This document shows, piece after piece, positions 1 to 64,000 of a stretch of DNA of 64,000 nt. Each line of letters starts with the position of its first letter. Position 1 is the stretch's first letter. The translations under genes were made by a program, and so were the position numbers. The notes beneath the pieces are model-generated. The model was not told where the DNA came from, searched no databases, and was given only the letters and a program-made list of their open reading frames with translations. The stretch comes from Aquabacterium lacunae (lineage in GTDB: Bacteria > Pseudomonadota > Gammaproteobacteria > Burkholderiales > Burkholderiaceae_C), in NCBI RefSeq assembly GCF_004310865.1, contig NZ_SIXI01000001.1, positions 1 through 64,000 on the forward strand. The letters run 5' to 3'.

Positions 1-671
1 TCGGGCTGACTTCGGTCGTGCCGTCGGTGACGGTGTAGGTGAAGCTGACGTCACCGTTGAAGTTCGCCGCGGGCGTGAACGACAGCACCGGCTTGTTCGT
101 GGCCGGATCCAGCACCAGGCTGACCGTACCGTTGGCCACAGCCACCGGCGCACCACCCAGCGTGATGGGCTTGCCATCGACTTCGGTGATGCTCAGCACG
201 TCACCCAGGTCGGCGTCGCGGTCGTTGGCCAGCACGTCGATCAGCACCGGCTGGTCTTCGTTGGTCGTGGCCTGGTCGTTCGAGCCGGCCGGCGAGTCGC
301 TCACCGGCTTGACGTCGATCGTGAAGGTGTTCGGGGTGGCGTCGGCGCCGATCGTGGCGGCCTGGCCGGCCACGCCGGTGATGACCGCAAAGTCGAACTT
401 GGCGTATGCCGTGCCGTTCTCGTCGGCCGCCGGCTTGAACACCAGCTTGCCGGCCGCAATGTCAGCGGCCGAGACTTCCTGGCCAGCCGTCACAGCCACG
501 CCATCGAGCAGCAGTGCGCCCTTGGTCGGCACCGTGGTGATGCGCACGGCCTGCAGGCTGTCGCCTGCGTCCACGTCGGTGGCCTTGAAGTCGCCCGACA
601 GGAACACGTAGCTGCCGTCTTCGTCGATGACACGTGTCTCGTTCTGGCTCTCCGGCAGGTCGTTGACCGGG
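1..671. repeat. Near-identical long direct repeat, copy A (in adhesin gene)
   Basis: Bases 1 to about 671 match 2410 to about 3080 with only nine or ten mismatches that I could find. The offset is 2409 bp, which is 803 codons, so the frame is kept. Identity falls abruptly just after GTCGTTGACCGG: the adjoining repeats are still homologous but clearly diverged. The left border lies beyond the window, so the true repeat is longer. Confidence 0.93.
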
Positions 672-3600
672 TTGACCGTCACGCGCACTTGCGTCTCGGT
701 CACGCCACCCTTGCCGTCGTCGATCAGCACGGTGAAGACGTCTTCACCGTTGTAGTTCGGCGCCGGGGTGTAGGTCCAGCTGCCGTCGGTATTGACCGTC
801 ACGGTGCCGTGTTGCGGCTGCTTGGCCGCGTCGGTGCTCAGGGCGTAGGTGGGCTTGTCGCCGTCCACATCGGTGGCCGTGACCGTGCCAGACACCGGGG
901 TGTCTTCGTTGGTGGTGGCCACGAACTTGTTGGTCACCGGGTCGAACTCGGGGTCTTCCGGGTTCGGGGTGGGCAGGTCATTCTTCGGTGCAATGGTCAC
1001 CGTGATGCTGGCCTGCTGCGGCACCGAGCCCGGCTGGCCGTCGCTCACCGTGTACGGCACGTCGAAGCTGCCGTTGAAGTTCGGCTCAGGCTTGAACTCC
1101 AGCGAGCCATCGGGCTTCATGCTCACCGTGCCCTTGCCGGCAATCACCACCGGCTGCGTCACGCTGATCGGCTGCCCGTTGACCGTCAGGATGGTCAGCG
1201 GGTTGTTCTCCGGGTCGGTGTCGTTGGCACGCGGGTCGAAGCTGAACGGCGTGTCTTCGTCGCCGCCGACCACGTCGTTGCGCGCCACCGGCGCATCGTT
1301 CACGCTGTCGACCGTCACGTTCACGTTCGCCACATCGGTGGTGGTGCCGTCGCTGACGGTGTACGTGAAGTTCAGCGGGCCCACGTAGTTGGCCACCGGG
1401 TCGATCGTCACACGGCCGTCTTCCGACACCACCGTCAGCGTGGCCACCTTCTGGCCGTTGACCAGCAGGTCCACCGTGTCACCGGCCTTGACGTTCGCGC
1501 CGTTGATCTGCGTGAGCTTGAGCGGCTCGCCATCGACATCGCTGTCGGCATCGCCACTGATGTTGTTGTTGGCCTTGTCGGCAATCAGGTTCACCGTGGT
1601 CGGCGTGTCTTCCACCACCACGTAGCTGTTGTCCACCGCATCCGGGGCGTCGTTGGCGCCGCCCACGTTGATGGTCAGCGTCGAGCCAGCCGTCAGGCCC
1701 GCTGCGTCACGCACGGTGTAGCTGAACACGTCCTTGGCGGTTTCGCCATCGTCGAGCTTTTGCGCTTCGGCGTTCGGGGTGTAGGTGTACGAGCCGTCGG
1801 CCTTGAGCGTCAGCGTGCCGTACAGGCCCGCAATCGGCTGGCCCACCGTGCCCACCACCACCGAGCCGTCGGCTCGGGTGAAGCTGATGGCCGAGACGCT
1901 GAGCTGGTCGCCCGCGTCGGCATCGCTGTCCTTGCCCGTGGCGGCGTCGCCGCTGCGGATCACGCCGTTGGCCGCCGGGATGTCCAGGCTGCCGTCTTCG
2001 CTCACGCTGCGCTCGTCAGGGGCAGCCACCGGGGCGTTGTTGACGTTCGAGACGTTCAGCGTGAAGGTGTTCGGCGCTGCGTCAAAGGCGCCGCTGGTGT
2101 CCTGCACCGAGAACGTGAAGCTGCCGTACGGCGCGCCGTTCTCGTTGGCATCGGGCACATAGGCCAGCTTGCCTGCGGCCAGGTCGGCCGCGCTGATCAC
2201 CTGGCCTGCCGTGACCGGCACGCCATTGAGCTGCAGGCTGCCATCGGTCGGCAGCGTGTCGATGCGCACGGCCTTCAGGGCGTCGCCATCAACATCGGTC
2301 AGGCCCAGGTCTTCGCCCTTGACCACGTACGGCACGTCTTCCTGCGTGGCGCGGGTGACGTCGGCGCCTTCCGGCGTGTCCGACACCGGCTTGACCGACA
2401 CCGACACGGTCGGGCTGACTTCGGTCGTGCCGTCGGTGACGGTGTAGGTGAAGGTGACGTCACCGTTGAAGTTCGCCGCGGGCGTGAACGACAGCACCGG
2501 CTTGTTCGTGGCCGGATCCAGCACCAGGCTGACCGTGCCGTTGGCCACAGCCACCGGGGCACCACCCAGCGTGATGGGCTTGCCATCGACTTCCGTGATG
2601 CTCAGCACGTCGCCCAGGTCGGCGTCGCGGTCGTTGGCCAGCACGTCGATCAGCACCGGCTGGTCTTCGTTGGTCGTGGCCTGGTCGTTCGAGCCGGCCG
2701 GCGAGTCGCTCACCGGCTTGACGTCGATCGTGAAGGTGTTCGGGGTCGCGTCGGCGCCGATCGTGGCGGCCTGGCCGGCCACGCCGGTGATGACCGCAAA
2801 GTCGAACTTGGCGTATGCCGTGCCGTTCTCGTCGGCCGCCGGCTTGAACACCAGCTTGCCGGCCGCAATGTCAGCGGCCGAGACTTCCTGGCCAGCCGTC
2901 ACAGACACGCCATCGAGCAGCAGTGCGCCCTTGGCCGGCACCGTGGTGATGCGCACGGCCTGCAGGCTGTCGCCTGCGTCCACGTCGGTGGCCTTGAAGT
3001 CGCCCGACAGGAACACGTAGCTGCCGTCTTCGTCGATGACGCGTGTCTCGTTCTGGCTCTCCGGCAGGTCGTTGACCGGCGTGACGTTCAGGTTCACCAC
3101 CGTGGTGGTGACGCCGCCCTTGCCGTCATCGATCGTGACCGTGAAGCTGTCCGGGCCGTTGTAGTTCGGCGCCGGGGTGTAGGTCCAGGTGCCGTCACCA
3201 TTGACCACCACCGTGCCGTGCTTGGGCTGCTGGGCCGGGTTGGTGCTCAGACCATAGGTCAGCGGGTCGCCATCGACGTCGCTGCCCACCACCTTGCCCG
3301 ACACCGGAGTGTCTTCCGGCGTGGCCTTGTTGTAGTTGTTGACGATCGGGTCGTAAGCATCGGGCTCGTCCGGGTCAGGCTGAGGCACCGGCTTGTCGTT
3401 CACGGCCGTCACCGCGATGGTGGTGGTGGCCACGTTCGAATCCGATGTGCCATCATTGACCACGATGGTCAGGTTTCGCGGCGTTTCGCTGGGCCTGTCC
3501 GAGGAGTTCGAGAATGTGATGGCCTTGAGTGCCGCCTGGTAGTCGGCCAACGAGGCCACCCCACTGATCTCGATCACGTTGCCCGTGACCGTGAAGCTCA

Positions 3601-5773
3601 GGCCTGCGGGCAAGGTGCCCACTGAAAGCACATCACCGGCTTGTGGGTTGGTCAGGGTGACGGTGGCCTTGGCCAGGTTGCCTTCGCGGTCGGTGACCTC
3701 AACGTCGGCATCGACAATGCCCACGGGAGCGCCCTGCTCGGTATAGCTTTGTGCAAACCCGGTGCCTGCGACACCGGCTGAATCATTCTTGTCGAGGTCG
3801 AGGGTGGGCGTGTCGTTCTCGTTGTCGAGGATCTGGCCAGAGCCCTCCACCGGCGAAGCGTTACCGATCGTGCTGACGCTGAGCACCAAAGCCTCTGGGC
3901 TCTCAACCAGGGTGTCGTCGGTGGTCGGCACACGCACCAAGAAGGACGTCGCCCCCTCCGGCACAGTCACCGAGAACTCGTTGGGCAACAACGCTGTCGC
4001 GCTCACCCAGGTCTGGCCGTTGTCGAAGCTGACCTCCACCACAGGCGCCAGGATGTCGTCGCTGGTGTCTGCCGGGTCTTGCGCATCGAACACCTGCTGC
4101 TTCAGGTCAGCGCCCAGATCGGCACTGCCGGAAAGCGCGAAAGACGCCGTCATGCCGCGCGGCGCGGCCGACTCCAGGTTCACGCTGTAGATCAGGTTGC
4201 CGCCTTCGACCACCTGCGGCGAAGACACCGTGCTGACCGCTGGCACGTCCACATCGGTGATCACACCGGTGCCAACGCCCTTGCCCACCGCGGCCGGCGG
4301 CACCTGGGCGCCCCCCGGCAGCGTGACCGGGTCAATGCTGACGATCTCGACCTGGAAACTCTCGGCACCCTCCGGGATGTCGTCGAAGTACAGGGCAACA
4401 TCGATCGGGGCACGCGTTTCACCGGCCTTGATGGTGACGGGGAAGCCCTGGAAGCCGCCAAGGTCGTCGGCGTCAGAGGCTGAGCCGCTGACGGTGCGCA
4501 GGTACACCGTGATGTCTTGATCGGCCGGGCGGCTGAGTGTGAGCTCAAAACGTGCGTCGCCACCTTCGGCGCCGCTGGCGTCGGAAATGGACAGCACCGG
4601 CGGGTTGTCCAGGATGCTGGCCGTGCCCGTGCCGTCGCCGATCACTGCCTGACCGGCAAGCACCGAACCGATGACCACGCTGTAGGTTTCGGTGCTTTCG
4701 GTGACCTGGTCCTGGCGCAGGCCGATCTGAACGACCACGCTGGTCTGACCTGCGGGGATGGTGACGTCGAACTCCTGCTGCTGCAGATCTTGCACGCTGT
4801 CGGCGGTGCCACTGACCGTGCGCAGACGCAGCACGGTGTCCTGAGCGCTGGGACGATCCAGGCGCAGCGTGAAACTCGACAGCCCCCCTTCGCTGGCGGG
4901 TTCGGCATCGGAAATCGACACCACCGAGGCCGGGTCGGCGTCGGTGATGGTGCCCTGGCCTTGCAAGGCCGTGCCTGTGTCGGTACCGGCCGACAGGCTC
5001 AGGCCCTCGACACCTTCACCACTGACGCTGTCCAGAACGGTGGGTACGCGCACCACCACACCCGTGGCGCCCACAGGCACCACCACGGAAGCCGCCTGGT
5101 TGCCGTCCAGCGCGACGGTCTGGAAAGTGGCACCGTTGTCGAAGCTGACCTCGATGGGTGCGCTGGTGTCCGAGCCCACGGTGGCCGTGCCACTGTTGAG
5201 CTGCAGGTTCAGCACGGTGGGGCTGGTGGTGGCGCGGTCCAGTGCAATGTTGAACACCAGACCCTGGCCTTCAACGGCCGTGGCCGGGCTGATGGATTGC
5301 ACCGCGGCGTCGTCCAGGGGGTTCGGGGCGGCAAACAGCTCGTCTTCCAACGTGCCGTTTTCAGGCACTTCGAAGTTGCCACGGTCGGTGCTGTAGGTGA
5401 AGCTCTGCGGAGTCACGTCTTCCTGGACGCGGTCGACACGCAGGCCCGGGCGCAGGCCGCCCCCCCCTTCACCACCCGCCAGACCGGCCGCAGCGGCAGC
5501 ATCTTCGTCGCCGCGCTCGATGGCCGCCAGGGTCTGCTCCAGGTCATCGCCCTGGGCCAGCACCGGCTTGTCTTTCTGGGGCTCGACCTTCACTGGCTTG
5601 CCCTTGGCTGGCGTGATTTCCAGCCCGCCGTTCTTGTCGGTGACGATTTCCTCGCCCTTCTTGATTTCATCCCCCACCTTGACAGGCTTGAGCTTGCCGG
5701 AAGGCAGACGCACAAAGGCAGCGCCCCAGACGCCGGTCACGGTACCAGTGGAAGATTTGGCGAGGATAGGCAT
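1..5773 (-). CDS. Giant LapA-type repeat adhesin, N-terminal part (3' end beyond window)
   Basis: An uninterrupted minus-strand frame of about 1924 codons starts at ATG 5773 and leaves the window at base 1. The first ~120 residues (MPILAKSSTGTVTGVWGAAF..., then a Gly-rich linker near residues 102-108) resemble the retention module at the N-terminus of LapA-like adhesins, which keeps the protein in the outer-membrane pore of its type I secretion system. Then come about four Calx-beta-like repeats (motif EGxxLxFxxxLxR, roughly residues 165-620) and a long series of cadherin/VCBS-type tandem repeats with signatures such as NEDTPVSGxVxxxDVDGD and YTPAPNYNGxDSFTVTIDDG. Function by family: calcium-binding surface adhesion and biofilm formation. 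The C-terminal RTX/secretion signal would lie outside the window. No lapD/lapG or type I secretion genes are visible here. Repeat and retention calls are by eye. Confidence 0.9.
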   Translation of the reverse strand, partial: MPILAKSSTGTVTGVWGAAFVRLPSGKLKPVKVGDEIKKGEEIVTDKNGGLEITPAKGKPVKVEPQKDKPVLAQGDDLEQTLAAIERGDEDAAAAAGLAGGEGGGGLRPGLRVDRVQEDVTPQSFTYSTDRGNFEVPENGTLEDELFAAPNPLDDAAVQSISPATAVEGQGLVFNIALDRATTSPTVLNLQLNSGTATVGSDTSAPIEVSFDNGATFQTVALDGNQAASVVVPVGATGVVVRVPTVLDSVSGEGVEGLSLSAGTDTGTALQGQGTITDADPASVVSISDAEPASEGGLSSFTLRLDRPSAQDTVLRLRTVSGTADSVQDLQQQEFDVTIPAGQTSVVVQIGLRQDQVTESTETYSVVIGSVLAGQAVIGDGTGTASILDNPPVLSISDASGAEGGDARFELTLSRPADQDITVYLRTVSGSASDADDLGGFQGFPVTIKAGETRAPIDVALYFDDIPEGAESFQVEIVSIDPVTLPGGAQVPPAAVGKGVGTGVITDVDVPAVSTVSSPQVVEGGNLIYSVNLESAAPRGMTASFALSGSADLGADLKQQVFDAQDPADTSDDILAPVVEVSFDNGQTWVSATALLPNEFSVTVPEGATSFLVRVPTTDDTLVESPEALVLSVSTIGNASPVEGSGQILDNENDTPTLDLDKNDSAGVAGTGFAQSYTEQGAPVGIVDADVEVTDREGNLAKATVTLTNPQAGDVLSVGTLPAGLSFTVTGNVIEISGVASLADYQAALKAITFSNSSDRPSETPRNLTIVVNDGTSDSNVATTTIAVTAVNDKPVPQPDPDEPDAYDPIVNNYNKATPEDTPVSGKVVGSDVDGDPLTYGLSTNPAQQPKHGTVVVNGDGTWTYTPAPNYNGPDSFTVTIDDGKGGVTTTVVNLNVTPVNDLPESQNETRVIDEDGSYVFLSGDFKATDVDAGDSLQAVRITTVPAKGALLLDGVSVTAGQEVSAADIAAGKLVFKPAADENGTAYAKFDFAVITGVAGQAATIGADATPNTFTIDVKPVSDSPAGSNDQATTNEDQPVLIDVLANDRDADLGDVLSITEVDGKPITLGGAPVAVANGTVSLVLDPATNKPVLSFTPAANFNGDVTFTYTVTDGTTEVSPTVSVSVKPVSDTPEGADVTRATQEDVPYVVKGEDLGLTDVDGDALKAVRIDTLPTDGSLQLNGVPVTAGQVISAADLAAGKLAYVPDANENGAPYGSFTFSVQDTSGAFDAAPNTFTLNVSNVNNAPVAAPDERSVSEDGSLDIPAANGVIRSGDAATGKDSDADAGDQLSVSAISFTRADGSVVVGTVGQPIAGLYGTLTLKADGSYTYTPNAEAQKLDDGETAKDVFSYTVRDAAGLTAGSTLTINVGGANDAPDAVDNSYVVVEDTPTTVNLIADKANNNISGDADSDVDGEPLKLTQINGANVKAGDTVDLLVNGQKVATLTVVSEDGRVTIDPVANYVGPLNFTYTVSDGTTTDVANVNVTVDSVNDAPVARNDVVGGDEDTPFSFDPRANDTDPENNPLTILTVNGQPISVTQPVVIAGKGTVSMKPDGSLEFKPEPNFNGSFDVPYTVSDGQPGSVPQQASITVTIAPKNDLPTPNPEDPEFDPVTNKFVATTNEDTPVSGTVTATDVDGDKPTYALSTDAAKQPQHGTVTVNTDGSWTYTPAPNYNGEDVFTVLIDDGKGGVTETQVRVTVNPVNDLPESQNETRVIDEDGSYVFLSGDFKATDVDAGDSLQAVRITTVPTKGALLLDGVAVTAGQEVSAADIAAGKLVFKPAADENGTAYAKFDFAVITGVAGQAATIGADATPNTFTIDVKPVSDSPAGSNDQATTNEDQPVLIDVLANDRDADLGDVLSITEVDGKPITLGGAPVAVANGTVSLVLDPATNKPVLSFTPAANFNGDVSFTYTVTDGTTEVSP
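2410..3080. repeat. Near-identical long direct repeat, copy B (in adhesin gene)
   Basis: Second copy of the block described at 1-671. It encodes about 223 residues covering most of two cadherin-like repeats, including the segment that ends DGTTEVSPTVS. Such identity between repeats in one adhesin gene points to recent duplication or gene conversion and is a typical site of length variation and of assembly collapse. Confidence 0.93.
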
Positions 5774-5955
5774 ACGAGTCCCATTACCCAGGAAAACGGA
5801 ATGGAACCGAGTGTAAACAAGCCCCCTGGCGCGGTGTGCCAAAAGTCATGCAAACCCCGGATTCGGGTGCCATAAGTCACACAAATGAGGAATGCACCTC
5901 GCCATAAGGAATGGCATTTTTCGTGCGCAAGGTCACAGCTTGTCCGGAAAAGTCA

Positions 5956-5982
5956 AAAAGGGCGCCACCAGGGCGCCCTTTT
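5956..5982. terminator. Rho-independent, probably bidirectional terminator
   Basis: A perfect 11-bp inverted repeat (AAAAGGGCGCC, 5956-5966, against GGCGCCCTTTT, 5972-5982) has a 5-nt loop and A/T runs on both sides. It lies between the DUF1841 gene (ends 6007) and the adhesin start (5773), both on the minus strand. It should therefore end the FKBP-DUF1841 transcript and insulate the adhesin promoter. Outer arms (CCGGAAAA/TTTTCCGG) add a second imperfect layer. The remaining 5774-5955 holds no gene; the adhesin promoter must be there, but I could not place it. Confidence 0.85.
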
Positions 5983-6006
5983 CCGGGGTTGCAACCAATG
6001 CCGCGG

Positions 6007-6441
6007 TCAGCGGGTGGCCCGTGCCAAAACGTTGGCAATGTAGGCCTCCCCGTCGGGCGGTAAGCCACTGCGCTGAGACGCCCAGATCATTTCACCCAGG
6101 GCTTCCATGACTTCGTGGTGCGCCTCATGCAGAGACTGCCGTCGAGCCGCGAGTTTCTCGACTGCCGCACGAATGCCTCGGGGCTGGTCGATGCTGACCT
6201 GTTCGGTGATCGACAGGTGCATGGACAGGTGCAGGAACGGGTTGGTGCGCCCTTCTTCCACCTGAAACTGTGCCGCCAGGGCCGCCTCCACATCGATCAG
6301 ATCGATGTGGTACTCGGGATGCTGCTCGATCCAGTCGGCTGCCAGCGTTTCCAGGGGCGTCAGGGGCTGCCCCGCCTGGCGCTTGCCCCAGGTCTCGCAG
6401 AAGAACCGCCGGACATCCGACTGGCTGGGCGTGGCAAACAT
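6007..6441 (-). CDS. DUF1841 family protein
   Basis: A 144-residue soluble protein starting MFATPSQSDVRRFFCETWGK. The N-terminal (VRRFFxxxWxK), the LTPLE..AADWIEQHPEYH motif and the following acidic DLIDVEAAL stretch fit DUF1841, a family of about 140 residues widespread in beta/gammaproteobacteria with no established function. It follows the FKBP gene by 7 bp and is followed by a strong terminator, so the two form a short operon. No transmembrane segment or signal peptide is seen. Confidence 0.85.
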   Translation of the reverse strand: MFATPSQSDVRRFFCETWGKRQAGQPLTPLETLAADWIEQHPEYHIDLIDVEAALAAQFQVEEGRTNPFLHLSMHLSITEQVSIDQPRGIRAAVEKLAARRQSLHEAHHEVMEALGEMIWASQRSGLPPDGEAYIANVLARATR

Positions 6442-6448
6442 GCGGTGA

Positions 6449-6796
6449 TCAGACTTCCAGCAGTTCGACTTCGAACATCAGGGTGGCGTTGGGGGGGATC
6501 ACGCCGCCTGCGCCGCGGGCACCATAGCCCAGGGCTGGGGGGATGACCAGCACGCGGGTGCCACCGACTTTCATGCCCTGCACACCTTCGTCCCAACCCC
6601 GGATCACGTGACCGGCCGCGAGAGGAAACTCGAAGGGATCGTTGCGGTCCTTGCTGGAATCGAACTTGGCGCCCTTCACCCCGTTCTCATACAACCAGCC
6701 GGTGTAATGCACGGTGACATACTGGCCGGCCTTGGCAACGGCGCCGCTGCCTTCCACGGTGTCTTCGTATTGCAGGCCTGAGGGCGTGGTGTTCAT
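6449..6796 (-). CDS. FKBP-type peptidyl-prolyl cis-trans isomerase
   Basis: A 115-residue single-domain FKBP: MNTTPSGLQYEDTVEGSG, then VTVHYTGWLYENG, GAKFDSSxDR, FPLAAGHVIRGWDEGVQGMKVGG and PPALGYGARG...IPPNATLMFEVELLEV. These are the core FKBP strands and the aromatic pocket residues (Tyr, Phe, Trp). It catalyses cis-trans isomerisation at proline and probably acts in the cytoplasm, as no signal peptide is present. ATG 6796 is preferred over an in-frame TTG at 6823 because the family begins near this Met and a GAGAG sequence precedes it. Co-transcribed with the DUF1841 gene. Confidence 0.95.
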   Translation of the reverse strand: MNTTPSGLQYEDTVEGSGAVAKAGQYVTVHYTGWLYENGVKGAKFDSSKDRNDPFEFPLAAGHVIRGWDEGVQGMKVGGTRVLVIPPALGYGARGAGGVIPPNATLMFEVELLEV

Positions 6797-6917
6797 GGCG
6801 TGACTCTCGCTAGATGGAAACAAAGATGGAAAGGCGCAGAGTCTACGTCAGCCAGAAAAGGGCCGCCAGTGGTGGGCCATCGCCTAAAATCTGTGCAACT
6901 GTTCTCAGCCCTCCGCC

Positions 6918-7559
6918 ATGTCCTCTGTGCCCAACGCCCCCGACCGACGCCAGGAAGCCCTGAGCCCTCGCCAGCAGGAAGTCTGTGACCTGATCGTGGA
7001 AGGTCTGACCAGCAAGGCCATCGCCGAGCGCCTGGGCACCACTGTGCACACGGTCAAAGCCCACCGCGCCGAGGTGATGCGTCGCATGGGCGTCGATTCG
7101 GTGGCCGAACTGGTGAGGGTGTGCCTGGCCGAGCGTGACACCAACGCCCGAGTCAACGTCCTGCCGCCGGCGCAAGCGCCCCAGATCGAAGGCCCGATCC
7201 GCGTGCTGGTGGTGGAAGACCAGCCCCTGTTCCGCGACATGCTGACCAGCAGCCTGGCCGCCTTTGGCCATGTGGTGCGCAGCCTGGAAAACGGCCGCGA
7301 GCTGGAACGGGTGTTTGACGAGTTCCAGCCACACATCATCTTGCTGGATGTGAACCTGAACGCCGACGAAAACGGCCTGGACCTGGCCGTGCGCATCCGC
7401 CGTCGCAGCCGCTGCGGTGTGGTGTTCATGTCGTCCAACGGCCGCGTGGAAGACCGCGTGGCCGCATTGGAGCGTGGCGCCGACGCCTATTTCGTCAAGC
7501 CGATCAGCTTCGTCGAGCTGAACATGGCCCTGCGCAACCTGGTTCAGCGCCTGCACTGA
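6918..7559 (+). CDS. Regulator with N-terminal LuxR HTH and C-terminal receiver domain (reversed order)
   Basis: A 213-residue protein. Residues 14-72 are a LuxR/GerE-type helix-turn-helix (LSPRQQEVCDLIVEGL, TSKAIAERLGTTVHTVKAHR, MGVDSVAELVRV). Residues 94-213 are a CheY-like receiver (VLVVEDQ acidic pair, phospho-acceptor D144 in ILLDVNLN, S/T position in FMSSNG, K194 in YFVKP). The usual NarL/FixJ order is receiver first, so the domains are swapped. An in-frame stop at 6885 upstream shows that no receiver is hidden before the HTH. No kinase gene is adjacent; it is convergent with urtE 35 bp away. Target genes are unknown. Confidence 0.85.
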   Translation: MSSVPNAPDRRQEALSPRQQEVCDLIVEGLTSKAIAERLGTTVHTVKAHRAEVMRRMGVDSVAELVRVCLAERDTNARVNVLPPAQAPQIEGPIRVLVVEDQPLFRDMLTSSLAAFGHVVRSLENGRELERVFDEFQPHIILLDVNLNADENGLDLAVRIRRRSRCGVVFMSSNGRVEDRVAALERGADAYFVKPISFVELNMALRNLVQRLH

Positions 7560-7594
7560 GGCACCGGCGCTGAACCTGCCTTTTCACAGCGGCG

Positions 7595-8299
7595 TCAGAT
7601 CGACATCAGCTGGCGCACACCATCGGCTTCCATGCTGTCGCCACGACCTCGGCGGATGATTTCGCCGCGCTCCATCACCAGATACTGGTCGGCCAGCTCG
7701 GCTGCAAAATCGTAGAACTGCTCGACCAGAACCACCGCCATCTTCTGGCCATTCAGGCCTTCGTCGGCCAGCTTGCGGATGGCCCGCCCGATGTCCTTGA
7801 TGATGCTGGGCTGAATGCCCTCGGTGGGCTCGTCCAGGATCAGGATCTTGGGGCCTGCGGCCAGGGCTCGGGCAATGGCCAGCTGCTGCTGCTGCCCCCC
7901 TGACAAGTCGCCGCCTCGGCGATGCATCATCTGCTTGAGCACCGGGAACAGCTCGAACAGCTGCTCGGGCACCGGCGTGCTGCCCGGCTTGCTGGCCAGG
8001 CCCATCTGCAGGTTTTCAGCCACCGTGAGGCGCCCGAAGATTTCCCGCCCCTGGGGCACATAGCCCACGCCCAGGCGCACACGCTCGTAAGGCTTGAGCT
8101 TGTCGATGCCCTGCCCGTCCAGGCTGATGCTGCCTGACTTGATGGGCACCAGGCCCATCAGGCTCTTGAGCAAGGTGGTCTTGCCCACGCCATTGCGGCC
8201 CAGCACCACCGTGACCTCGCCCACCTTGGCCTCGAAATCCAGGCCACGCAAGATGTGCGAGCCCCCGTAGTACTGGTTGACGGCTTGAACTTTCAGCAT
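7595..8299 (-). CDS. urtE: Urea ABC transporter ATP-binding protein UrtE
   Basis: A 234-residue ATPase of the branched-chain-amino-acid/urea (HAAT) type. Walker A is VLGRNGVGKTTLLK, the signature is LSGGQQQQLAIARALAAGPKILILDEPTEG (signature plus Walker B) and the H-loop region is VVLVEQ. MLKVQAVNQYYGGSHILRGL is typical of UrtE, as are the EGIQPSII and YVPQGREIFGRLTVAENL segments shared with LivF. It pairs with UrtD to energise urea uptake at the inner membrane. Last gene of the urt cluster, 9 bp after urtD. Confidence 0.95.
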   Translation of the reverse strand: MLKVQAVNQYYGGSHILRGLDFEAKVGEVTVVLGRNGVGKTTLLKSLMGLVPIKSGSISLDGQGIDKLKPYERVRLGVGYVPQGREIFGRLTVAENLQMGLASKPGSTPVPEQLFELFPVLKQMMHRRGGDLSGGQQQQLAIARALAAGPKILILDEPTEGIQPSIIKDIGRAIRKLADEGLNGQKMAVVLVEQFYDFAAELADQYLVMERGEIIRRGRGDSMEADGVRQLMSI

Positions 8300-8308
8300 G
8301 TTGTCTCC

Positions 8309-9205
8309 TCAGCGGCCCAGGTAAACCTCGACGACCTTGTCATTGGCCTGCACCTCGGCCAGCGTGCCCTCGGCCAGCACCGAACCTTCGTGCAGCACGG
8401 TCACCTTCTTCTTGCCGGCGGTGGCACCCTGCGTGGTCAGCTCGTGGATGAACTTCATGTCGTGCTCGACCACCACCAGCGAATGCGCGCCTTCCAGCGA
8501 CAGGAACAGCTCGGCCGTGCGCTCGGTTTCTTCGTCGGTCATGCCGGCCACAGGTTCGTCCAGCAGCAGCAGCTTGGGGTCCTGCATCAGCAGCATGCCG
8601 ATCTCGAGCCACTGCTTCTGGCCATGCGACAGCAGACCGGCTGTGCGCTGGGCCTGGTCCTTCAGGTGGATCAGCTGCAGCATGGCCGAGATGCGGTCCA
8701 GCTGCTCACCGCTGAGCTTGAAGAACACCGAGGCACGGGCACGGCGGTCGGCCTTGAGGGCCAGCTCCAGGTTCTCGAACACGCTGAGGTGCTCGAACAC
8801 CGTGGGCTTCTGGAATTTGCGGCCGATGCCCTTTTGGGCGATGTCGTTTTCACGCATGGTCAGCAGGTTCAGCGTGGAGCCGAAAAACGCTGTGCCACTG
8901 TCGGGCCGGGTCTTGCCGGTGATGACATCCATCATGGTGGTCTTGCCGGCGCCATTGGGGCCGATGATGCAGCGCATCTCGCCAACCGCGATGTTCAGAC
9001 AGAGCTTGTTGAGCGCCTTGAAGCCGTCAAAACTCACCTCGATGTCGTCCAGGTAGAGGATGGAGCCGTGGGCCAGGTCCAGCGCCCCAGGTTCCAGCAC
9101 CCGCCCGTAACTGGCCTCACGCCCGCCCGATTCGCCCGCATTGGTGGGCGTGTTCATGGCCCGCACCAGCGTGCGGGCGCCTTCTTCCATCAGGTCGGGG
9201 GTCAT
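8309..9205 (-). CDS. urtD: Urea ABC transporter ATP-binding protein UrtD
   Basis: A 298-residue LivG-like ATPase. Walker A is IIGPNGAGKTTMMDVITGKTRPDSG, the signature is LLSHGQKQWLEIGMLLMQDPKLLLLDEPVAGMTDEE, and the H-loop is VVVEHDMKF. LSHGQ instead of LSGGQ is the usual UrtD signature. About 50 residues precede the ABC domain (MTPDLMEEGARTLVRAMN...), a common extension in this family. Its ATG overlaps the urtC stop by 4 bp (ATGA), so translation is probably coupled. Confidence 0.95.
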   Translation of the reverse strand: MTPDLMEEGARTLVRAMNTPTNAGESGGREASYGRVLEPGALDLAHGSILYLDDIEVSFDGFKALNKLCLNIAVGEMRCIIGPNGAGKTTMMDVITGKTRPDSGTAFFGSTLNLLTMRENDIAQKGIGRKFQKPTVFEHLSVFENLELALKADRRARASVFFKLSGEQLDRISAMLQLIHLKDQAQRTAGLLSHGQKQWLEIGMLLMQDPKLLLLDEPVAGMTDEETERTAELFLSLEGAHSLVVVEHDMKFIHELTTQGATAGKKKVTVLHEGSVLAEGTLAEVQANDKVVEVYLGR

Positions 9206-10341
9206 GCTTTCACCTCAGCGTTCTTGTTGAAGAGCTTGCGCACGCCGCCCACGATGCCCTGGGGCAGGTACAGGGTCACAGCCACGAACAGCGCGCCCAG
9301 GAAATACAGCCAGTACTCGGGGAACTCGACCGTGAACCAGCTCTTGGCGCCGTTCACGAAGAAGGCACCGATGATCGGGCCGATCAGGGTGGCCCGGCCA
9401 CCCACCGCCGCCCAGATGGCGATTTCGATGGACGCCGCCGCCGACATCTCGCTGGGGTTGATGATGCCCACCTGCGGCACATACAGAGCACCGGCAATGC
9501 CGCACATCACGGCCGACAGCGTCCAGATGGCCAGCTTGTAGGCCAGCGGGTTGTAGCCGCAGAACATGACACGGTTTTCGGCGTCGCGGATGGCTTGCAG
9601 CACGCGGCCGAACTTGGTGTTCACCAGCCAGCGGGCCATCAGGAAGAAGCCGATCAGCGTCAGGCCCGTGATGACGAACAACACCATGCGGGTAGACGGC
9701 TGGGCCAGCGGGATGTCCAGGATGCGCTTGAAGTCGGTGAAGCCGTTGTTGCCGCCGAAACCGGTTTCATTGCGGAAGAACAGCAACATGGCTGCAAACG
9801 TCATGGCCTGGGTGATGATCGAGAAATACACCCCCTTGATGCGGCTGCGAAAGGCAAAGAAGCCGAACACGAAGGCCAGCAGGCCAGGCACCAGCACCAC
9901 CAGCAGCATCTGACCGATGAAGCTTTCGCTCAGGGCCCAGTGCCAGGGCACTTCCTTCCAGTCCAGGAAAACCATGAAGTCGGGCAGGTCACTCTTGTAG
10001 CTGCCGTCACGCCCGATCTGGCGCATCAGGTACATGCCCATGGCATAGCCCCCCAGCGCGAAGAACAGGCCATGGCCCAGCGACAGGATGCCGGTGTAGC
10101 CCCAGATCAGGTCCATGGCCAGCGCACAAATGGCGTAGCACATGATCTTGCCGATCAGGGCCACGGCAAAGTCCGACAGATGCAAAGGCGAGCCCTCCGG
10201 CACCACCAGGTTCAGCAGCGGCACCAGCAAGGTCACGGTGATCACGGCGGCCATCAAAGCCGTCCAGCCCTTGGCGCCCAGGGCGCTGCGGGGGACGGTG
10301 ATGCCGGCCGTGGGAGAGATGGCATTCAGAACAGCACTCAT
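9202..10341 (-). CDS. urtC: Urea ABC transporter permease UrtC
   Basis: A 379-residue LivM-like inner-membrane permease with about ten hydrophobic segments. Conserved stretches include DLIWGYTGILSLGHGLFFALGGYAMGMYL and VGGRATLIGPIIGAFFVNGAKSWFTVEFPEYWLYFLGALFV. The ATG at 10341 is chosen because GAGGAG lies 7 nt upstream; an in-frame GTG at 10365 would start inside urtB. It forms the translocation channel with UrtB. Confidence 0.95.
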   Translation of the reverse strand: MSAVLNAISPTAGITVPRSALGAKGWTALMAAVITVTLLVPLLNLVVPEGSPLHLSDFAVALIGKIMCYAICALAMDLIWGYTGILSLGHGLFFALGGYAMGMYLMRQIGRDGSYKSDLPDFMVFLDWKEVPWHWALSESFIGQMLLVVLVPGLLAFVFGFFAFRSRIKGVYFSIITQAMTFAAMLLFFRNETGFGGNNGFTDFKRILDIPLAQPSTRMVLFVITGLTLIGFFLMARWLVNTKFGRVLQAIRDAENRVMFCGYNPLAYKLAIWTLSAVMCGIAGALYVPQVGIINPSEMSAAASIEIAIWAAVGGRATLIGPIIGAFFVNGAKSWFTVEFPEYWLYFLGALFVAVTLYLPQGIVGGVRKLFNKNAEVKA

Positions 10342-10351
10342 TTGTGTCTCC

Positions 10352-12013
10352 TCAGGCTTCGGCACTGCGGCCCTTCATGGCGAACAGACCTTGCGGGCGC
10401 TTCTGAATGAAGATCACCACGAAGACCAGCACAAAGATCTTGGCCAGCACGGCGCCGGTCCAGCCCTCCAGGAACTTGTTGATCATGCCCAGGCCGAGGG
10501 CTGCGTACACGGTGCCTGCGATCTGGCCCACGCCCCCGGTGACCACCACCATGAACGAGTCGACGATGTAGCCCTGCCCCAGGTCAGGGCCCACGTTGCC
10601 GATCTGGGAGAGCGCGCAGCCCGCCAGGCCTGCAATGCCGGCCCCCAGCGAAAAGGCCATGGTGTCGACCCGGGCGGTGTTGACACCCATGCACGAGGCC
10701 ATGGGGCGGTTCTGGGTGACCGAGCGCACAAACAGGCCCATGCGTGTCTTGTTGATCAGCAAGGTCATGCCCACCAGCACCAGCGCCGCGAACACGATGA
10801 TGGCCAGGCGGTTGTAGGGCAGCGTGAGGTTGCTGAACAGGTCATATCCGCCCGACATCCAGCTGGGGTTCTCGACCTGCACGTTCTGGGCACCGAACAC
10901 CGTGCGAACGGCCTGCATCAGGATCAGACTGAGGCCCCACGAGGCCAGCAGCGTTTCCAGGGGGCGACCGTACAGGAAGCGGAACACGGTGCGCTCCAGG
11001 GCGGCGCCGACCAGCGCAGAAGCCATGAAGGCACAAGGAATCGCCACCACCAGGTACCAGGCGAACTGGTCGGGCAGGTACTGGCGGAACAGGTTCTGGA
11101 TCACAAAGGTGGCGTAGGCGCCGATCATGATCAGCTCGCCGTGGGCCATGTTGATCACGCCCATCAGGCCGTAGGTGATGGCCAGACCCAGCGCGGCCAG
11201 CAGCAAGATCGATCCCAGGCTGATGCCGGTGAACAAAACACCCACGCGCTCGCCCCAGGCCAGCGTGGCGTTGACCTCTTCAAGGGCCATGCGCAGGGCC
11301 TGCTGCACGGCCTTGTCGGCTTCGCCGTCCTCGGCCAGGCGCTCCATCAGCAGGGCGCGAGCACCTGGGGTGCCCTGACCGCCCAGGGCCTGTGCGGCCT
11401 CGATGCGGCGCGCAGGATCTGCAGCCTGCAGCAAGGCCTTGGCGCGCACCGTCTCCAGTTGCGCTTTCAGGGCCGGATCCTGCTCGGCCGCCAGGGCCTT
11501 GTCGATGATGGGCAGCTTCGATTCATCTGCAGCGGCGGCCAGGGCCTCCACGGCCTCCTGGCGCAGCGCCACGTCGGGTGAGCCCAACTTGCCAGCGGCC
11601 AGGGCCGCCTCGATCTCGCTGCTCATCCGGTTGTTGTTGACCACGTCTTCCGCCCCCTCGGGCAGCGGCACGACCTGGCCTGTCACGGCATCCTTGGCGA
11701 CCTCACCGTCAACGATGAACACCTTCTGGCCGGCCACCTTCACGCTGTCAGCCATCAAGGCCTCCAGCAAGGGGCTCAGGGCCGGGTCATTCTTGGGCAG
11801 CAGCTTCTGCAGGGCAGCGATGCGGGCATCGTTGTCGCCGGCAGAAACCGACAAGGCCTCTTCCATCGTCAAGGCGTGTGCGCCAGTGGGCATCAGGGCC
11901 CCCAGCAGGCAGCTCAGGCTGCACGACACGCCCAAGGCCCAGCGTCGCCATGCGGCGGGCCGGGCTGCGGTCTCAGCGTTGTATCGGTTCACAGGTCGGT
12001 CCTTGTTCGCCAT
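10352..12013 (-). CDS. urtB: Urea ABC transporter permease UrtB
   Basis: From ATG 12013 (MANKDRPVNRYN...) the protein has 553 residues: an N-terminal hydrophobic signal-like segment ending PTGAHA, then a ~200-residue Ala-rich helical region with HEAT-like repeats (LLEALMADSVKVAG, EAVEALAAAADESKLPIIDKALA, DPARRIEAAQALG), then a LivH-like permease (ISLGSILLLAALGLAITYGLMGVINMAHGELIMIGAY...). The long periplasmic-type extension is usual in proteobacterial UrtB. An upstream in-frame start at 12112 is rejected because it would translate through the terminator at 12024-12062. It is 10 bp ahead of urtC. Confidence 0.95.
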   Translation of the reverse strand: MANKDRPVNRYNAETAARPAAWRRWALGVSCSLSCLLGALMPTGAHALTMEEALSVSAGDNDARIAALQKLLPKNDPALSPLLEALMADSVKVAGQKVFIVDGEVAKDAVTGQVVPLPEGAEDVVNNNRMSSEIEAALAAGKLGSPDVALRQEAVEALAAAADESKLPIIDKALAAEQDPALKAQLETVRAKALLQAADPARRIEAAQALGGQGTPGARALLMERLAEDGEADKAVQQALRMALEEVNATLAWGERVGVLFTGISLGSILLLAALGLAITYGLMGVINMAHGELIMIGAYATFVIQNLFRQYLPDQFAWYLVVAIPCAFMASALVGAALERTVFRFLYGRPLETLLASWGLSLILMQAVRTVFGAQNVQVENPSWMSGGYDLFSNLTLPYNRLAIIVFAALVLVGMTLLINKTRMGLFVRSVTQNRPMASCMGVNTARVDTMAFSLGAGIAGLAGCALSQIGNVGPDLGQGYIVDSFMVVVTGGVGQIAGTVYAALGLGMINKFLEGWTGAVLAKIFVLVFVVIFIQKRPQGLFAMKGRSAEA

Positions 12014-12023
12014 GTTCGAAATT

Positions 12024-12062
12024 GCAGAAAAAAAACGCCCCTCGGGTGACGCCCGAGGGGCG
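12024..12062 (-). terminator. Terminator/attenuator between urtA and urtB
   Basis: Reading the minus strand, a perfect 11-bp GC-rich stem (CGCCCCTCGGG ... CCCGAGGGGCG, 12036-12062) with a 5-nt loop is followed by a run of eight T (complement of 12028-12035). It sits 102 bp after the urtA stop and 11 bp before the urtB start. It should stop most transcripts after urtA, giving excess binding protein over the membrane components. Confidence 0.88.
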
Positions 12063-12163
12063 AACCGCTCTGCTTCATGGTTCATCCCGTCAGGCCTGGC
12101 GCCACGTGGCACCAGGCGCGAGGACGGGCACTCGCATCAGGCTGGCCCCAGGCCAGCCGAAGA

Positions 12164-13441
12164 TCACTTGCCTTCCGGCTCGTCCTTCTTCTTGTCGTTG
12201 CCAGGGATGTAGGGGCTCCAGGGCTGGGCCTTGACCGGGCCAGGGGTCTTCCAGACCACCTTGAACTGGCCGTCAGCCTTGACCTCGCCAATGAACACCG
12301 GCTTGTGCAGGTGGTGGTTCTTCTCGTCCATCTTGGACATGAAGCCGCCCGGGGCCTTGAAGGTCTGACCGGCCATGGCAGCAATGACCTTGTCGGTGTC
12401 GGTGCTGCCAGCCTTCTTGACGGCCTGGGCCCACATGTTGATGCCGATGTAGGTGGCTTCCATCGGGTCGTTGGTCAGGGGCTTGTCCTTGTGACCGGCG
12501 ATGTTCTTGGCCTTGGCGTAAGCCGACCACTTCTTGATGAACTCGTCGTTGGCGGGGCTCTTGACCGACATGAAGTAGTTCCAGGCGGCCAGGTGGCCCA
12601 CCAGCGGCTTGGTGTCCACACCGCGCAGCTCTTCTTCACCCACCGAGAACGCCACCACCGGCACGTCCTTGGCCTTCAGGCCCTGGTTGCCCAGTTCCTT
12701 GTAGAAAGGCACGTTCGAGTCGCCGTTGATGGTCGAGACCACGGCGGTCTTCTTGCCTTCCGAAGCGAACTTCTTGATCTTGCCGATGATGGTCTGGTAG
12801 TCGGAGTGACCGAAGGGGGTGTACTCCTCCATGATGTCCTCGTCCTTCACACCCTTGGACTTCAGGAAGGCACGCAGGATCTTGTTGGTGGTGCGGGGGT
12901 ACACGTAGTCGGTGCCCAGCAGCACGAAGCGCTTGGCCGAACCGCCGTCCTTGCTCATCAGGTACTCGACGGCGGGGATGGCCTGCTGGTTGGGGGCAGC
13001 ACCGGTGTAGAACACGTTCTTCTCGAGCTCTTCACCTTCGTACTGCACGGGGTAGAACAGCAGGCCGTTGTTTTCCTTGTAAACCGGCAGCACCGACTTG
13101 CGCGACACCGAGGTCCAGCAGCCGAAGGTCACGGCCACCTTGTCTTGCGTCAGCAGCTGCTTGGCCTTTTCGGCAAACAGGGGCCAGTTCGAGGCCGGGT
13201 CAACCACCACGGGCTCCAGCTTCTTGCCCAGCAGACCACCCTTGGCGTTGATCTCGTCGATGGCCATCAGGACGGTGTCCTTCAGCACGGTTTCCGAGAT
13301 GGCCATGGTGCCGGACAGCGAGTGCAGCACACCCACCTTGATGGTGTCAGCGGCCTGGGCCATGGTCGAGAAAGCCAGGCCAGCGACGCCCAGGGCGACT
13401 GCGGTGAGGGACTGGGCGGCGGCGCGACGGGTGATGTTCAT
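12164..13441 (-). CDS. urtA: Urea ABC transporter substrate-binding protein UrtA
   Basis: A 425-residue periplasmic binding protein starting with a signal peptide (MNITRRAAAQSLTAVALGVAGLAF...AQA, with a twin-Arg pair). The mature part begins ADTIKVGVLHSLSGTMAISETVLKDTVLMAIDEINAKGG and contains FGCWTSVSRKSVLPV, NGLLFYPVQYEGEE and ATYIGINMWAQAV, the hallmarks of UrtA in the LivJ-like family. An AAGGAG ribosome site lies about 10 nt before ATG 13441. It delivers urea to UrtBC. First gene of the cluster; the upstream intergenic region carries the palindrome at 13566-13583. Confidence 0.96.
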   Translation of the reverse strand: MNITRRAAAQSLTAVALGVAGLAFSTMAQAADTIKVGVLHSLSGTMAISETVLKDTVLMAIDEINAKGGLLGKKLEPVVVDPASNWPLFAEKAKQLLTQDKVAVTFGCWTSVSRKSVLPVYKENNGLLFYPVQYEGEELEKNVFYTGAAPNQQAIPAVEYLMSKDGGSAKRFVLLGTDYVYPRTTNKILRAFLKSKGVKDEDIMEEYTPFGHSDYQTIIGKIKKFASEGKKTAVVSTINGDSNVPFYKELGNQGLKAKDVPVVAFSVGEEELRGVDTKPLVGHLAAWNYFMSVKSPANDEFIKKWSAYAKAKNIAGHKDKPLTNDPMEATYIGINMWAQAVKKAGSTDTDKVIAAMAGQTFKAPGGFMSKMDEKNHHLHKPVFIGEVKADGQFKVVWKTPGPVKAQPWSPYIPGNDKKKDEPEGK

Positions 13442-13565
13442 GTGAAAACGCTCCTTGGAAGCGAGTTGGGATCAAGTGGGTTGGCTTGTCTCCCATCAAC
13501 AACTGCTTTGAAGGCAACTCATTGATCGGATGTGTTCAGTGTGCCGAGCCACCCCGGATCGCGAA

Positions 13566-13583
13566 ATACGCCACATGGCGTAT
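13566..13583. promoter_or_regulatory. Candidate operator: 18-bp inverted repeat upstream of urtA
   Basis: ATACGCCA-CA-TGGCGTAT is a perfect 8-bp inverted repeat with a 2-nt centre. It lies 125 bp upstream of the urtA start and 85 bp upstream of the divergent DUF1275 gene. The half-site TACGCCA has the size and TAC start of sites bound by LuxR/NarL-type regulators, and a LuxR-type response regulator is encoded at 17650-18624; the link is inference. No convincing sigma-54 site was found in 13442-13667. Confidence 0.5.
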
Positions 13584-13667
13584 GCGGGCGGCGGCTGGCA
13601 GCCAGCTGGATCAGGCATGGACCTTGCCGAGGCAAGGGTTCTAGAATGAACACACACCGCTGAGCCC

Positions 13668-14444
13668 ATGCCCAACAACCTTTACCTCCGTCTGGCCGCC
13701 CGTGAGCGCGACCGGCGCACCAACGTGGCGCTGGGCACCATCCTGGCGGCGGTGGCGGGCGCCATCAATGCCGGCGGGTTTCTCGCGGTGCACCGCTATA
13801 CCTCGCACATGACCGGCATCGTCTCGGAGATTGCCGATTCGCTGGTGCTGGGGCAGATGGCCTACGCCATGGCCGGGCTGTCGTCGCTGATCGCCTTCAT
13901 GCTGGGCGCCGCCACCACCGCCGCGCTGGTCAACTGGGCGCGCCGGCAAGACCTGCACAGCGAGTACGCCATCGCCCTGCTGGTCGAAGCCCTGCTGCTG
14001 GTGCTGTTCGGCCTGCTGGGGGCCAACCTGGAGTTGCTGGTCGATGTGTTTGTGCCCTCGACCGTGCTGCTGCTGTGCTTCCTGATGGGACTGCAGAACG
14101 CCATGATCACCAAGGTGTCGAAGGCCGAGATCCGCACCACGCATCTCACGGGCGTGGTCACCGACCTGGGCATCGAGATCGGGCGCATGCTGTACTGGAA
14201 CCGGCCCGAGCCCGGCCAGAGCCTGCCACCCGTGCAGGCCGACCGCAGCAAGGTGAAACTGCTGTGCCTGATCCTGACAGGCTTCTTCCTGGGCGGGCTG
14301 GTGGGAGCCTGGGCCTTCAGCCACATCGGCTTTGCAGCCACCTTGCCCATTGCCGTCCTGCTGGTGGCGCTGGCCCTGCCGCCGCTGTGGCGAGACCTGC
14401 TGCGGCTGATGCCAGGCCACCACGGCACCCGCCACCTGCCCTGA
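13668..14444 (+). CDS. DUF1275 (YoaK-like) membrane protein
   Basis: A 258-residue integral membrane protein with about six hydrophobic segments. RRTNVALGTILAAVAGAINAGGFLAVHRYTSHMTGIVSEIAD matches the DUF1275/YoaK N-terminus, which carries the conserved G-F and T-S-H-M-T-G elements. The later MGLQNAMITKVSKAEIRTTHLTGVVTDLGIEIGR is also characteristic. Function is not established; transport is a guess from topology. It is transcribed away from urtA and is followed after 15 bp by the spermidine-synthase-like gene. Confidence 0.88.
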   Translation: MPNNLYLRLAARERDRRTNVALGTILAAVAGAINAGGFLAVHRYTSHMTGIVSEIADSLVLGQMAYAMAGLSSLIAFMLGAATTAALVNWARRQDLHSEYAIALLVEALLLVLFGLLGANLELLVDVFVPSTVLLLCFLMGLQNAMITKVSKAEIRTTHLTGVVTDLGIEIGRMLYWNRPEPGQSLPPVQADRSKVKLLCLILTGFFLGGLVGAWAFSHIGFAATLPIAVLLVALALPPLWRDLLRLMPGHHGTRHLP

Positions 14445-14459
14445 TCCTGAAAGCCTGGT

Positions 14460-15206
14460 TTGGATTTCCCCCGCCTGCACCGCAACCGACAGACCCTGTC
14501 CTTGACCTTCGGCTCCGACCTGCTGCAAAGCTGCATGAAGGTCGATGCGCCCACCGAACTGGTGCTGGAGTACACCCGCGCCCTGATGGCCTTCTTGCTG
14601 GTGCACCCGCAGCCGGCGCGCGTGCTGATGGTGGGCCTGGGCGGGGGCTCGATCGTGCGCTACATGCAGGCCCACCTGCCCGACACCCACCTGACCGTGG
14701 TCGAGATATCGCCCGACGTGATCGACCTGCGCGATGAATTCGACGTGCCCGCGGACGGCCCCACCCTGAGCGTGGTGTGTGCCGATGGTGCGCGGTACAT
14801 GGCCCGAACCGACCTGCTGCCGTTCGATGCCATCCTGATCGATGGGTTCACGGCCGAAGGGCAACCCCCTGCCCTGGCCACACCGGCGTTTTACCGCGCG
14901 TGCCGGGCGCGTCTGGCGCCTGACGGCTTGCTGATGATCAACCTGCACGCGGCAGAACCCGCCCTGAGCGAACACCTCAAGCGCCTTCGCAAAGCCTTGG
15001 GCAGCGGAGTGTTCGACCAGACGGTGGACGACGGAGACAACCAGGTGGTCATGGCCGCGGCAGAACCTGTGTGGCAGGCCCTGGCGGCCGACTTTCAAAC
15101 CCGCTGGACGCAGCTGGCCGAGGTGCACCAAAGCACCCTGGGGTCTTCCGCAGGTCGGCTCGAAAGAGCCCTTGTCAGGCGTTATCCTGCGCGGCTCAGC
15201 GAATGA
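14460..15206 (+). CDS. Spermidine-synthase-like protein
   Basis: A 248-residue Rossmann-fold protein of the spermine/spermidine synthase superfamily. The SAM-type nucleotide-binding loop is VLMVGLGGGSIVRYMQ, followed by the acidic residue in VVEIS, the VVCADGARYM segment and FDAILIDGF. The N-terminus SLTFGSDLLQSCMKVDAP corresponds to the family's beta-sheet tetramerisation domain but is short. Such stand-alone proteins are often annotated fused-MFS/spermidine synthase-like and need not make polyamines. The start is TTG 14460, since a stop at 14448 excludes an upstream start and no ATG occurs before the conserved region. Confidence 0.75.
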   Translation: MDFPRLHRNRQTLSLTFGSDLLQSCMKVDAPTELVLEYTRALMAFLLVHPQPARVLMVGLGGGSIVRYMQAHLPDTHLTVVEISPDVIDLRDEFDVPADGPTLSVVCADGARYMARTDLLPFDAILIDGFTAEGQPPALATPAFYRACRARLAPDGLLMINLHAAEPALSEHLKRLRKALGSGVFDQTVDDGDNQVVMAAAEPVWQALAADFQTRWTQLAEVHQSTLGSSAGRLERALVRRYPARLSE

Positions 15207-15218
15207 AGTTTCAAGACG

Positions 15219-15581
15219 ATGACCGGATCCTGCCTGGGTGATGCACAGACCATCACCGTGACCATCGATTGCGCCGCCCAGACGGTGTACGACGCCGTGC
15301 GTGACCCCGTGCGCCTGAGCCAGTGGGCCAGCGGCGTGGAAGCGGCCGTGGTGATCACCTTCGCGCCCGACAACAACCAGGGCGTGCTCGACCATGAGGT
15401 CTACCTGCCCGATGGCCGCCGCGTGAAGGTGCCCATGCGCGTGGTGCCCCTGCGCGGCCGCAGCGTGCTCACGCTGACCCTGTTCCGACAGCCCGGCACC
15501 AGCGACGATGAGTTCCTCGACGATGTGCAGTGGGCCCAGCGAGACCTGGAAGCCCTGCGCAACCTGCTCGAATCGTACTGA
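15219..15581 (+). CDS. SRPBCC-fold (polyketide cyclase-like) protein
   Basis: A 120-residue protein: TITVTIDCAAQTVYDAVRDPVRLSQWASGVEAA resembles the start of the START/SRPBCC fold (strand, then the helix with VYDxVxDPxxLxxW), and the C-terminal helix EFLDDVQWAQRDLEALRNLLES fits the long closing helix. The ligand is unknown. It lies 12 bp after the spermidine-synthase-like gene and 16 bp before the Nudix gene, so it is probably in one transcript with them. Confidence 0.6.
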   Translation: MTGSCLGDAQTITVTIDCAAQTVYDAVRDPVRLSQWASGVEAAVVITFAPDNNQGVLDHEVYLPDGRRVKVPMRVVPLRGRSVLTLTLFRQPGTSDDEFLDDVQWAQRDLEALRNLLESY

Positions 15582-15597
15582 CCCTTCAGACCCGGCC

Positions 15598-16128
15598 ATG
15601 GCCTTCACCTTCTGCCCCCAATGCGCCACCCCGCTGGTCAACCGGCAAGAAGGTGAGCTGCCCCGGATGGCCTGCCCGGACGACACTTGCGGCTTTGTGC
15701 ACTGGGACAACCCCACGCCCGTGGTGGCGGCCATCGTGGAGCACGAAGGCGAGCTGATCCTGGCCCGCAACAAGGCCTGGGCCGTGCCCTTCTTTGCCTT
15801 GATCACCGGCTTTCTGGAGCGCAGTGACCCCAGCCCGGCCGAAGCCGTGATGCGCGAAGTCAAGGAAGAGCTGGGCCTGGACGCGCAAGGTGCTCATTTC
15901 GTGGGGCACTACCGCTTCGAGCGGCAGAACCAGATCATCCTGGCCTACCACGTGCCGGCCACGGGTCAGATCACCCTGGGCGAAGAGCTGGCCGAGTACC
16001 GCCGCATTGCACCGGCCAAGGCCCGCTACTGGCCGGTGGCCACCGGGCTGGCGCTGCGCGACTGGCTGATCAGCCAGGGGCATCAGCCACAGGCCTTCGA
16101 GGTGCCCGACCCTCGCCCCAAGCCCTGA
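15598..16128 (+). CDS. Nudix hydrolase with N-terminal zinc ribbon
   Basis: A 176-residue protein from ATG 15598. Residues 1-36 hold FCPQCATPL and [24 protein letters not shown], a four-Cys zinc ribbon as in NudC/ADP-ribose pyrophosphatase-like enzymes. The Nudix box follows with GFLERSD... and REVKEELGL, but it is one residue longer than the canonical 23-residue box and has Asp where the Gly-Glu pair is expected. Likely a pyrophosphohydrolase on a nucleoside diphosphate derivative; the substrate cannot be read from sequence. In-frame codons upstream from 15508 lie inside the previous gene. Confidence 0.85.
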
Positions 16129-16134
16129 GGCGCA

Positions 16135-16151
16135 CCGGGCCACACGCCCGG
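16135..16151. repeat. Small GC hairpin after the Nudix gene
   Basis: CCGGGC-CACAC-GCCCGG, a 6-bp stem and 5-nt loop starting 7 bp after the Nudix stop. There is no T tract, so it could be a weak or Rho-assisted terminator, or simply an mRNA 3' structure. Confidence 0.35.
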
Positions 16152-16176
16152 ATGTTGGTTCCCACAATAGCGACAT

Positions 16177-16199
16177 CGCACGCTCGTGCGTATCGTGCG
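16177..16199. promoter_or_regulatory. Inverted repeat with extra half-site upstream of dctA
   Basis: CGCACG-CT-CGTGCG (16177-16190) is a perfect inverted repeat with a third CGTGCG at 16194-16199. It ends 32 bp before the dctA start. It could be an operator or part of the leader; no -24/-12 sigma-54 element was recognised, although many dctA genes have one. Confidence 0.35.
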
Positions 16200-16231
16200 G
16201 CACTTTCGAAACACCAACGAAAGCGTCCACC

Positions 16232-17578
16232 ATGTCGTCGCCACAAGCGCGCAAGCCTCTCTACCAATCCCTGTACGTCCAGGTGCTGGTTGCCGTCATC
16301 ATCGGCATCGCCCTGGGTCATTTCGCCCCTGAAACCGGCGCAGCCATGAAGCCGCTGGGCGACGGCTTCATCAAGCTGATCAAGATGATCATCGCGCCCA
16401 TCATCTTCTGCACGGTGGTGGTGGGCATCGCCGGCATGGAAGACATGAAGCGCGTCGGCAAGACCGGCGGCATGGCCCTGCTGTATTTCGAAGTGGTGTC
16501 GACCATCGCGCTGGTGATCGGTCTGGTGGTGGTGAACCTGGTGCAACCGGGCCAGGGCATGCACGTGGACCCCAGCACGCTCGACACCAAGGGCATTGCG
16601 GCCTACACCGAGCCCGGCAAGATGAAGGGCACGGTCGACTTCCTGCTGGGCGTGATCCCCACCTCGGTGGTGGATGCGTTCGCCAAGGGCGACATCCTGC
16701 AGGTGCTGCTGTTCTCGGTGCTGTTCGGCTTCGCCCTGCACAAGTTCGGCGGTCGCGGCACCATGGTGTTCGATTTCATCGAGAAGCTCTCGCACGTGCT
16801 GTTCGACATCGTCGGCATCATCATGAAGGTGGCCCCCATCGGCGCTTTCGGCGCCATGGCCTTCACCATCGGCAAGTACGGCGTCGACTCGCTGGCCTCG
16901 CTGGGCAAGCTGATGGGCGTGTTCTACCTGACCTGCCTCGTGTTCATCTTCGGTGTGCTGGGCTTCATCGCCAGGATGCACGGTTTCAGCATCGTCAAGT
17001 TCATCCGCTACATCAAGGAAGAACTGCTGATCGTGCTGGGCACCTCGTCGTCTGAATCGGTGCTGCCGCGCATGATGGAAAAGCTGGAAAACCTGGGCGC
17101 CCGCAAGTCGGTGGTCGGCCTGGTGATCCCCACGGGCTACTCGTTCAACCTGGATGGCACCTCGATCTACCTGACCATGGCCGCCGTGTTCGTGGCCCAG
17201 GCCACCGACACACCCATGACGCTGACGCAGCAACTGACCCTGCTGGCCGTGCTGCTGCTGACCTCCAAGGGCGCCGCCGGCATCACCGGCAGCGGCTTCA
17301 TCGTGCTGGCCGCCACGTTGTCGGCCGTGGGCCACGTGCCTGTGGCGGGGCTGGCGCTGATCCTGGGCATCGACCGCTTCATGTCGGAAGCCCGCGCCCT
17401 GACCAACCTGATCGGCAACGGCGTGGCCACGCTGGTGGTGGCCAAGTGGACGGGTGACCTCGACATGGACAAGCTGAACCAGGGCCTGAACCACCCGACC
17501 GAACAGGCCGCCCAGGCCCCGGAAGAGATCCTGGACCAGCAGGTGAGCACCATGCACATCAAGCAGGAAGCCGTCTGA
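16232..17578 (+). CDS. dctA: C4-dicarboxylate:cation symporter DctA
   Basis: A 448-residue DAACS-family inner-membrane transporter. [55 protein letters not shown], the serine-rich re-entrant loop [13 protein letters not shown], the [25 protein letters not shown] segment and the second hairpin [23 protein letters not shown] are all present, as is [25 protein letters not shown]. It imports succinate, malate and fumarate with protons or sodium. Single-gene unit closed by a strong terminator. Confidence 0.96.
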
Positions 17579-17610
17579 GGAACTTGCTGAAGCTTCGCCG
17601 ATCTGGCTCC

Positions 17611-17636
17611 AAGGCGCCCTGCAGGGCGCCTTTTTC
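17611..17636 (+). terminator. Rho-independent terminator after dctA
   Basis: AAGGCGCCCTG directly followed by its complement CAGGGCGCCTT and a further T run (TTTTTC to 17636) forms a perfect hairpin 33 bp after the dctA stop. It also lies just beyond the 3' end of the convergent response-regulator gene (ends 17650). Confidence 0.88.
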
Positions 17637-17649
17637 ATGGCCCTGCGGC

Positions 17650-18624
17650 TCAGCGCATCTTCAAAGCGGCTACCCGGCTCATGGCCAGGCCGGCCGCGGC
17701 GGTGCGCGTTTCAACGCCCAGCTTGGCGAAGATGTGTTCCAGCTGCTTTTTGACGGTGGCCGGGCTGCTGCCCAGGATGTCGCCGATGTCGCGGTTGGTC
17801 TTGCCCTTGACCACCCAGTACAGGACTTCACCCTCACGGGCCGTGAGGCGGAACTCCTGGGTGATGGCGTCAATGGCGGCCTGGTCAGAGCTCTCGCGCA
17901 TGACCAGCAACCATTCGTCGTCGCCCACAGGCTCATGCAAAGCCACGGTCAGGCGCCGTGCGGCCTGGTTCACCACCCACTGCGGAGCGGCGGGCAACAC
18001 CCCGGCCGCCTCGCCCCCCATGGCGCTCAAGGCTGCGGAAACCTCGGCCACGGCACCTTGCAGCCAGATCACCAGCTCTTCAGGGGCCACCGATTCGGGT
18101 GCATCGAACCACGACAGCATCAGCTTGCGCGCCAGCGGGGTCTGCCACAGCACCCGGCCATCGCTGACCCGTACCGTGATCGAGGCATGGCCGAAGGCAT
18201 CGAGGGCGTTGCGGGCCTGCCGTGCCTGTCGCGCGCTCTGCATGTGGGCTTCGATGCGGGCCAGCACCTCGCGAGGACGCAGCGGCTTGACCACGTAATC
18301 GACCCCACCGGCCTGAAAGGCCGCCACCACGTGCTCGGTCTCGGACAGGCCGGTCATGAACACGATGGGGATGTGGGCGGTTTCCCCCTGGGCCTTCAGG
18401 CGCCGCGCCACCTCGAAACCGTCAATACCCGGCATGACGGCATCCAGCAAGATGATGTCGGGCACCACTTGCGCCGCGCGCTGCAGCGCGGCTTCCCCGT
18501 GCGTGGCGACCAGCACGGTGTAGCCGGCCTCATCGAGGGCGTCGTGCAGCAAGGAGAGATTCTCCGGCACATCGTCCACGATGAGCACGACATCGGTGCG
18601 GCTGCGATCGAGGCTCTCAAGCAT
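17650..18624 (-). CDS. LuxR-type response regulator paired with the NCS1-hybrid kinase
   Basis: A 324-residue protein from ATG 18624. Residues 11-130 form a receiver (VVLIVDDVPENL, phospho-acceptor D61 in ILLDAVMPGIDG, T in FMTGLSE, K in YVVKPLRP). A middle ~120-residue region (VSDGRVLWQTPLARKLML...) looks like a degenerate PAS-type sensor. Residues ~255-324 are a LuxR HTH (FRLTAREGEVLYWVVKGKTNRDIGDILGSSPATVKKQLEHIFAKLGVETR). It follows the hybrid kinase gene by 81 bp on the same strand, so it is the natural partner. Given the flanking urt and urease clusters, a role in urea or nitrogen-compound control is likely but inferred. An in-frame TTG at 18657 is an alternative start. Confidence 0.88.
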   Translation of the reverse strand: MLESLDRSRTDVVLIVDDVPENLSLLHDALDEAGYTVLVATHGEAALQRAAQVVPDIILLDAVMPGIDGFEVARRLKAQGETAHIPIVFMTGLSETEHVVAAFQAGGVDYVVKPLRPREVLARIEAHMQSARQARQARNALDAFGHASITVRVSDGRVLWQTPLARKLMLSWFDAPESVAPEELVIWLQGAVAEVSAALSAMGGEAAGVLPAAPQWVVNQAARRLTVALHEPVGDDEWLLVMRESSDQAAIDAITQEFRLTAREGEVLYWVVKGKTNRDIGDILGSSPATVKKQLEHIFAKLGVETRTAAAGLAMSRVAALKMR

Positions 18625-18705
18625 GGTGGCAGGACAAGGGCAGTTCAGGCACGACAAAGGGTTGCAGCCAGGCCCGGTCAGGCCTGACGAAAGGCATTGT
18701 GAGGC

Positions 18706-21700
18706 TCATGGCGCCTCAGCCGCTTGTTCGGTGCCCCCCGGTTTGGAGGCCTGCTGAGCCAGCGCTGCGCCCACCGCCGAGGCCAGCAGATCAAGCTGAA
18801 AGCCTTTGGCCATGAGCCGCAGACGCTGCACAAACGCTTGAGCGCCTGGCTCGGCCGCCGCGATGCGGTCCAGTGCCTTGTGGATGCCGCGCACATAGCC
18901 CGTGTGGATCTGCTCTTCCAGCTCGCGCAGGTGGGGCTCGCTGGGCAGGGTTTCGGGCAGATCGGCCTGCATCGGCGTACGCACCGTGCGAGGCTGCACC
19001 GGATCGGCCTCGATCCACTGCAGTTGAAGGCGCCGACCCAGCCAGTCGAGCAACTCGCTCACGCGCACCGGCTTGACCAGGAAGTCTTCTGGTGTGATTC
19101 CCACATCGTTGTCCAGTCCCTTGTCAAACGCATTGGCCGAGACGATGGCTGCCGGCGCCTGGCTCAAAGCCTCCTGGTGGATGGCCCTCAGGGTGGCCCA
19201 ACCGTCCAGCCCCGGCATGGCCAGGTCCATGAACAAGGCATCAGGCATCAAGGCCGACGGACCATTGCGCAGGTGCAGCAAGCATTCATCCCCCGAGGCA
19301 AAGGTCTGCACCTCGAAACCCAGCGGCGTGAGGATGCGCAACAGCAGGCCGCGGTCGGCCTCCTCGTTGTCGACCACCCACACACGCCGGCGCTCGCCCA
19401 CATAGCCCGTGCGCTGCCCACGCACGGCCGGTCGCTCGCCCAGGCTGGCACGCACCTGCGGCAGAAACAGCCGGATGCGGAACAAAGTGCCCTGCCCCAC
19501 CTGGCTGGTCACCGTCATCTCGCCCCCCATCAGGTCGGTCAGCATTTTGGAGATCGTCAGACCCAGCCCTGTGCCGCTGGCCGAGGCTCCGGCGGCCGAT
19601 GAGCCCCGCGCAAAGGGCTCGAAAATGCGGGCCAGCTCATCGGGCGCAATGCCAGGGCCGGTGTCCGAAATGTCGATCTGCGCCATCTCGCGGGCATAGC
19701 GCACCTTGAAGCTCACCTCGCCCTGGCTGGTGAACTTCACGGCGTTGCCCAGCACATTGATGAGGATCTGGCGCACGCGGCGTTCGTCGGCTCGAACTGC
19801 CTCCGGCAGGTGGGGGTCGATGTCGGCCACAAAGCGCAAGCCCTTGCTGCGCGCCTCGTGCGCGCTCAGGCTGGTGATCTGGTCCAGCAGGTCGGCCAGA
19901 CGCACGGGGCGCGGCTCCAGCGTGAGCTTGCCGCTTTCGATGCGGGCAATGTCCAGCGTGCCCTCGATCAGCGAGAGCAGGTGGTCGCCTCCACGCTTGA
20001 TGATGCCCACCCCGTGTCGCACATGCTCGGGCAAGGCCTGGTCTTCGTCGAGCAGCTGCGCATAGCCCAGGATGGAATTCAAGGGCGTGCGCAACTCGTG
20101 GCTGATGGTCGAGATGTAGCGGCTCTTGGCGTGGTTGGCCTGATCGGCCTGCTGCTTGGCCTGCTGCAGCTTTTCGTCGGTGATGCGGTGCGACTCGATC
20201 TCGCGCACCAGCAGGTGGGTCTGCCGGTTCGACTCTTCCTGGGCCACCTGCCGGCTTTTGTGGGCCAGCACCAGCCACCAGCCCAGCACCCCGGCCACCA
20301 GCAGCAGCACCGAGAACACCTTGAGCAGCGCGCCCTGCAGCCAGTCGGTCATGTCGGTGGCCGACAGCATCATGCCCACATCAAGATCACGCACCTGCTG
20401 CTGGTAGACCATGCCGAACAAGCCGCCCAGCAAGGCCGACATCACCACCATCACCAGCAGGAAATGGCCCAGCTCGGTGTCCAGCCGGTGCCACAGACGC
20501 TCGGGCAACAGGCGGCGAGCCACGGCGCGCCACTGGTCAGACCACCGAGCCTGCGGCTTGCAAAGGTCTTGGCAGCGCGCATCGAGCGAGCAGCACAAGG
20601 AACAGATGTACCCCTGGTAAGCCGGGCAATGGGCGGTGTCGTCGGCTTCGTACTCGCCCTCGCACACCGTGCAGCGGTGCAAGGCCTTGATGCGGATGAC
20701 CTGGCTGAGCGGCCGACCCTCCGGCCAGGGTGACAAGGGCGCGCGGGCCAGGTAGTAACGCCCCTTGGTTCCCCAGGCCAGCAAAGGCGACACCACCAGC
20801 GCCGTGACCAGGGCAATCAACGCCGAAAAAGCCTGGGCCATTTCACCCATCCAGCCCACGTAGGCCACCACCGACAGCAAAGAGGCTGCCCCCATGGCCC
20901 CCACCCCCACCGGGTTGATGTCATACAGGTGGGCGCGCTTGAACTCGATGCCTGGCGGCGACCAGCCCATGGGCTTGTTGATGACCAGGTCGGCCACCAC
21001 GGCCATCATCCAGGCAATGGCCACGTTGGAATACAGGCCCAGCACCTTGCCCAGCGCCTGGAACACGTTCAGCTCCATCAGCATCAGGGCGATGAGGGTG
21101 TTGAACACCACCCACACCACCCGGCCCGGGTGGCTGTGAGTGAGGCGCGCAAAGAAGTTCGACCAGGCCAGCGAACCGGCGTAGGCGTTGGTGACATTGA
21201 TCTTGAGCTGAGAGATCACCACGAACAGGGCCACCGCCGCAATGGCCCAGGTCTGGTTGGGGAAGATCTTTTCCCAGGCCACCAGGTACATCTGATTGGG
21301 GTCAAGCGCACGGTCGATCGGCACGGCGAACTGGATAGCCAGGAACGCCAGCAACGCCCCGCCCAGCATCTTCAGCACCCCGGGAATGATCCAGCCTGGC
21401 CCGCCCATGAACACGGCGGCGTACCAGCGCACACGCCTGCCGCGGCGTTCCTCCGGCATGAAGCGCAGGTAGTCGGCCTGCTCACCCATTTGCGTGATCA
21501 GGGCAATGCCCACCGTCATGGCCGTGCCGAAGCCCAGCCAGTCGAAGCCCGGGTGGTCGCCATCGCCACCGGCATAGGCCGACAGATCACTCCAGATGTT
21601 CGGGTGGTCACGGAACACATAGATGAATGGCAGCACCAGCATGACCAGCCAGATCGGCTGAGTGATGAGCTGCAAGCGGCTGATGGTGGTCACACCATGG

Positions 21701-22242
21701 GTGACCAGCGGGATGACCACCACCGCGCAGATCAGGTAGCCCCAGGCTGGCGGGATGTCGAAGGCCAGCTCCAGGGCATAGGCCATCACGGCCGCCTCCA
21801 GCGCAAAGAAGATGAAGGTGAAAGAGGCGTAGATCAGCGAGGTGATGGTCGAGCCGATGTAGCCAAAGCCCGCCCCCCGGGTGAGCAAGTCCATGTCGAC
21901 CCCATGCCGCGCGGCATAGACGCTGATGGGCCAGCCGGCCAGCAGGATGATCAGGCCGGTGGCCAGGATGGCCCAGAACGCATTGACGAAGCCATGCTCG
22001 ACCAGCAGCGTGGCCCCCACAGCCTCCAGCACCAGGAAAGAGGCCACCCCGAAGGCGGTGTTGGCCACGCGCCATTCGGTCCAGCGGCGGGCCGAGCGGG
22101 GCGTGAAGCGCAGGGCATAGTCTTCCAGGGTCTCGGTGGCGACCCAGCTGTTGTAGTCGCGCCGCACCTTGATGACCCGCTGCAGGGCCTGCCCGCCGGC
22201 ATCTTCACCGGAAGGCTGTGCATCTTGGTCTGGCTTTTGCAT
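18706..22242 (-). CDS. NCS1-transporter / Cys-rich / hybrid histidine kinase fusion
   Basis: From ATG 22242 the protein has 1178 residues. Residues ~30-500 are a multi-spanning transporter domain of the NCS1 type (WRVANTAFGVASFLVLEAVGATLL, RHGVDMDLLTRGAGFGYIGST, SQLKINVTNAYAGSLAWSNFF). Residues 524-561 hold eight Cys (HRCTVCEGEY ... HC ... IC ... LCC ... RC ... DLC), a likely metal or redox module. Two more membrane helices, a coiled coil, HisKA with H715 in [19 protein letters not shown], HATPase (NVLGNAVKF, DTGPGI, GTGLGLTISK) and a receiver with D1006 (LFMDLAMPGLDG) follow, then a ~110-residue helical tail. By analogy with CbrA, the transporter part may sense or carry the signal ligand. 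Divergent from ureA with 51 bp between starts. Confidence 0.9.
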   Translation of the reverse strand: MQKPDQDAQPSGEDAGGQALQRVIKVRRDYNSWVATETLEDYALRFTPRSARRWTEWRVANTAFGVASFLVLEAVGATLLVEHGFVNAFWAILATGLIILLAGWPISVYAARHGVDMDLLTRGAGFGYIGSTITSLIYASFTFIFFALEAAVMAYALELAFDIPPAWGYLICAVVVIPLVTHGVTTISRLQLITQPIWLVMLVLPFIYVFRDHPNIWSDLSAYAGGDGDHPGFDWLGFGTAMTVGIALITQMGEQADYLRFMPEERRGRRVRWYAAVFMGGPGWIIPGVLKMLGGALLAFLAIQFAVPIDRALDPNQMYLVAWEKIFPNQTWAIAAVALFVVISQLKINVTNAYAGSLAWSNFFARLTHSHPGRVVWVVFNTLIALMLMELNVFQALGKVLGLYSNVAIAWMMAVVADLVINKPMGWSPPGIEFKRAHLYDINPVGVGAMGAASLLSVVAYVGWMGEMAQAFSALIALVTALVVSPLLAWGTKGRYYLARAPLSPWPEGRPLSQVIRIKALHRCTVCEGEYEADDTAHCPAYQGYICSLCCSLDARCQDLCKPQARWSDQWRAVARRLLPERLWHRLDTELGHFLLVMVVMSALLGGLFGMVYQQQVRDLDVGMMLSATDMTDWLQGALLKVFSVLLLVAGVLGWWLVLAHKSRQVAQEESNRQTHLLVREIESHRITDEKLQQAKQQADQANHAKSRYISTISHELRTPLNSILGYAQLLDEDQALPEHVRHGVGIIKRGGDHLLSLIEGTLDIARIESGKLTLEPRPVRLADLLDQITSLSAHEARSKGLRFVADIDPHLPEAVRADERRVRQILINVLGNAVKFTSQGEVSFKVRYAREMAQIDISDTGPGIAPDELARIFEPFARGSSAAGASASGTGLGLTISKMLTDLMGGEMTVTSQVGQGTLFRIRLFLPQVRASLGERPAVRGQRTGYVGERRRVWVVDNEEADRGLLLRILTPLGFEVQTFASGDECLLHLRNGPSALMPDALFMDLAMPGLDGWATLRAIHQEALSQAPAAIVSANAFDKGLDNDVGITPEDFLVKPVRVSELLDWLGRRLQLQWIEADPVQPRTVRTPMQADLPETLPSEPHLRELEEQIHTGYVRGIHKALDRIAAAEPGAQAFVQRLRLMAKGFQLDLLASAVGAALAQQASKPGGTEQAAEAP

Positions 22243-22293
22243 GATGGAGGCTGACACAGCGCCAGGTATCGCAAGTTCGATGCCGCCCACACC

Positions 22294-22596
22294 ATGGAAC
22301 TCACCCCACGCGAAAAAGACAAGCTGCTGATCTTCACGGCAGCGCTCCTGGCCGAGCGCCGCAAGGCCCGGGGCCTGAAGCTCAATTACCCGGAGGCCGT
22401 GGCCCTGATCACGGCCGCCATCATGGAAGGCGCACGAGACGGCAAGACCGTGGCCGCCCTCATGAGCGACGGCAAGACCGTGCTCACCCGCGAAGACGTG
22501 ATGGACGGCGTGGCCGAGATGATCCCGGAAATCCAGGTGGAAGCCACCTTCCCGGATGGCACCAAGTTGGTGACAGTGCACCAACCCATTGCATGA
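22294..22596 (+). CDS. ureA: Urease gamma subunit UreA
   Basis: A 100-residue protein matching the urease gamma subunit end to end: [84 protein letters not shown]. It assembles with UreB and UreC in the cytoplasmic urease trimer. First gene of the operon; ureD, often found just upstream, is replaced by the divergent kinase gene. Confidence 0.97.
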
Positions 22597-22698
22597 CCGG
22601 TCACCGAATCTCCATCACACACCACCTTTGTGCACTTAAGGCGTCTTGACGCCCTATCCTGAAACACATTCGCCGCCCTGAGCATCCGAGGCACCGAC

Positions 22699-22869
22699 AT
22701 GAAGCACCGCAACCGATTCCTTCTCGCCGCGCTGACAGCACCGGCCCTGGTACACGCCCATGAGGGCCATGGCCTGCCTGGCCTGTCGCACTGGCATTCG
22801 ACCGACGTGCTGGGTTTTGTGGCCATTGTGGCGGTGGCCTTTCTCGTATGGCACGGGGGGCGCAAGTGA
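22699..22869 (+). CDS. 56-residue His-rich membrane microprotein between ureA and ureB
   Basis: ATG 22699 opens a 56-codon frame with a GAGG sequence about 9 nt upstream. [20 protein letters not shown] is a signal peptide; the next residues [16 protein letters not shown] carry five His, and [15 protein letters not shown] is one membrane span before a basic end (HGGRK). Its stop overlaps the ureB GTG start (GTGA), which supports a real, translationally coupled gene. The His pattern recalls the N-terminus of HupE/UreJ nickel permeases, which occupy this operon position in some relatives; this could be a reduced form or a separate metal-binding peptide. Function unproven. Confidence 0.75.
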
Positions 22870-23183
22870 GCGCGGGCCTCGTGCCGGGTGAACTGCTCAC
22901 CGACGGGCCTGACCACGACCTCAATCTCGGGCGGCGCACGCTGACGCTGGTGGTGGAAAACGGCGGTGACCGCCCCATCCAGGTCGGCTCGCACTACCAC
23001 TTCGCCGAAACCAACGGCGCACTGAAGTTCGACCGTGACGCCGCCCGCGGCATGCGCCTGAACATCGCATCGGGCACCGCCGTTCGCTTCGAGCCGGGGC
23101 AGCAGCGCACCGTTGAACTGGTTGACTACAGCGGCGACCGCACCGTTTACGGCTTCCGCGGCCTCGTCCAGGGCGCGCTCTGA
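22866..23183 (+). CDS. ureB: Urease beta subunit UreB
   Basis: From GTG 22866 the protein has 105 residues: [46 protein letters not shown], then [29 protein letters not shown], the urease beta core. GTG is chosen because GGGGGG lies 5 nt upstream and the start overlaps the upstream stop; ATG 22848, in frame, would add six residues and lie inside the preceding gene. It is followed by ureC after 31 bp. Confidence 0.95.
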
Positions 23184-23214
23184 GCCCTGCCGCCACCCAC
23201 AGCACCCACACACC

Positions 23215-24942
23215 ATGGCAAGCATTCCGCGACGCGCCTATGCCGAGATGTTCGGCCCCACGGTCGGTGACCGTGTCCGTCTGGCCGACACCAACCTGAT
23301 CATCGAGGTCGAAAAGGACTTCACCCTGGCCGCTGGCGGCTATGGGGAAGAAGTCAAGTTCGGCGGTGGCAAGACCATCCGCGACGGCATGGGCCAGAGC
23401 CAGCGGGTCAACGGACCAGGCCCCGGCGACGCCTGCGACTGCGTGCTCACCAACGCCCTGATCATCGACCACTGGGGCATCGTCAAGGCCGACATCGGCA
23501 TCAAGGCCGGCCGCATCGTCAAGATCGGCAAGGCTGGCAACCCCGATGTGCAACCGGGCATCGACATCGTCATCGGCCCCGGCACCGAGATCATCGCGGC
23601 CGAAGGCATGATCGTCACCGCAGGCGGCCTGGACACCCACATCCACTTCATCTGCCCGCAGCAGATCGAAGAAGCCCTGAACAGCGGGGTGACCACCATG
23701 ATCGGCGGGGGAACCGGCCCGGCCACTGGCACCTTCGCCACCACCTGCACACCTGGCCCGGACAACATCGCCCTGATGCTCAAGGCCGCCGAGGCCTTCC
23801 CCATGAACCTGGGCTTCCTGGGCAAGGGCAACGCCAGCCAGCCCGAGGCCTTGCGCCAGCAGGTGAATGCCGGGGTGATTGGCATGAAGCTGCACGAAGA
23901 CTGGGGCACCACCCCAGCCGCCATCGACTGCTGCCTGAGCGTGGCCGAAGAAACCGACATCCAGGTGGCCATCCACACCGACACGCTGAACGAATCGGGC
24001 TTTGTGGAAGACACCGTGGCCGCATTCAAGGGCCGCACCATCCACAGCTTCCACACCGAAGGCGCGGGCGGTGGCCACGCCCCGGACATCATGAAAGTGG
24101 TGGGCGAGTTGAACGTGCTGCCATCGTCGACCAACCCCACGCGGCCTTTCACGGTCAACACCATCGACGAGCACCTCGACATGCTCATGGTGTGCCACCA
24201 CCTCGATGCCAGCATCGCAGAAGACCTGGCCTTTGCCGAAAGCCGCATCCGCCGGGAAACGATTGCCGCCGAAGACATCCTGCACGACCTGGGTGCCATC
24301 AGCATGTTCAGCTCCGACTCGCAGGCCATGGGCCGTGTGGGCGAAGTGATCATGCGCACCTGGCAAACCGCCCACAAGATGAAGGCGCAGCGCGGCAAAC
24401 TGCCCGGTGACACCGACCGCCACGACAACTTCCGCGTGAAGCGCTACGTGGCCAAATACACCATCAACCCGGCACTGGCCCACGGCGTGTCCCACGAAGT
24501 GGGCAGCGTGGAAGAAGGCAAATGGGCCGACCTGGTGCTGTGGAAGCCCGCGTTCTTTGGCGTCAAGCCCAGCCTGATCCTCAAGGGTGGCTTCATTGCC
24601 GCAGCGGCCATGGGTGACCCGAACGCCTCGATCCCCACACCGCAACCGGTGCATTTCCGCCCCATGTTCGGCAGCTTCGGGGGTGCGCTGCACCGCAGCT
24701 CGATCACGTTCATGAGCCAGGCTGGCATCGCCGCGGGCCTGCCTGCGCAACTGGGCCTGAAGAAGCAGATCGTGGGCGTGAAGGGCTGCCGCACCGTCAA
24801 GAAGACCGACATGGTGCACAACGCCTACCTGCCCAAAATGGAGATCGACGCCCAGACCTACCAGGTGCGCGCCGACGGCGTGCTGCTGACCTGCGAGCCG
24901 GCCACCAGCCTGCCCATGGCCCAACGCTACTTCCTGTTCTGA
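23215..24942 (+). CDS. ureC: Urease alpha (catalytic) subunit UreC
   Basis: A 575-residue catalytic subunit that hydrolyses urea to ammonia and carbamate at a dinuclear nickel site. Nickel ligands include H142 and H144 in [11 protein letters not shown] and the carbamylated lysine K225 in [12 protein letters not shown]; the active-site flap has C327 and H328 in MLMVCHHLD. The start [26 protein letters not shown] is the standard urease alpha N-terminus, so ATG 23215 is preferred to in-frame starts from 23113 that lie inside ureB. Length is typical of bacterial UreC. Confidence 0.98.
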
Positions 24943-24956
24943 GCGACACTGGGCGC

Positions 24957-25679
24957 ATGCTGACCGTCAACAAACTCCTTCCGCAAGGCCAGGGCCTGGC
25001 CGCCGTGCTGCTCAAGCGTGCAGCCACCGTGCAACTCGACTGGGACGTGCGCCAGAAAAGCCGGTTTGACGCCACCGACAGCCAGGGGCGCACCCTGGGC
25101 GTGTTCCTGCCGCGCGGCACCGTGGTGCGTGGCGGCGATGTGCTGGTGGCTGAAGACGGCTCCATGATCCGCGTGGACGCCGCCCCGCAGCCGGTGCTGG
25201 TGATCACGCCATGCAGCGCCCACGGCAGCCCCTTCGACCTGACCCGCGCGGCCTACCACCTGGGCAACCGCCATGTGCAGATCGAATTGCGCCCCGACCA
25301 CCTGAAGATCGAGCCTGACCACGTGCTGGCCGACATGCTGACGGCCATGCACCTGACGGTGGTGGCCCAGGAGGCGCCGTTCGAACCCGAAGCGGGCGCA
25401 TACGCAGCGGGGCACGGCGGTGGGCACCACCACGGACACAGCCACGGGCACGATCACGACCATGCCCCCCACGCCCACGCCCACGCGCCCGCCAGCGCCC
25501 ACGTGCACGGTCCCGGTTGTGGGCACGACCACAGCCGCGACCATGAACACGGTCATGAACACGGGCACACGCACGCACCGGCTGCTGCAGCGCCCGTGCG
25601 TGGCAAGCCGCTGGGCATCCCGGTCAAAGGTGAGACCAAACCCCACGTTCACGGCCCGGGCTGCGGCCACGACCACTGA
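24957..25679 (+). CDS. ureE: Urease accessory protein UreE with long His-rich tail
   Basis: A 240-residue nickel metallochaperone. The N-terminal part ([36 protein letters not shown]) and central metal-binding domain ([14 protein letters not shown] with the conserved His) match UreE. From about residue 145 the tail is packed with His, Asp and Gly in motifs such as [14 protein letters not shown] and HGPGCGHDH (twice, with a Cys in each). The tail should bind several nickel ions and extends the protein well beyond the ~160 residues of tail-less UreE. It lies 14 bp after ureC. Confidence 0.96.
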
Positions 25680-25682
25680 GCC

Positions 25683-26453
25683 ATGCCCCAGGTTGTACCC
25701 CGCGCGACACCGCTGAGTGCCGCCACCCGCCTGCAGCTGATGTGGCTGGCCAGTCCGGCCCTGCCTGTGGGTGGATTCAGCTACTCCGAAGGCCTGGAAG
25801 CCGCGGTGGACACCGGCCGCGTGCACGATGAGGCCTCGGCCCGTGCCTGGCTGGTGGACCAGCTGCACCTGAGCCTGGCGAGGGCCGACCTGGCCGTGAT
25901 GGCCGCCGCCGTGCCCGCCTGGCAGCGCCAGGACATGGACCGCGTGCGTGAACTCAACGACTGGGTGGTGCACACGCGCGAAACCAGCGAACTGCGCCTG
26001 CAAGCCGAGCAGATGGGCCGCTCTCTGGTGGAATGGCTTCGTCAGCGCACGGGCGAGGCCAGGCAAGAGGCCAGCGACACCCGCCTGGCCCAATGCGCGG
26101 CCCTCCAGCCCGCCCCCACTTGGCCCGTGGCCTTTGCGCTGGCCGTGGCCCAGTGCCTGCCACCATCGGGTTCGGGCAGCGCGCACGCCACCCAGGGCGC
26201 TGCGCAGGTGCACGAGGCCTTGCTGACCTTTGCCTTTGGCTGGGCCGAGAACATGGTGCAGGCCGCCATCAAGTCGGTGCCGCTGGGTCAGACCGCTGGC
26301 CAGCGCATCCTTCAATCCCTGATCGAGGCCATTCCCGAGGCCATCGACCATGCCCTGTCGCTGCCTGACAGCCAGCGGCAGGCCTTCACCCCCATGCTGG
26401 CCATCCTCAGCAGCCGGCACGAAACCCAGTATTCACGACTGTTCCGATCATGA
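25683..26453 (+). CDS. ureF: Urease accessory protein UreF
   Basis: A 256-residue all-helical accessory protein: [27 protein letters not shown] is the conserved UreF N-terminal motif, and [16 protein letters not shown] the C-terminal one. UreF with UreD and UreG forms the complex that loads nickel into apo-urease and gates GTP hydrolysis. Its start follows the ureE stop by 3 bp, and its stop overlaps ureG by 4 bp. Confidence 0.94.
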
Positions 26454-27097
26454 GCGCACTGCACAACATCCCCGGCCGCACCAAGAAACTGCCCCCGCTG
26501 CGCGTGGGCGTCGGCGGCCCCGTGGGCTCAGGCAAGACCACCCTGCTGGAAATGCTCTGCAAGACCATGCGCAACACCTACGACCTGGTGGTCATCACCA
26601 ACGACATCTACACGAAGGAAGACCAGCGCCTGCTGACCGTGGCCGGCGCGCTCGACCCGGACCGCATCATGGGCGTGGAAACCGGTGGCTGCCCGCACAC
26701 CGCCATCCGTGAAGACGCTTCCATCAACCTCGAAGCGGTCGACCGCATGCTGGCGCGTTACCCCGATGCCGACATCGTGTTCATCGAGTCGGGCGGGGAC
26801 AACTTGGCGGCCACCTTCAGCCCTGAACTCAGCGACCTGACGGTCTATGTGATCGACGTGGCCGCAGGCGAAAAGATCCCGCGCAAAGGCGGACCGGGCA
26901 TCACCAAGAGCGACCTGTTCGTGATCAACAAGACCGACCTGGCACCCCACGTGGGTGCCAACCTCGAGATCATGGAAAGCGACACGAAGCGCATGCGCCC
27001 CACCCGCCCCTTCGTGATGACCAATCTGAAGACCCAGTCGGGCCTTCAGGATGTGATCGCCTTCATCGAAACCAAGGGGCTGCTCAAGGCCGCCTGA
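26450..27097 (+). CDS. ureG: Urease accessory GTPase UreG
   Basis: A 215-residue SIMIBI-class GTPase. The P-loop is GPVGSGKT (residues 23-30); [12 protein letters not shown], the nickel-binding CPH motif in [37 protein letters not shown] and the NKTD guanine-specificity motif are all intact. It supplies GTP energy for nickel delivery to UreC. The 3' end overlaps the convergent histidine kinase gene by 14 bp, and no terminator separates them. Confidence 0.98.
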
Positions 27098-28457
27098 GCG
27101 GCCATCGCAAGGTCACACTCAGGCACGGTCCTTCGCTGAAAGACCAGCTGCCGCCGTGAAGGTCGAGCACGCGTCGCACGATCGACAGGCCCAGTCCCGA
27201 TCCGGTCCGGCCTTGGGTGTCGGCGGCTCGGGCAAAGCGTTGCCCCAGGTGAGCCCGAATGTCAGGGGCAAGGCCTGGCCCCTGATCCTGCACCGACACC
27301 CACAAAGCGTCATCCCGACTCTGCACACACACGAGCACTTCTGTGCCCGCCGGTGCATGGCCCACCGCGTTGTGCACCACATTGCGCAAGGCAGCGCGTA
27401 TCCACAGGGGCTGTCCACTCATGGGTGGCAAACGCTCACTTGGGCCTGAAGGCTCCAGTGCCAGCCCAACGCCCAGTGCGTGCGCGGATTCAAACTCGTC
27501 CGCCACCACATCGCGGCACAGGCCCAGCAGGTCGATGCTGTCCTGCCAGCCTGGCACTGGCACAACGCCACCGCTGTGGTGGTCCAATCGGGCCAGCAGC
27601 ATCAACTGCCCGGTCAGGTCGGTGGCGCGCCGAAGCGCATCGGCGGCCTTGTCCAGGGCATGCTGACGTTCGGATTCGGAGCTTGCTCCGCGGGCCACCG
27701 TCAACTGCGCGACCGCACCCGCCAAGGGCGTGCGCAATTCGTGGGACGCATCGGCTGTGAAACGCTGCTCACGGGTCAGGGCCTCTCGCAAACGCTCCAG
27801 CAGCGCGTTGACTTCTTCCACCAGGGGCTCGATGTCTCGCGGCACATCGCCCACATCGATGGCTGAAAGGTCATGCCCGGCGCGCTGCCTGACCGACTGC
27901 ACCAGCGTCCTCAAGGGTGCCAGCGCACGAGACACCCCCCACCACATCAGCGGCCACAGCAGAAGTGCTGTGACCACCAAGGGCAAGGCCAGCCCGACCC
28001 CCATGGCCAGCGCCAGCTCATCGCGTTCTTCGAGGGGAATGCTCACGGCCATCCAGCGCCCGTGCTCTGGCTGGTGCCACCAGCGCACTCGGTGGTGGTC
28101 GTCTCCGCCGACATGCCCGACCGAAGCGAGTCTGTCACTCGGTAACCTCTCGCTGAAATGCAAGGCCGGTGCGCCGGGACTGCGGTACAGCAGGGCCCCG
28201 GCCTCATCCCAGACCATCACCCCGAAATCCGGATCGTCGTCAACACCCAGCGCGGCTGCTTGCACTTTCTGCATGTCATCGATCAAGGCCGGGGTGGAGA
28301 GTGCCCCAAGGGGCCTAACCACATCACGCATCTGGGCGTCGTAGATCTCGTCGAGTTCGTGAAGCACCGACCACCAGCTCACAGAACCGATCGCCACCCA
28401 CAATGGCAAGGCAATGGTCAACACCGTGCGCGTCAGGCGCGAACGCAAGGTGCTCAT
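27084..28457 (-). CDS. Sensor histidine kinase (PmrB/QseC-like)
   Basis: A 457-residue membrane kinase: first membrane helix near residues 12-35, a ~120-residue periplasmic sensor, second helix near 150-175 ([23 protein letters not shown]), HAMP-like linker, HisKA with [20 protein letters not shown], HATPase with VVHNAVGHA (N box), [12 protein letters not shown] (G1) and [21 protein letters not shown] (G2). The protein type and the gene pairing fit the QseC/PmrB/TctE group. Its ATG overlaps the regulator stop by 4 bp. Last gene of the PepSY-b561-sulfatase operon, which suggests it senses an envelope or cation signal. Confidence 0.93.
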
Positions 28458-29125
28458 GCCTGAGCCTTGTCGGGGTTGAGCACGTAACCCACACCACGAA
28501 TGGTGCGGATCCAGTCGGGGCCCAGCTTGCGCCGCAGGTGGTGCACATGCACTTCCACGGCATTGCTGCCAATTTCATGCCCCCAGTCGTACAGCGCCTC
28601 GGCCAGCTGCTCCTGCGACATCGGGCGCCTAGGCTGACTGATCAGCCGCACCAGCAAGGCGAACTCTTTGGCCGACAGCTGAACAGGCTGCCCGGCTAAC
28701 GTCACGGCATGCTCAGCCGGATCCACACACAATGCACCCCACTGGTAAGCCGGTGCAGCCTGCCCTGCGGCCCTGCGGATCAGTGCACGCAGGCGCGCAC
28801 CCAGTTCCTCCAAAGCCACAGGTTTGACCAGGTAATCGTCCGCACCGCTGTCCAGCCCCGAAATGCGATCTTGCAAGGCATCACGCGCCGTCAGCATCAG
28901 CACCGGCAACCGGCCATCGCGAGCACGCAAGGCCTGAAGCACTTCCAGGCCCGAACGCCCAGGCAACCCCCAGTCGAGCACCAGCGCATCGAAGGCTGTG
29001 TGGCTCAATGCGGCGGCGGCCTGGTCGCCCCTTCGCAACCAGTCCACCACCCAGCCTTGCTGACGAAGACCCTGCTGCAGGCCCTCTCCCAGGTGTTCAT
29101 CGTCTTCGATCAGCAGTATTCGCAT
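28454..29125 (-). CDS. OmpR-family response regulator (PmrA/QseB-like)
   Basis: A 223-residue protein from ATG 29125: receiver MRILLIEDDEHLGEGLQQGLRQQG, phospho-acceptor Asp in LVLDWGLPGRSG, T in MLTARD, K in DDYLVKPVALEEL; then an OmpR winged helix (LSAKEFALLVRLISQP, VHVHHLRRKLGPDWIRTIRGVGYVL). The wording of both domains is that of PmrA/QseB. A sequence matching the PmrA box lies ahead of the operon (31901-31917), so autoregulation of the whole operon is plausible. It overlaps the sulfatase 3' end by 29 bp; in-frame codons further upstream belong to that gene. Confidence 0.93.
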   Translation of the reverse strand: MRILLIEDDEHLGEGLQQGLRQQGWVVDWLRRGDQAAAALSHTAFDALVLDWGLPGRSGLEVLQALRARDGRLPVLMLTARDALQDRISGLDSGADDYLVKPVALEELGARLRALIRRAAGQAAPAYQWGALCVDPAEHAVTLAGQPVQLSAKEFALLVRLISQPRRPMSQEQLAEALYDWGHEIGSNAVEVHVHHLRRKLGPDWIRTIRGVGYVLNPDKAQA

Positions 29126-31073
29126 GGGCAACAGTGTTGACAGACAGGGCACGCAATCCGTCGTGATGGTACGCCCAAGCTGCACTCTGGTACCAGCTGA
29201 TGGCATCGGCCACATCATCCCAATCCATCGCCGCTGGCTCGGGCGTGGCGTGCCCATCGAGCACCTTCACGACATGCGCGCCTTCGCGAGGGTCCAGGCG
29301 CAGCAACCGGTCACCCCGGAGCACGCCAAGATCCTGATAGGTGCTGATGAAGGCGCGTTCACGCCCCGGCTCCAGGTCCATCAGGTCATGGCCCATGAAC
29401 CGGCTGTGGTACCTGAACTTCAGCAGGCCCAGCAGGGTGGGCGCCAGGTCGATCTGACTGGCCAGCCTGCCTTCTTCACGCGGGGCCACCAGGCCGGGAG
29501 CAAACACCATCGCCGGAATGTGATAGCGCTCGACAGGCAGGTCGGTCTTGCCTGCACTGGAGGCGCAGTGGTCGGCCACGATCACGAACAAGGTGTGCGC
29601 AAACCACGGCTTGTGAGACGCTCGGTCGATGAAATCTCCGATGGCCCAGTCGGTGTACTTCACCCCCCCATCTCGCCCGGTTTTCGAAGGAATGTCGATG
29701 CGCCCCTCCGGATAAGTGAACGGGCGGTGGTTGGACGTGGTCATCACGTGCATGAACGAAGGCCGCCCCCTCGCATGGGATGCATCAGCCTGACGCAAGG
29801 CCAGCGTGAACAGGTCTTCGTCGGCCACGCCCCAGATGTTCTCGTGGTGCACTTCGGCAGACACCATGGCCCCACGGTCGACCACCTCATAGCCATTGGC
29901 GCTGAAAAATGCGTTCATGTTGTCGAAGTAGCCATAGCCGCCATACACATAGCGCGTGTCATACCCTTTGTCATGAAACACCTGCCCGAGTGTGAATAGC
30001 CCCTCGTTGTGCGGCCGTTTCACGATCGACTGGCCCGGCGTGGGTGGCACAGCCAGGGACAGGGCCTCCAGGCCACGCACCGTGCGCGTGCCCGTGGCGT
30101 ACAGGTGGGTGAACAACAAGCTTTGCCTGGCCAGGGCATCCAGCCGGGGCGTGAGGCCCTGGCGGTTGCCGAATCGGGCCATGAAGTCCGCCGACAGGCT
30201 CTCGACCGAGATCAGCACCACATTCCAGCGCTTTTCAGCCTCACCGTAATCGACCCGGCGGGTCAGGTCATGCGGATCGTCGCTGGCCAGACGCGCATGA
30301 GGCGTCGGCAACTGTTGACGCATGCGTCGAAGCGCCTCTTCGGTCGGCAGGCTCTGGTAGAAATGTTCGTAGTCCAGTTCGTTGTGCCGCAAGGCAGAGA
30401 AGAACTCGAACACGCCGTTGCCGCTGAGCGACTGGTCCTGGGGGTGGCTCAGGCTGTGCTTCCACGAGGCCTGCCCCATCCACAATCCCAGGGCACACAA
30501 TGCCAGCCGCAAGACCATGGGCCACACGCGGTCGCGCATCACACCGCCAGCCGGCGCGGCTCTCTCGGCGAGCCAGACGCGCCGATTCAGGGCCACCAGC
30601 CCCATCGCCACCAAGGCCACTGCGCTCAACCAGAGCCCGACCGGGTACGACTCCCGGATGTTGCCGATCACTTCGTGGGTGTACAGCAGGTAATCCACGG
30701 CGATGAAATTGAAACGCGTGCCGAACTCTTCCCAGAACACGATTTCAGAAGCCGCCACACACAACAACAGGAAGCACCACAGGACGTAACCGGCCGACAA
30801 CCAGAAACGTCCCAAAGGGTGGGCATAGGCTCGACGAGGCCACACCGCCAGAAACACCGCCAGCGGGGCGCAAAAGGCCAGCCCGGCGATGACATCAAAG
30901 GCCAGCCCGAGGCCCAGCACATGCAGCACCGACCACCAATGGAGGTCCGCCCGATCGCCTGTGTGGAGCAGCAACCCGAGGCGCAGCACGGTGGACAGGG
31001 CAATGAAGCCCATCAGCAGGCGCCACCAGGGCGCCCAGATGCCAGGCCGAGGCCTTGCGGAGCAGACGTTCAT
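29097..31073 (-). CDS. LTA synthase/phosphoglycerol transferase-family membrane sulfatase
   Basis: A 658-residue inner-membrane protein: about five N-terminal membrane helices (to residue ~210), then a periplasmic alkaline-phosphatase/sulfatase fold. RWNVVLISVESLSADFM supplies the first metal ligand region, TGTRTVRGLEALSLAVPPTPG the likely Thr nucleophile, and TLFVIVADHCASS the Asp-His ligand pair. Such enzymes move phosphoglycerol or phosphoethanolamine from lipids onto glycans. In a Gram-negative under a PmrA-like system, an OpgB- or EptA-like envelope modification is plausible, but the acceptor is unknown. The start ATG overlaps the b561 stop (ATGA). Confidence 0.88.
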   Translation of the reverse strand: MNVCSARPRPGIWAPWWRLLMGFIALSTVLRLGLLLHTGDRADLHWWSVLHVLGLGLAFDVIAGLAFCAPLAVFLAVWPRRAYAHPLGRFWLSAGYVLWCFLLLCVAASEIVFWEEFGTRFNFIAVDYLLYTHEVIGNIRESYPVGLWLSAVALVAMGLVALNRRVWLAERAAPAGGVMRDRVWPMVLRLALCALGLWMGQASWKHSLSHPQDQSLSGNGVFEFFSALRHNELDYEHFYQSLPTEEALRRMRQQLPTPHARLASDDPHDLTRRVDYGEAEKRWNVVLISVESLSADFMARFGNRQGLTPRLDALARQSLLFTHLYATGTRTVRGLEALSLAVPPTPGQSIVKRPHNEGLFTLGQVFHDKGYDTRYVYGGYGYFDNMNAFFSANGYEVVDRGAMVSAEVHHENIWGVADEDLFTLALRQADASHARGRPSFMHVMTTSNHRPFTYPEGRIDIPSKTGRDGGVKYTDWAIGDFIDRASHKPWFAHTLFVIVADHCASSAGKTDLPVERYHIPAMVFAPGLVAPREEGRLASQIDLAPTLLGLLKFRYHSRFMGHDLMDLEPGRERAFISTYQDLGVLRGDRLLRLDPREGAHVVKVLDGHATPEPAAMDWDDVADAISWYQSAAWAYHHDGLRALSVNTVAHANTADRRR

Positions 31074-31576
31074 GGGCGCCCTTTCACCATGGCAACCACC
31101 AGGTTGCGACGCACCCGCCAGCCCTCCAGCATGGCACCAGCCACATGCAGGGGCACCAGGGCCCACAGGGTGCTGGCCAGCAGTTCATGGCCATCCTCCA
31201 GCCACTCTGCACCCCACCAGGCGTCCTGCTGCATCATCCAGCCACTCAGTCCCAGACCGAGCAGCACCGACCAGAATGCAAGCACCATGCAAGCCCCCAG
31301 GGGGTTGTGACCCACCCCGTGGGCTTGCCGGTCACCCGCCAGCAAGAGCCGCACATGCAGCAACACCTGCGACGGGCGCGGCCACCAGGCCGACAGGCGT
31401 GCCGGGCTGTGCCGTGGTGCGAGCAGCAGGCCCCAAGCCAGCCTTGCCAGCACCAGCAGAGCCACCGTGTACCCCGCCCAACGGTGCCAGCGAGCGCCCT
31501 CTTCATTGAGCAGATTGAACGCCACCAGCAAGGCCACGGCCCAATGCGTGCTCCGGACAAGCCGGTCCCAGGCCAT
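31070..31576 (-). CDS. Cytochrome b561-family protein
   Basis: A 168-residue protein with four membrane helices: WDRLVRSTHWAVALLVAFNLL, HRWAGYTVALLVLARLAWGLLL, NPLGACMVLAFWSVLLGLGLSGWMM and ALVPLHVAGAMLEGWRVRRNLV. The His residues in helix 1 (THW), helix 2 (WHRW) and helix 4 (PLHVAGA) fit the haem b ligands of bacterial b561/NiFe-hydrogenase-type cytochromes. It would carry electrons across or within the inner membrane. It follows the PepSY gene by 3 bp. Confidence 0.88.
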   Translation of the reverse strand: MAWDRLVRSTHWAVALLVAFNLLNEEGARWHRWAGYTVALLVLARLAWGLLLAPRHSPARLSAWWPRPSQVLLHVRLLLAGDRQAHGVGHNPLGACMVLAFWSVLLGLGLSGWMMQQDAWWGAEWLEDGHELLASTLWALVPLHVAGAMLEGWRVRRNLVVAMVKGRP

Positions 31577-31579
31577 GGC

Positions 31580-31849
31580 TCAGTCCTTCTCGGTCTTGAT
31601 GGCCTTGCCGGTCACCGGATCGAAGTAAATCTCGACCCGGTGACCGTCCTTGTCCTTGCCATAGATCTCGTAGCAGGACTTCTCTTCCTTGAACTTCCGG
31701 ATCTGGTAGCCCTGGGCCTTGAGCTGGGCCTGGAACTTTTCCGCAGGCTGCCACTGTGACTTGGGCGCCTCGGTGCAGGTGGGGGATGCCCAGACGGTGC
31801 TGGTCAACAGGCCAGCCAGCAGGGCGGCCGCAATGCGTGAACGGGTCAT
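31580..31849 (-). CDS. Secreted PepSY-domain protein
   Basis: An 89-residue protein: signal peptide MTRSRIAAALLAGLLTSTVWA, then a single PepSY domain (AEKFQAQLKAQGYQIRKFKEEKSCYEIYGKDKDGHRVEIYFDPVTGKAI). Two Cys (in SPTCTEAP and KSCYEIY) may form a disulfide. PepSY/b561 pairs are common in beta/gammaproteobacterial operons headed by PmrA- or QseB-type regulators. First gene of the operon, with the PmrA-like box 52 bp upstream of its ATG. Confidence 0.88.
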   Translation of the reverse strand: MTRSRIAAALLAGLLTSTVWASPTCTEAPKSQWQPAEKFQAQLKAQGYQIRKFKEEKSCYEIYGKDKDGHRVEIYFDPVTGKAIKTEKD

Positions 31850-31900
31850 GTGAAATCTCCTGAGGTCTGAAGGTCAGAGCCCGGATTTCACAACACCCAC

Positions 31901-31917
31901 CTTAAGGCCACCTTAAA
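31901..31917 (-). promoter_or_regulatory. PmrA-like box upstream of the PepSY operon
   Basis: On the minus strand the sequence is TTTAAG-N5-CTTAAG, which fits the published PmrA recognition pattern YTTAAK-N5-YTTAAK exactly, in the direction of the operon. It ends 52 bp before the PepSY start. The regulator gene at 28454-29125 is of the PmrA/QseB type and lies in the operon, consistent with autoregulation. Confidence 0.75.
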
Positions 31918-31988
31918 GGGCCACAAAGGTGGCTACACTAGCGGCCCAGCAGATGTGGGCAACCCCCATCCGCCTGTCGCCCCGCGCA

Positions 31989-32063
31989 CTCTCCGTAGTT
32001 CAATGGATAGAACGGCCGCCTCCTAAGCGGCAAATACAGGTTCGATTCCTGTCGGAGGGACCA
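31989..32063 (+). tRNA. tRNA-Arg (anticodon CCU)
   Basis: A complete cloverleaf can be drawn by hand. The acceptor CTCTCCG (31989-31995) pairs with CGGAGGG (32053-32059), with one G-T pair. The D stem is GTTC/GAAC, the anticodon stem GCCGC/GCGGC, and the loop CTCCTAA gives anticodon CCT at 32022-32024. The T arm is ACAGG-TTCGATT-CCTGT. The CCA end (32061-32063) is encoded. It reads rare AGG codons. The spacer 31850-31988 holds the PepSY promoter region. Confidence 0.96.
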
Positions 32064-32112
32064 ACGCATCGCAGCGTTGATCTCTGCCTTGGGGGTCATG
32101 CTGGCAGCGAGA

Positions 32113-32934
32113 TCAGTGCTGCAGGTCTGAAGTGGCCACCAGCCAGGCACCCACCAGCTTGGCCTGCTGCTCGGGCGCATGGCGCGCTGCATCCATCAGC
32201 TGAGCCTCGCGGTCGCCAAGCTGTCCGAGCTTCATCAAGGTCTGGCGGTATTGCGCCAGGTGAGTCTCGTCGCGGAACACCAGTTCAGGCTGGGGCTGAG
32301 TCTCCAACGTCACAGCCGCACCTTGCGCCTCCAGCAGGTCGAGCAACCCAGCCACCTGCGCAATGATGTCGCGCTCGACCTTGAAGAAACTGGTCATCAC
32401 GTGGGACGCAGGCGTCGAAGCCTGCAACAAGCGCCGGCGGGCATCGTCGGCACGGATGGCTTCGGGTTGATCGCGCAACCAGGTGGACAAGCCCTCATCC
32501 AGGTGAGCCTGTACGCTGGCGTCCTGGCGGATCAAGGCTTCAAGGGCCTGGTCAAGCTGCACCAGACGCTGCCGGATGGCCGTCCGGCCTTTGGACGTCA
32601 CCAGGTTGGGCGGGGTCAACCAGTCTCCCAGGCCGATCACTTCGACCTGCGCCTGGTAAGCACCCAGGGCCTGATCCCGCTGCCTTGCGGCGTCCACCAG
32701 AGCCTGAATCAATGGCTGAAACTCTCCGGCGCTGTGCTGATCGAGCAACTCGTCGCTGGGCAACTCGCCCTGATGCAAGCGCAGCAAGACCGGCTCCAGT
32801 CGTGCCAGTTGCTCAGAGAAGGCCTGGTTGGCGTCATCGGGAGACCCCTGACGCCACCACAGCAGCACCGACAACAGCACGAGGCCCAGGCCCAAGCCCA
32901 GCGCTGCCCACCAGGCCAACGCTGTTCGGTCCAT
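32113..32934 (-). CDS. Unknown protein with N-terminal membrane anchor
   Basis: A 273-residue protein from ATG 32934: one membrane helix (ALAWWAALGLGLGLVLLSVLLWW, residues ~4-26) followed by a long helical, Leu/Gln/Ala-rich domain (FSEQLARLEPVLLRLHQGELP, QRLVQLDQALEALI, EAQLMDAARHAPEQQAKLVGAWL). The pattern suggests a periplasmic or cytoplasmic helical bundle, like the sensor part of a chemoreceptor without its signalling domain. I do not recognise a family. It ends 49 bp from the tRNA and is transcribed towards it. The 161-bp stretch to the H-NS-like gene shows nothing beyond small GC hairpins. Confidence 0.65.
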   Translation of the reverse strand: MDRTALAWWAALGLGLGLVLLSVLLWWRQGSPDDANQAFSEQLARLEPVLLRLHQGELPSDELLDQHSAGEFQPLIQALVDAARQRDQALGAYQAQVEVIGLGDWLTPPNLVTSKGRTAIRQRLVQLDQALEALIRQDASVQAHLDEGLSTWLRDQPEAIRADDARRRLLQASTPASHVMTSFFKVERDIIAQVAGLLDLLEAQGAAVTLETQPQPELVFRDETHLAQYRQTLMKLGQLGDREAQLMDAARHAPEQQAKLVGAWLVATSDLQH

Positions 32935-33095
32935 GGGTTGTTCCCGTACTACCACTCGCATGACGCGCAATTCCGATCGACGGCCTCTGATGGCTCGGCC
33001 GCAAGGCCGCTATTTCACATCATGCCCGGCCCCGGGAATCTGTAACAGCATGCAAACCCCTTGATCCAAGGGCTGCATCAGACGCTCGTGCCCCG

Positions 33096-33380
33096 TCACT
33101 GAGGGGGCGGCGCGTCCGGGATTCGCAACTCTTCCACCATGTACCCTTCTTTGGTCAGGGCCAGACGCAGCCACTCAGGCTGGCGTCCAACGCCGTCCCA
33201 GGTGTCACCTGTCAAGGGGTGTCGGTACTTGTGCGACGCTGGCGGCGGTGGTGCCACGGGTGCCCTGCGCTCGCCCTCGGCCATGGGGACATGCAGTTCA
33301 TCAGGCGTGATATGCCAGAACGCCATCAGCTTGCGGATGGACAGGATCGCAGCTTCTTGCTCAGGGGTTTTGTCGGCCAT
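33096..33380 (-). CDS. H-NS family nucleoid protein (short form)
   Basis: A 94-residue protein from ATG 33380. The C-terminal KYRHPLTGDTWDGVGRQPEWLRLAL is the DNA-binding motif of the betaproteobacterial H-NS/BpH3 family (Y-R-x-P-x-T-G-x-T-W-x-G-x-G-x-x-P-x-W). The N-terminal ILSIRKLMAFWHITPDEL corresponds to the last oligomerisation helix; the earlier coiled-coil helices are shorter than usual. A Pro-rich linker (APVAPPPPASH) joins them. It probably binds AT-rich DNA. An alternative start at codon ATG 33410 would add ten residues. Confidence 0.82.
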   Translation of the reverse strand: MADKTPEQEAAILSIRKLMAFWHITPDELHVPMAEGERRAPVAPPPPASHKYRHPLTGDTWDGVGRQPEWLRLALTKEGYMVEELRIPDAPPPQ

Positions 33381-33419
33381 GTGCGGAACAGGCGGTCTCA
33401 ATCCATCCATTGTCGACCC

Positions 33420-33446
33420 TAATGTTCGCAAGGTTTTGACCGATAG
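33420..33446 (+). promoter_or_regulatory. Sigma-28 (FliA)-type promoter of the chemoreceptor gene
   Basis: TAATGTTC-N11-ACCGATAG resembles the FliA consensus TAAAGTTT-N11-GCCGATAA at both boxes with the exact spacing. It lies about 90 bp upstream of the chemoreceptor ATG (33537) and points to it, as expected for a class III flagellar/chemotaxis gene. Confidence 0.72.
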
Positions 33447-33536
33447 TGCTCAGGAGCCCACAGAACAACTGCTGGACTCTGCAGGTATGCCATGTCGGCG
33501 ATGCCTGCCCACGCAGCAAGCGAGAGGAGCACGGTC

Positions 33537-35252
33537 ATGCGCCTGAACACCCCAGTGGTCGACAAGGAGTTTCCATTTCCGCCAGGTGAAACATTGGTGT
33601 CCACCACCGATCTGAAAGGCCGCATCACCTATTGCAATCCGGCCTTCATCCTGGTCAGCGGCTATCAACGGGAGGAACTGCTGGGCCAGCCGCACAACAT
33701 GATCCGGCATCCGGACATGCCCGAGGAGGCCTTCCGGGACATGTGGCAGACCATCGAGGCGGGCCTGCCCTGGTCGGCGCTGGTGAAAAACCGCCGCAAA
33801 GATGGCACGCACTACTGGGTCAAGGCCAATGTGACGCCGCTGATGGAGGGTGACCAACCCGTGGGCTTCATGTCGGTGCGCACTGCGCCTGAACGGTCCG
33901 ATGTCGAAGCCGCAGAAAAGCTTTACCGTGACATGCGTGCGGAAGCGCAATCTGGCCGCCGTGTGCACACCCTCTCTGGGGGGCACGTCCACCGCAACGA
34001 CCTCAGCGGCCGGCTGCAGCGGCTGATGCGGCTGGGCCTGACCGGCAAGGTAGCCGGGCTTTGCATGGCCGCTGCCGGCCTGGGCTTTGCCGCGGGTGCA
34101 GGGCTGAGCGCCGACGTGCCCGCCTGGCAATTGGCGCTGGGGTTTCTGGCCAGCGTGGTGCTGCTGGGTGCGCCGGCCGCCTGGGCAGTGACCGAGCTCA
34201 CGGTGGCCCCCCTGGACCGCCTGCTGGATTTTTCCAACCGGATGGCCGCTGGCGACCTGACGTCCAGCATTGCGGTCTCGCGCAACGACGTGTTCGGCAA
34301 GTTCGGCAACGCACTCAACCAGCTCAATGTGAACCTGCGGTCCATCGTCCGTGACGCGCGCACCGAGGTCGAACAGATGCTGCTGGCCACCCGCGAAATC
34401 GCAGAAGGCAATCAGGACCTGTCCAGCCGCACCGAATCACAGGCCAGCAGCCTGCAGGAAACGGCCGCCTCCATGGAGCAGATCACCGGCACCGTCAAGA
34501 CCAGCTCCGACACGGCCAGTCAGGCCGCCAGCCTGGCCCAGCAAACCACGGCGGTGACCCAGCGCACCAGCCATGCCGTCGGCGAGATCACCAGCACGAT
34601 GCAGGGCATTGAAGAGTCGTCCAGGCGCATCGGCGAAATCATCCAGGTGATCGACAGCATCGCCTTCCAGACCAACATCCTCGCGCTCAATGCCGCAGTG
34701 GAAGCCGCTCGCGCAGGCGAACAGGGCCGGGGCTTTGCCGTGGTGGCCGCCGAAGTGCGGGCGCTGGCCAGCCGAACTGCCACAGCCGCCAAAGAGGTCA
34801 AGCATCTGATCACCGATTCGGCCGAAAAGGTGGGTGCCGGCAGCCGCATCACCAGCGCCGCGCAGCAGACCATGCAGGAGGCCCTGCAATCGGTACAGGG
34901 TGTGAACCACCTGGTCGAATCGATCAGTCACGGCGCCCATGAGCAGCTCAGCGGCATCTCGCAGATCAACTCGGCGGTCGCGCAGCTGGATTCGATCACA
35001 CAGCAGAACGCTGCCGCCGTGGAGCAGATCGCCGCAGCGTCCATGGCACTGGCCAGCCGGGCCAAGGTCGTGGCCGAGACCGTTCAGGTGTTCCGCCTGG
35101 ACGACCACCCGCAGCGCACCATGCCCGATGCGGTGGCCCTGCGCAAAGCACACAAACCTGCCATCGCATCCAAGGCATCCGCCCCTGCCCAGGCACGCGC
35201 TACCGCACAACCTGCGTTGTCGATGGCCGACGGCGACTGGGAGAGCCACTGA
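33537..35252 (+). CDS. PAS-domain methyl-accepting chemotaxis protein (Aer-like)
   Basis: A 571-residue receptor from ATG 33537, with GAGAGGAG 9 nt upstream. Residues ~15-115 are a PAS domain ([43 protein letters not shown]), followed by two close membrane helices ([42 protein letters not shown]), HAMP, and the signalling hairpin with the tip [42 protein letters not shown]. The layout is that of Aer, which senses redox or oxygen by PAS-bound FAD, though cofactor binding is not shown. An Ala-rich tail ([14 protein letters not shown]) ends the protein. Confidence 0.94.
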
Positions 35253-35290
35253 CCGCGCGCCTACACTGAGGGGCTCTGAGGGCCCCGCTC

Positions 35291-36034
35291 ATGAAACTCG
35301 CGCTGATGTCCGACCTGCACGGCAACCGGCAGGCCACCGAAGCCGTCTGGCAGTTCCTGCTGGAACAGGGCTTTGACCAACTCGCCTTGCTGGGTGACTA
35401 TGTCGACTACGGCGCAGACCCCGGCTGGGTGTGCGAATTCGTGCAGGCGCGAATGGCCGAGGGTGCGGTGGCCCTGATGGGCAATCACGACGAAGCGATG
35501 GTGAGCAGCGGGGCGCAGGGCATGGCAGACCATGTGCTGCCCTCCCTGCAATGGACCCGCACGCAGCTCTCCCCTGCACAACGGCAGTGGCTGGCCAGCT
35601 TGCCTCTGACTGCACAGGTGGGGCCTTGTCACCTGGCCCATGCCAACACGCACCGTCCTGGCGACTGGGGCTACATCCTGGGCCGTATGGACGCTGCCGC
35701 CAGCCTGCACGCCAGCCCGGCTCCGTACGTGTTCTGTGGCCACATGCACGAGCCGCAGCTTTTCCACCTCACGCCCACGGGGAAAACGGGCGACTTCACG
35801 CCGGTGGACGGCGTGCCCATCCCACTGTCACCGGCCCGGCGATGGCTGGCCATACCGGGCTCGGTGGGACAACCCCGTGACGGCAACCCCGCTGCCTGCT
35901 GCGCACTGTTTGACACCGATTCAGGCACGCTGACTTTCCACCGCGTACCCTATGACCATGCCGAAGCCAGCCGCCGCATCCAGGCAGCGGGGCTGCCGGC
36001 CTTCCTCTCTGAAAGGTTGCTGCATGGCCGATGA
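35291..36034 (+). CDS. Calcineurin-like metallophosphoesterase
   Basis: A 247-residue phosphoesterase with all dimetal motifs: DLHGN, GDYVDYG, GNHDE, AHANTH and GHMHEP. It resembles the YfcE/PrpE-like group that acts on phosphoproteins or small phosphodiesters. Its last 11 bp overlap the start of the Ser/Thr kinase gene, so the two are translationally coupled and may act as an opposing kinase/phosphatase pair (inference). Confidence 0.88.
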   Translation: MKLALMSDLHGNRQATEAVWQFLLEQGFDQLALLGDYVDYGADPGWVCEFVQARMAEGAVALMGNHDEAMVSSGAQGMADHVLPSLQWTRTQLSPAQRQWLASLPLTAQVGPCHLAHANTHRPGDWGYILGRMDAAASLHASPAPYVFCGHMHEPQLFHLTPTGKTGDFTPVDGVPIPLSPARRWLAIPGSVGQPRDGNPAACCALFDTDSGTLTFHRVPYDHAEASRRIQAAGLPAFLSERLLHGR

Positions 36035-37466
36035 CACCACCCAGGAACCTGCAGGGCACAAACTGAGCGCTGGCCAGCAGATTGACGGCTTCCTGCTGGG
36101 CGAACGGCTGCACCAGGGCGGCATGGCCTCGCTGTGGCAGGTGCACTGGGCCGACCCTTCGCAAGACACCACCGGTGGGATGTCCCTGCTGATGAAGGTG
36201 CCTCGCATCAAGGGCGGTGAAGACCCCGCCACCATTGTCGGTTTCGAGGTCGAGCAGATGATCATGCCGCGGCTCAGTGGCCCGCACGTGCCACGGTACG
36301 TGGCGCGCGGCGATTTCATCCGCCAGCCTTACATCGTCATGGAACACCTGCCTGGCGAGACGCTCAAGGCAAGGTTCGACAAGGCGCCGCTGCATGTGGA
36401 CGAAGTGACCGAGATCGGCACGCGGGTGGCGCAGGCCCTGCATGCGTTGCACAACCAGCATGTGGTGCACCTGGACATCAAACCCAGCAACATCATGTTC
36501 CGCCCCTCTGGCGAAGCCGTGCTGGTGGATTTCGGACTGTCCCGCCACGACCAGCTGCCCGACCTTCTGGAAGAAGAGTTCAGCCTGCCCATGGGCACCG
36601 GGCCCTACATGTCGCCCGAACAGGTGCAGTTCGTGCGCAACGACCCCCGAAGCGATCTGTTCGCGCTGGGGGTGCTCATGTACCACCTGGCCACTGGCGA
36701 GCGGCCCTTCGGGCAACCCAGCTCCGTGTCGGGCCTGCGCAAGCGCCTGTACACCGACCCGGTGCCGCCTCGCACGTTGGTGCCCACCCTGCCCCGCTGG
36801 TTTCAGGAGGTGGTGCTGAGGTGCCTGGAGGTGGATCCGGCCCAGCGGTACCAGAGCGCAGCACAACTGGCCCTCGACCTGCAGAACCCTGATCAGGTGG
36901 CCCTGACCGGTCGGGCCGAAAAACGCAAGACAGCAAGCAGTTTCACCACGCTGGGCCGCTGGTTCAAGGCCATGGGCGCCGAGCCCCAGCACAACGGCAC
37001 CGCCACCGAGCAGCTCGACAAGAGCCCCATCATCATGGTGGCCGTTGGCGTGAAGTCGAGCACACCCGAACTCGACAACAAGCTGCGCGCGACCGTGCGG
37101 CGCATCCTGCAGATCGAACCGGGTGCGCGTCTGGCCTGCGTCAGCGTCATGAAAATCAACCGGGTGGGCATGGACAAGCTGACCGACGAGCAGGGCAACA
37201 GCCTGCACGTGACGCAACTGGTCGCCATCAAGCACTGGGCCCGCCCACTGCAGCAAGGTCTCGGCATGAACGATCAGCGACTGACCTTCCATGTGCTGGA
37301 AGCGCCAGACACAGCCTCTGCGCTGGTCGAGTTCGCCACCCGCAACCAGGTCGACCACATCGTGATGGGTGCGCGCGGCAACTCTGCCATGCGCCGTTAT
37401 CTGGGCAGCGTCAGCGCGCAGGTGGTGGCTGAAGCCGAGTGCTCGGTCACGGTGGTTCGTGCATGA
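36024..37466 (+). CDS. Ser/Thr protein kinase fused to a universal stress (UspA) domain
   Basis: A 480-residue protein from ATG 36024. The N-terminal Hanks-type kinase (residues ~15-295) has LGERLHQGGMASLWQV (Gly loop), Lys in MSLLMKVPR, the catalytic HLDIKPSNIMF (H-L-D, not H-R-D), DFGLSR and GTGPYMSPEQ. After a linker, residues ~330-480 form a UspA domain (IIMVAVGVKSST ... FATRNQVDHIVMGARGNSAMRRYLGSVSAQVVAEAECSVTVVRA), with the G-2x-G-9x-G-(S/T) ATP motif largely present. No transmembrane helix is seen, so it is cytosolic. Substrates unknown. Confidence 0.93.
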   Translation: MADDTTQEPAGHKLSAGQQIDGFLLGERLHQGGMASLWQVHWADPSQDTTGGMSLLMKVPRIKGGEDPATIVGFEVEQMIMPRLSGPHVPRYVARGDFIRQPYIVMEHLPGETLKARFDKAPLHVDEVTEIGTRVAQALHALHNQHVVHLDIKPSNIMFRPSGEAVLVDFGLSRHDQLPDLLEEEFSLPMGTGPYMSPEQVQFVRNDPRSDLFALGVLMYHLATGERPFGQPSSVSGLRKRLYTDPVPPRTLVPTLPRWFQEVVLRCLEVDPAQRYQSAAQLALDLQNPDQVALTGRAEKRKTASSFTTLGRWFKAMGAEPQHNGTATEQLDKSPIIMVAVGVKSSTPELDNKLRATVRRILQIEPGARLACVSVMKINRVGMDKLTDEQGNSLHVTQLVAIKHWARPLQQGLGMNDQRLTFHVLEAPDTASALVEFATRNQVDHIVMGARGNSAMRRYLGSVSAQVVAEAECSVTVVRA

Positions 37467-37478
37467 CCCAAAAGGCGA

Positions 37479-38249
37479 TCACGGGTGAGCGCCCGTCAGG
37501 CGCTGCACCCAGGCCAGGCGGGCCAGAGGGCAAGCTGTGGTTGGCTCAGTGGCCCAGCACAGGCCTTCGGCCTGCAGCAGCCGCTCACCGACTGGCCAAT
37601 GGACAAGGGGCATGCAATCGACCTTCAGCCAGACAGGCACCCCGACTGGAGATGCGTCAAAACGTCTGAGCATTCGGCCTTGCGTGGCCACCAGCGTACC
37701 CCGGACCCAGTCGGGACGAACCCAGGCCTCAGGATGTGCATCCATGAACGCCTGAATCCGCTCACGCAGCAAGCGCTCGGGCAAGCCAGCTTCTTCGATC
37801 TGGAGAACGTGGCTGCCTGCCACAAAGCTCAGGCCCGGATGGATGCCCAGCACGGGGTCTTCCAGCGGCATCCAGAGGGACACCACACACTCCCCCCAAC
37901 GGCGCGCACAGCCTCCGCCAGCGAAACCCGCCGGATGGCGCGGTTGCGGCCGACCCACCATCGAATTGAGCACCACCCACTCGTGCTGGCCAGTCAGTTG
38001 ATGCAAAAGCGCCTGCACAGCCTGCTGACGCAGCACACGACACAAAGCCGCGCTCAGTGCCGGCTCTTCGCCTCGGACAGGACTGTTTCGCACGCTGCCG
38101 TGCGTGAGCTTTGATGGCTGCACGGCCAGAAAGCCGGCCAGCAACTGATCGAGCAGACGCGGCTCCAGTGCCTGCTCCTGCACATGCAGCCCTTCCCATG
38201 CGAACCGGTCTGCCACCGAGCGCACGCCCTGACGCCGTTGCCGCCACAT
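37479..38249 (-). CDS. Uncharacterised protein, weakly PhyH (phytanoyl-CoA dioxygenase)-like
   Basis: A 256-residue soluble protein. VSLWMPLEDPVLGIHPGLSFVAGSHVLQ resembles the core strand of PhyH dioxygenases (W-x-P-L-D ... G-x-x-x-x-x-G-S-H), and the N-terminal LEPRLLDQLLAGFLA fits their first helix. However, I cannot find a clear iron-binding H-x-D, so activity is doubtful. ATG 38249 is chosen because GGAG precedes it by 5 nt; ATG 38261, four codons upstream, is an alternative. It is convergent with the kinase-Usp gene (12 bp). Cys is unusually frequent. Confidence 0.5.
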   Translation of the reverse strand: MWRQRRQGVRSVADRFAWEGLHVQEQALEPRLLDQLLAGFLAVQPSKLTHGSVRNSPVRGEEPALSAALCRVLRQQAVQALLHQLTGQHEWVVLNSMVGRPQPRHPAGFAGGGCARRWGECVVSLWMPLEDPVLGIHPGLSFVAGSHVLQIEEAGLPERLLRERIQAFMDAHPEAWVRPDWVRGTLVATQGRMLRRFDASPVGVPVWLKVDCMPLVHWPVGERLLQAEGLCWATEPTTACPLARLAWVQRLTGAHP

Positions 38250-38263
38250 GAGCTCTCCCATCC

Positions 38264-38314
38264 ATGATTCTTGTGTGTTGTGTGAATCATGGTAACGAGC
38301 CCAAGGGGGCTCGT
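38264..38314. repeat. Two inverted repeats between the PhyH-like and PEP-CTERM genes
   Basis: ATGATTC (38264-38270) and GAATCAT (38284-38290) face each other across 13 bp and could be an operator for the PhyH-like gene. ACGAGCCC-AAGG-GGGCTCGT (38295-38314) is a perfect 8-bp hairpin placed where a terminator for the PEP-CTERM gene (ends 38368) would be, but it has no T tract on the minus strand. Confidence 0.4.
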
Positions 38315-38367
38315 GCGCAGAGAACCCCCGGGATGGGCGGCACCCGAAGGAGGGGACCGCGCAGGAG

Positions 38368-39363
38368 TCAGCCCTTGCGGACTCGACGGGCAAAGACCGT
38401 TGCGACCATCAGGCCGAGTCCAGCCAGCCAAACGCCTGCTGGCTCAGGCACGGCCGCAGCTGTACCCAGGTAGCGATAACCATTGCTCGATGCAAAGCTG
38501 TAGCCCTCATCAAGGCGCAAACCAATGTAATCCGAATGGCTGGCATCGGTTGTCAGTGCACAGTTGGCCAGATGAAAGCAGCGAGCGCCGCTGTAGATCG
38601 TGAAGGACAGATCAATGTCGACCCCAGTGGGCACCTGAAGCGACAGGAGCACTTGGCCCGTGTAGCGACCGTTGTCCACATCGCCATTGCTGTACACGCC
38701 GTTCGGTCCGCCAAGAGCCCACTCCTTGAACAGACCCTTGTCTGCAGACGCAGTGAATGTCAGCTTTTGCTGGGCCTCTGGTGGGCAGAACACGCCGTCC
38801 GAGCCAAAGTCCTGGCACTGTGCGTTGGGATCGAAAGCGGGGTTGTCAGTGACATAACTGGCTGTCACGTACCGGGAGGAGTCCACCTGCATGAAGTGGC
38901 TGATCTGCCCCACACGCTCAAACGGCGACAAACCCAGGCCGGAAAACGTGGTGTCGTAATCCATGGTCAAGGTCAAGGTGGCCAATGCTCCTGGACCGCT
39001 GATCCGGACCGTGTCATTCATGTCCAGTCGGGCATAGGACTCGCTGATGCTGGTGGGCACAGAGCCGGTCATTTGCACCGAGTTGATCGCCTTGAAAACA
39101 CCAGCGACCGGATCGGCCCAGGCATTGACCGACGCAATCACGCCGTCAGAGTTGATGGACTGTAGACCACCCGTGGTCAGGCCGCCCTGGCTGAAATCAG
39201 GCGACTTGTAGTTGAACGTCTGAGTGTTGATGTTTTCGGCCGCGAGCCCCCAAGCGAAAGTCGCAGGGCCAGCGGTGGAGGATGCAAGTGCAGCCTGACC
39301 GAGTCCCAAAGTGGCCGAGGTGACCAACAAACCTCGGATGGCCATTTGAACGGGGGATGACAT
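38368..39363 (-). CDS. PEP-CTERM sorted exported protein (1 of 3)
   Basis: A 331-residue protein from ATG 39363 (AGGAG about 9 nt upstream). It has an N-terminal signal peptide (MAIRGLLVTSATLGLGQAALA), a Ser/Thr/Gly-rich beta-type body, two Cys pairs (NAQCQDFGSDGVFC; ARCFHLANC) and a C-terminal sorting signal (VPEPAGVWLAGLGLMVATVFARRVRKG): PEP motif, hydrophobic helix, basic end. Exosortase (EpsH) would cut and attach it at the envelope or in exopolysaccharide. No known domain in the body. A TATAAA element lies about 40 bp upstream of the ATG. Confidence 0.88.
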   Translation of the reverse strand: MSSPVQMAIRGLLVTSATLGLGQAALASSTAGPATFAWGLAAENINTQTFNYKSPDFSQGGLTTGGLQSINSDGVIASVNAWADPVAGVFKAINSVQMTGSVPTSISESYARLDMNDTVRISGPGALATLTLTMDYDTTFSGLGLSPFERVGQISHFMQVDSSRYVTASYVTDNPAFDPNAQCQDFGSDGVFCPPEAQQKLTFTASADKGLFKEWALGGPNGVYSNGDVDNGRYTGQVLLSLQVPTGVDIDLSFTIYSGARCFHLANCALTTDASHSDYIGLRLDEGYSFASSNGYRYLGTAAAVPEPAGVWLAGLGLMVATVFARRVRKG

Positions 39364-39463
39364 GAGGAATGCTCCTGAATGCTTTGTGGTGAATGATGCG
39401 GGTTTATACCAGCGCACCATCACCCATCGACCGTGCGCATGCTCCGAACACCCGCTTGAGGGG

Positions 39464-41785
39464 TCAGCCGAGCGCCTGCACGCGCAACACCTTCTGGAAG
39501 GCGTCGACCGCCTTGCCCTTGCGAGCGCGCTTGCCGACATGGGCCTCGTAGGCGCTGTTGCGCACGTCGTCTTCCTTGGGCTTGGCGCCTCGGCCCAAGC
39601 CGATCACCCGCACGCCCTTGAGCACACTGGCCACCGACAGCAGCGGCGCCTTCCTGGCGTCCACTTCCATCAGGGTCAGGCCACGCCCACCATTGGGCTG
39701 CTGCTTGAGTTCGTCCAGGCCGAACACCAGCATGCGGCCATCGGCGCACAGGCAGGCCACCTGGGTGTGTTCAGGCTTCACACGCACGGGCGGCAACACG
39801 GCATCTCCCTCGTCGAGGGTCAGGAAGCCCTTGCCGCCCTTCTGGCGGGTGGTCAGGTCACCCAGCTTGGCCAGCAGGCCGAAGCCGCCACTGTTGGCCA
39901 GCAGCACGACCTGCTCGGGGCTGCCCGCCAGGTAATGCTGGGGCTGGGTGCCACTCTCCAGCTCGATCATGGTGGTGATGGGGGCCCCGTCACCGCGGGC
40001 ACCCGGCAGGCCGCTGACGGGCACGCTGTACACACGGCCGTTGCTGCCAAAGATGATCAGCGGGTCCACCGTGCGGCATTCGAAGGTGCCGTACAGGCCG
40101 TCGCCGGCCTTGAAGGCAAAGCCGGCCGGATCGTGCCCATGGCCGGTGCGCGCACGCACCCAACCCTTTTCAGAAATGACCACCGTGACCGGCTCATCGA
40201 TCACCTTCACCTCGGCCACGGCACGCTTTTCGGCCTGGATCAGGGTGCGGCGCTCGTCGCCGTACTGCTTGGCGTCGGCTTCGATTTCCTTGACGACGGT
40301 GCGGCGCAGGGTGGCCGGGCTGCCCAGGATGTCGTCCAGCTTGGCCTGCTCGGCGCGCAGCTCGGCCAGTTCCTGCTCGATCTTGATGGCCTCCAGACGG
40401 GCCAGCTGACGCAGCCGGATTTCGAGGATGTCCTCGGCCTGACGGTCGCTCAGCTTGAACCGCTCGATCAGCGCGGCCTTGGGCTCGTCGCTGTTGCGGA
40501 TGATCTGGATCACCTCGTCGATGTTCAGCAGCACCAGCTGACGGCCTTCCAGCACGTGGATGCGGTCGAGCACCTTGCCCAGGCGGTGCTGGCTGCGGCG
40601 GGTGACGGTTTCCAGGCGGAAGCCGATCCATTCGGTCAGGATCTGGCGCAGGCCCTTCTGGGTGGGCCGGCCGTCGGCGCCCACCATGGTCAGGTTGACC
40701 GACGACGAGCTTTCCAGGCTGGTGTGGGCCAGCAGCGTGGTGATCAGTTCCTGCTGGCTGATGGTGCGGCTCTTGGGCTCGAACACCAGGCGCACCGCTG
40801 CCTCTTTGCTCGACTCGTCGCGCACGGCATCGAGCACCGACAGCACCGTGGTCTTGAGCTGGGTCTGCTCGGCCGTCAGGGCCTTCTTGCCTGCCTTGAC
40901 CTTGGGGTTGGTCAGCTCTTCGATCTCTTCCAGCACTTTCTGGGCGCTGGTGCCAGGCGGCAATTCGGTGACCACCAGTTGCCACTGGCCACGGGCCAAG
41001 TCTTCGATCTTCCAGCGGGCGCGCACCTTCAGGCTGCCACGGCCGCTGCGGTAGGCATCGGCAATGTCCTGCGGGCTGGAGATGATCTGCCCGCCGCCCG
41101 GGAAGTCAGGGCCCGGGATCATCTCGAACAGCTCGTCGTCGGTGAGCTTGTCGTTTTTGATCAGGGCCACGGCCGTGGCCGCCACTTCACGCAGGTTGTG
41201 GCTGGGGATCTCGGTGGCCAGACCCACCGCGATGCCGCTGGCGCCATTGAGCAGCACGAAGGGCAGGCGCGCCGGCAACTGGCGAGGCTCTTCGGTCGAA
41301 CCGTCGTAGTTGGGCACGAAGTCGACCGTGCCCATGTCGATCTCGTCGAGCAGCAGGCGCGCAATGGGGGCCAGGCGGGCTTCGGTGTAGCGCATGGCGG
41401 CGGCACCGTCACCGTCGCGGCTGCCAAAGTTGCCCTGGCCGTCGATCAAGGGGTAGCGCAGCGCGAAATCTTGCGCCATGCGCACCATGGCGTCATAGGC
41501 GGCCGTGTCACCGTGGGGGTGGTAACGGCCCAGCACATCACCCACCACGCGGGCGCTCTTGACTGGCTTGGCCCCGGTGTTTCCGGAAAAGGCCAGGCCC
41601 ATGCGGTCCATCGCATACAGGATGCGGCGCTGTACAGGCTTCTGGCCGTCGCACACATCGGGCAGCGCACGGCCCTTGACCACGCTCAGGGCGTACTCCA
41701 GGTAGGCGCGCTCGGCGTATTGGGACAACACCAGCGCGTCGGCCGGGTCGGAAGGCGGGTTGAAGTCGATGGTTTGCTGGGTCAT
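39464..41785 (-). CDS. parC: DNA topoisomerase IV subunit A
   Basis: A 773-residue type IIA topoisomerase subunit. [38 protein letters not shown] and the catalytic Tyr in [11 protein letters not shown] are ParC-type; the quinolone-determining segment reads [22 protein letters not shown]. The C-terminal beta-propeller ([18 protein letters not shown]) is present. It decatenates daughter chromosomes with ParE, whose gene lies about 7 kb away in this window (48724-50742). ATG 41785 is preferred over an in-frame TTG at 41797. Confidence 0.97.
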
Positions 41786-41834
41786 CGTCAGGGACAAGGG
41801 CGGAACGCCAAGGCGCCCAAGTCTAATCCCACCA

Positions 41835-42224
41835 TCAGGCCTGGCTGTGCACCTTGCCTCGCGCTTTTTGTGCCGCCCAAGCCACCACAGCAGTCAGGCA
41901 AGTGCCCCAGACGATGTCCACCACCGTGATCAGCTCGCTCCACCCTTTGAGCACGGCCAGGTTGGTCAGGTCGTAGGTACCGTACACCAACAGGCCCAGC
42001 ACAGCCCCCCGCGTCAGGGCTGTTCTGGGTGTCACCGCCCCGCCAGTCATCCAGACCACGCCCACAGGGTAGCCCAGGTAAAACAACAACGCGGGGGCCC
42101 AGCGCGGTGATTCCAGCAGCAGTGACCCTACTTCACGGGCATACAGGTCTTTGGCTGCGAGACCCAGCCACAGCCCGTCCAGCAAGAGAAACAGTGCAAG
42201 GCCTGCCGCATGACTGCGCCACAT
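41835..42224 (-). CDS. DUF2177 family membrane protein
   Basis: A 129-residue protein with four membrane helices. [52 protein letters not shown] and [18 protein letters not shown] follow the DUF2177 pattern closely, including the buried D in each of helices 1, 3 and 4. Function unknown. It is 49 bp upstream of parC on the same strand. Confidence 0.85.
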
Positions 42225-42290
42225 GTTGATCTCCGGTTGGAATGATGCGCCAGTCTAGCCAGCACAATCGCCTCACACCTGGCGCATGGC

Positions 42291-43202
42291 TCAAGCCACC
42301 AGACGTTCCGGGGGCATCAGCATGCTGCGCGAGTCTCCGCTCCAAAACAACTGCGCAAACTCGTCTGACATGGCCACCAGGTTACCGTCTGGCCAAGACA
42401 CATCGGGGTGCAGTTCGCGCAAACCATAACCTGGTCGCCGGAACAGCCCCCATCGATGCAAGTCAGGCACAAACTTGAACAATCGGTAACCCTTTGGCAG
42501 CAACGACCCCGTGTTCACGCACAACTGTCGCTCGTTGCCGGACCACTCGAAAAACACCACCGGTCGATCGCGGTTCAGGGTGAACTGAAGCCCCTTCAGC
42601 ACTTCCGGCTCAAACCCCTCGGTGTCAATTTTGATCAGGTGCACGGGATCCGATGTGGACAGCGCTTCATCACCTCGCACAATCGGTAACTTGATCTCAG
42701 CACCGCCTTCACCGGCCACGAAACTTCCAGTGCCGGTGTTGTGGTCCCAGGGCTTGAAAAAGTAGCGTGTTTCGGTCTGTTCGCCGAGGGCATGCTCGAA
42801 CAGCGACACGTTACAGAGTCCGTTCAAATGCACCTTCTCGCGAAATTTGACCAACACCTCCTGAAAGGGCTCGAACGCGAGCACGCGCCGAACCCGTGAT
42901 GCCACACTCAGCGTGTGGTGGCCAATGTTTGCACCCACATCGACAAAAACCGGTGACTGCATGCACGAAAGGCAGTCGTGAATGAACTTGAGTTCCGATC
43001 GCTCATAAGCGCCGAAGTAATAAACATGCCAATCCAGCATGGTGTTGAAATTGCCCCGGTAGCGCATGCCGTAGAAGGGCACCTCAAAAAACTCGGAAGC
43101 GTGTGCGTGAGGGGGGTCAAAGGCCCGAATCAAACGATATCGCAAGCCATAGCGCAACCACTGCGCGTGACCAAGCGCGCGCAAAAAGCGTCGAACAAAC
43201 AT
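42291..43202 (-). CDS. FkbM family methyltransferase
   Basis: A 303-residue SAM-dependent methyltransferase. SPVFVDVGANIGHHTLSVA is the SAM-binding loop, VLAFEPFQEVLVKFREKVHLNGL the second motif with its acidic residue, and LIKIDTEGFEPEVLKGL the FkbM signature. FkbM enzymes O-methylate sugars or polyketides; near PEP-CTERM genes a role in surface glycan modification is conceivable but not shown. The gene looks less GC-rich than its neighbours, and there is no glycan cluster around it, so acquisition by transfer is possible. An AGGGAA sequence precedes the ATG by 6 nt. Confidence 0.9.
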   Translation of the reverse strand: MFVRRFLRALGHAQWLRYGLRYRLIRAFDPPHAHASEFFEVPFYGMRYRGNFNTMLDWHVYYFGAYERSELKFIHDCLSCMQSPVFVDVGANIGHHTLSVASRVRRVLAFEPFQEVLVKFREKVHLNGLCNVSLFEHALGEQTETRYFFKPWDHNTGTGSFVAGEGGAEIKLPIVRGDEALSTSDPVHLIKIDTEGFEPEVLKGLQFTLNRDRPVVFFEWSGNERQLCVNTGSLLPKGYRLFKFVPDLHRWGLFRRPGYGLRELHPDVSWPDGNLVAMSDEFAQLFWSGDSRSMLMPPERLVA

Positions 43203-43308
43203 GAACGTTCCCTGTGAATGATGTCAACACAGGCTCTGCGGCCTGCCACAAGCACACTATCTCAATGACATCACCAGGCACCGATCGATTTCCCTGCCCC
43301 ACCCGAAT

Positions 43309-43632
43309 TCAGGGATCAGACTGCATGGACCGCGCGATCAGGTAGAAAGCCAAGCCAGTCGCCACGCCGGGTGCCAGCCCCAGCAACAAGGCGATCCAGC
43401 CATGACGCACACCCTTTGCTCGGGCCTCGTGGACCACCCAAACCGCCAGAATCAACCAACAGGTGATGGCATCGAGAGCGTACCCAGCGGCGTAGGGGTT
43501 CACAAAGCCGGCCAGCAAGGCGCCTGCCACGTCGGGGTTGACCAGTAACGGAGGCAGCACCATCACGCAGAAAGCGCCCGCAAAGGCACCGCCCAGCAGG
43601 GCCACCAGTGTGATGAATGTGGACCGGGACAT
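43309..43632 (-). CDS. DUF2834 family membrane protein
   Basis: A 107-residue protein with three membrane helices from ATG 43632. NPYAAGYALDAITCWLILAVWVVHEARAKGVRHGWIALLLGLAPGVATGLAFYLIAR reproduces the DUF2834 core. Function unknown. It is divergent from the hydratase gene; the 162-bp spacer 43633-43794 should hold both promoters, but no clear element was recognised. Confidence 0.82.
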   Translation of the reverse strand: MSRSTFITLVALLGGAFAGAFCVMVLPPLLVNPDVAGALLAGFVNPYAAGYALDAITCWLILAVWVVHEARAKGVRHGWIALLLGLAPGVATGLAFYLIARSMQSDP

Positions 43633-43794
43633 CGCAGGCTCCAGGGCATGAACGATGCCGCCATGGTGCACCAAGTCGGCACTGCCCACGGGCCGCGAGG
43701 CTGCTGGCGTGACAAAAACACCTCAGGCAAGATGTTCACCTTGCTCCCGACTTCACGCCTTCGCCGGCCTCGCACCGTGTCCCGTCACGACGAC

Positions 43795-44571
43795 ATGAAC
43801 CACACCCCAACCGACCGCGTGCAGCGCATGGCCCTTGGCTTGCTCCAAGCGCGCCAGCAGGGCGAACCCTTCACCCCGCCCGCCGATTGCGTCGACCTGA
43901 ACGTGGACGAAGCCTATGCCGTTCAGGCCCTGGTGGGCGAAGGCATGGGCTGGTTTGCCCAAGGTGTGCCCGCCTGGAAGGCAGGTGGCTCGCCGACAGT
44001 GTCGGCGGCGCCCTTGCCAGCCGTTCACCCCAGCCCGGGACGCTGGCAACCCGTCGTGGCCCGCAACACCCGTGAATGGCTCATTGAGGCCGAGGTGGCC
44101 TTTCGCCTAGCGCGTGCACCGCAAGGACCCGATCTGGCGACCGATGTGGTGGCCGCCATTGGCACAGTGGCCGTGGCCATCGAGGCGATCGACACCCGGC
44201 TCGGCAGTGGTCTGAGCGGCTCACCCAGCAACTGGAAGCTGGCCGATCAGGGGGTGCACGGCGTGCTGGTGATCGGGCCAGAGCAACCCGCACAGCCCTG
44301 GCTGCGCTGGGCGCCCGAGGCCTGGGGCCAACTGGCCTGGCAGATCGATGTGAACGGCCACACCGCGCAGCAGGCACAGGGAGGGCTGCCGGCGGTGGAG
44401 CCTCTGGGCGCCTTGCGCTGGCTGGCCATGCACGCCGCCGAGCACACCGGAGGGCTGAAAGCGGGTGACGTGGTCACCACAGGCGCCTGGGGCATGGTGC
44501 GCGCGCGTCGGGGCGAAGTGGTCGATGTGCGCTTTGGCGGCCTGGGCCAGGCCCGACTCACGCTGGACTGA
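43795..44571 (+). CDS. 2-keto-4-pentenoate hydratase-like protein (FAH superfamily)
   Basis: A 258-residue protein. LLQARQQGEPFTPPADCVDLNVDEAYAVQALVGE at the N-terminus, WKAGGS, IEAEVAFRLAR with the conserved metal-site Glu pair, AIGTVAVAIEAIDTRL, NWKLADQG and LKAGDVVTTGAW are in the order seen in MhpD-type hydratases and decarboxylases. The usual aromatic-degradation neighbours are missing, so the physiological substrate is unclear. ATG 43795 is chosen; earlier in-frame codons overlap the divergent promoter region. Confidence 0.85.
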   Translation: MNHTPTDRVQRMALGLLQARQQGEPFTPPADCVDLNVDEAYAVQALVGEGMGWFAQGVPAWKAGGSPTVSAAPLPAVHPSPGRWQPVVARNTREWLIEAEVAFRLARAPQGPDLATDVVAAIGTVAVAIEAIDTRLGSGLSGSPSNWKLADQGVHGVLVIGPEQPAQPWLRWAPEAWGQLAWQIDVNGHTAQQAQGGLPAVEPLGALRWLAMHAAEHTGGLKAGDVVTTGAWGMVRARRGEVVDVRFGGLGQARLTLD

Positions 44572-44656
44572 CGGGGCCCATGCGGTGGCCTTCTGTCCAT
44601 GGCCACCGGAACAGCGAGACAATTCGCGCTGTGTCCCTGACTTTCTGCCCCTGCCC

Positions 44657-44890
44657 ATGAAAACCTACGACCTCGAACTGCAACGCATCAAATCGGCCAA
44701 GCATGGCCACGGGCTCATCGAAATCGGCGTGGACATGCTGGTGCTGCCCCGGTCGTCGAAAGACGAGTCGACCGTGAGCAACCTGTCGATGGCGGTGGAC
44801 GACGCCCGCACCTTGCTGATTCTGTTGAAGCAGCAACTGGCCGAAATCGACGCACTGAACCCGCGCAGCCGCCGTTCGGGCCGCTGCTGA
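44657..44890 (+). CDS. Conserved 77-residue protein of unknown function
   Basis: MKTYDLELQRIKSAKHGHGLIEIGVDMLVLPRSSKDEST, then an amphipathic helix (SMAVDDARTLLILLKQQLAEID) and a basic C-terminus (NPRSRRSGRC). I recall closely similar short proteins in other Burkholderiales, but this is from memory. No domain is assigned. It sits 67 bp upstream of dbpA; no terminator was recognised between them, so it may share that transcript. Confidence 0.65.
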   Translation: MKTYDLELQRIKSAKHGHGLIEIGVDMLVLPRSSKDESTVSNLSMAVDDARTLLILLKQQLAEIDALNPRSRRSGRC

Positions 44891-44957
44891 GCCGCTTTTT
44901 TCGGGGACGTTTCACCCCGCGGGAACCCAAGTGCCTGCCCAACCGGGATAATCCGGC

Positions 44958-46355
44958 ATGAGCAATGCAATCACTGGCGGCCCTTCGTTCGGCAGCCTGG
45001 CGCTTTCCGCCCCCATGCAGGCCAACCTGCAGCGCCTGGGCTACACCGCCATGACCCCCATCCAGGCCGCCAGCCTGCCCCTGGCGCTGGCCGGCCATGA
45101 CCTGATCGCCCAGGCCCAGACGGGCAGCGGCAAGACGGTGGCCTTCTCGCTGCCCCTGCTGGCCAAGATCGACACCTCGCACTTCGAGGTGCAGGCCCTG
45201 GTGCTGTGCCCCACCCGCGAGCTGGCCGACCAGGTCACCACCGAGCTGCGCCGACTGGCCCGCGCCGAAGACAACGTGAAGGTGCTGACGCTGTGCGGTG
45301 GCACGCCGGTGCGCCCGCAGATCGAAAGCCTGGCCCACGGCGCACACATCATCGTGGGCACGCCGGGCCGCGTGCTGGACCACCTGGGCCGCGACACGCT
45401 GAACCTGGGCGCCCTGCGCACCCTGGTGCTCGACGAAGCCGACCGCATGCTGGACATGGGTTTTTCTGACGACATCGCCCAGGTGGCCTCGCAATGCCCC
45501 AAGCAACGCCAGACCTTGATGTTCTCGGCCACCTACCCCGAGGGTGTGTCCGGCCTGGCCAAACGCTTCCTGCGCGAGCCCAAGGAAGTGAAGCTGGCCG
45601 ACAAGCGCGACCACAGCCAGATCCGGCAGCGCTTTTACGAAGTGACCGATGGCGAGCGCCTGCACGCCGTGGGCTTGCTGCTGGACCACTTCCGCCCGGC
45701 CAGCACGCTGGCCTTCTGCAACACCAAGCAGCAGTGCCGCGACCTGGTGGCCGTGCTGCAAGGCCAGGGCTTCGTGGCGCTTGAGCTGCACGGTGACCTC
45801 GACCAGCGCGACCGCGACCAGGTGCTGGTGCGCTTTGCCAACGGCAGCTGCAGCGTGCTGGTGGCCACCGATGTGGCCGCCCGCGGCCTGGACATCGCCC
45901 AGCTGGAGGCCGTGATCAATGTGGACGTGTCGCCCGACACCGACACGCACACCCACCGCGTGGGCCGCACGGGCCGCGCCGGTGAATCGGGCTGGGCCTT
46001 CACCCTGGCCAGCCTGGACGAGATGGGCCGCGTGGGCCGCATCGAAGAAGCACAGGGCCGCCCCAGCGAGTTCCACCCGCTGAGCGAGCTGACGCCCGCG
46101 ACCGACCCGCAGCCCCTGCGCCCACCCCGTGTGACGCTGCAGATCCTGGGCGGCCGCAAAGAAAAGATCCGCCCCGGCGATGTGCTGGGTGCACTGACCA
46201 AGGACATGGGCTTGGCCGGCCCCCAGATCGGTAAGATCAATGTGAACGAGTTTTCCACCTACGTGGCGGTGGACCGGGACATCGCCGCCAAGGCCCTCAA
46301 GGGCCTGAACGCGGGCAAGGTCAAGGGCAAGAGCGTGAAGGCACGGGCCCTGTGA
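44958..46355 (+). CDS. dbpA: DEAD-box ATP-dependent RNA helicase DbpA
   Basis: A 465-residue helicase: Q motif region MTPIQAASLPLAL, motif I AQTGSGKT, PTRELADQV, TPGRVLDHL, DEAD in LVLDEADRML, SAT in MFSATYP, then VATDVAARGLDI and HRVGRTGRAGE. The last ~75 residues (RVTLQILGGRKEKIRPGDVLGALTKDMGLAGPQIGKINVNEFSTYVAV) are the DbpA RRM-like domain that binds 23S rRNA hairpin 92. It helps large-subunit assembly. Its stop overlaps the next helicase's GTG start (GTGA). Confidence 0.93.
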   Translation: MSNAITGGPSFGSLALSAPMQANLQRLGYTAMTPIQAASLPLALAGHDLIAQAQTGSGKTVAFSLPLLAKIDTSHFEVQALVLCPTRELADQVTTELRRLARAEDNVKVLTLCGGTPVRPQIESLAHGAHIIVGTPGRVLDHLGRDTLNLGALRTLVLDEADRMLDMGFSDDIAQVASQCPKQRQTLMFSATYPEGVSGLAKRFLREPKEVKLADKRDHSQIRQRFYEVTDGERLHAVGLLLDHFRPASTLAFCNTKQQCRDLVAVLQGQGFVALELHGDLDQRDRDQVLVRFANGSCSVLVATDVAARGLDIAQLEAVINVDVSPDTDTHTHRVGRTGRAGESGWAFTLASLDEMGRVGRIEEAQGRPSEFHPLSELTPATDPQPLRPPRVTLQILGGRKEKIRPGDVLGALTKDMGLAGPQIGKINVNEFSTYVAVDRDIAAKALKGLNAGKVKGKSVKARAL

Positions 46356-47722
46356 GCATGACCGACCTGCCCACCCCCACCATGTCGACCGCCCCGTCGA
46401 ACACCCAGTCGACCCCATTCGCAGCCCTGGGCCTGTGCGAGGCCCTGCTGCAAGCCGTGACCGACGAAGGCTACGAATCGCCCACGCCCATCCAGCAGCA
46501 AGCGATCCCGGAAGCGCTGAAGGGCCGCGACGTACTGGCCACGGCGCAAACGGGCTCGGGCAAGACCGTGGCCTATGTGCTGCCCATCCTGCAGCAGCTG
46601 GAAGATGCCTTCCTGCGCTCGCCTCCGCCCGGGCTGCTGGGCCGTGGCCCCCATGCTCGCCACAGTGAGCGCCGCAAGACGCACGCCCTGGTGCTGGTGC
46701 CCACGCGCGAGCTGGCCCAGCAGGTGACCGAAACGGTGCAGGCCTTGTCCAACCCGCTGATGACGCCGCTTCGCTGGGGCTGTCTGCACGGCGGCGTCTC
46801 GATCAACCCGCAGATGCTGGGTTTGCGCGCCGGTGCTGACATCGTCGTGGCCACGCCAGGACGCCTGCTGGACCTGATCGAACGCAACGCCCTGCGCCTG
46901 GACGATGTGAAGACCCTGGTGCTCGACGAGGCCGACCGGCTGCTCGATGGGGGCTTTGCCGACGAACTGGAGCGGGTGCTGGCCCTGCTGCCCCTGCGCA
47001 AGCAGACACTGATGTTCTCGGCCACCTTCCCTGCCGCGGCCAAGGACCTGGCCGAGCGCCTGCTGCACCGCCCGGCCCGCATCGACGTGCCCAGCGAACC
47101 CGAGCAGGCCCCCGACATCACGCAACGTGCCCTGGTGGTCGACGCCGACAAGCGCCAGCCGCTGCTGCGCCACCTGCTGAAAACCGAGGCCTGGCCCCAG
47201 GTGCTTGTGTTCGTGGCCACCCGCCACGGCTGCGAGGTGGTGGCCGACAAGCTGCAGCGCCACGGCTTTGCGGCCGCCGCCTTCCATGCCGACGCCAGCC
47301 AGGGCACACGCCGTGAGGTGCTGCAAGCCTTGAAGAACCGCGACCTGCAGGTGGTGGTGGCCACCGACCTCGCCGCCCGTGGCATCGACATCGCGCAACT
47401 GCCGGTGGTGGTGAACTTCGACCTGGCCCGCAGTGCCGATGACCATGTGCACCGCATCGGCCGCACCGGCCGTGCCGGGGCCAGCGGGCTGGCCGTGAGC
47501 TTTGTGCCGCTCGAGGCCGAAGCGCATTTCAGGCTGATCGAGAAGCGTCAGGGCCAGCGGGTGCCGCGGGAACAGGTGGTGGGGTTTGAACCCAGCACCT
47601 CAGGGCACACGCTCGACAGCGGCAAACTGCCCCCAGGCACAGGCGGCATCAAGGGCAAACGCAAGAGCAAAAAAGACAAGCTGCGCGAGGCTGCCGCTGC
47701 GACAGAGCGCAAGCTGCTTTGA
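46352..47722 (+). CDS. DEAD-box RNA helicase (RhlE-like)
   Basis: A 456-residue helicase. FAALGLCEALLQAVTDEGYESPTPIQQQAIPEALKGRDVLATAQTGSGKT, PTRELAQQV, TPGRLLDLI, LVLDEADRLLD, MFSATFP, VATDLAARGIDI and HRIGRTGRAGASG give the full set of SF2 motifs. An extra segment (SPPPGLLGRGPHARHSERR) follows motif I. The C-terminus is short and Lys-rich (KGKRKSKKDKLREAA). GTG 46352 or ATG 46358 may start translation. Probable role in rRNA or mRNA remodelling; coupled to dbpA. Confidence 0.9.
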   Translation: MSMTDLPTPTMSTAPSNTQSTPFAALGLCEALLQAVTDEGYESPTPIQQQAIPEALKGRDVLATAQTGSGKTVAYVLPILQQLEDAFLRSPPPGLLGRGPHARHSERRKTHALVLVPTRELAQQVTETVQALSNPLMTPLRWGCLHGGVSINPQMLGLRAGADIVVATPGRLLDLIERNALRLDDVKTLVLDEADRLLDGGFADELERVLALLPLRKQTLMFSATFPAAAKDLAERLLHRPARIDVPSEPEQAPDITQRALVVDADKRQPLLRHLLKTEAWPQVLVFVATRHGCEVVADKLQRHGFAAAAFHADASQGTRREVLQALKNRDLQVVVATDLAARGIDIAQLPVVVNFDLARSADDHVHRIGRTGRAGASGLAVSFVPLEAEAHFRLIEKRQGQRVPREQVVGFEPSTSGHTLDSGKLPPGTGGIKGKRKSKKDKLREAAAATERKLL

Positions 47723-47819
47723 TCCCCCTCAGTCAGGGCCTGTTCAGCCTGGCGCTCGCTTTGACGGGCGTCCTATACTGCCCTGGCAAGCTTTCAACAA
47801 CACCACACAGGGACAGCCC

Positions 47820-48629
47820 ATGACATTCAAAAAGGCAGTGGTCGCCACGGGGGCCATGGCCATGGCGTGGGCCGCACAAGCTGCCACCGTCGAAGCCTCG
47901 TATGTGGGTCAGATCACGGGCACAGCGTCGCTGAACGAGACGGGCACTGTGCTGATCGGCGACCAGACCGTGCAGATCAACGATCTGTTGACCGGCGTGC
48001 TGTCATTCGACGACCAATTGCCCCGGGAAGCGCCTTCGTTCTGGGCACCCAATGTGACGACGTATCGCCAGTCGTCATCGATTGCGTCGGTGATCCAAAC
48101 GGGCGAATCGTTGTTTGCCTCGGCTTCGACCTCCGGAAGTGTGACGATTCCAACCTCGACGATCCCGTTGCCTCCGCCCGTCAACGTGGTCAGCGCATCC
48201 CTCAATGCCACATCGATCGTGGGGACACCGAGCCTCAGCTGTCCGGAGGCCTGCAACCTGTTGACGGTCACGCGTGAGAAACTGGCCCAGCCCACGCCGT
48301 TCGGCGCGGTCGAGGTGCTCAGTTTCAGCTACGGCGTGAGCTCGTACGGCACGGGAGGGTTGTGCACCACTTCCTTGCCTGCCAACCAGGTGTCGTCGAT
48401 CCAGTTCAGCTTCTACTACGACCAGCCGCTGCAGGGCACCGGGCTGCCCAATGCCCAAACGCTGGCGGCGTTCAAGCAAGGCGAGATCACCCTGAACATG
48501 GGCAATGGCGCGGGCGTGTTCGCGTCGATCCAGTCGCTGTCGCCGGTGCCTGAGCCGTCCACCTGGGCACTCAGCGCTCTGGGTTTGGTCGGTCTGGCGC
48601 TGGTGCGCCACCGCAAGGCCCAAGCCTGA
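47820..48629 (+). CDS. PEP-CTERM sorted exported protein (2 of 3)
   Basis: A 269-residue protein: signal peptide MTFKKAVVATGAMAMAWAAQA, a Ser/Thr/Val-rich beta-type body with a Cys pair (SCPEAC), and the sorting signal VPEPSTWALSALGLVGLALVRHRKAQA. By family it is exported and processed by exosortase. It is separated from the helicase gene by 97 bp containing a TATACT element at 47774 (its -35 partner is poor) and is closed by a strong palindromic terminator. Confidence 0.88.
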   Translation: MTFKKAVVATGAMAMAWAAQAATVEASYVGQITGTASLNETGTVLIGDQTVQINDLLTGVLSFDDQLPREAPSFWAPNVTTYRQSSSIASVIQTGESLFASASTSGSVTIPTSTIPLPPPVNVVSASLNATSIVGTPSLSCPEACNLLTVTREKLAQPTPFGAVEVLSFSYGVSSYGTGGLCTTSLPANQVSSIQFSFYYDQPLQGTGLPNAQTLAAFKQGEITLNMGNGAGVFASIQSLSPVPEPSTWALSALGLVGLALVRHRKAQA

Positions 48630-48655
48630 ACTTCGGACAACCACAAACGGTGCAA

Positions 48656-48683
48656 AAACAAGGGCCTCTAGAGGCCCTTGTTT
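48656..48683. terminator. Bidirectional terminator between PEP-CTERM gene and parE
   Basis: A perfect 28-bp palindrome (arms AAACAAGGGCCTCT and AGAGGCCCTTGTTT) flanked by A and T residues. It lies 27 bp after the PEP-CTERM stop and 41 bp beyond the parE stop, so it serves both converging genes. Confidence 0.9.
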
Positions 48684-48723
48684 CATTCAGCGCCCGGATG
48701 CCGAGCGATCGATGGCCGAGTGC

Positions 48724-50742
48724 TCAGATGTCCACATCCACCGCGTCGCCGTGCAGCTCCATCAGCTCGCGGCGGGCAGCGGCTTCACCCTTGCCCATCA
48801 GCTTGTTGAACGAACCTTCGGTGTTCCCAAAGCCTGGCTCGCCGTAGGTGACGGGCAGCAGGCGGCGGGTGTCGGGGTTCAGCGTGGTTTCCCACAGCTG
48901 CTCGGCGTTCATTTCGCCCAGACCCTTGAAGCGGCTGATGGTCCAGGCCCCTTCGCGGCAGCCCTCCTTGCGCAACTTGTCGAGGATGGCGGTCAGCTCG
49001 CCTTCGTCCAGCGCATACAGCTTGGCCGCAGGCTTCTTGCCACGCGCCGGCGCGTCCACGCGGTACAGCGGCGGGCGCGCGATGTGGATGTTGCCGTTTT
49101 CGATCAGCTTGGGGAAATGGCGGAAGAACAGGGTCAGCAGCAGCACCTGGATGTGGGAGCCGTCCACGTCGGCGTCTGACAGGATGCAGATCTTGCCGTA
49201 GCGCAGGCCCGACAGGTCGGGGCTGTCATTCGGGCCGTGCGGGTCCACGCCAATGGCCACCGAGATGTCATGGATCTCGTTGTTCTTGAACAGCAGGTCG
49301 CGCTCGACCTCCCAGGCGTTGAGCACCTTGCCACGCAGCGGCAGCACGGCCTGGGTTTCCTTGTCGCGACCCATCTTGGCACTGCCACCGGCCGAATCGC
49401 CCTCCACCAGGAACACTTCGTTGAAGGCCAGGTCGCGGCTTTCGCAATCGGTCAGCTTGCCGGGCAGCACGGCCACGCCCGAGCCCTTTTTCTTTTCCAC
49501 CTTCTGGCCGGCACGCTGACGGGCCTGGGCCTGCTTGATGACCAGGTCGGCCAGCTTCTTGCCGTGCTCGACATGCTGGTTCAGCCAGAGTTCCAGCGCA
49601 GGCTTGACGAAGGTGGACACCAGGCGCAGCGCGTCGCGGCTGTTCAGGCGCTCTTTGGTCTGGCCCTGGAACTGCGGGTCCAGCACCTTGGCGCTCAGCA
49701 CGAAGCTGGCGCGGCCGAAGACGTCGTCGGGCATCAGCTTCACACCCTTGGGCAGCAACGAATGCATCTCGATGAAGCCCTTGACGGCATTGAACAGGCC
49801 GTCTTTGAGGCCGGCCTCGTGCGTGCCGCCTGCCACCGTGGGAATCAGGTTGACGTAGCTTTCGCGCATGGGCGCGCCTTCTTCGGTGAAGGCCACGCAC
49901 CAGGCCGCGCCCTCGCCTTCGGCAAAGTTCTCGCTCTCGTTGCCACCGGCATACTGCTCGCCCTCGAACAACGGGATCACGGCCTCGGCATTCAGGGTCT
50001 GGGTGAGGTAGTCACGCAGACCGCCCTTGTACAGCCAGGTCTGAACCTCAGGCTCTTTGCCGGTTTTTTCGATGGTCAGCGTGATGGTCACGCCCGGCAT
50101 CAGCACGGCCTTGCTGCGCAGCATGTGCACCAGCTCGGCGCGGGGCAATTCGGCGCTTTCGAAGTACTTGGGGTCAGGCCAGGCGCGCACGGTGGTGCCG
50201 TTTTTCCGGTCACCGCTGGTGGCGGGCCGCACGGCCACGGGCTCGATCACGTCACCACCACTGAACGCGATGCTGGCGAACTGCTTGTCGCGGTAAACAC
50301 CCACTTGCAGGCGGGTGGACAGTGCGTTGGTCACGCTCACGCCCACACCGTGCAGGCCGCCCGAAAAGCTGTAGGCGCCGCCGGAGCCCTTGTCGAACTT
50401 GCCGCCTGCGTGCAGGCGGGTGAAGACAATTTCGACCACCGGCACGCCTTCTTCCGGGTGAATGCCGAACGGGATGCCGCGGCCGTCGTCTTCGACGCTG
50501 ATGGACGCGTCGGCGTGCAGTGTGACCGCGATGCGCTTGCCGTGCCCCGCCAGGGCCTCATCGGCCGCGTTGTCGATCACCTCCTGGATGATGTGCAGGG
50601 GGTTGTCGGTGCGGGTGTACATGCCCGGCCGCTGCTTGACGGGCTCCAGACCCTTGAGCACGCGGATCGAGCCCTCGCCGTAGGCGGCAGGCTGGGTGGC
50701 GGTTTTGGCGGCAGGCGCCTTGGCATTCGGCTTCGCAGACAT
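48724..50742 (-). CDS. parE: DNA topoisomerase IV subunit B
   Basis: A 672-residue GHKL-type ATPase subunit: VIDNAADEALAGHGKRI, SVEDDGRGIPFGIHPEEGVPVVEIVFTRLHAGGKF, SGGLHGVGVSVTNALS form the ATP site; VEGDSAGGSAKMGRDKETQAVLPLRGKVLN and ILSDADVDGSHIQVLLLTLFFRHFP form the Toprim domain, and GLGEMNAEQLWETTLNP is near the end. It supplies ATP-driven strand passage with ParC. ATG 50742 fits the family start; in-frame codons to 50817 are intergenic. Confidence 0.97.
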   Translation of the reverse strand: MSAKPNAKAPAAKTATQPAAYGEGSIRVLKGLEPVKQRPGMYTRTDNPLHIIQEVIDNAADEALAGHGKRIAVTLHADASISVEDDGRGIPFGIHPEEGVPVVEIVFTRLHAGGKFDKGSGGAYSFSGGLHGVGVSVTNALSTRLQVGVYRDKQFASIAFSGGDVIEPVAVRPATSGDRKNGTTVRAWPDPKYFESAELPRAELVHMLRSKAVLMPGVTITLTIEKTGKEPEVQTWLYKGGLRDYLTQTLNAEAVIPLFEGEQYAGGNESENFAEGEGAAWCVAFTEEGAPMRESYVNLIPTVAGGTHEAGLKDGLFNAVKGFIEMHSLLPKGVKLMPDDVFGRASFVLSAKVLDPQFQGQTKERLNSRDALRLVSTFVKPALELWLNQHVEHGKKLADLVIKQAQARQRAGQKVEKKKGSGVAVLPGKLTDCESRDLAFNEVFLVEGDSAGGSAKMGRDKETQAVLPLRGKVLNAWEVERDLLFKNNEIHDISVAIGVDPHGPNDSPDLSGLRYGKICILSDADVDGSHIQVLLLTLFFRHFPKLIENGNIHIARPPLYRVDAPARGKKPAAKLYALDEGELTAILDKLRKEGCREGAWTISRFKGLGEMNAEQLWETTLNPDTRRLLPVTYGEPGFGNTEGSFNKLMGKGEAAARRELMELHGDAVDVDI

Positions 50743-50845
50743 CCCTGAATTCTTCCACGAACTGCCCCCCCTATGCTTTGGGATGGGTGAAAGTGCAGGC
50801 GGCGTGATACGGTCCACATCAGTTCAAGAAAACAGGGGAGGCCCT

Positions 50846-51553
50846 ATGCATGTTGTCCGCACTGTGTTGCTGGGAACTGTGATGGCCGTTTGTCAAGCCA
50901 CGGCAGAGGCCATCACCCTGACACTGAACACGCCAACACCTGCGCCTTATCTGCTGACTGGGCCGGTGGTGCACCCCAACGGACCGTTCGTGGATGTCTT
51001 CCAGTTTGAGGTGAACAGCGCAGACGCACTGAGCTTCTTGTGGCTGCTTCCCCAGACACATCTTGCATCCACGCAGGCTCGGCACGGCATCACGGGACTC
51101 CAGCTGGCCTTGTATGCCTTGCCCCATGGCGCCGCACCGTCTCTGGTGGGTGCAGGGCAACATCCAGCCATTCTGGGCAACGACCTGTCAGACCCTGTCA
51201 GTGCGACCCAGGTGGCCCTGTGGTCCAGCTTGGATTATGACCTGCGTGAATCGCTGTACTGGGAGGGGCGGCTTGCCCCCGGCACTTACGCCGCCACAGT
51301 CAGCGGCTGGGCAGGAGGCACCGATGCCGACCTCACTGGTGGTGGGGCCTATTTGCTCAAGTTGAGGGTCAGTTCGGTGCCAGAACCTGCCTCGGTGCCT
51401 TTGGCGCTGGCGGGTGCGGGCCTGGCGCTCGCTGTTCGCCGAATGAAGTCTGTCAGCCGAACAGGCCCAGCATGCGCTCGATGGCGGCCGAAAATGGCAC
51501 CTGCATCATGGGCAGGGTCAACCACAGCCCGGTCAGGCCCACGCCAATGGTGA
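50846..51553 (+). CDS. PEP-CTERM sorted exported protein (3 of 3), with C-terminal extension over fliR
   Basis: A 235-residue protein with GGGGAG 6 nt before ATG 50846. It has a signal peptide (MHVVRTVLLGTVMAVCQATAEA), a beta-type body (VDVFQFEVNSADALSFLW, GTYAATVSGWAGGTDADLTGGGAYLLKL) and VPEPASVPLALAGAGLALAVRR. Proteins of this class usually stop just after the Arg pair, but this frame runs on for 36 more residues and overlaps the end of fliR by 101 bp. A TGA occurs one base out of frame directly after the Arg codons (51444-51446), so a 1-base frameshift or sequence error may have removed the normal end. Confidence 0.8.
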   Translation: MHVVRTVLLGTVMAVCQATAEAITLTLNTPTPAPYLLTGPVVHPNGPFVDVFQFEVNSADALSFLWLLPQTHLASTQARHGITGLQLALYALPHGAAPSLVGAGQHPAILGNDLSDPVSATQVALWSSLDYDLRESLYWEGRLAPGTYAATVSGWAGGTDADLTGGGAYLLKLRVSSVPEPASVPLALAGAGLALAVRRMKSVSRTGPACARWRPKMAPASWAGSTTARSGPRQW

Positions 51554-52214
51554 TGGGAAAGCCCACCGAGAAGACATTCATCTGGGGCGCAACACGGGCC
51601 ACCACGCCCAGCACCAGGTTGACCAGCAGCAGCATGGCCACGATGGGCAGCGACACCCACAGCCCCAGCTTGAACACCTCGGCGCCCCACACCTGGGGTT
51701 GGAGTTCTTTCAAGAAAGCCAGGGGCTCGGCGGCCACCGGGAAGGCATGGAAGCTTTGCACCATGGCCGCCGTCAGCAGCAAGTGGCCGTTCATCACCAC
51801 GAACAGCCAGGCGGCGACCGTGCCGTAAAAGCGGCTGATGCTGGTGCTTTGCGTGGCCATGACCGGGTCGAAGAAGGCCGCGAAGTTCAGGCCCATCTGC
51901 AAGCCGACGATTTCACCCGCAAACTCGATGGCTGCGAACACGATGCGGGCCGCAAAGCCCACGGTGAGCCCGATCAGCACCTGCTGCAGCGCCACCGTGA
52001 AGGCCATGCGCGAGTTCAGGTCGATGGGCGGCATCTCGGGCATGGAGGGTTGCGCGGCCACCACCACCAGCAGGCTCAGGCCGATCTTCACGCGGCGGGG
52101 AATGCCTTTGAGCGACAGCACCGGGGCCGTGGTGAACAGGCCCATCAAACGCAAAAAAGGCCACAGCCAGGGCGTGATCCACGCCATGACCTGGGCTTCG
52201 GTGAAGGTGATCAT
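51453..52214 (-). CDS. fliR: Flagellar export gate protein FliR
   Basis: A 253-residue membrane protein with about six helices: WITPWLWPFLRLMGLFTTAPVLSLKGIPRRVKIGLSLLVV, VLIGLTVGFAARIVFAAIEFAGEIVGLQMGLNFAAFFDP and ILVNLVLGVVARVAPQMNVFSVGFPITIGVGL (from MLLLVNLVLG) match FliR. With FliP and FliQ it forms the type III export gate inside the MS ring. Last gene of the fliLMNOPQR unit. Confidence 0.94.
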   Translation of the reverse strand: MITFTEAQVMAWITPWLWPFLRLMGLFTTAPVLSLKGIPRRVKIGLSLLVVVAAQPSMPEMPPIDLNSRMAFTVALQQVLIGLTVGFAARIVFAAIEFAGEIVGLQMGLNFAAFFDPVMATQSTSISRFYGTVAAWLFVVMNGHLLLTAAMVQSFHAFPVAAEPLAFLKELQPQVWGAEVFKLGLWVSLPIVAMLLLVNLVLGVVARVAPQMNVFSVGFPITIGVGLTGLWLTLPMMQVPFSAAIERMLGLFG

Positions 52215-52244
52215 GGGATGAGGCCGATGCGAGGGGCTGCGGGC

Positions 52245-52514
52245 TCAGCCCACCACGTTCGGGATGTTCATCAGCGTCTGGCGAATGAAGTCGACCAGGG
52301 TCTGCAGCATCCAGGGGCCGGCAATGCCCAGCGTGGCAAAGGCCGCCAGCAGCTTGGGCACGAACGACAAGGTCTGTTCATGGATCTGCGTGGCCGCTTG
52401 CAGGATGCTGACCACCAGGCCCACACCCAGCACCACCACCAGCAGCGGCGCCACCACGGTCAGCAGCACCAGCAGGCCGTCTCGGGCGATGGTGAGCACT
52501 TGTTGATGGTCCAT
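52245..52514 (-). CDS. fliQ: Flagellar export gate protein FliQ
   Basis: An 89-residue protein, the standard FliQ length, with two membrane helices: MDHQQVLTIARDGLLVLLTVVAPLLVVVLGVGLVVSILQAATQIHEQTLSFVPKLLAAFA, and GPWMLQTLVDFIRQTLMNIP at the end. Start ATG 52514; codons upstream to 52580 lie partly in fliP. It is 30 bp ahead of fliR. Confidence 0.95.
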   Translation of the reverse strand: MDHQQVLTIARDGLLVLLTVVAPLLVVVLGVGLVVSILQAATQIHEQTLSFVPKLLAAFATLGIAGPWMLQTLVDFIRQTLMNIPNVVG

Positions 52515-52530
52515 GGGGGCCTCGTGGGGT

Positions 52531-53283
52531 TCAGGTGGCAAAGCTGGCGGCCAGCGAGCCGAGCAGCAGGTTCCAGCCATCGGCCAGCACGAACAGCATC
52601 AGCTTGAAGGGCAAGGCTACCATCACGGGCGAGAGCATCATCATGCCCAGGCTCATGAGCACGCTGGCCACCACCATGTCGATCACCAGAAAGGGAATGA
52701 AGATCAGGAAGCCGATCTGGAAGGCCGACTTGAGTTCACTGGTGACGAAGGCGGGCACCAGCACGCGAAAGGGCACAGTCTCGGGCTTGAGTTCACCGGA
52801 ATGCTTGGCCAGCTTGGCGAACAGCTCCAGGTCGGACTGGCGGGTCTGCTTGCCCATGAAGCTGCGCATGGGCACCTGGCCACGCTCCAGCGCCTCGTTG
52901 AAGCTGATCTGGCCGGCCGAGAATGGCTCGTAGGCATCTTTGTAGACCTTGTCGATGGTAGGCCCCATGACAAACAGGGTCAGGAAGAGCGAGAGGCCAA
53001 TGATGACCTGGTTGGGTGGCGCCGTGGGTGTGCCGATGGCCTGGCGCACCAGACCCAGCACGATCACGATGCGGGTGAAGCCCGTCATCATCAGCAGGAT
53101 GGCCGGCAGGAAACCCAGGGTCGTGAAGAACAGCAGGGTCTGGATGGGCACCGAATAGCTGCCACCACCCCCCTGCCCCACCAGCAAGGGCAAAGTGGCC
53201 GGAGGGCTGGCGGTCTGGGCGGTGGCCAGCAGGGGCAAGGCCATCAAGGCGCCCAGTGTCAGAGCCTGGAGGGGGCGCTTCAT
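52531..53283 (-). CDS. fliP: Flagellar export gate protein FliP
   Basis: A 250-residue protein from ATG 53283, with a cleavable signal peptide ([24 protein letters not shown]) as usual for Fli[63 protein letters not shown] and [46 protein letters not shown] are diagnostic. Its ATG overlaps the fliO stop by 4 bp. Confidence 0.96.
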
Positions 53284-53630
53284 GCGGCATCTCCCTGAAC
53301 AGCAGCAGCCGCCGCTGCATGGTTCACCTGTTGAGCCAGTGCCTGGGCGAAGGCCGGCTGGCCCGCGCCTGCGTGCAGCACATGCAGGGTCTGGATGCTG
53401 TGAGCGGTCACGCCGATCACCAGGCGGGTGGCCTCGGCGCCCTGCCCCACCTCGATGGTCATGATCCGCTGGCCCGGGCCCAGGCCCAACTGCGCCAGTG
53501 TCTTGATGCTGTGGGCAGCAGGCACTGCACCTTTGGGCTGCCAGCCCGAGCGCTTGAGCAGCCACAGGGTGGCCGGGATCAGCGCCAGCACCACCACGAA
53601 CCAGAACATCATCAGGCCGGCAGATTGCAT
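53280..53630 (-). CDS. fliO: Flagellar biosynthesis protein FliO
   Basis: A 116-residue protein: one N-terminal membrane helix ([23 protein letters not shown]) and a small cytoplasmic domain ([35 protein letters not shown]) typical of FliO. It promotes stable assembly of the FliP ring. Position between fliN and fliP supports the call. Confidence 0.9.
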
Positions 53631-53658
53631 GAAATGGGGCTCCAGGGGCCGGTCAGGC

Positions 53659-54123
53659 TCACATGCCGCGGCTCAGGCGCCGCATGCGTTCGGAAGGGGT
53701 CACGATGTCGGTCAGGCGGATGCCGAACTTGTCGTTCACCACCACCACCTCACCCTGGGCGATCAGGAAGCCGTTGACCAGCACGTCCATGGGCTCGCCA
53801 GCCAGGGCATCGAGTTCCACCACCGAGCCCTGCGCCAGCTGCAGGATGTTCTTGATGGGGATGCGCGTGCGACCCAGCTCCACCGTGAGCTGCACGGGGA
53901 TGTCCAGGATCATGTTCAGGTCGTTCTGCGTCTGGGGCGCAGGCGACGAACCGAAATTGGCGAAGGTGGCCGGGGTGACCTGCGGGGCAGCTTCGGTCAC
54001 TTCCGTGGCCGTGGCGGTGGCTGCACCGCCGGAGGTTTGCTGGGCCAGTGCAGCTTCCCATTCGGCCGCCATGGCGTCTTGCTCGCCGCCGCCGTCGCTT
54101 GGGGGGAATTCGTTGTCACTCAT
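53659..54123 (-). CDS. fliN: Flagellar C-ring switch protein FliN
   Basis: A 154-residue protein from ATG 54123 with an acidic/Ala-rich N-terminal extension (DNEFPPSDGGGEQDAMAAEWEAALAQQ) and a C-terminal SpoA domain: NMILDIPVQLTVELGRTRIPIKNILQLAQGSVVELDALAGEPMDVLVNGFLIAQGEVVVVNDKFGIRLTDIV (given by parts). It overlaps the fliM stop by 8 bp. It forms the lower C-ring with FliM and binds export ATPase complex components. Confidence 0.95.
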   Translation of the reverse strand: MSDNEFPPSDGGGEQDAMAAEWEAALAQQTSGGAATATATEVTEAAPQVTPATFANFGSSPAPQTQNDLNMILDIPVQLTVELGRTRIPIKNILQLAQGSVVELDALAGEPMDVLVNGFLIAQGEVVVVNDKFGIRLTDIVTPSERMRRLSRGM

Positions 54124-55120
54124 GGGTCTGTTCTCCAAGCCAGGTCAGCCCGGTGTTGGTCAGCATGTTTTCCACCCGCAGGGCGTACTTGCCGTTCGAG
54201 GTGCCGTAGTAGCACTCCATGATCGGCACGCCGTCGACCTTGGCTTCCACCAGGGGGTTCAGGTCCAGTTCGATGAAGTCGCCAGGCTTGAGCGCCAGCA
54301 GCTGCTCGACCGTGGCCGGTGCATGGGCCAGGTCGGCCACCAGGTTCACGGTGGCCGACTGGATCTCGCGGCTCAGCAGCTTCACCCAGCGACGGTCGGG
54401 TTCGGTCGAGTCACCCTGGATCGACGAATACAGGATGTCACGGATGGGCTCGAAGGTGGAATAAGGAATGCAGAAGTGGATGGTGCCGCTGGTGTCACCA
54501 ATTTCGAGCGTGAAAGAAGTGCACACCACGATCTCGCTGGGTGTGGCGATGGTGGCGAACTGCGGCTGCATCTCCGAGCGCTGGTACTCCAGCTCGATCG
54601 GGTAGATGCCCTTCCAGGCCTTGGCGTATTCGGCGCTGATGACTTCCACCAGGCGCAGGATGACGCGCTGCTCGGTGGGCGAGAAATCGCGGCCTTCGAT
54701 GCGGGTGTGGAACTTGCCGGCCCCACCGAACAGCGAATCGATGATGGCGAATACCAGGGTCGGGTCACACACCACCAGACCCGAGCCACGCAGGGGACGC
54801 ACCGCCATGATGTTGAAGTTGGTGGGCACCACGATCTCGCGCAGGAAGGCACTGTACTTCTGCACCTTGATGCCACCCACCGACACTTCGGGCGACTTGC
54901 GGATCAGGTTGAACAGCCCCACCCGGATGTTTCGGGCGAAGCGCTCATTGATGATCTCCATGGTGGGCATGCGCCCACGGACGATCCGTTCCTGATTGGC
55001 CAGGTCGTAGTCGCGAATGCCTTCCTTGGGAACATCTTCCTGTTCCAGTTTCTGGCTTTCGCCTGTGATGCCCTGCAACAGGGCATCGACTTCGTCTTGC
55101 GACAGGATCTGGTTGCTCAT
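54116..55120 (-). CDS. fliM: Flagellar motor switch protein FliM
   Basis: A 334-residue protein. MSNQILSQDEVDALLQGITGE is the CheY-P-binding N-terminal segment; IRDYDLANQERIVRGRMPTMEIINERFARNIRVGLFNLIRK opens the middle CheC-like domain; the C-terminal SpoA domain contains LLALKPGDFIELDLN and GKYALRVENML. It sets rotation direction in the C-ring. Confidence 0.96.
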   Translation of the reverse strand: MSNQILSQDEVDALLQGITGESQKLEQEDVPKEGIRDYDLANQERIVRGRMPTMEIINERFARNIRVGLFNLIRKSPEVSVGGIKVQKYSAFLREIVVPTNFNIMAVRPLRGSGLVVCDPTLVFAIIDSLFGGAGKFHTRIEGRDFSPTEQRVILRLVEVISAEYAKAWKGIYPIELEYQRSEMQPQFATIATPSEIVVCTSFTLEIGDTSGTIHFCIPYSTFEPIRDILYSSIQGDSTEPDRRWVKLLSREIQSATVNLVADLAHAPATVEQLLALKPGDFIELDLNPLVEAKVDGVPIMECYYGTSNGKYALRVENMLTNTGLTWLGEQTHE

Positions 55121-55155
55121 GGCCGTTCACACTGCCTGCTGGCCTGGGGGATTCG

Positions 55156-55803
55156 TCACTGGATGACGAACGTGGAGTAGTGCACCTGGACGATGGGGTT
55201 GTAGGACTCGACCTTCTTGCGCTTCTTCTTTTTCTTCTTGGGGTTTTCTTCCTCTTCTTCTTCGTCGTCCGGGTCTTCGATGACGTAACCCATGGCGCGG
55301 GCCGCATCGCGCTTGATCTCGTCGGCCAGCGTTTCCTTGCCTTCCGGGCTGAGCAGCTCTTCCGAGCTCTTGTGCGACAAGATCAGCAGGATGCTGTTGC
55401 GGATGGCCGGCATGTACACCTTCATTTCGTCAGCCACCTTGGGGTCATCGACCTGCAGGTTCAGGCCGATCTGGGCATAACGGTCGGTGTCGCGATCGGT
55501 CAGGTTGACAATGAACGGGTCCAGCGGCACGAAGGCTGGCGGACTGGCCTTGGCATCCTTGTCGGGCTTGGGCGCGGCTTTCTTGGCCGGCTTGGCGTGC
55601 GCCTCTTCGTGGCCACCGTCTTCGCCTTCAGCAGCAGCGGCCTCGGCTTCAGCCGCCTTCTTCTTCATCATGTAGAACGCGCCGCCACCGCCGCCCAGCA
55701 GCAGCACAGCCACGGCCGCACCGATGATGACAAGCTTCTTCTTGCCTCCGCCCGCAGGGGCTTCGCCTTGTGCGGCCGGAGCGGGAGCAGGTGCGGCTGA
55801 CAT
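55156..55803 (-). CDS. fliL: Flagellar basal-body protein FliL with charged insert
   Basis: A 215-residue protein from ATG 55803 (GGAGAG 6 nt upstream). A Lys-flanked membrane helix (KKKLVIIGAAVAVLLLGGGGGAFYMM, ~24-50) is followed by an Ala/Glu/Lys-rich linker and the stomatin-like FliL domain (FVPLDPFIVNLTDRDTDRYAQIGLNLQV, RNSILLILSHKSSEELLSPEGKETLADEI). Just before the conserved end VQVHYSTFVIQ is an unusual block of consecutive acidic then basic residues (DDEEEEEENPKKKKKKRKK). FliL surrounds the stator and affects torque. Confidence 0.93.
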   Translation of the reverse strand: MSAAPAPAPAAQGEAPAGGGKKKLVIIGAAVAVLLLGGGGGAFYMMKKKAAEAEAAAAEGEDGGHEEAHAKPAKKAAPKPDKDAKASPPAFVPLDPFIVNLTDRDTDRYAQIGLNLQVDDPKVADEMKVYMPAIRNSILLILSHKSSEELLSPEGKETLADEIKRDAARAMGYVIEDPDDEEEEEENPKKKKKKRKKVESYNPIVQVHYSTFVIQ

Positions 55804-55833
55804 GGTGATCTCTCCGTCGATGAACTGAGTTCG

Positions 55834-55844
55834 ATTATTCGGAG
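55834..55844 (-). promoter_or_regulatory. Shared 11-bp element upstream of fliL
   Basis: CTCCGAATAAT on the minus strand, ending 31 bp before the fliL ATG. The same 11 bp occur upstream of fliF (63331-63341). It contains AATAAT, one base from a sigma-70 -10 box, so it may be a common flagellar class II promoter element. The fliL gene has a 103-bp gap after fliK and so needs its own promoter. Confidence 0.5.
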
Positions 55845-55906
55845 CCCGGCCTTTTTGCAATGTGCCAATAAGGCCCGCGGAAACCGGGTTGATCGTTCAC
55901 AGAGGG

Positions 55907-57388
55907 TCAGGCATAGAGGTCCAGGCCGCCAGGACGACTCGATCCCAGGGGCCGTGCACCCAGGCTTTCAGACACCCCATCGGCCACGCCAGCGCTGACC
56001 CAGCGGACTTCGGGCTCACGCCCCTGGCGACCGGATGTGCCCTGGCCACCGTTTGGCTGGCCTGCAGCTGCCTGGGCCCAGGCCTGCTGCTGTGGCGTCT
56101 GGTCTGACACGCCGCCGCCCGACAGCTTCAGGCCCGACTCCTCCAGCGCCGAAGACAGCTGGCCCAGGCTGGCCTCGATGGCCTCACGCGTTTCTGCCGC
56201 TGCTGCCGCAAAGTCGATGTGGGCGTTCTGGCCGTCCAGTTCGATGCGGATGTGAACCGGGCCCATCTCGGCCGGATTCAGCCGCAGTTCGGCGGTCATG
56301 GGGCCATCGGCGGCTGGGCCATTGACCCAGAAAGCAACGCGATCGCTCAGGGCCTGGGTGAAGGCCGGGCTCTCCATGGGCGTGTGCAAGGTGCCGGTGT
56401 AATGGCGAGTGGCGCCCTCACTGCGGGGCGCGCTCAGAGGCTGCAGTTCGCGCTGCAAAGCCGAGGCGAAGCTGGCCGCCGCTGCATCACCCGCAGCAGA
56501 AGATGTTTCGTCCAGGCCCATCGCACGCAGCGGCAGGGCTCCGCCCTCGTCTGCGGAGGTCCCATTGCCACGGCCATTCCCCGTGTCCGAGTTGCCGCCG
56601 GCCTGACCGCGTTGAAGGGCCTGCATCGCGAGCGCTTCTGCACCTGATGCCCCCCTGGGCTGCCAACCCGACGTGTCGCCCTGGGCAGGTGGCAGGCCTG
56701 CCGCTCGAGCGCCTGCCTCGGCATCTGTCAACGCCTGGGCGCCCGGCTGTGCCGGGCTTTGCAGTGACGCCAGCCAGGCCAGCATGGCCGCCGGGTCGCT
56801 GGCCGCCACGTCATCAGGCACAGGCAGCTCCTTGACCCAGGCCATGGCCTCGCCTTGGGCGGTCTGAAACCGCACGGCCTCTCCAGCATCGCTGGCCTCG
56901 CCCGCCTTTTCGGCGCCCTCGGCTGCGGCATTGGCGTTGGGCTTGGATGCGCCATCGGCCTTGGCCGCCTTGCCCTGCTCCGGCGCACGCGCTGTGCTGG
57001 TGTTTTTGCGCAGCTCCTTGCTGGCCATGCGACTGGCCTGCCCATTTGCCTGCCCATTGGCCTGCCCATTAACCTGCGCAGGAGATGCAGTTTCGCCAGC
57101 GGTGTCCGCCTGGGTGATGTTGGACGGCTGAAGGTCGGCGCCAACGGTCTGCCCGTCACGGACCGATGGCGAACGGCCTGCCACATGGGCCTGCACCACG
57201 CGCGCTGCGGGCATGGCCTGGGGTGAAGCCGCCGGTGCATCGGGCTGGCGGTACTGTTGCATCCATCGCTGGAAGGCAGCGGCATCGCCTGACGTGCTGT
57301 TGCGGCCTGTGCCCTGGGTCTGCTGCAAGAGGGCCTCCAGGCTGGCGGCGTGGCTGGAAACCTGGCTGTTGGTGCGGGGAGTGGTCAT
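55907..57388 (-). CDS. fliK: Flagellar hook-length control protein FliK
   Basis: A 493-residue protein from ATG 57388. The first ~360 residues are low-complexity, rich in Ala, Gly, Gln and Ser, with a GQANGQANGQANGQAS repeat; the C-terminal domain has the FliK core ELRLNPAEMGPVHIRIELDGQNAHIDFAA and LSSALEESGLKLSGGGVSD. It is secreted and measures hook length, then switches export specificity via FlhB. It lies 41 bp after fliJ. Confidence 0.9.
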   Translation of the reverse strand: MTTPRTNSQVSSHAASLEALLQQTQGTGRNSTSGDAAAFQRWMQQYRQPDAPAASPQAMPAARVVQAHVAGRSPSVRDGQTVGADLQPSNITQADTAGETASPAQVNGQANGQANGQASRMASKELRKNTSTARAPEQGKAAKADGASKPNANAAAEGAEKAGEASDAGEAVRFQTAQGEAMAWVKELPVPDDVAASDPAAMLAWLASLQSPAQPGAQALTDAEAGARAAGLPPAQGDTSGWQPRGASGAEALAMQALQRGQAGGNSDTGNGRGNGTSADEGGALPLRAMGLDETSSAAGDAAAASFASALQRELQPLSAPRSEGATRHYTGTLHTPMESPAFTQALSDRVAFWVNGPAADGPMTAELRLNPAEMGPVHIRIELDGQNAHIDFAAAAAETREAIEASLGQLSSALEESGLKLSGGGVSDQTPQQQAWAQAAAGQPNGGQGTSGRQGREPEVRWVSAGVADGVSESLGARPLGSSRPGGLDLYA

Positions 57389-57429
57389 GGTCAACCCTCG
57401 GGCTGTGTCCGTCCGGCGGACGTTGGCGT

Positions 57430-57897
57430 TCAGTTCAGCGGACTGCTGGAGGCACTGCGGGCCGACGCATACAGGCGCGCGGCCATCTCATCGGTGGCTT
57501 TCTGGTCACGGCGGTCCTGCTTGAGAGCCTGCTCACGTTCGCGCCGGTCCAGCAACTTGTCAACCGCAGCCACCTTGCGTTCGCGTTCGATCAGCACGGC
57601 CTGACAGCGCTCCATGTACACCCTGGCGGCTTCGGTGCGGCGCTGCTGCTCTGACTCTGCGTCGGTCATGCGGGTCATGAAATCCTGGTAGCAGCGCATG
57701 ATCTCCATGCCGCCACTGTGACTGAATTGCTGTTGCCAGCGGTCCTGGTACTGCTTGCGAAAATCGTGAAGGGACTGCAGTTGTTGCCTTGCGGTGTCAT
57801 GCGCACGGCGACCACTTTCAAACTGCGCAAACGCCTCGTCTCGGGCGGCCTGGGCCTGCTCCAGCAAGGCGATCAGTGGTTGCTGCGGACTGCTCAA
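57430..57897 (-). CDS. fliJ: Flagellar export chaperone FliJ
   Basis: A 155-residue, almost entirely helical coiled-coil protein (LIALLEQAQAARDEAFAQFESGRRAHDTARQQLQSLHDFRKQYQDRW..., later VYMERCQAVLIERERKVAAVDKLLDRRE) with the FliJ pattern. The start is TTG 57897, supported by AGGAG 6 nt upstream and the lack of an ATG nearby. It sits between fliI and fliK as usual and activates the FliI-FlhA export machinery. Confidence 0.88.
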   Translation of the reverse strand: MSSPQQPLIALLEQAQAARDEAFAQFESGRRAHDTARQQLQSLHDFRKQYQDRWQQQFSHSGGMEIMRCYQDFMTRMTDAESEQQRRTEAARVYMERCQAVLIERERKVAAVDKLLDRREREQALKQDRRDQKATDEMAARLYASARSASSSPLN

Positions 57898-57922
57898 AGT
57901 TCACTCCTGTGCTCACGGGACT

Positions 57923-59350
57923 TCACCCTTGAACGATGTCACGCAGCTGCCCGACGCTGTCGGCCAAAGTGGCCGGGCTATGCATGTCTTGTTGAAGCAT
58001 TGCCACCATGCGGGAATGCGCGCGCACGGCCATGTCCAGCTCGGGGTCGCTGCCGGGGGTGTAGGCGCCCAACTGGATGAGGTCTTTGGCCTTGCTGTAG
58101 CGTGACCACAGCTGGCGGAAGCGCCGTGAGGCATCGATGTGCACGGGGTCGGCCACGTTGTGCATCACGCGCGAAGCCGAGCGTTCGATGTCGATGGCAG
58201 GAAAGTGCCCCGCTTCGGCCAATTCACGCGACAGCACGATGTGGCCGTCCAGGATGGCACGGGCCGCATCGGCAATCGGGTCCTGCTGGTCGTCGCCTTC
58301 CGACAGTACGGTATAGAAGGCCGTGATCGAGCCATGTCCGTTCAGGCCATTGCCGCTGCGCTCGACCAGCTGGGGCAGCTTGGCAAAGCAGCTGGGCGGG
58401 TAGCCTTTGGTGGCGGGCGGCTCCCCAATGGCCAGGGCGATTTCGCGCTGGGCCATGGCATAGCGGGTCAGCGAATCCATGAGCAGAAGCACGTGCAGGC
58501 CCTGATCGCGGAAATGCTCGGCAATGGCGGTGGCATAAGCCGCACCCTGCATGCGGGTCAGCGGTGGCGCGTCGGCTGGAGCGGCCACCACCACCGAACG
58601 GGCCAGACCCTCTTCGCCCAGGATGTCTTCGATGAATTCCTTGACCTCGCGACCGCGCTCACCGATCAGGCCCACCACGATGACATCGGCCTGCGTGTAG
58701 CGGGCCATCATGCCCAGCAGCACCGACTTGCCCACACCGGAACCGGCGAACAGGCCGATGCGCTGCCCACGACCGACGGTCAGCATCGAGTTGATGGCGC
58801 GCACGCCCGTGTCCAGCGGCAGGCGCACCGGGTCGCGCTCCATGGCATTGATCGGGCGGCGCACCAACGGTTCGCTGCGCACAAGGTTCAAAGGGCCCTG
58901 ACGGTCCATGGGCTCGCCCTCGGCGTTGATGACGCGGCCCAGCAGCCCGCTGCCAATCGGCAAATGGCGCGTACGGTCTTCACTGCGGCGCCAGGGGTGG
59001 CTGGGGCGGCCCAGCAAAGGTGGGTTGATGGGCAGGCTGCGGGGCACCACGCGTGCACCGCTGGCCAGGCCATGCACCTCGGCCGTGGGCATGAGGTAGG
59101 CGCGGTCACCCGTGAAACCCACCACCTCGGCCAGCACCGCGGCCTCGCGGCGCATGTCGGAATGGATCTCGCACACCGCCCCCACGGGCTGACGCACGCC
59201 GGCAGCTTCCAGCACCAGGCCGGCCACCTTCACCAGCTTGCCTTCGTTTTCCAGGGGCTGCGGGGCGCTGGCACAGGCATCCAGGTCCTGCAGGAACCGG
59301 TGCCAGCGGTCCATGGCCACGTCATGGCCAGCGCGAATGGGCATGTTCAT
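57923..59350 (-). CDS. fliI: Flagellum-specific ATPase FliI
   Basis: A 475-residue F1-beta-like ATPase. Walker A is GLFAGSGVGKSVLLGMMARY, Walker B is HVLLLMDSLTRYAMAQREIALAIGEPP, and VVGLIGERGREVKEFIEDILG and AFYTVLSEGDDQQDPIADAARAILDGHIVLSR are conserved. It powers the early steps of type III export. Its ATG overlaps the fliH stop by 4 bp. Confidence 0.97.
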   Translation of the reverse strand: MNMPIRAGHDVAMDRWHRFLQDLDACASAPQPLENEGKLVKVAGLVLEAAGVRQPVGAVCEIHSDMRREAAVLAEVVGFTGDRAYLMPTAEVHGLASGARVVPRSLPINPPLLGRPSHPWRRSEDRTRHLPIGSGLLGRVINAEGEPMDRQGPLNLVRSEPLVRRPINAMERDPVRLPLDTGVRAINSMLTVGRGQRIGLFAGSGVGKSVLLGMMARYTQADVIVVGLIGERGREVKEFIEDILGEEGLARSVVVAAPADAPPLTRMQGAAYATAIAEHFRDQGLHVLLLMDSLTRYAMAQREIALAIGEPPATKGYPPSCFAKLPQLVERSGNGLNGHGSITAFYTVLSEGDDQQDPIADAARAILDGHIVLSRELAEAGHFPAIDIERSASRVMHNVADPVHIDASRRFRQLWSRYSKAKDLIQLGAYTPGSDPELDMAVRAHSRMVAMLQQDMHSPATLADSVGQLRDIVQG

Positions 59351-60486
59351 GGCGCGTCTCCGGTGGAAGGCGGTGGGTCGATGGCGTCGAGGTCATCCCA
59401 GGTCAAGTCGTCATCGTCGGCAGTGGGTGCTGCAGATGGCGTTGCGGCCGCGGGTGCAGCACGGCTGCCCTGGCGCTCTTCCCAGGGCATGGCACTGCCC
59501 ATGGCGGCTGCGGCACGGCCCCAGCGGGCCTGCACGCTGGCGTCCACCACCGCAATGTCCGACTCGACCACACAGCCACCGGGGGCCACTTGGGGGTCGG
59601 CCACGGCTCGGGCGCCTCGTGTGGCCAGCGCGTCTTCCAGAGAACCCTGCGCCACGCGCAGGTCTTCGGGGTTCATGCGCAAGGTCACGTCGCGGGCACT
59701 GGCCAGCAAGGCGGCCATGGCGTCTTCCGCCACCTGCACGATCAGTTCGGGGCGCTGGGTGATTTCGCTGCGCACCACCTGTCGGGCCAGCTCCAGCGCC
59801 ACCCCGGCAATGCGGCCTGAGAGCTGCGCTTCCAGCTGTTCGAGGCGCTGGTGCAGGTCAGCGACCATGGCGCCCACCTGATCGGACATGAAGGCGGCCA
59901 TCTGGGCCGATTGCGTGGCCTTGTAGCTTTCCAGCGCGGCCAGGCCATCGCGGTAGCCGTCCTGGTAACCCGACTGACGGGACTCCTTCACCAGCACGTC
60001 CACCTGGGCCTGCGGCACGGTGGGTTCGGGTGGTGTGGCGGGCTGAGCAGGTTCAGGCGCGGCTGCAGTGCTGCCGCTGTGTGCACCCGCTTTCGCACTG
60101 GGCGCCTGTGCCATGGCAGGCGCAGACGCCGGGCCCGCAGGTCGCGCAGCCGGTTGCGGTGCCGGACTTCCCGCGCGTGTGGGCACCAGGGGCTCCACGT
60201 GGCTTCGGGCACCGGCCTGGCCTGCAGCAGAGGCCCCGGCGGGCGCCGCAGCACGGGGCGCCGCTGGCTTGGCTGCCACCGCCGTGTCACCCTCCTGCTG
60301 GGCCACACGCGAGGCAAAAGGAGCTTTGTGCACGCCACCACCCGCCGGTGATTCGCCAGGGGCTGGACGGGTGCTGCCCGGGCTTTCCAGCGACGCGGGG
60401 TTCCAGGCCGAAAAGCCCTTGAGCTCTTCGCGCGGGATGAACCGCGCGTAGCTGGAACCGCCGGGTGGCTGTTTAGACGTACTCAT
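59347..60486 (-). CDS. fliH: Flagellar assembly protein FliH (long Ala/Pro-rich form)
   Basis: A 379-residue protein. The N-terminus YARFIPREELKGFSAWNPASLE is the conserved FliH start; residues ~45-165 are an Ala/Pro-rich linker; then come the helical stalk (SGYQDGYRDGLAALESYKATQ, HQRLEQLEAQLSGRIAGVALELARQVVRSEI) and the globular C-terminal domain (VTLRMNPEDLRV, GGCVVESDIAVVDASVQARW). It regulates FliI and docks it at the C-ring. The linker makes it much longer than the ~235-residue enterobacterial protein. It overlaps fliG by 14 bp. Confidence 0.9.
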   Translation of the reverse strand: MSTSKQPPGGSSYARFIPREELKGFSAWNPASLESPGSTRPAPGESPAGGGVHKAPFASRVAQQEGDTAVAAKPAAPRAAAPAGASAAGQAGARSHVEPLVPTRAGSPAPQPAARPAGPASAPAMAQAPSAKAGAHSGSTAAAPEPAQPATPPEPTVPQAQVDVLVKESRQSGYQDGYRDGLAALESYKATQSAQMAAFMSDQVGAMVADLHQRLEQLEAQLSGRIAGVALELARQVVRSEITQRPELIVQVAEDAMAALLASARDVTLRMNPEDLRVAQGSLEDALATRGARAVADPQVAPGGCVVESDIAVVDASVQARWGRAAAAMGSAMPWEERQGSRAAPAAATPSAAPTADDDDLTWDDLDAIDPPPSTGDAP

Positions 60487-61468
60487 CGTCTCCTCCGCCG
60501 GCCAGCACGATCTGGCCTTCGTCGGCGAGGCGTCTCACGATCTTGAGCATTTCCTTCTGCTCGGACTCGACTTCAGACAACTTCACCGGCCCGCGAGATT
60601 CCAGGTCTTCGCGCAGGGTTTCGGCCGCGCGGCTGGACATGTTCTTGAACACCTTCTCGCGGATCTCGGGCGAAGCCCCCTTGAGCGCGATGATGAGCGA
60701 TTCGGTCTGCACTTCCTTGAGCAGCGACTGGAAGCCCTTGTCGTCGAGCTTGCCCAGGTCGTCGAACACGAACATGTTGTCTTGGATCTTCTGGGCCAGG
60801 TCGCCGTCCGATTCTCGGATGTAATCCAGGATGGAGGTCTCCAGTGCCGAGCCCATCATGTTGATGATTTCGGCTGCGGGCTTGACCCCACCCAGCGACT
60901 GGCGCTTGACCTGCACGCCTCCAGCCAGCACGCGAGACAGCACCTCATTGAGGTCTTTCAGCGCATTCGGCTGGATGCCGTCCAGCGTGGCGATGCGGAT
61001 CATCACCTCGTTGCGGTGCCGCTCCGTGAACGACTTCAGCACCGAAGAGGCCTGGTCCGGGTCGAGGTGCACCAGGATGGCGGCCACGATCTGCGGGTGC
61101 TCGTTGCGCAGCATTTCGGCCACCGAGGCCGCATCCATCCACTTCAGGCTTTCGATGCCGGTGGTGTCTTCGCCCTGCAGGATGCGGTCGATCAGCAGGT
61201 TGGCCTTTTCGTCACCCAGGGCCTTGCGCAACACCGACTTGACGTACTCGTCGGTGTCGGCCACCAGCGCACCCATGTCGGTGGCCTCCCCGGCGAACCG
61301 GTCCAGCACCGACTCGACGCGTTCCTTGGACACCGTTTTCAGCTTGGCAATGGTCTCGCCCAGCCCTTGAACCTCTTTCGGGGTGAGCTGTTTGAACACT
61401 TCAGCCGCTTCTTCCTCACCCAGCGACATCAGCAGGATGGCGGCGTCTTCCAGTCCTTGTTCGTCCAT
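60473..61468 (-). CDS. fliG: Flagellar motor switch protein FliG
   Basis: A 331-residue protein: GLEDAAILLMSLGEEEAAEVFKQLTPKEVQGLGETIAKL (FliF-binding domain), NEHPQIVAAILVHLDPDQASSVLKSF (EHPQ motif, middle domain), and the C-terminal charged torque helix DKGFQSLLKEVQTESLIIALKGASPEIREKVFKNMSSRAAETLREDLESRGPVKLSEVE. It links the MS ring to the C-ring and contacts the stator. It is 9 bp after fliF. Confidence 0.97.
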   Translation of the reverse strand: MDEQGLEDAAILLMSLGEEEAAEVFKQLTPKEVQGLGETIAKLKTVSKERVESVLDRFAGEATDMGALVADTDEYVKSVLRKALGDEKANLLIDRILQGEDTTGIESLKWMDAASVAEMLRNEHPQIVAAILVHLDPDQASSVLKSFTERHRNEVMIRIATLDGIQPNALKDLNEVLSRVLAGGVQVKRQSLGGVKPAAEIINMMGSALETSILDYIRESDGDLAQKIQDNMFVFDDLGKLDDKGFQSLLKEVQTESLIIALKGASPEIREKVFKNMSSRAAETLREDLESRGPVKLSEVESEQKEMLKIVRRLADEGQIVLAGGGDDEYV

Positions 61469-61477
61469 GCTTGCTCG

Positions 61478-63271
61478 TCACGCGTCGTTGTTGATCCAGC
61501 CACGCATCAGCGTTGCCATGGCCACGGGGTTGTCCTTGGCCAGCTTCCGGGCGCTGACCAGACGGGGGTCGGTGTCGGGGCCTTCCAGGGCAGGCAGGTT
61601 CTGGCCCTCGGCCAGGGCGGCTTGAGCAGCCGCGCCTTGCAGCGGTTGTCCGTCGGGGCCCAGGGCGGTCAGCTCGGGCAGGTCGTTGGCGTCGTCCACC
61701 ACCGCATTCAGGCCAGCTGTCGCCTTCTCGGGCTCGACGGGCGGCAGGGGCTTGGCAGCCTGCAACGCAGGCTTGATGGCGCCAAACACCACGATGCCGG
61801 CCAAGCCCATGAAGGCCAGAGGCAGGGCCAAGGTCTTGAGCAGGTCGATCATCTCGGGCTGCTTGTAGAAGGGCACCTCGACCACGTCGTCCTTGACCGG
61901 CTGGAAGGGAGCCGCCACCACCTTGACCGAATCACCCCGCTGCTCGTTGAAGCCCACGGTTTCCTTGACCAGGGCCGTCAGCTTGTCGAGCTCTTCCTGA
62001 GTGGGCGGCTCGGTGGTGGTCTTGCCCTTCGCGTCGGTCTTGGTGATGTGGTTGACCACCACGGCGGCCGTCAGTCGCCGCACATTGCCCGTGCTGTTGC
62101 GGGTGACGCGCACGGTGCGATCGACCTCATAGTTGGTGACGTTGTCACGGCGCATCGTGCCGCCCGCACCATTGGCGCCAGGTGCTCCCTGCAGCGGGGC
62201 CGAGGCGCCGTTCACCGGCGCCGTGGCAGGCGTGGGCGGCTGGTTGCTCATCGCCCCCGGCACACCGGTGGCGTTGGCATTGCCGCCAGCGCCCATCTGT
62301 TCGCTGCTTTGCTGGCTGCGCACCGCGGCCGTGTTCACGTTCTGATTGGGCTTGTATTCTTCGGCGGTCGACTCGATCTGTGAAAAATCGATGTCGGCGG
62401 TGACCTGTGCGCGCAGGTTGTCCTTGCCCACCACAGGCTCCAGCAGCTCTCGCACGCGGTCGGTGAGCTTGTTTTCCATCTGGCGCACATACAGCAGTTG
62501 CTGCGCGTCCAGGCCGCTGTTGCTGTTGTCCTGCATGCCCTCGGCCATGCCGGCCAGCAGGCTGCCCGACTGATCGACCACGCTCACGGCCTTGGGCGAC
62601 ATCTCGGGCACGCTGGACGACACCAGGTGCACGATGCCTGCGATCTGGCCCTTGTCGAGCACGCGGCCAGGGTGCAGCGTCAGCACCACCGAGGCCGAGG
62701 CCTTTTGCTGTTCCCGGAAAAATCCATTCTGATTGGGCAGCGCCAGGTGCACTCGGGCGCTCTCGACGCCCGACAGCGCCTGGATCGACCGGGTCAGCTC
62801 ACCTTCCAGGCCGCGCTGGAAATTCAGGCGCTCCTGGAATTGGGTCACGCCGAACTTCTGGGTTTCCATCAACTCGAAGCCCACGACCGAACCCTTGGGG
62901 TAGCCGGCCGTGGCCAGCTTCAGGCGCACGTCATGCACCTTGTCGGCCGGCACCAGGATGGCCGCACCGCCATCGGCGTGCTTGTAGGGCACGTTCATCT
63001 GCTGCAACTGCGCCAGGATGGCGCCGCCGTCTTTGTCCGACAAGTTGGTGTAGAGCACCTTGTAGTCGGGCTGGTGGCTGTAGACCACCATCATCAACGT
63101 CAGGGCCACCAGCGCGGCCAGACCACCGCCCAGCATCATCTTGCGCTGAGGCGACAAGGCCATCACGCGCTGAACGAATCCTTCAGGCGGCGGGGCCTCG
63201 ACCACGGCCACCGGTGAGGCGGGCGAGGTCGCGAGAGCTTGAGGTTGTGCGAGCGTGACGTCCATGGGCAT
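61478..63271 (-). CDS. fliF: Flagellar MS-ring protein FliF
   Basis: A 597-residue protein with membrane helices near residues 45-63 (MMLGGGLAALVALTLMMVVY) and ~475-495 (LALPLAFMGLAGIVVFGAI). Periplasmic ring-building motifs include DYKVLYTNLSDKDGGAILAQLQQMNVPYK, QKFGVTQFQERLNFQRGLEGELTRSIQALSGVESARVHLALP and VTNYEVDRTVRVTR. The C-terminus is the FliG-binding tail. ATG 63271 or 63265 may be used; no strong ribosome site was seen. First gene of the fliFGHIJK unit. Confidence 0.96.
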   Translation of the reverse strand: MPMDVTLAQPQALATSPASPVAVVEAPPPEGFVQRVMALSPQRKMMLGGGLAALVALTLMMVVYSHQPDYKVLYTNLSDKDGGAILAQLQQMNVPYKHADGGAAILVPADKVHDVRLKLATAGYPKGSVVGFELMETQKFGVTQFQERLNFQRGLEGELTRSIQALSGVESARVHLALPNQNGFFREQQKASASVVLTLHPGRVLDKGQIAGIVHLVSSSVPEMSPKAVSVVDQSGSLLAGMAEGMQDNSNSGLDAQQLLYVRQMENKLTDRVRELLEPVVGKDNLRAQVTADIDFSQIESTAEEYKPNQNVNTAAVRSQQSSEQMGAGGNANATGVPGAMSNQPPTPATAPVNGASAPLQGAPGANGAGGTMRRDNVTNYEVDRTVRVTRNSTGNVRRLTAAVVVNHITKTDAKGKTTTEPPTQEELDKLTALVKETVGFNEQRGDSVKVVAAPFQPVKDDVVEVPFYKQPEMIDLLKTLALPLAFMGLAGIVVFGAIKPALQAAKPLPPVEPEKATAGLNAVVDDANDLPELTALGPDGQPLQGAAAQAALAEGQNLPALEGPDTDPRLVSARKLAKDNPVAMATLMRGWINNDA

Positions 63272-63330
63272 TCCGGTGCAGCCATGCGCACCGAAACCAC
63301 ACGATGCCGCAAAGCCGCCAAGACGAGCCC

Positions 63331-63341
63331 ATTATTCGGAG
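63331..63341 (-). promoter_or_regulatory. Shared 11-bp element upstream of fliF
   Basis: CTCCGAATAAT on the minus strand, ending 60 bp before the fliF ATG and identical to the element before fliL (55834-55844). In both cases a GGCAC sequence lies 15-17 bp further upstream. The 200-bp fliE-fliF spacer (63272-63471) holds no gene, and I could not place a clear fliE promoter in it. Confidence 0.5.
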
Positions 63342-63471
63342 AGCAACCGGGCAAAAGTGCCGGGAACAGCCGCCCAAATGCGATCCACTTCCTGCCATCG
63401 AGACAGGGTGCTTTTTCGTAGGATGTGGCCACTGCGATGACCTCCATCGCGCCCTGACAGGTATCGGCACC

Positions 63472-63825
63472 ATGGATCTGAAACTGAAGCCCTTTGATTT
63501 CGCGAAGGCCGCCTCCAGTGCAGGCATGGCCGACGTGGCCGCCCGCGTGCAGGCCAAGGCCGCTGCAGGCGCCTTGGGCGGCGCAGCCGTGCAGAAGCCG
63601 GAAGCCAGCTTCCAGACCACGTTCTCGCAGGCCCTGAAAGACATCAGCAAGGCGCAAGGCACCGCGAGCACCATGCAGCGCGAGGTGCAGTTCGACAACC
63701 CCACGGTCAGCCTGGAAGAAACCATGGTGGCCATGCAGAAGGCCCAGCTGGGCTTTCAGTCGGCGGTTCAATTCCGCAACAAACTGGTTCAGGCGTACAC
63801 GGATATCATGAACATGCAGGTCTGA
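63472..63825 (+). CDS. fliE: Flagellar hook-basal body protein FliE
   Basis: A 117-residue protein from ATG 63472. SFQTTFSQALKDISKAQGTASTMQREVQFDNPTVSLEETMVAMQKAQLGFQSAVQFRNKLVQAYTDIMNMQV (seen by parts) is the FliE signature, ending with the conserved Y-x-x-I-M-x-M-x-V. It joins the MS ring to the rod. It is divergent from fliF, as is common in Burkholderiales. Confidence 0.96.
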   Translation: MDLKLKPFDFAKAASSAGMADVAARVQAKAAAGALGGAAVQKPEASFQTTFSQALKDISKAQGTASTMQREVQFDNPTVSLEETMVAMQKAQLGFQSAVQFRNKLVQAYTDIMNMQV

Positions 63826-63876
63826 GACGGGCGCCGGATGGCCGACGCCGTCGTGGCCGTCCTGAAAGACCCGCCC

Positions 63877-64000
63877 ATGAACCCAGGCCCACGCAACGCA
63901 TCGCTCTCGATTTTTCAGCTCCTGGCATGCGGTGCCCTGATCGTGACGCTGTCCATGGGCATCCGCCATGGCTTCGGCCTGTGGCTGCAACCCATCTGCC
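63877..64000 (+). CDS. MFS transporter, N-terminal fragment (continues beyond window)
   Basis: The last 41 codons encode MNPGPRNASLSIFQLLACG, a first membrane helix, and VTLSMGIRHGFGLWLQPI, which is characteristic of an OxlT-like MFS subgroup common in Burkholderiales. ATG 63838, 13 codons upstream in frame, is an alternative start. The rest of the gene is outside the window, so substrate cannot be judged. It does not appear related to the flagellar cluster. Confidence 0.75.
   Translation, partial: MNPGPRNASLSIFQLLACGALIVTLSMGIRHGFGLWLQPIC

Follow-up and report, generated by a model that had tools for sequence, protein, structure and literature searches.

Transporter-like receptors such as UhpC can keep a binding site without carrying out transport; UhpC, itself a homologue of a transporter, controls the genuine transporter UhpT and does so as a separate MFS protein that acts on a kinase. 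In the SLC5-STAC kinases CbrA, CrbS/MxtR and RpuS, an N-terminal SLC5 domain with 13 helices is joined to a small linker domain (STAC), a PAS domain and the kinase in one chain. Two reports describe CbrA as transporting histidine (PMC13022988, PMC7918813), and for CrbR a third describes partners of the LuxR type and an operator with an inverted repeat (PMC5715377). The sensor considered here is encoded in the window (the whole stretch of DNA that was analysed, 64,000 nucleotides of an Aquabacterium lacunae contig; Table 1). It shares with the SLC5-STAC kinases the order of transporter domain, small linker domain and kinase; however, its transporter domain is NCS1-like and is followed by an eight-Cys module and two extra helices, a PAS domain is absent, its neighbors are urea or amide genes, and its candidate operator differs in sequence. 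Pfam detected neither an SSF nor a STAC domain in it, but only the kinase and receiver domains and sub-threshold matches. Unlike UhpC, receptor and kinase form one chain. With the terms searched, no description of an NCS1-kinase fusion was found in the open-access literature, and the family is apparently undescribed.

Table 1. Features of the sensor locus (positions in the window)
Feature	Position	Strand	Details
Hybrid sensor kinase gene	18706..22242	minus	1178 aa (P0001); ATG at 22242, stop at 18706
NCS1-like transporter domain	20743..22125	minus	Residues ~40-500; Pfam-positive stand-alone relative, hhalign to E. coli CodB
Eight-Cys module	20560..20673	minus	Residues 524-561; Cys conservation across the family
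Two extra helices	20263..20463	minus	Residues 594-612 and 642-660; hydropathy
HisKA with H715	19930..20130	minus	Residues 705-771; PF00512, 2.9e-17
HATPase_c	19462..19788	minus	Residues 819-927; PF02518, 1.2e-27
Receiver with D1006	19045..19383	minus	Residues 954-1066; PF00072, 7.1e-13
LuxR-type response regulator gene (P0002)	17650..18624	minus	Response_reg, 1.6e-27; GerE, 7.7e-14
urtABCDE, predicted target operon	7595..13441	minus	Pfam; similar to the annotated urt genes in named records
Urease genes ureA, B, C, E, F, G	22294..27097	plus	Pfam; no palindrome found
Palindrome TACG-N8-CGTA, candidate operator	13567..13582		125 bp upstream of urtA

The kinase half has all the parts of a hybrid histidine kinase. 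In an alignment of 76 proteins, two of them truncated by contig ends, the phosphoacceptor H715 is invariant and the receiver position D1006 is Asp in 72; an HPt domain was absent from the Pfam matches of the sensor protein. Hydropathy gave 11 clear helices N-terminal of the Cys module and a weak twelfth at about residues 238 to 256 that remained sub-threshold. The ATG listed in Table 1 is the putative start of the gene, with an in-frame TTG at 22584 as an alternative. The reading frame, the domain of about 12 helices, the eight cysteines, the two helices and the kinase and receiver domains had all been noted in the first-pass annotation, whose coordinates are right, and its likening of the protein to CbrA is supported by the joining of a transporter domain to a histidine kinase in a single chain. 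An AlphaFold2 model of residues 1 to 675, made with nine sequences as input, had a pLDDT of 39.

Judged by sequence, the N-terminal domain is related to the NCS1 permeases only remotely. Residues 1 to 511 had no Pfam match at an E value of ≤10, none of 45 family members matched the NCS1 profile PF02133, and a search of the sensor's own genome with this profile returned nothing at 0.001. The domain can nevertheless be placed at a distance within NCS1 because P0003, a stand-alone relative from Klebsiella, matches PF02133 at 1.1e-9, although the fusions lie below Pfam recognition; the earlier NCS1 label thus stands as a remote relationship but not as a direct profile match. A more distant relative, P0005 (26% identity), also matches PF02133, and hhalign of the N-terminal domain against E. 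coli CodB gave an E value of 2e-4 over 148 columns, with a probability of only 47. P0003 and an Acinetobacter cousin are 42-43% identical to the window domain, have a four-Cys tail and lack a kinase. The fusions differ from NCS1 permeases such as CodB in having a kinase as well as the Cys module; they share 53 invariant positions with four stand-alone permeases. Stand-alone relatives are encoded in a urease operon (the P0003 gene follows ureG in Klebsiella) and close to fmdA. Of 72,556 plasmid records, 543 contained relatives of the domain, Klebsiella accounting for 342, and none was encoded in the 277 stretches of viral contigs that fitted a pattern. PDB sequence searches with the N-terminal domain, P0003, P0005 and the A1 and A4 profiles returned no transporter; zinc-finger matches (E values of 2 to 3) and RING and PHD matches (0.2 to 0.6) were at chance level.

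The cysteines at positions 524, 527, 539, 547, 550, 551, 557 and 561 are each invariant in all 76 aligned proteins, and the eight-Cys pattern was present in 99/99 other fusion loci. The four-Cys tail in which P0003 ends corresponds to C524, C527, C547 and C550, the other four cysteines being absent. We suggest that the module holds zinc and acts as a coupler between the transporter domain and the kinase.

The sensor family is spread over Alpha-, Beta- and Gammaproteobacteria, and a homologue of the regulator P0002 lies on the same strand in 70 of the 76 fetched loci. P0002, with a receiver and a GerE domain, is a NarL/LuxR response regulator, and its gene may start at the ATG at 18624 or at a TTG at 18657; AlphaFold2 with single-sequence input gave a pLDDT of 50. 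Neither this gene nor the palindrome described below figured in the first-pass annotation. In the window, ureA diverges from the sensor gene, with 51 bp between the starts, and urtA starts 4.2 kb past the end of the regulator gene. That urea genes adjoin the sensor by more than chance was borne out: 86/99 fusions are near urease, urtABCDE or formamidase/amide-uptake genes (ure, urt or fmd), 33 of them with ure or urt neighbors only, and random placement was refuted. The remaining 13 had no such neighbor at the thresholds used, one of these loci (L158) having annotated urt genes that fell under the threshold. On the tree, the fmd label required 10 changes compared with 32.0 in shuffles, and none of 500 shuffles was as low. 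Judged by its neighborhoods, the family has a urea-linked and a formamide/amide-linked branch, and urea and short-chain amides are for this reason the likely ligand class. The earlier suggestion of urea, allantoin or a nucleobase as the signal therefore narrows to its first member: the neighbors are urea and amide genes, and only the distant P0005 is located in a hydantoinase cluster, so that nucleobase or allantoin sensing was rejected. The two branches differ at positions 71, 173, 247, 262, 280, 316, 378 and 415.

The exact palindrome was found upstream of 52/65 urtA or amide-type urtA genes (19/22 and 33/43, respectively) and of 0/24 ureA genes. It had initially been spotted by eye within part of the set later used for this count; every other spacer length from 0 to 16 gave at most 1/89, and shuffles a mean of 0.17 and a maximum of 2. 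Four of the 10 amide-type genes without it read TGCG for TACG, and three urtA genes also lack it. In a separate comparison, six amide-type urtA genes of one sensor-positive family were likewise without the exact site. For urtA genes distant from the sensor, 7/11 had the site, as did a distant urtA for 4/9 neighborless sensors with genomes examined. No exact copy was present in the fetched stretches of the variants with other kinases (L083-L086, L177 and L178). The genome of the window has three exact copies: one upstream of urtA, one separating a paralogous sensor gene from the amide-type urtA that goes with it, and one some 80 bp in front of an AmiE-like gene. In Sinorhizobium meliloti it lies 97 bp before urtA, and in Acinetobacter it occupies the 156 bp that separate the fusion gene from a divergently oriented stand-alone relative of its own N-terminal domain, an arrangement resembling that of UhpC and UhpT. 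Sensor-positive genomes contained 1 to 16 copies and sensor-negative ones 0 to 12, not more overall, and therefore only the position of the palindrome is informative. The family, its architecture and neighborhoods, the Cys conservation and the palindrome with its position, including its absence at urtA in nine sensor-negative genomes, are computed results.

In our view it is fairly probable that the protein is a transporter-derived sensor of urea or short-chain amides that turns on the uptake genes and not urease. The permease fold, presumably derived from an NCS1-type permease for urea or short-chain amides, would bind urea, or amides in the sister branch, and its conformation would be relayed through the eight-Cys module, putatively cytosolic and metal-binding, and the two extra helices to the hybrid kinase. 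The kinase would in turn determine whether the neighboring LuxR-type regulator is phosphorylated, and this regulator may bind the 16-bp palindrome upstream of the uptake genes and activate them. Here these would be urtABCDE; for the paralogous sensor of this genome they would be an amide-type operon and the gene of an amidase. Binding of the regulator to the palindrome is suggested by their co-occurrence, and activation is the effect we predict.

The first-pass annotation suggested that the protein may govern the flanking urease and urt genes, and that the Cys cluster could sense a metal (nickel or zinc) or the redox state, as would suit control of a nickel enzyme. UreC is encoded in 29/76 fetched loci, and a weak palindrome variant precedes 8/24 ureA genes, four of them from near-identical loci; however, no ureA has the exact site, that of the window lacks even a weak one, and the sole strong site in the window precedes urtA. 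Because of this, we predict that the uptake operon, and not urease, is controlled directly, and only the urt half of the earlier claim is retained. Nickel sensing is unsupported and disfavored because the eight Cys are equally invariant in members whose neighbors are formamidase operons and whose fetched stretch contains no urease gene, and because a stand-alone permease has the four-Cys form as its tail. We regard direct control of urease combined with sensing of nickel or the redox state as very improbable. It is also unlikely, if less so, that the two-component system regulates nitrogen or carbon metabolism in general, with linkage accounting for its urea and amide neighbors, and that the palindrome belongs to another regulator. 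The 13 neighborless fusions, the genes read as nifHDK beside L107 and L108, and the fact that co-occurrence alone ties the regulator to the palindrome fit such a view, but the neighbors are specifically urea or amide genes and the palindrome at close urtA genes tracks the system, being present in 26/33 cases with it and 0/9 without it (P = 2.6e-5, with related rows). Within the window's own family, the site was found at close urtA in 6/6 sensor-positive and 0/2 sensor-negative genomes examined.

A third possibility, less probable than our preferred reading but to be taken seriously, is that the domain has remained a functional transporter and the protein is a true transceptor, the signal being flux or internal ligand and not simple occupancy, as is debated for CbrA. 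The positions shared with stand-alone permeases and the histidine transport described for CbrA are consistent with this, while receptors of the UhpC type show that a site can be retained without transport. This explanation and occupancy sensing by a transporter-derived receptor differ solely in the nature of the signal.

Taken together, the sensor probably signals when to turn on urea or amide uptake genes. On balance, we lean toward a widespread two-component family whose sensor arose from a urea/short-chain-amide NCS1-type permease, its C-terminal Cys4 tail becoming Cys8 at the kinase fusion, and that would form a dedicated circuit responsive to urea or amides. In this circuit TACG-N8-CGTA would govern the uptake of urea and of amides, together with amidases, across Alpha-, Beta- and Gammaproteobacteria, and in Acinetobacter even the sensor's stand-alone transporter cousin. 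If this is true, many soil, water, plant-associated and clinical bacteria would possess a dedicated urea and short-chain-amide sensor, the 16-bp operator would allow its regulon to be read off the sequence, and a second kind of transporter would join SLC5 among the kinase-fused transceptors. It would also be an example of a sensor that evolved from the kind of permease that it may control.

The fused architecture described in the first-pass annotation, a run of about 12 helices, a Cys cluster, two more helices and then HisKA, HATPase and receiver domains, is borne out by hydropathy and Pfam. Hydropathy gives 11 clear helices and one weak one ahead of the Cys module (residues 524 to 561) and two helices after it, and Pfam places HisKA, HATPase_c and a receiver in the C-terminal half of the sensor; residues 1 to 511 have no Pfam match. 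With twelve helices ahead of the module and the kinase inside, the module should lie on the cytosolic side. The sensor gene and its surroundings are listed below. A tblastn search of the window with a single UreD query gave no ureD. Directly beyond the end of urtE, on the opposite strand, a plus-strand gene (6918-7559) encodes a receiver preceded by a LuxR-type HTH, the inverse of the usual domain order, with a 49% match at the corresponding place in locus L003. Elsewhere in the window (35952-37466, plus strand), a serine/threonine protein kinase domain is joined to a universal stress protein domain.

Features of the sensor region and exact palindrome sites in the genome of the window
Feature	Coordinates	Strand	Remarks
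Sensor kinase gene	22242 to 18706	minus	1178 aa
LuxR-type response regulator gene	18624-17650	minus	downstream of sensor gene
ureA		opposite to sensor	start 51 bp from sensor start
Urease gene region	22294-27097		
urtABCDE	13441-7595		
Exact site 1	13567-13582		125 bp upstream of urtA
Exact site 2			between paralogous sensor and its amide-type urtA
Exact site 3			about 80 bp upstream of AmiE-like gene

Matches were found in 72 of the 399 genomes searched, all from the order of the window, and by profile search in 54 of 398 genomes of the phylum, which partly overlap those of the order survey. A GTDB contig scan gave nine close relatives, and tblastn found a relative of the sensor domain in 543 of 72,556 plasmid records, 342 of them from Klebsiella. 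The genome of the window has a second copy, 58% identical in its N-terminal part. We aligned 76 proteins: that of the window, 8 from the GTDB contig scan and 67 found in the order survey. Left out were L011 and L088 to L093, which are partial or not fusions; contig ends truncate L065 and L075. Neither the eight Cys residues nor H715 vary in any of the 76, and 72 have Asp at position 1006. In a looser six-frame check, the eight-Cys pattern was present in all 99 fusions and in 99 of 102 loci, the misses being the distant stand-alone permeases L091 to L093. The kinase part is variable across the fusions: L083 and L084, both hybrids, reach about 1400 aa; by our own reading, the 925-aa L085 and L086 lack a receiver; and the open frames of L177 and L178 span 894 and 899 aa. 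These long and short variants carry the same transporter-plus-Cys module with other kinases, with fmdA and fmdB close to the four short ones.

By sequence comparison, the transporter domain is a remote NCS1 relative, connected through an intermediate and not directly. None of 45 family members matched PF02133. The stand-alone permease P0003, encoded directly 3' of ureG in a Klebsiella urease operon, matches this family (1.1e-9) and is 42 to 43% identical to the window domain; this intermediate, together with an alignment of the fusion profile to E. coli CodB (E=2e-4, 148 columns, probability only 47%), argues for the relationship. P0004 from Tsukamurella, separated from fmdA by two genes, has no Pfam match. 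In locus L153 (8941-10548), the gene after ureG of a Klebsiella urease operon encodes an NCS1-type permease whose tail has four Cys residues; it is annotated as a cytosine permease and is a candidate urea permease. P0003 and an Acinetobacter cousin end a few residues beyond a CxxC...CSLC tail, the tail of the distant P0005 reads CxxC...CxxC, and P0004 has lost most of the tail Cys residues. The four tail Cys residues align with C524, C527, C547 and C550; C539, C551, C557 and C561 have no counterpart among the stand-alone proteins aligned. We infer that the module goes back to an old Cys4 metal tail, probably for zinc, and that a second Cys4 set was gained as the permease turned into a receptor.

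The 76 first-round loci, which include the stand-alone protein L088, were fetched with at most about 10 to 12 kb per side, often less at contig ends. A regulator homologue lies on the same strand in 70 of them, and 62 contain ureC (29), close urtA (17) or a distant, amide-type urtA (29). The amide-type neighbors are a urtABCDE-like ABC transporter, formamidase (PF03069), an FmdB-type zinc ribbon and an AmiE-like CN hydrolase. The survey of gene placement proposed in the first-pass annotation, made over 99 fusions that are not an even sample (the window, 75 first-round loci, 17 of 20 regions after the phylum survey and 6 plasmid records; omitted were L149, whose match is split, and L155 and L159 to L161, not fusions of the sensor kind), placed 86 by at least one of the ure, urt or fmd genes. 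The neighbors were fmd only in 42, ure and/or urt without fmd in 33 (both in 12, ure in 11, urt in 10), ure plus fmd in 11 and none in 13. We roughly estimate, by judgment and not by calculation, that a few percent would have such neighbors at random, because FmdA (in 21 of 30 sensor-positive genomes) and UreC (in all 30) mostly give one match per genome. On a fusion tree built by a quick method, whose deep order is unsure because of long branches, the fmd label changes 10 times, versus 32.0 in shuffles. The branch of the window (44 rows, SH-aLRT 100) is rich in ure and urt, with fmd in 7 rows and no neighbors in 9. On the Klebsiella IncFIB plasmid L154 (NZ_MH745929), the sensor is accompanied by a urtABCDE operon of the amide type and a formamidase of the CN-hydrolase kind.

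The palindrome TACG-N8-CGTA was first spotted by eye in several upstream regions and counted afterwards. Among 89 such regions, 41 to 330 bases long, the exact form is present at 19 of 22 urtA, 33 of 43 amide-type urtA and 0 of 24 ureA genes. No other spacer length between 0 and 16 occurs in more than 1 of the 89, and shuffled regions average 0.17 and never exceed 2. Four further amide-type promoters (L162, L166, L167 and L170) have TGCG in place of TACG. The fetched loci, 1.9 Mb in all, contain 77 sites, and 69 of these precede urtA-type, formamidase, amidase or sensor genes by no more than about 420 bases; the whole genome of the window has exactly three sites. Its urtA site scores 24.8 with a weight matrix built with that site included, the runner-up in the window 4.9. 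In Acinetobacter, the palindrome also stands in the intergenic space that separates the fusion from its divergent stand-alone cousin, and in S. meliloti it precedes urtA by 97 bp; the fetched loci of the kinase variants, long and short, do not contain it.

Where a sensor was present and urtA lay outside the fetched neighborhood (at least 20 kb off or on another contig), the exact site was found at 7 of 11 close urtA genes and missing at those of L181, L182, L186 and L187; the sensor known in the L186 and L187 genomes belongs to the amide branch. Sensor-negative genomes had it at 0 of 9, one with a single mismatch (Fisher p=0.005; for 26 of 33 close urtA genes with a sensor versus the same 0 of 9, p=2.6e-5; the rows are related, and both values are a guide only). 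For nine sensors without urea or amide neighbors whose genomes were scanned, the exact site is at a far-off urtA in four genomes (G363, G111, G388 and G205), which suggests that the system acts in trans, and not in the other five. Six amide-type urtA genes of one sensor-positive family (L190 to L192 and L194 to L196) are without it. Genome-wide counts of TACGY-N6-RCGTA are alike (1 to 16 in sensor-positive versus 0 to 12 in sensor-negative genomes), so only the position of the palindrome is informative. In L107 (4255-9367), the sensor lies beside genes read as nifHDK, with the palindrome at a urtA elsewhere in that genome; the L108 sensor is near-identical.

The sensor had been proposed to govern both the flanking urease and the urt genes. 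The urt part is the likelier, with a candidate site upstream of urtA. Urease, as judged from its upstream regions, is not a strong direct target, since the exact site is missing there, weak variants precede 8 of the 24 ureA genes and ureA in the window has not even a weak variant.

In the most likely chain, urea (or an amide) would fill the transporter-type site, the change would run via the Cys module and the two helices to the kinase, and the phosphorylated regulator would turn on the uptake genes. The 53 positions common to the fusions and four stand-alone permeases are consistent with a retained ligand site. No HPt domain is among the Pfam matches of the window sensor, so its receiver may tune rather than relay. 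As described in the accounts cited, CbrA and CrbS follow a similar logic, with an SLC5 transporter domain and a STAC linker (PMC13022988, PMC5715377, PMC7918813) where the window sensor has an NCS1-like domain and the Cys module; RpuS/R is a further such system (PMC9100948). CrbR is reported to require an inverted repeat, the ACTU motif (PMC5715377), like the palindrome in form but different in sequence. In the open-access literature searched, we found no description of an NCS1-kinase fusion. The window sensor is, in an apparently undescribed NCS1-kinase form, a variant on the transporter-kinase logic of CbrA and CrbS.
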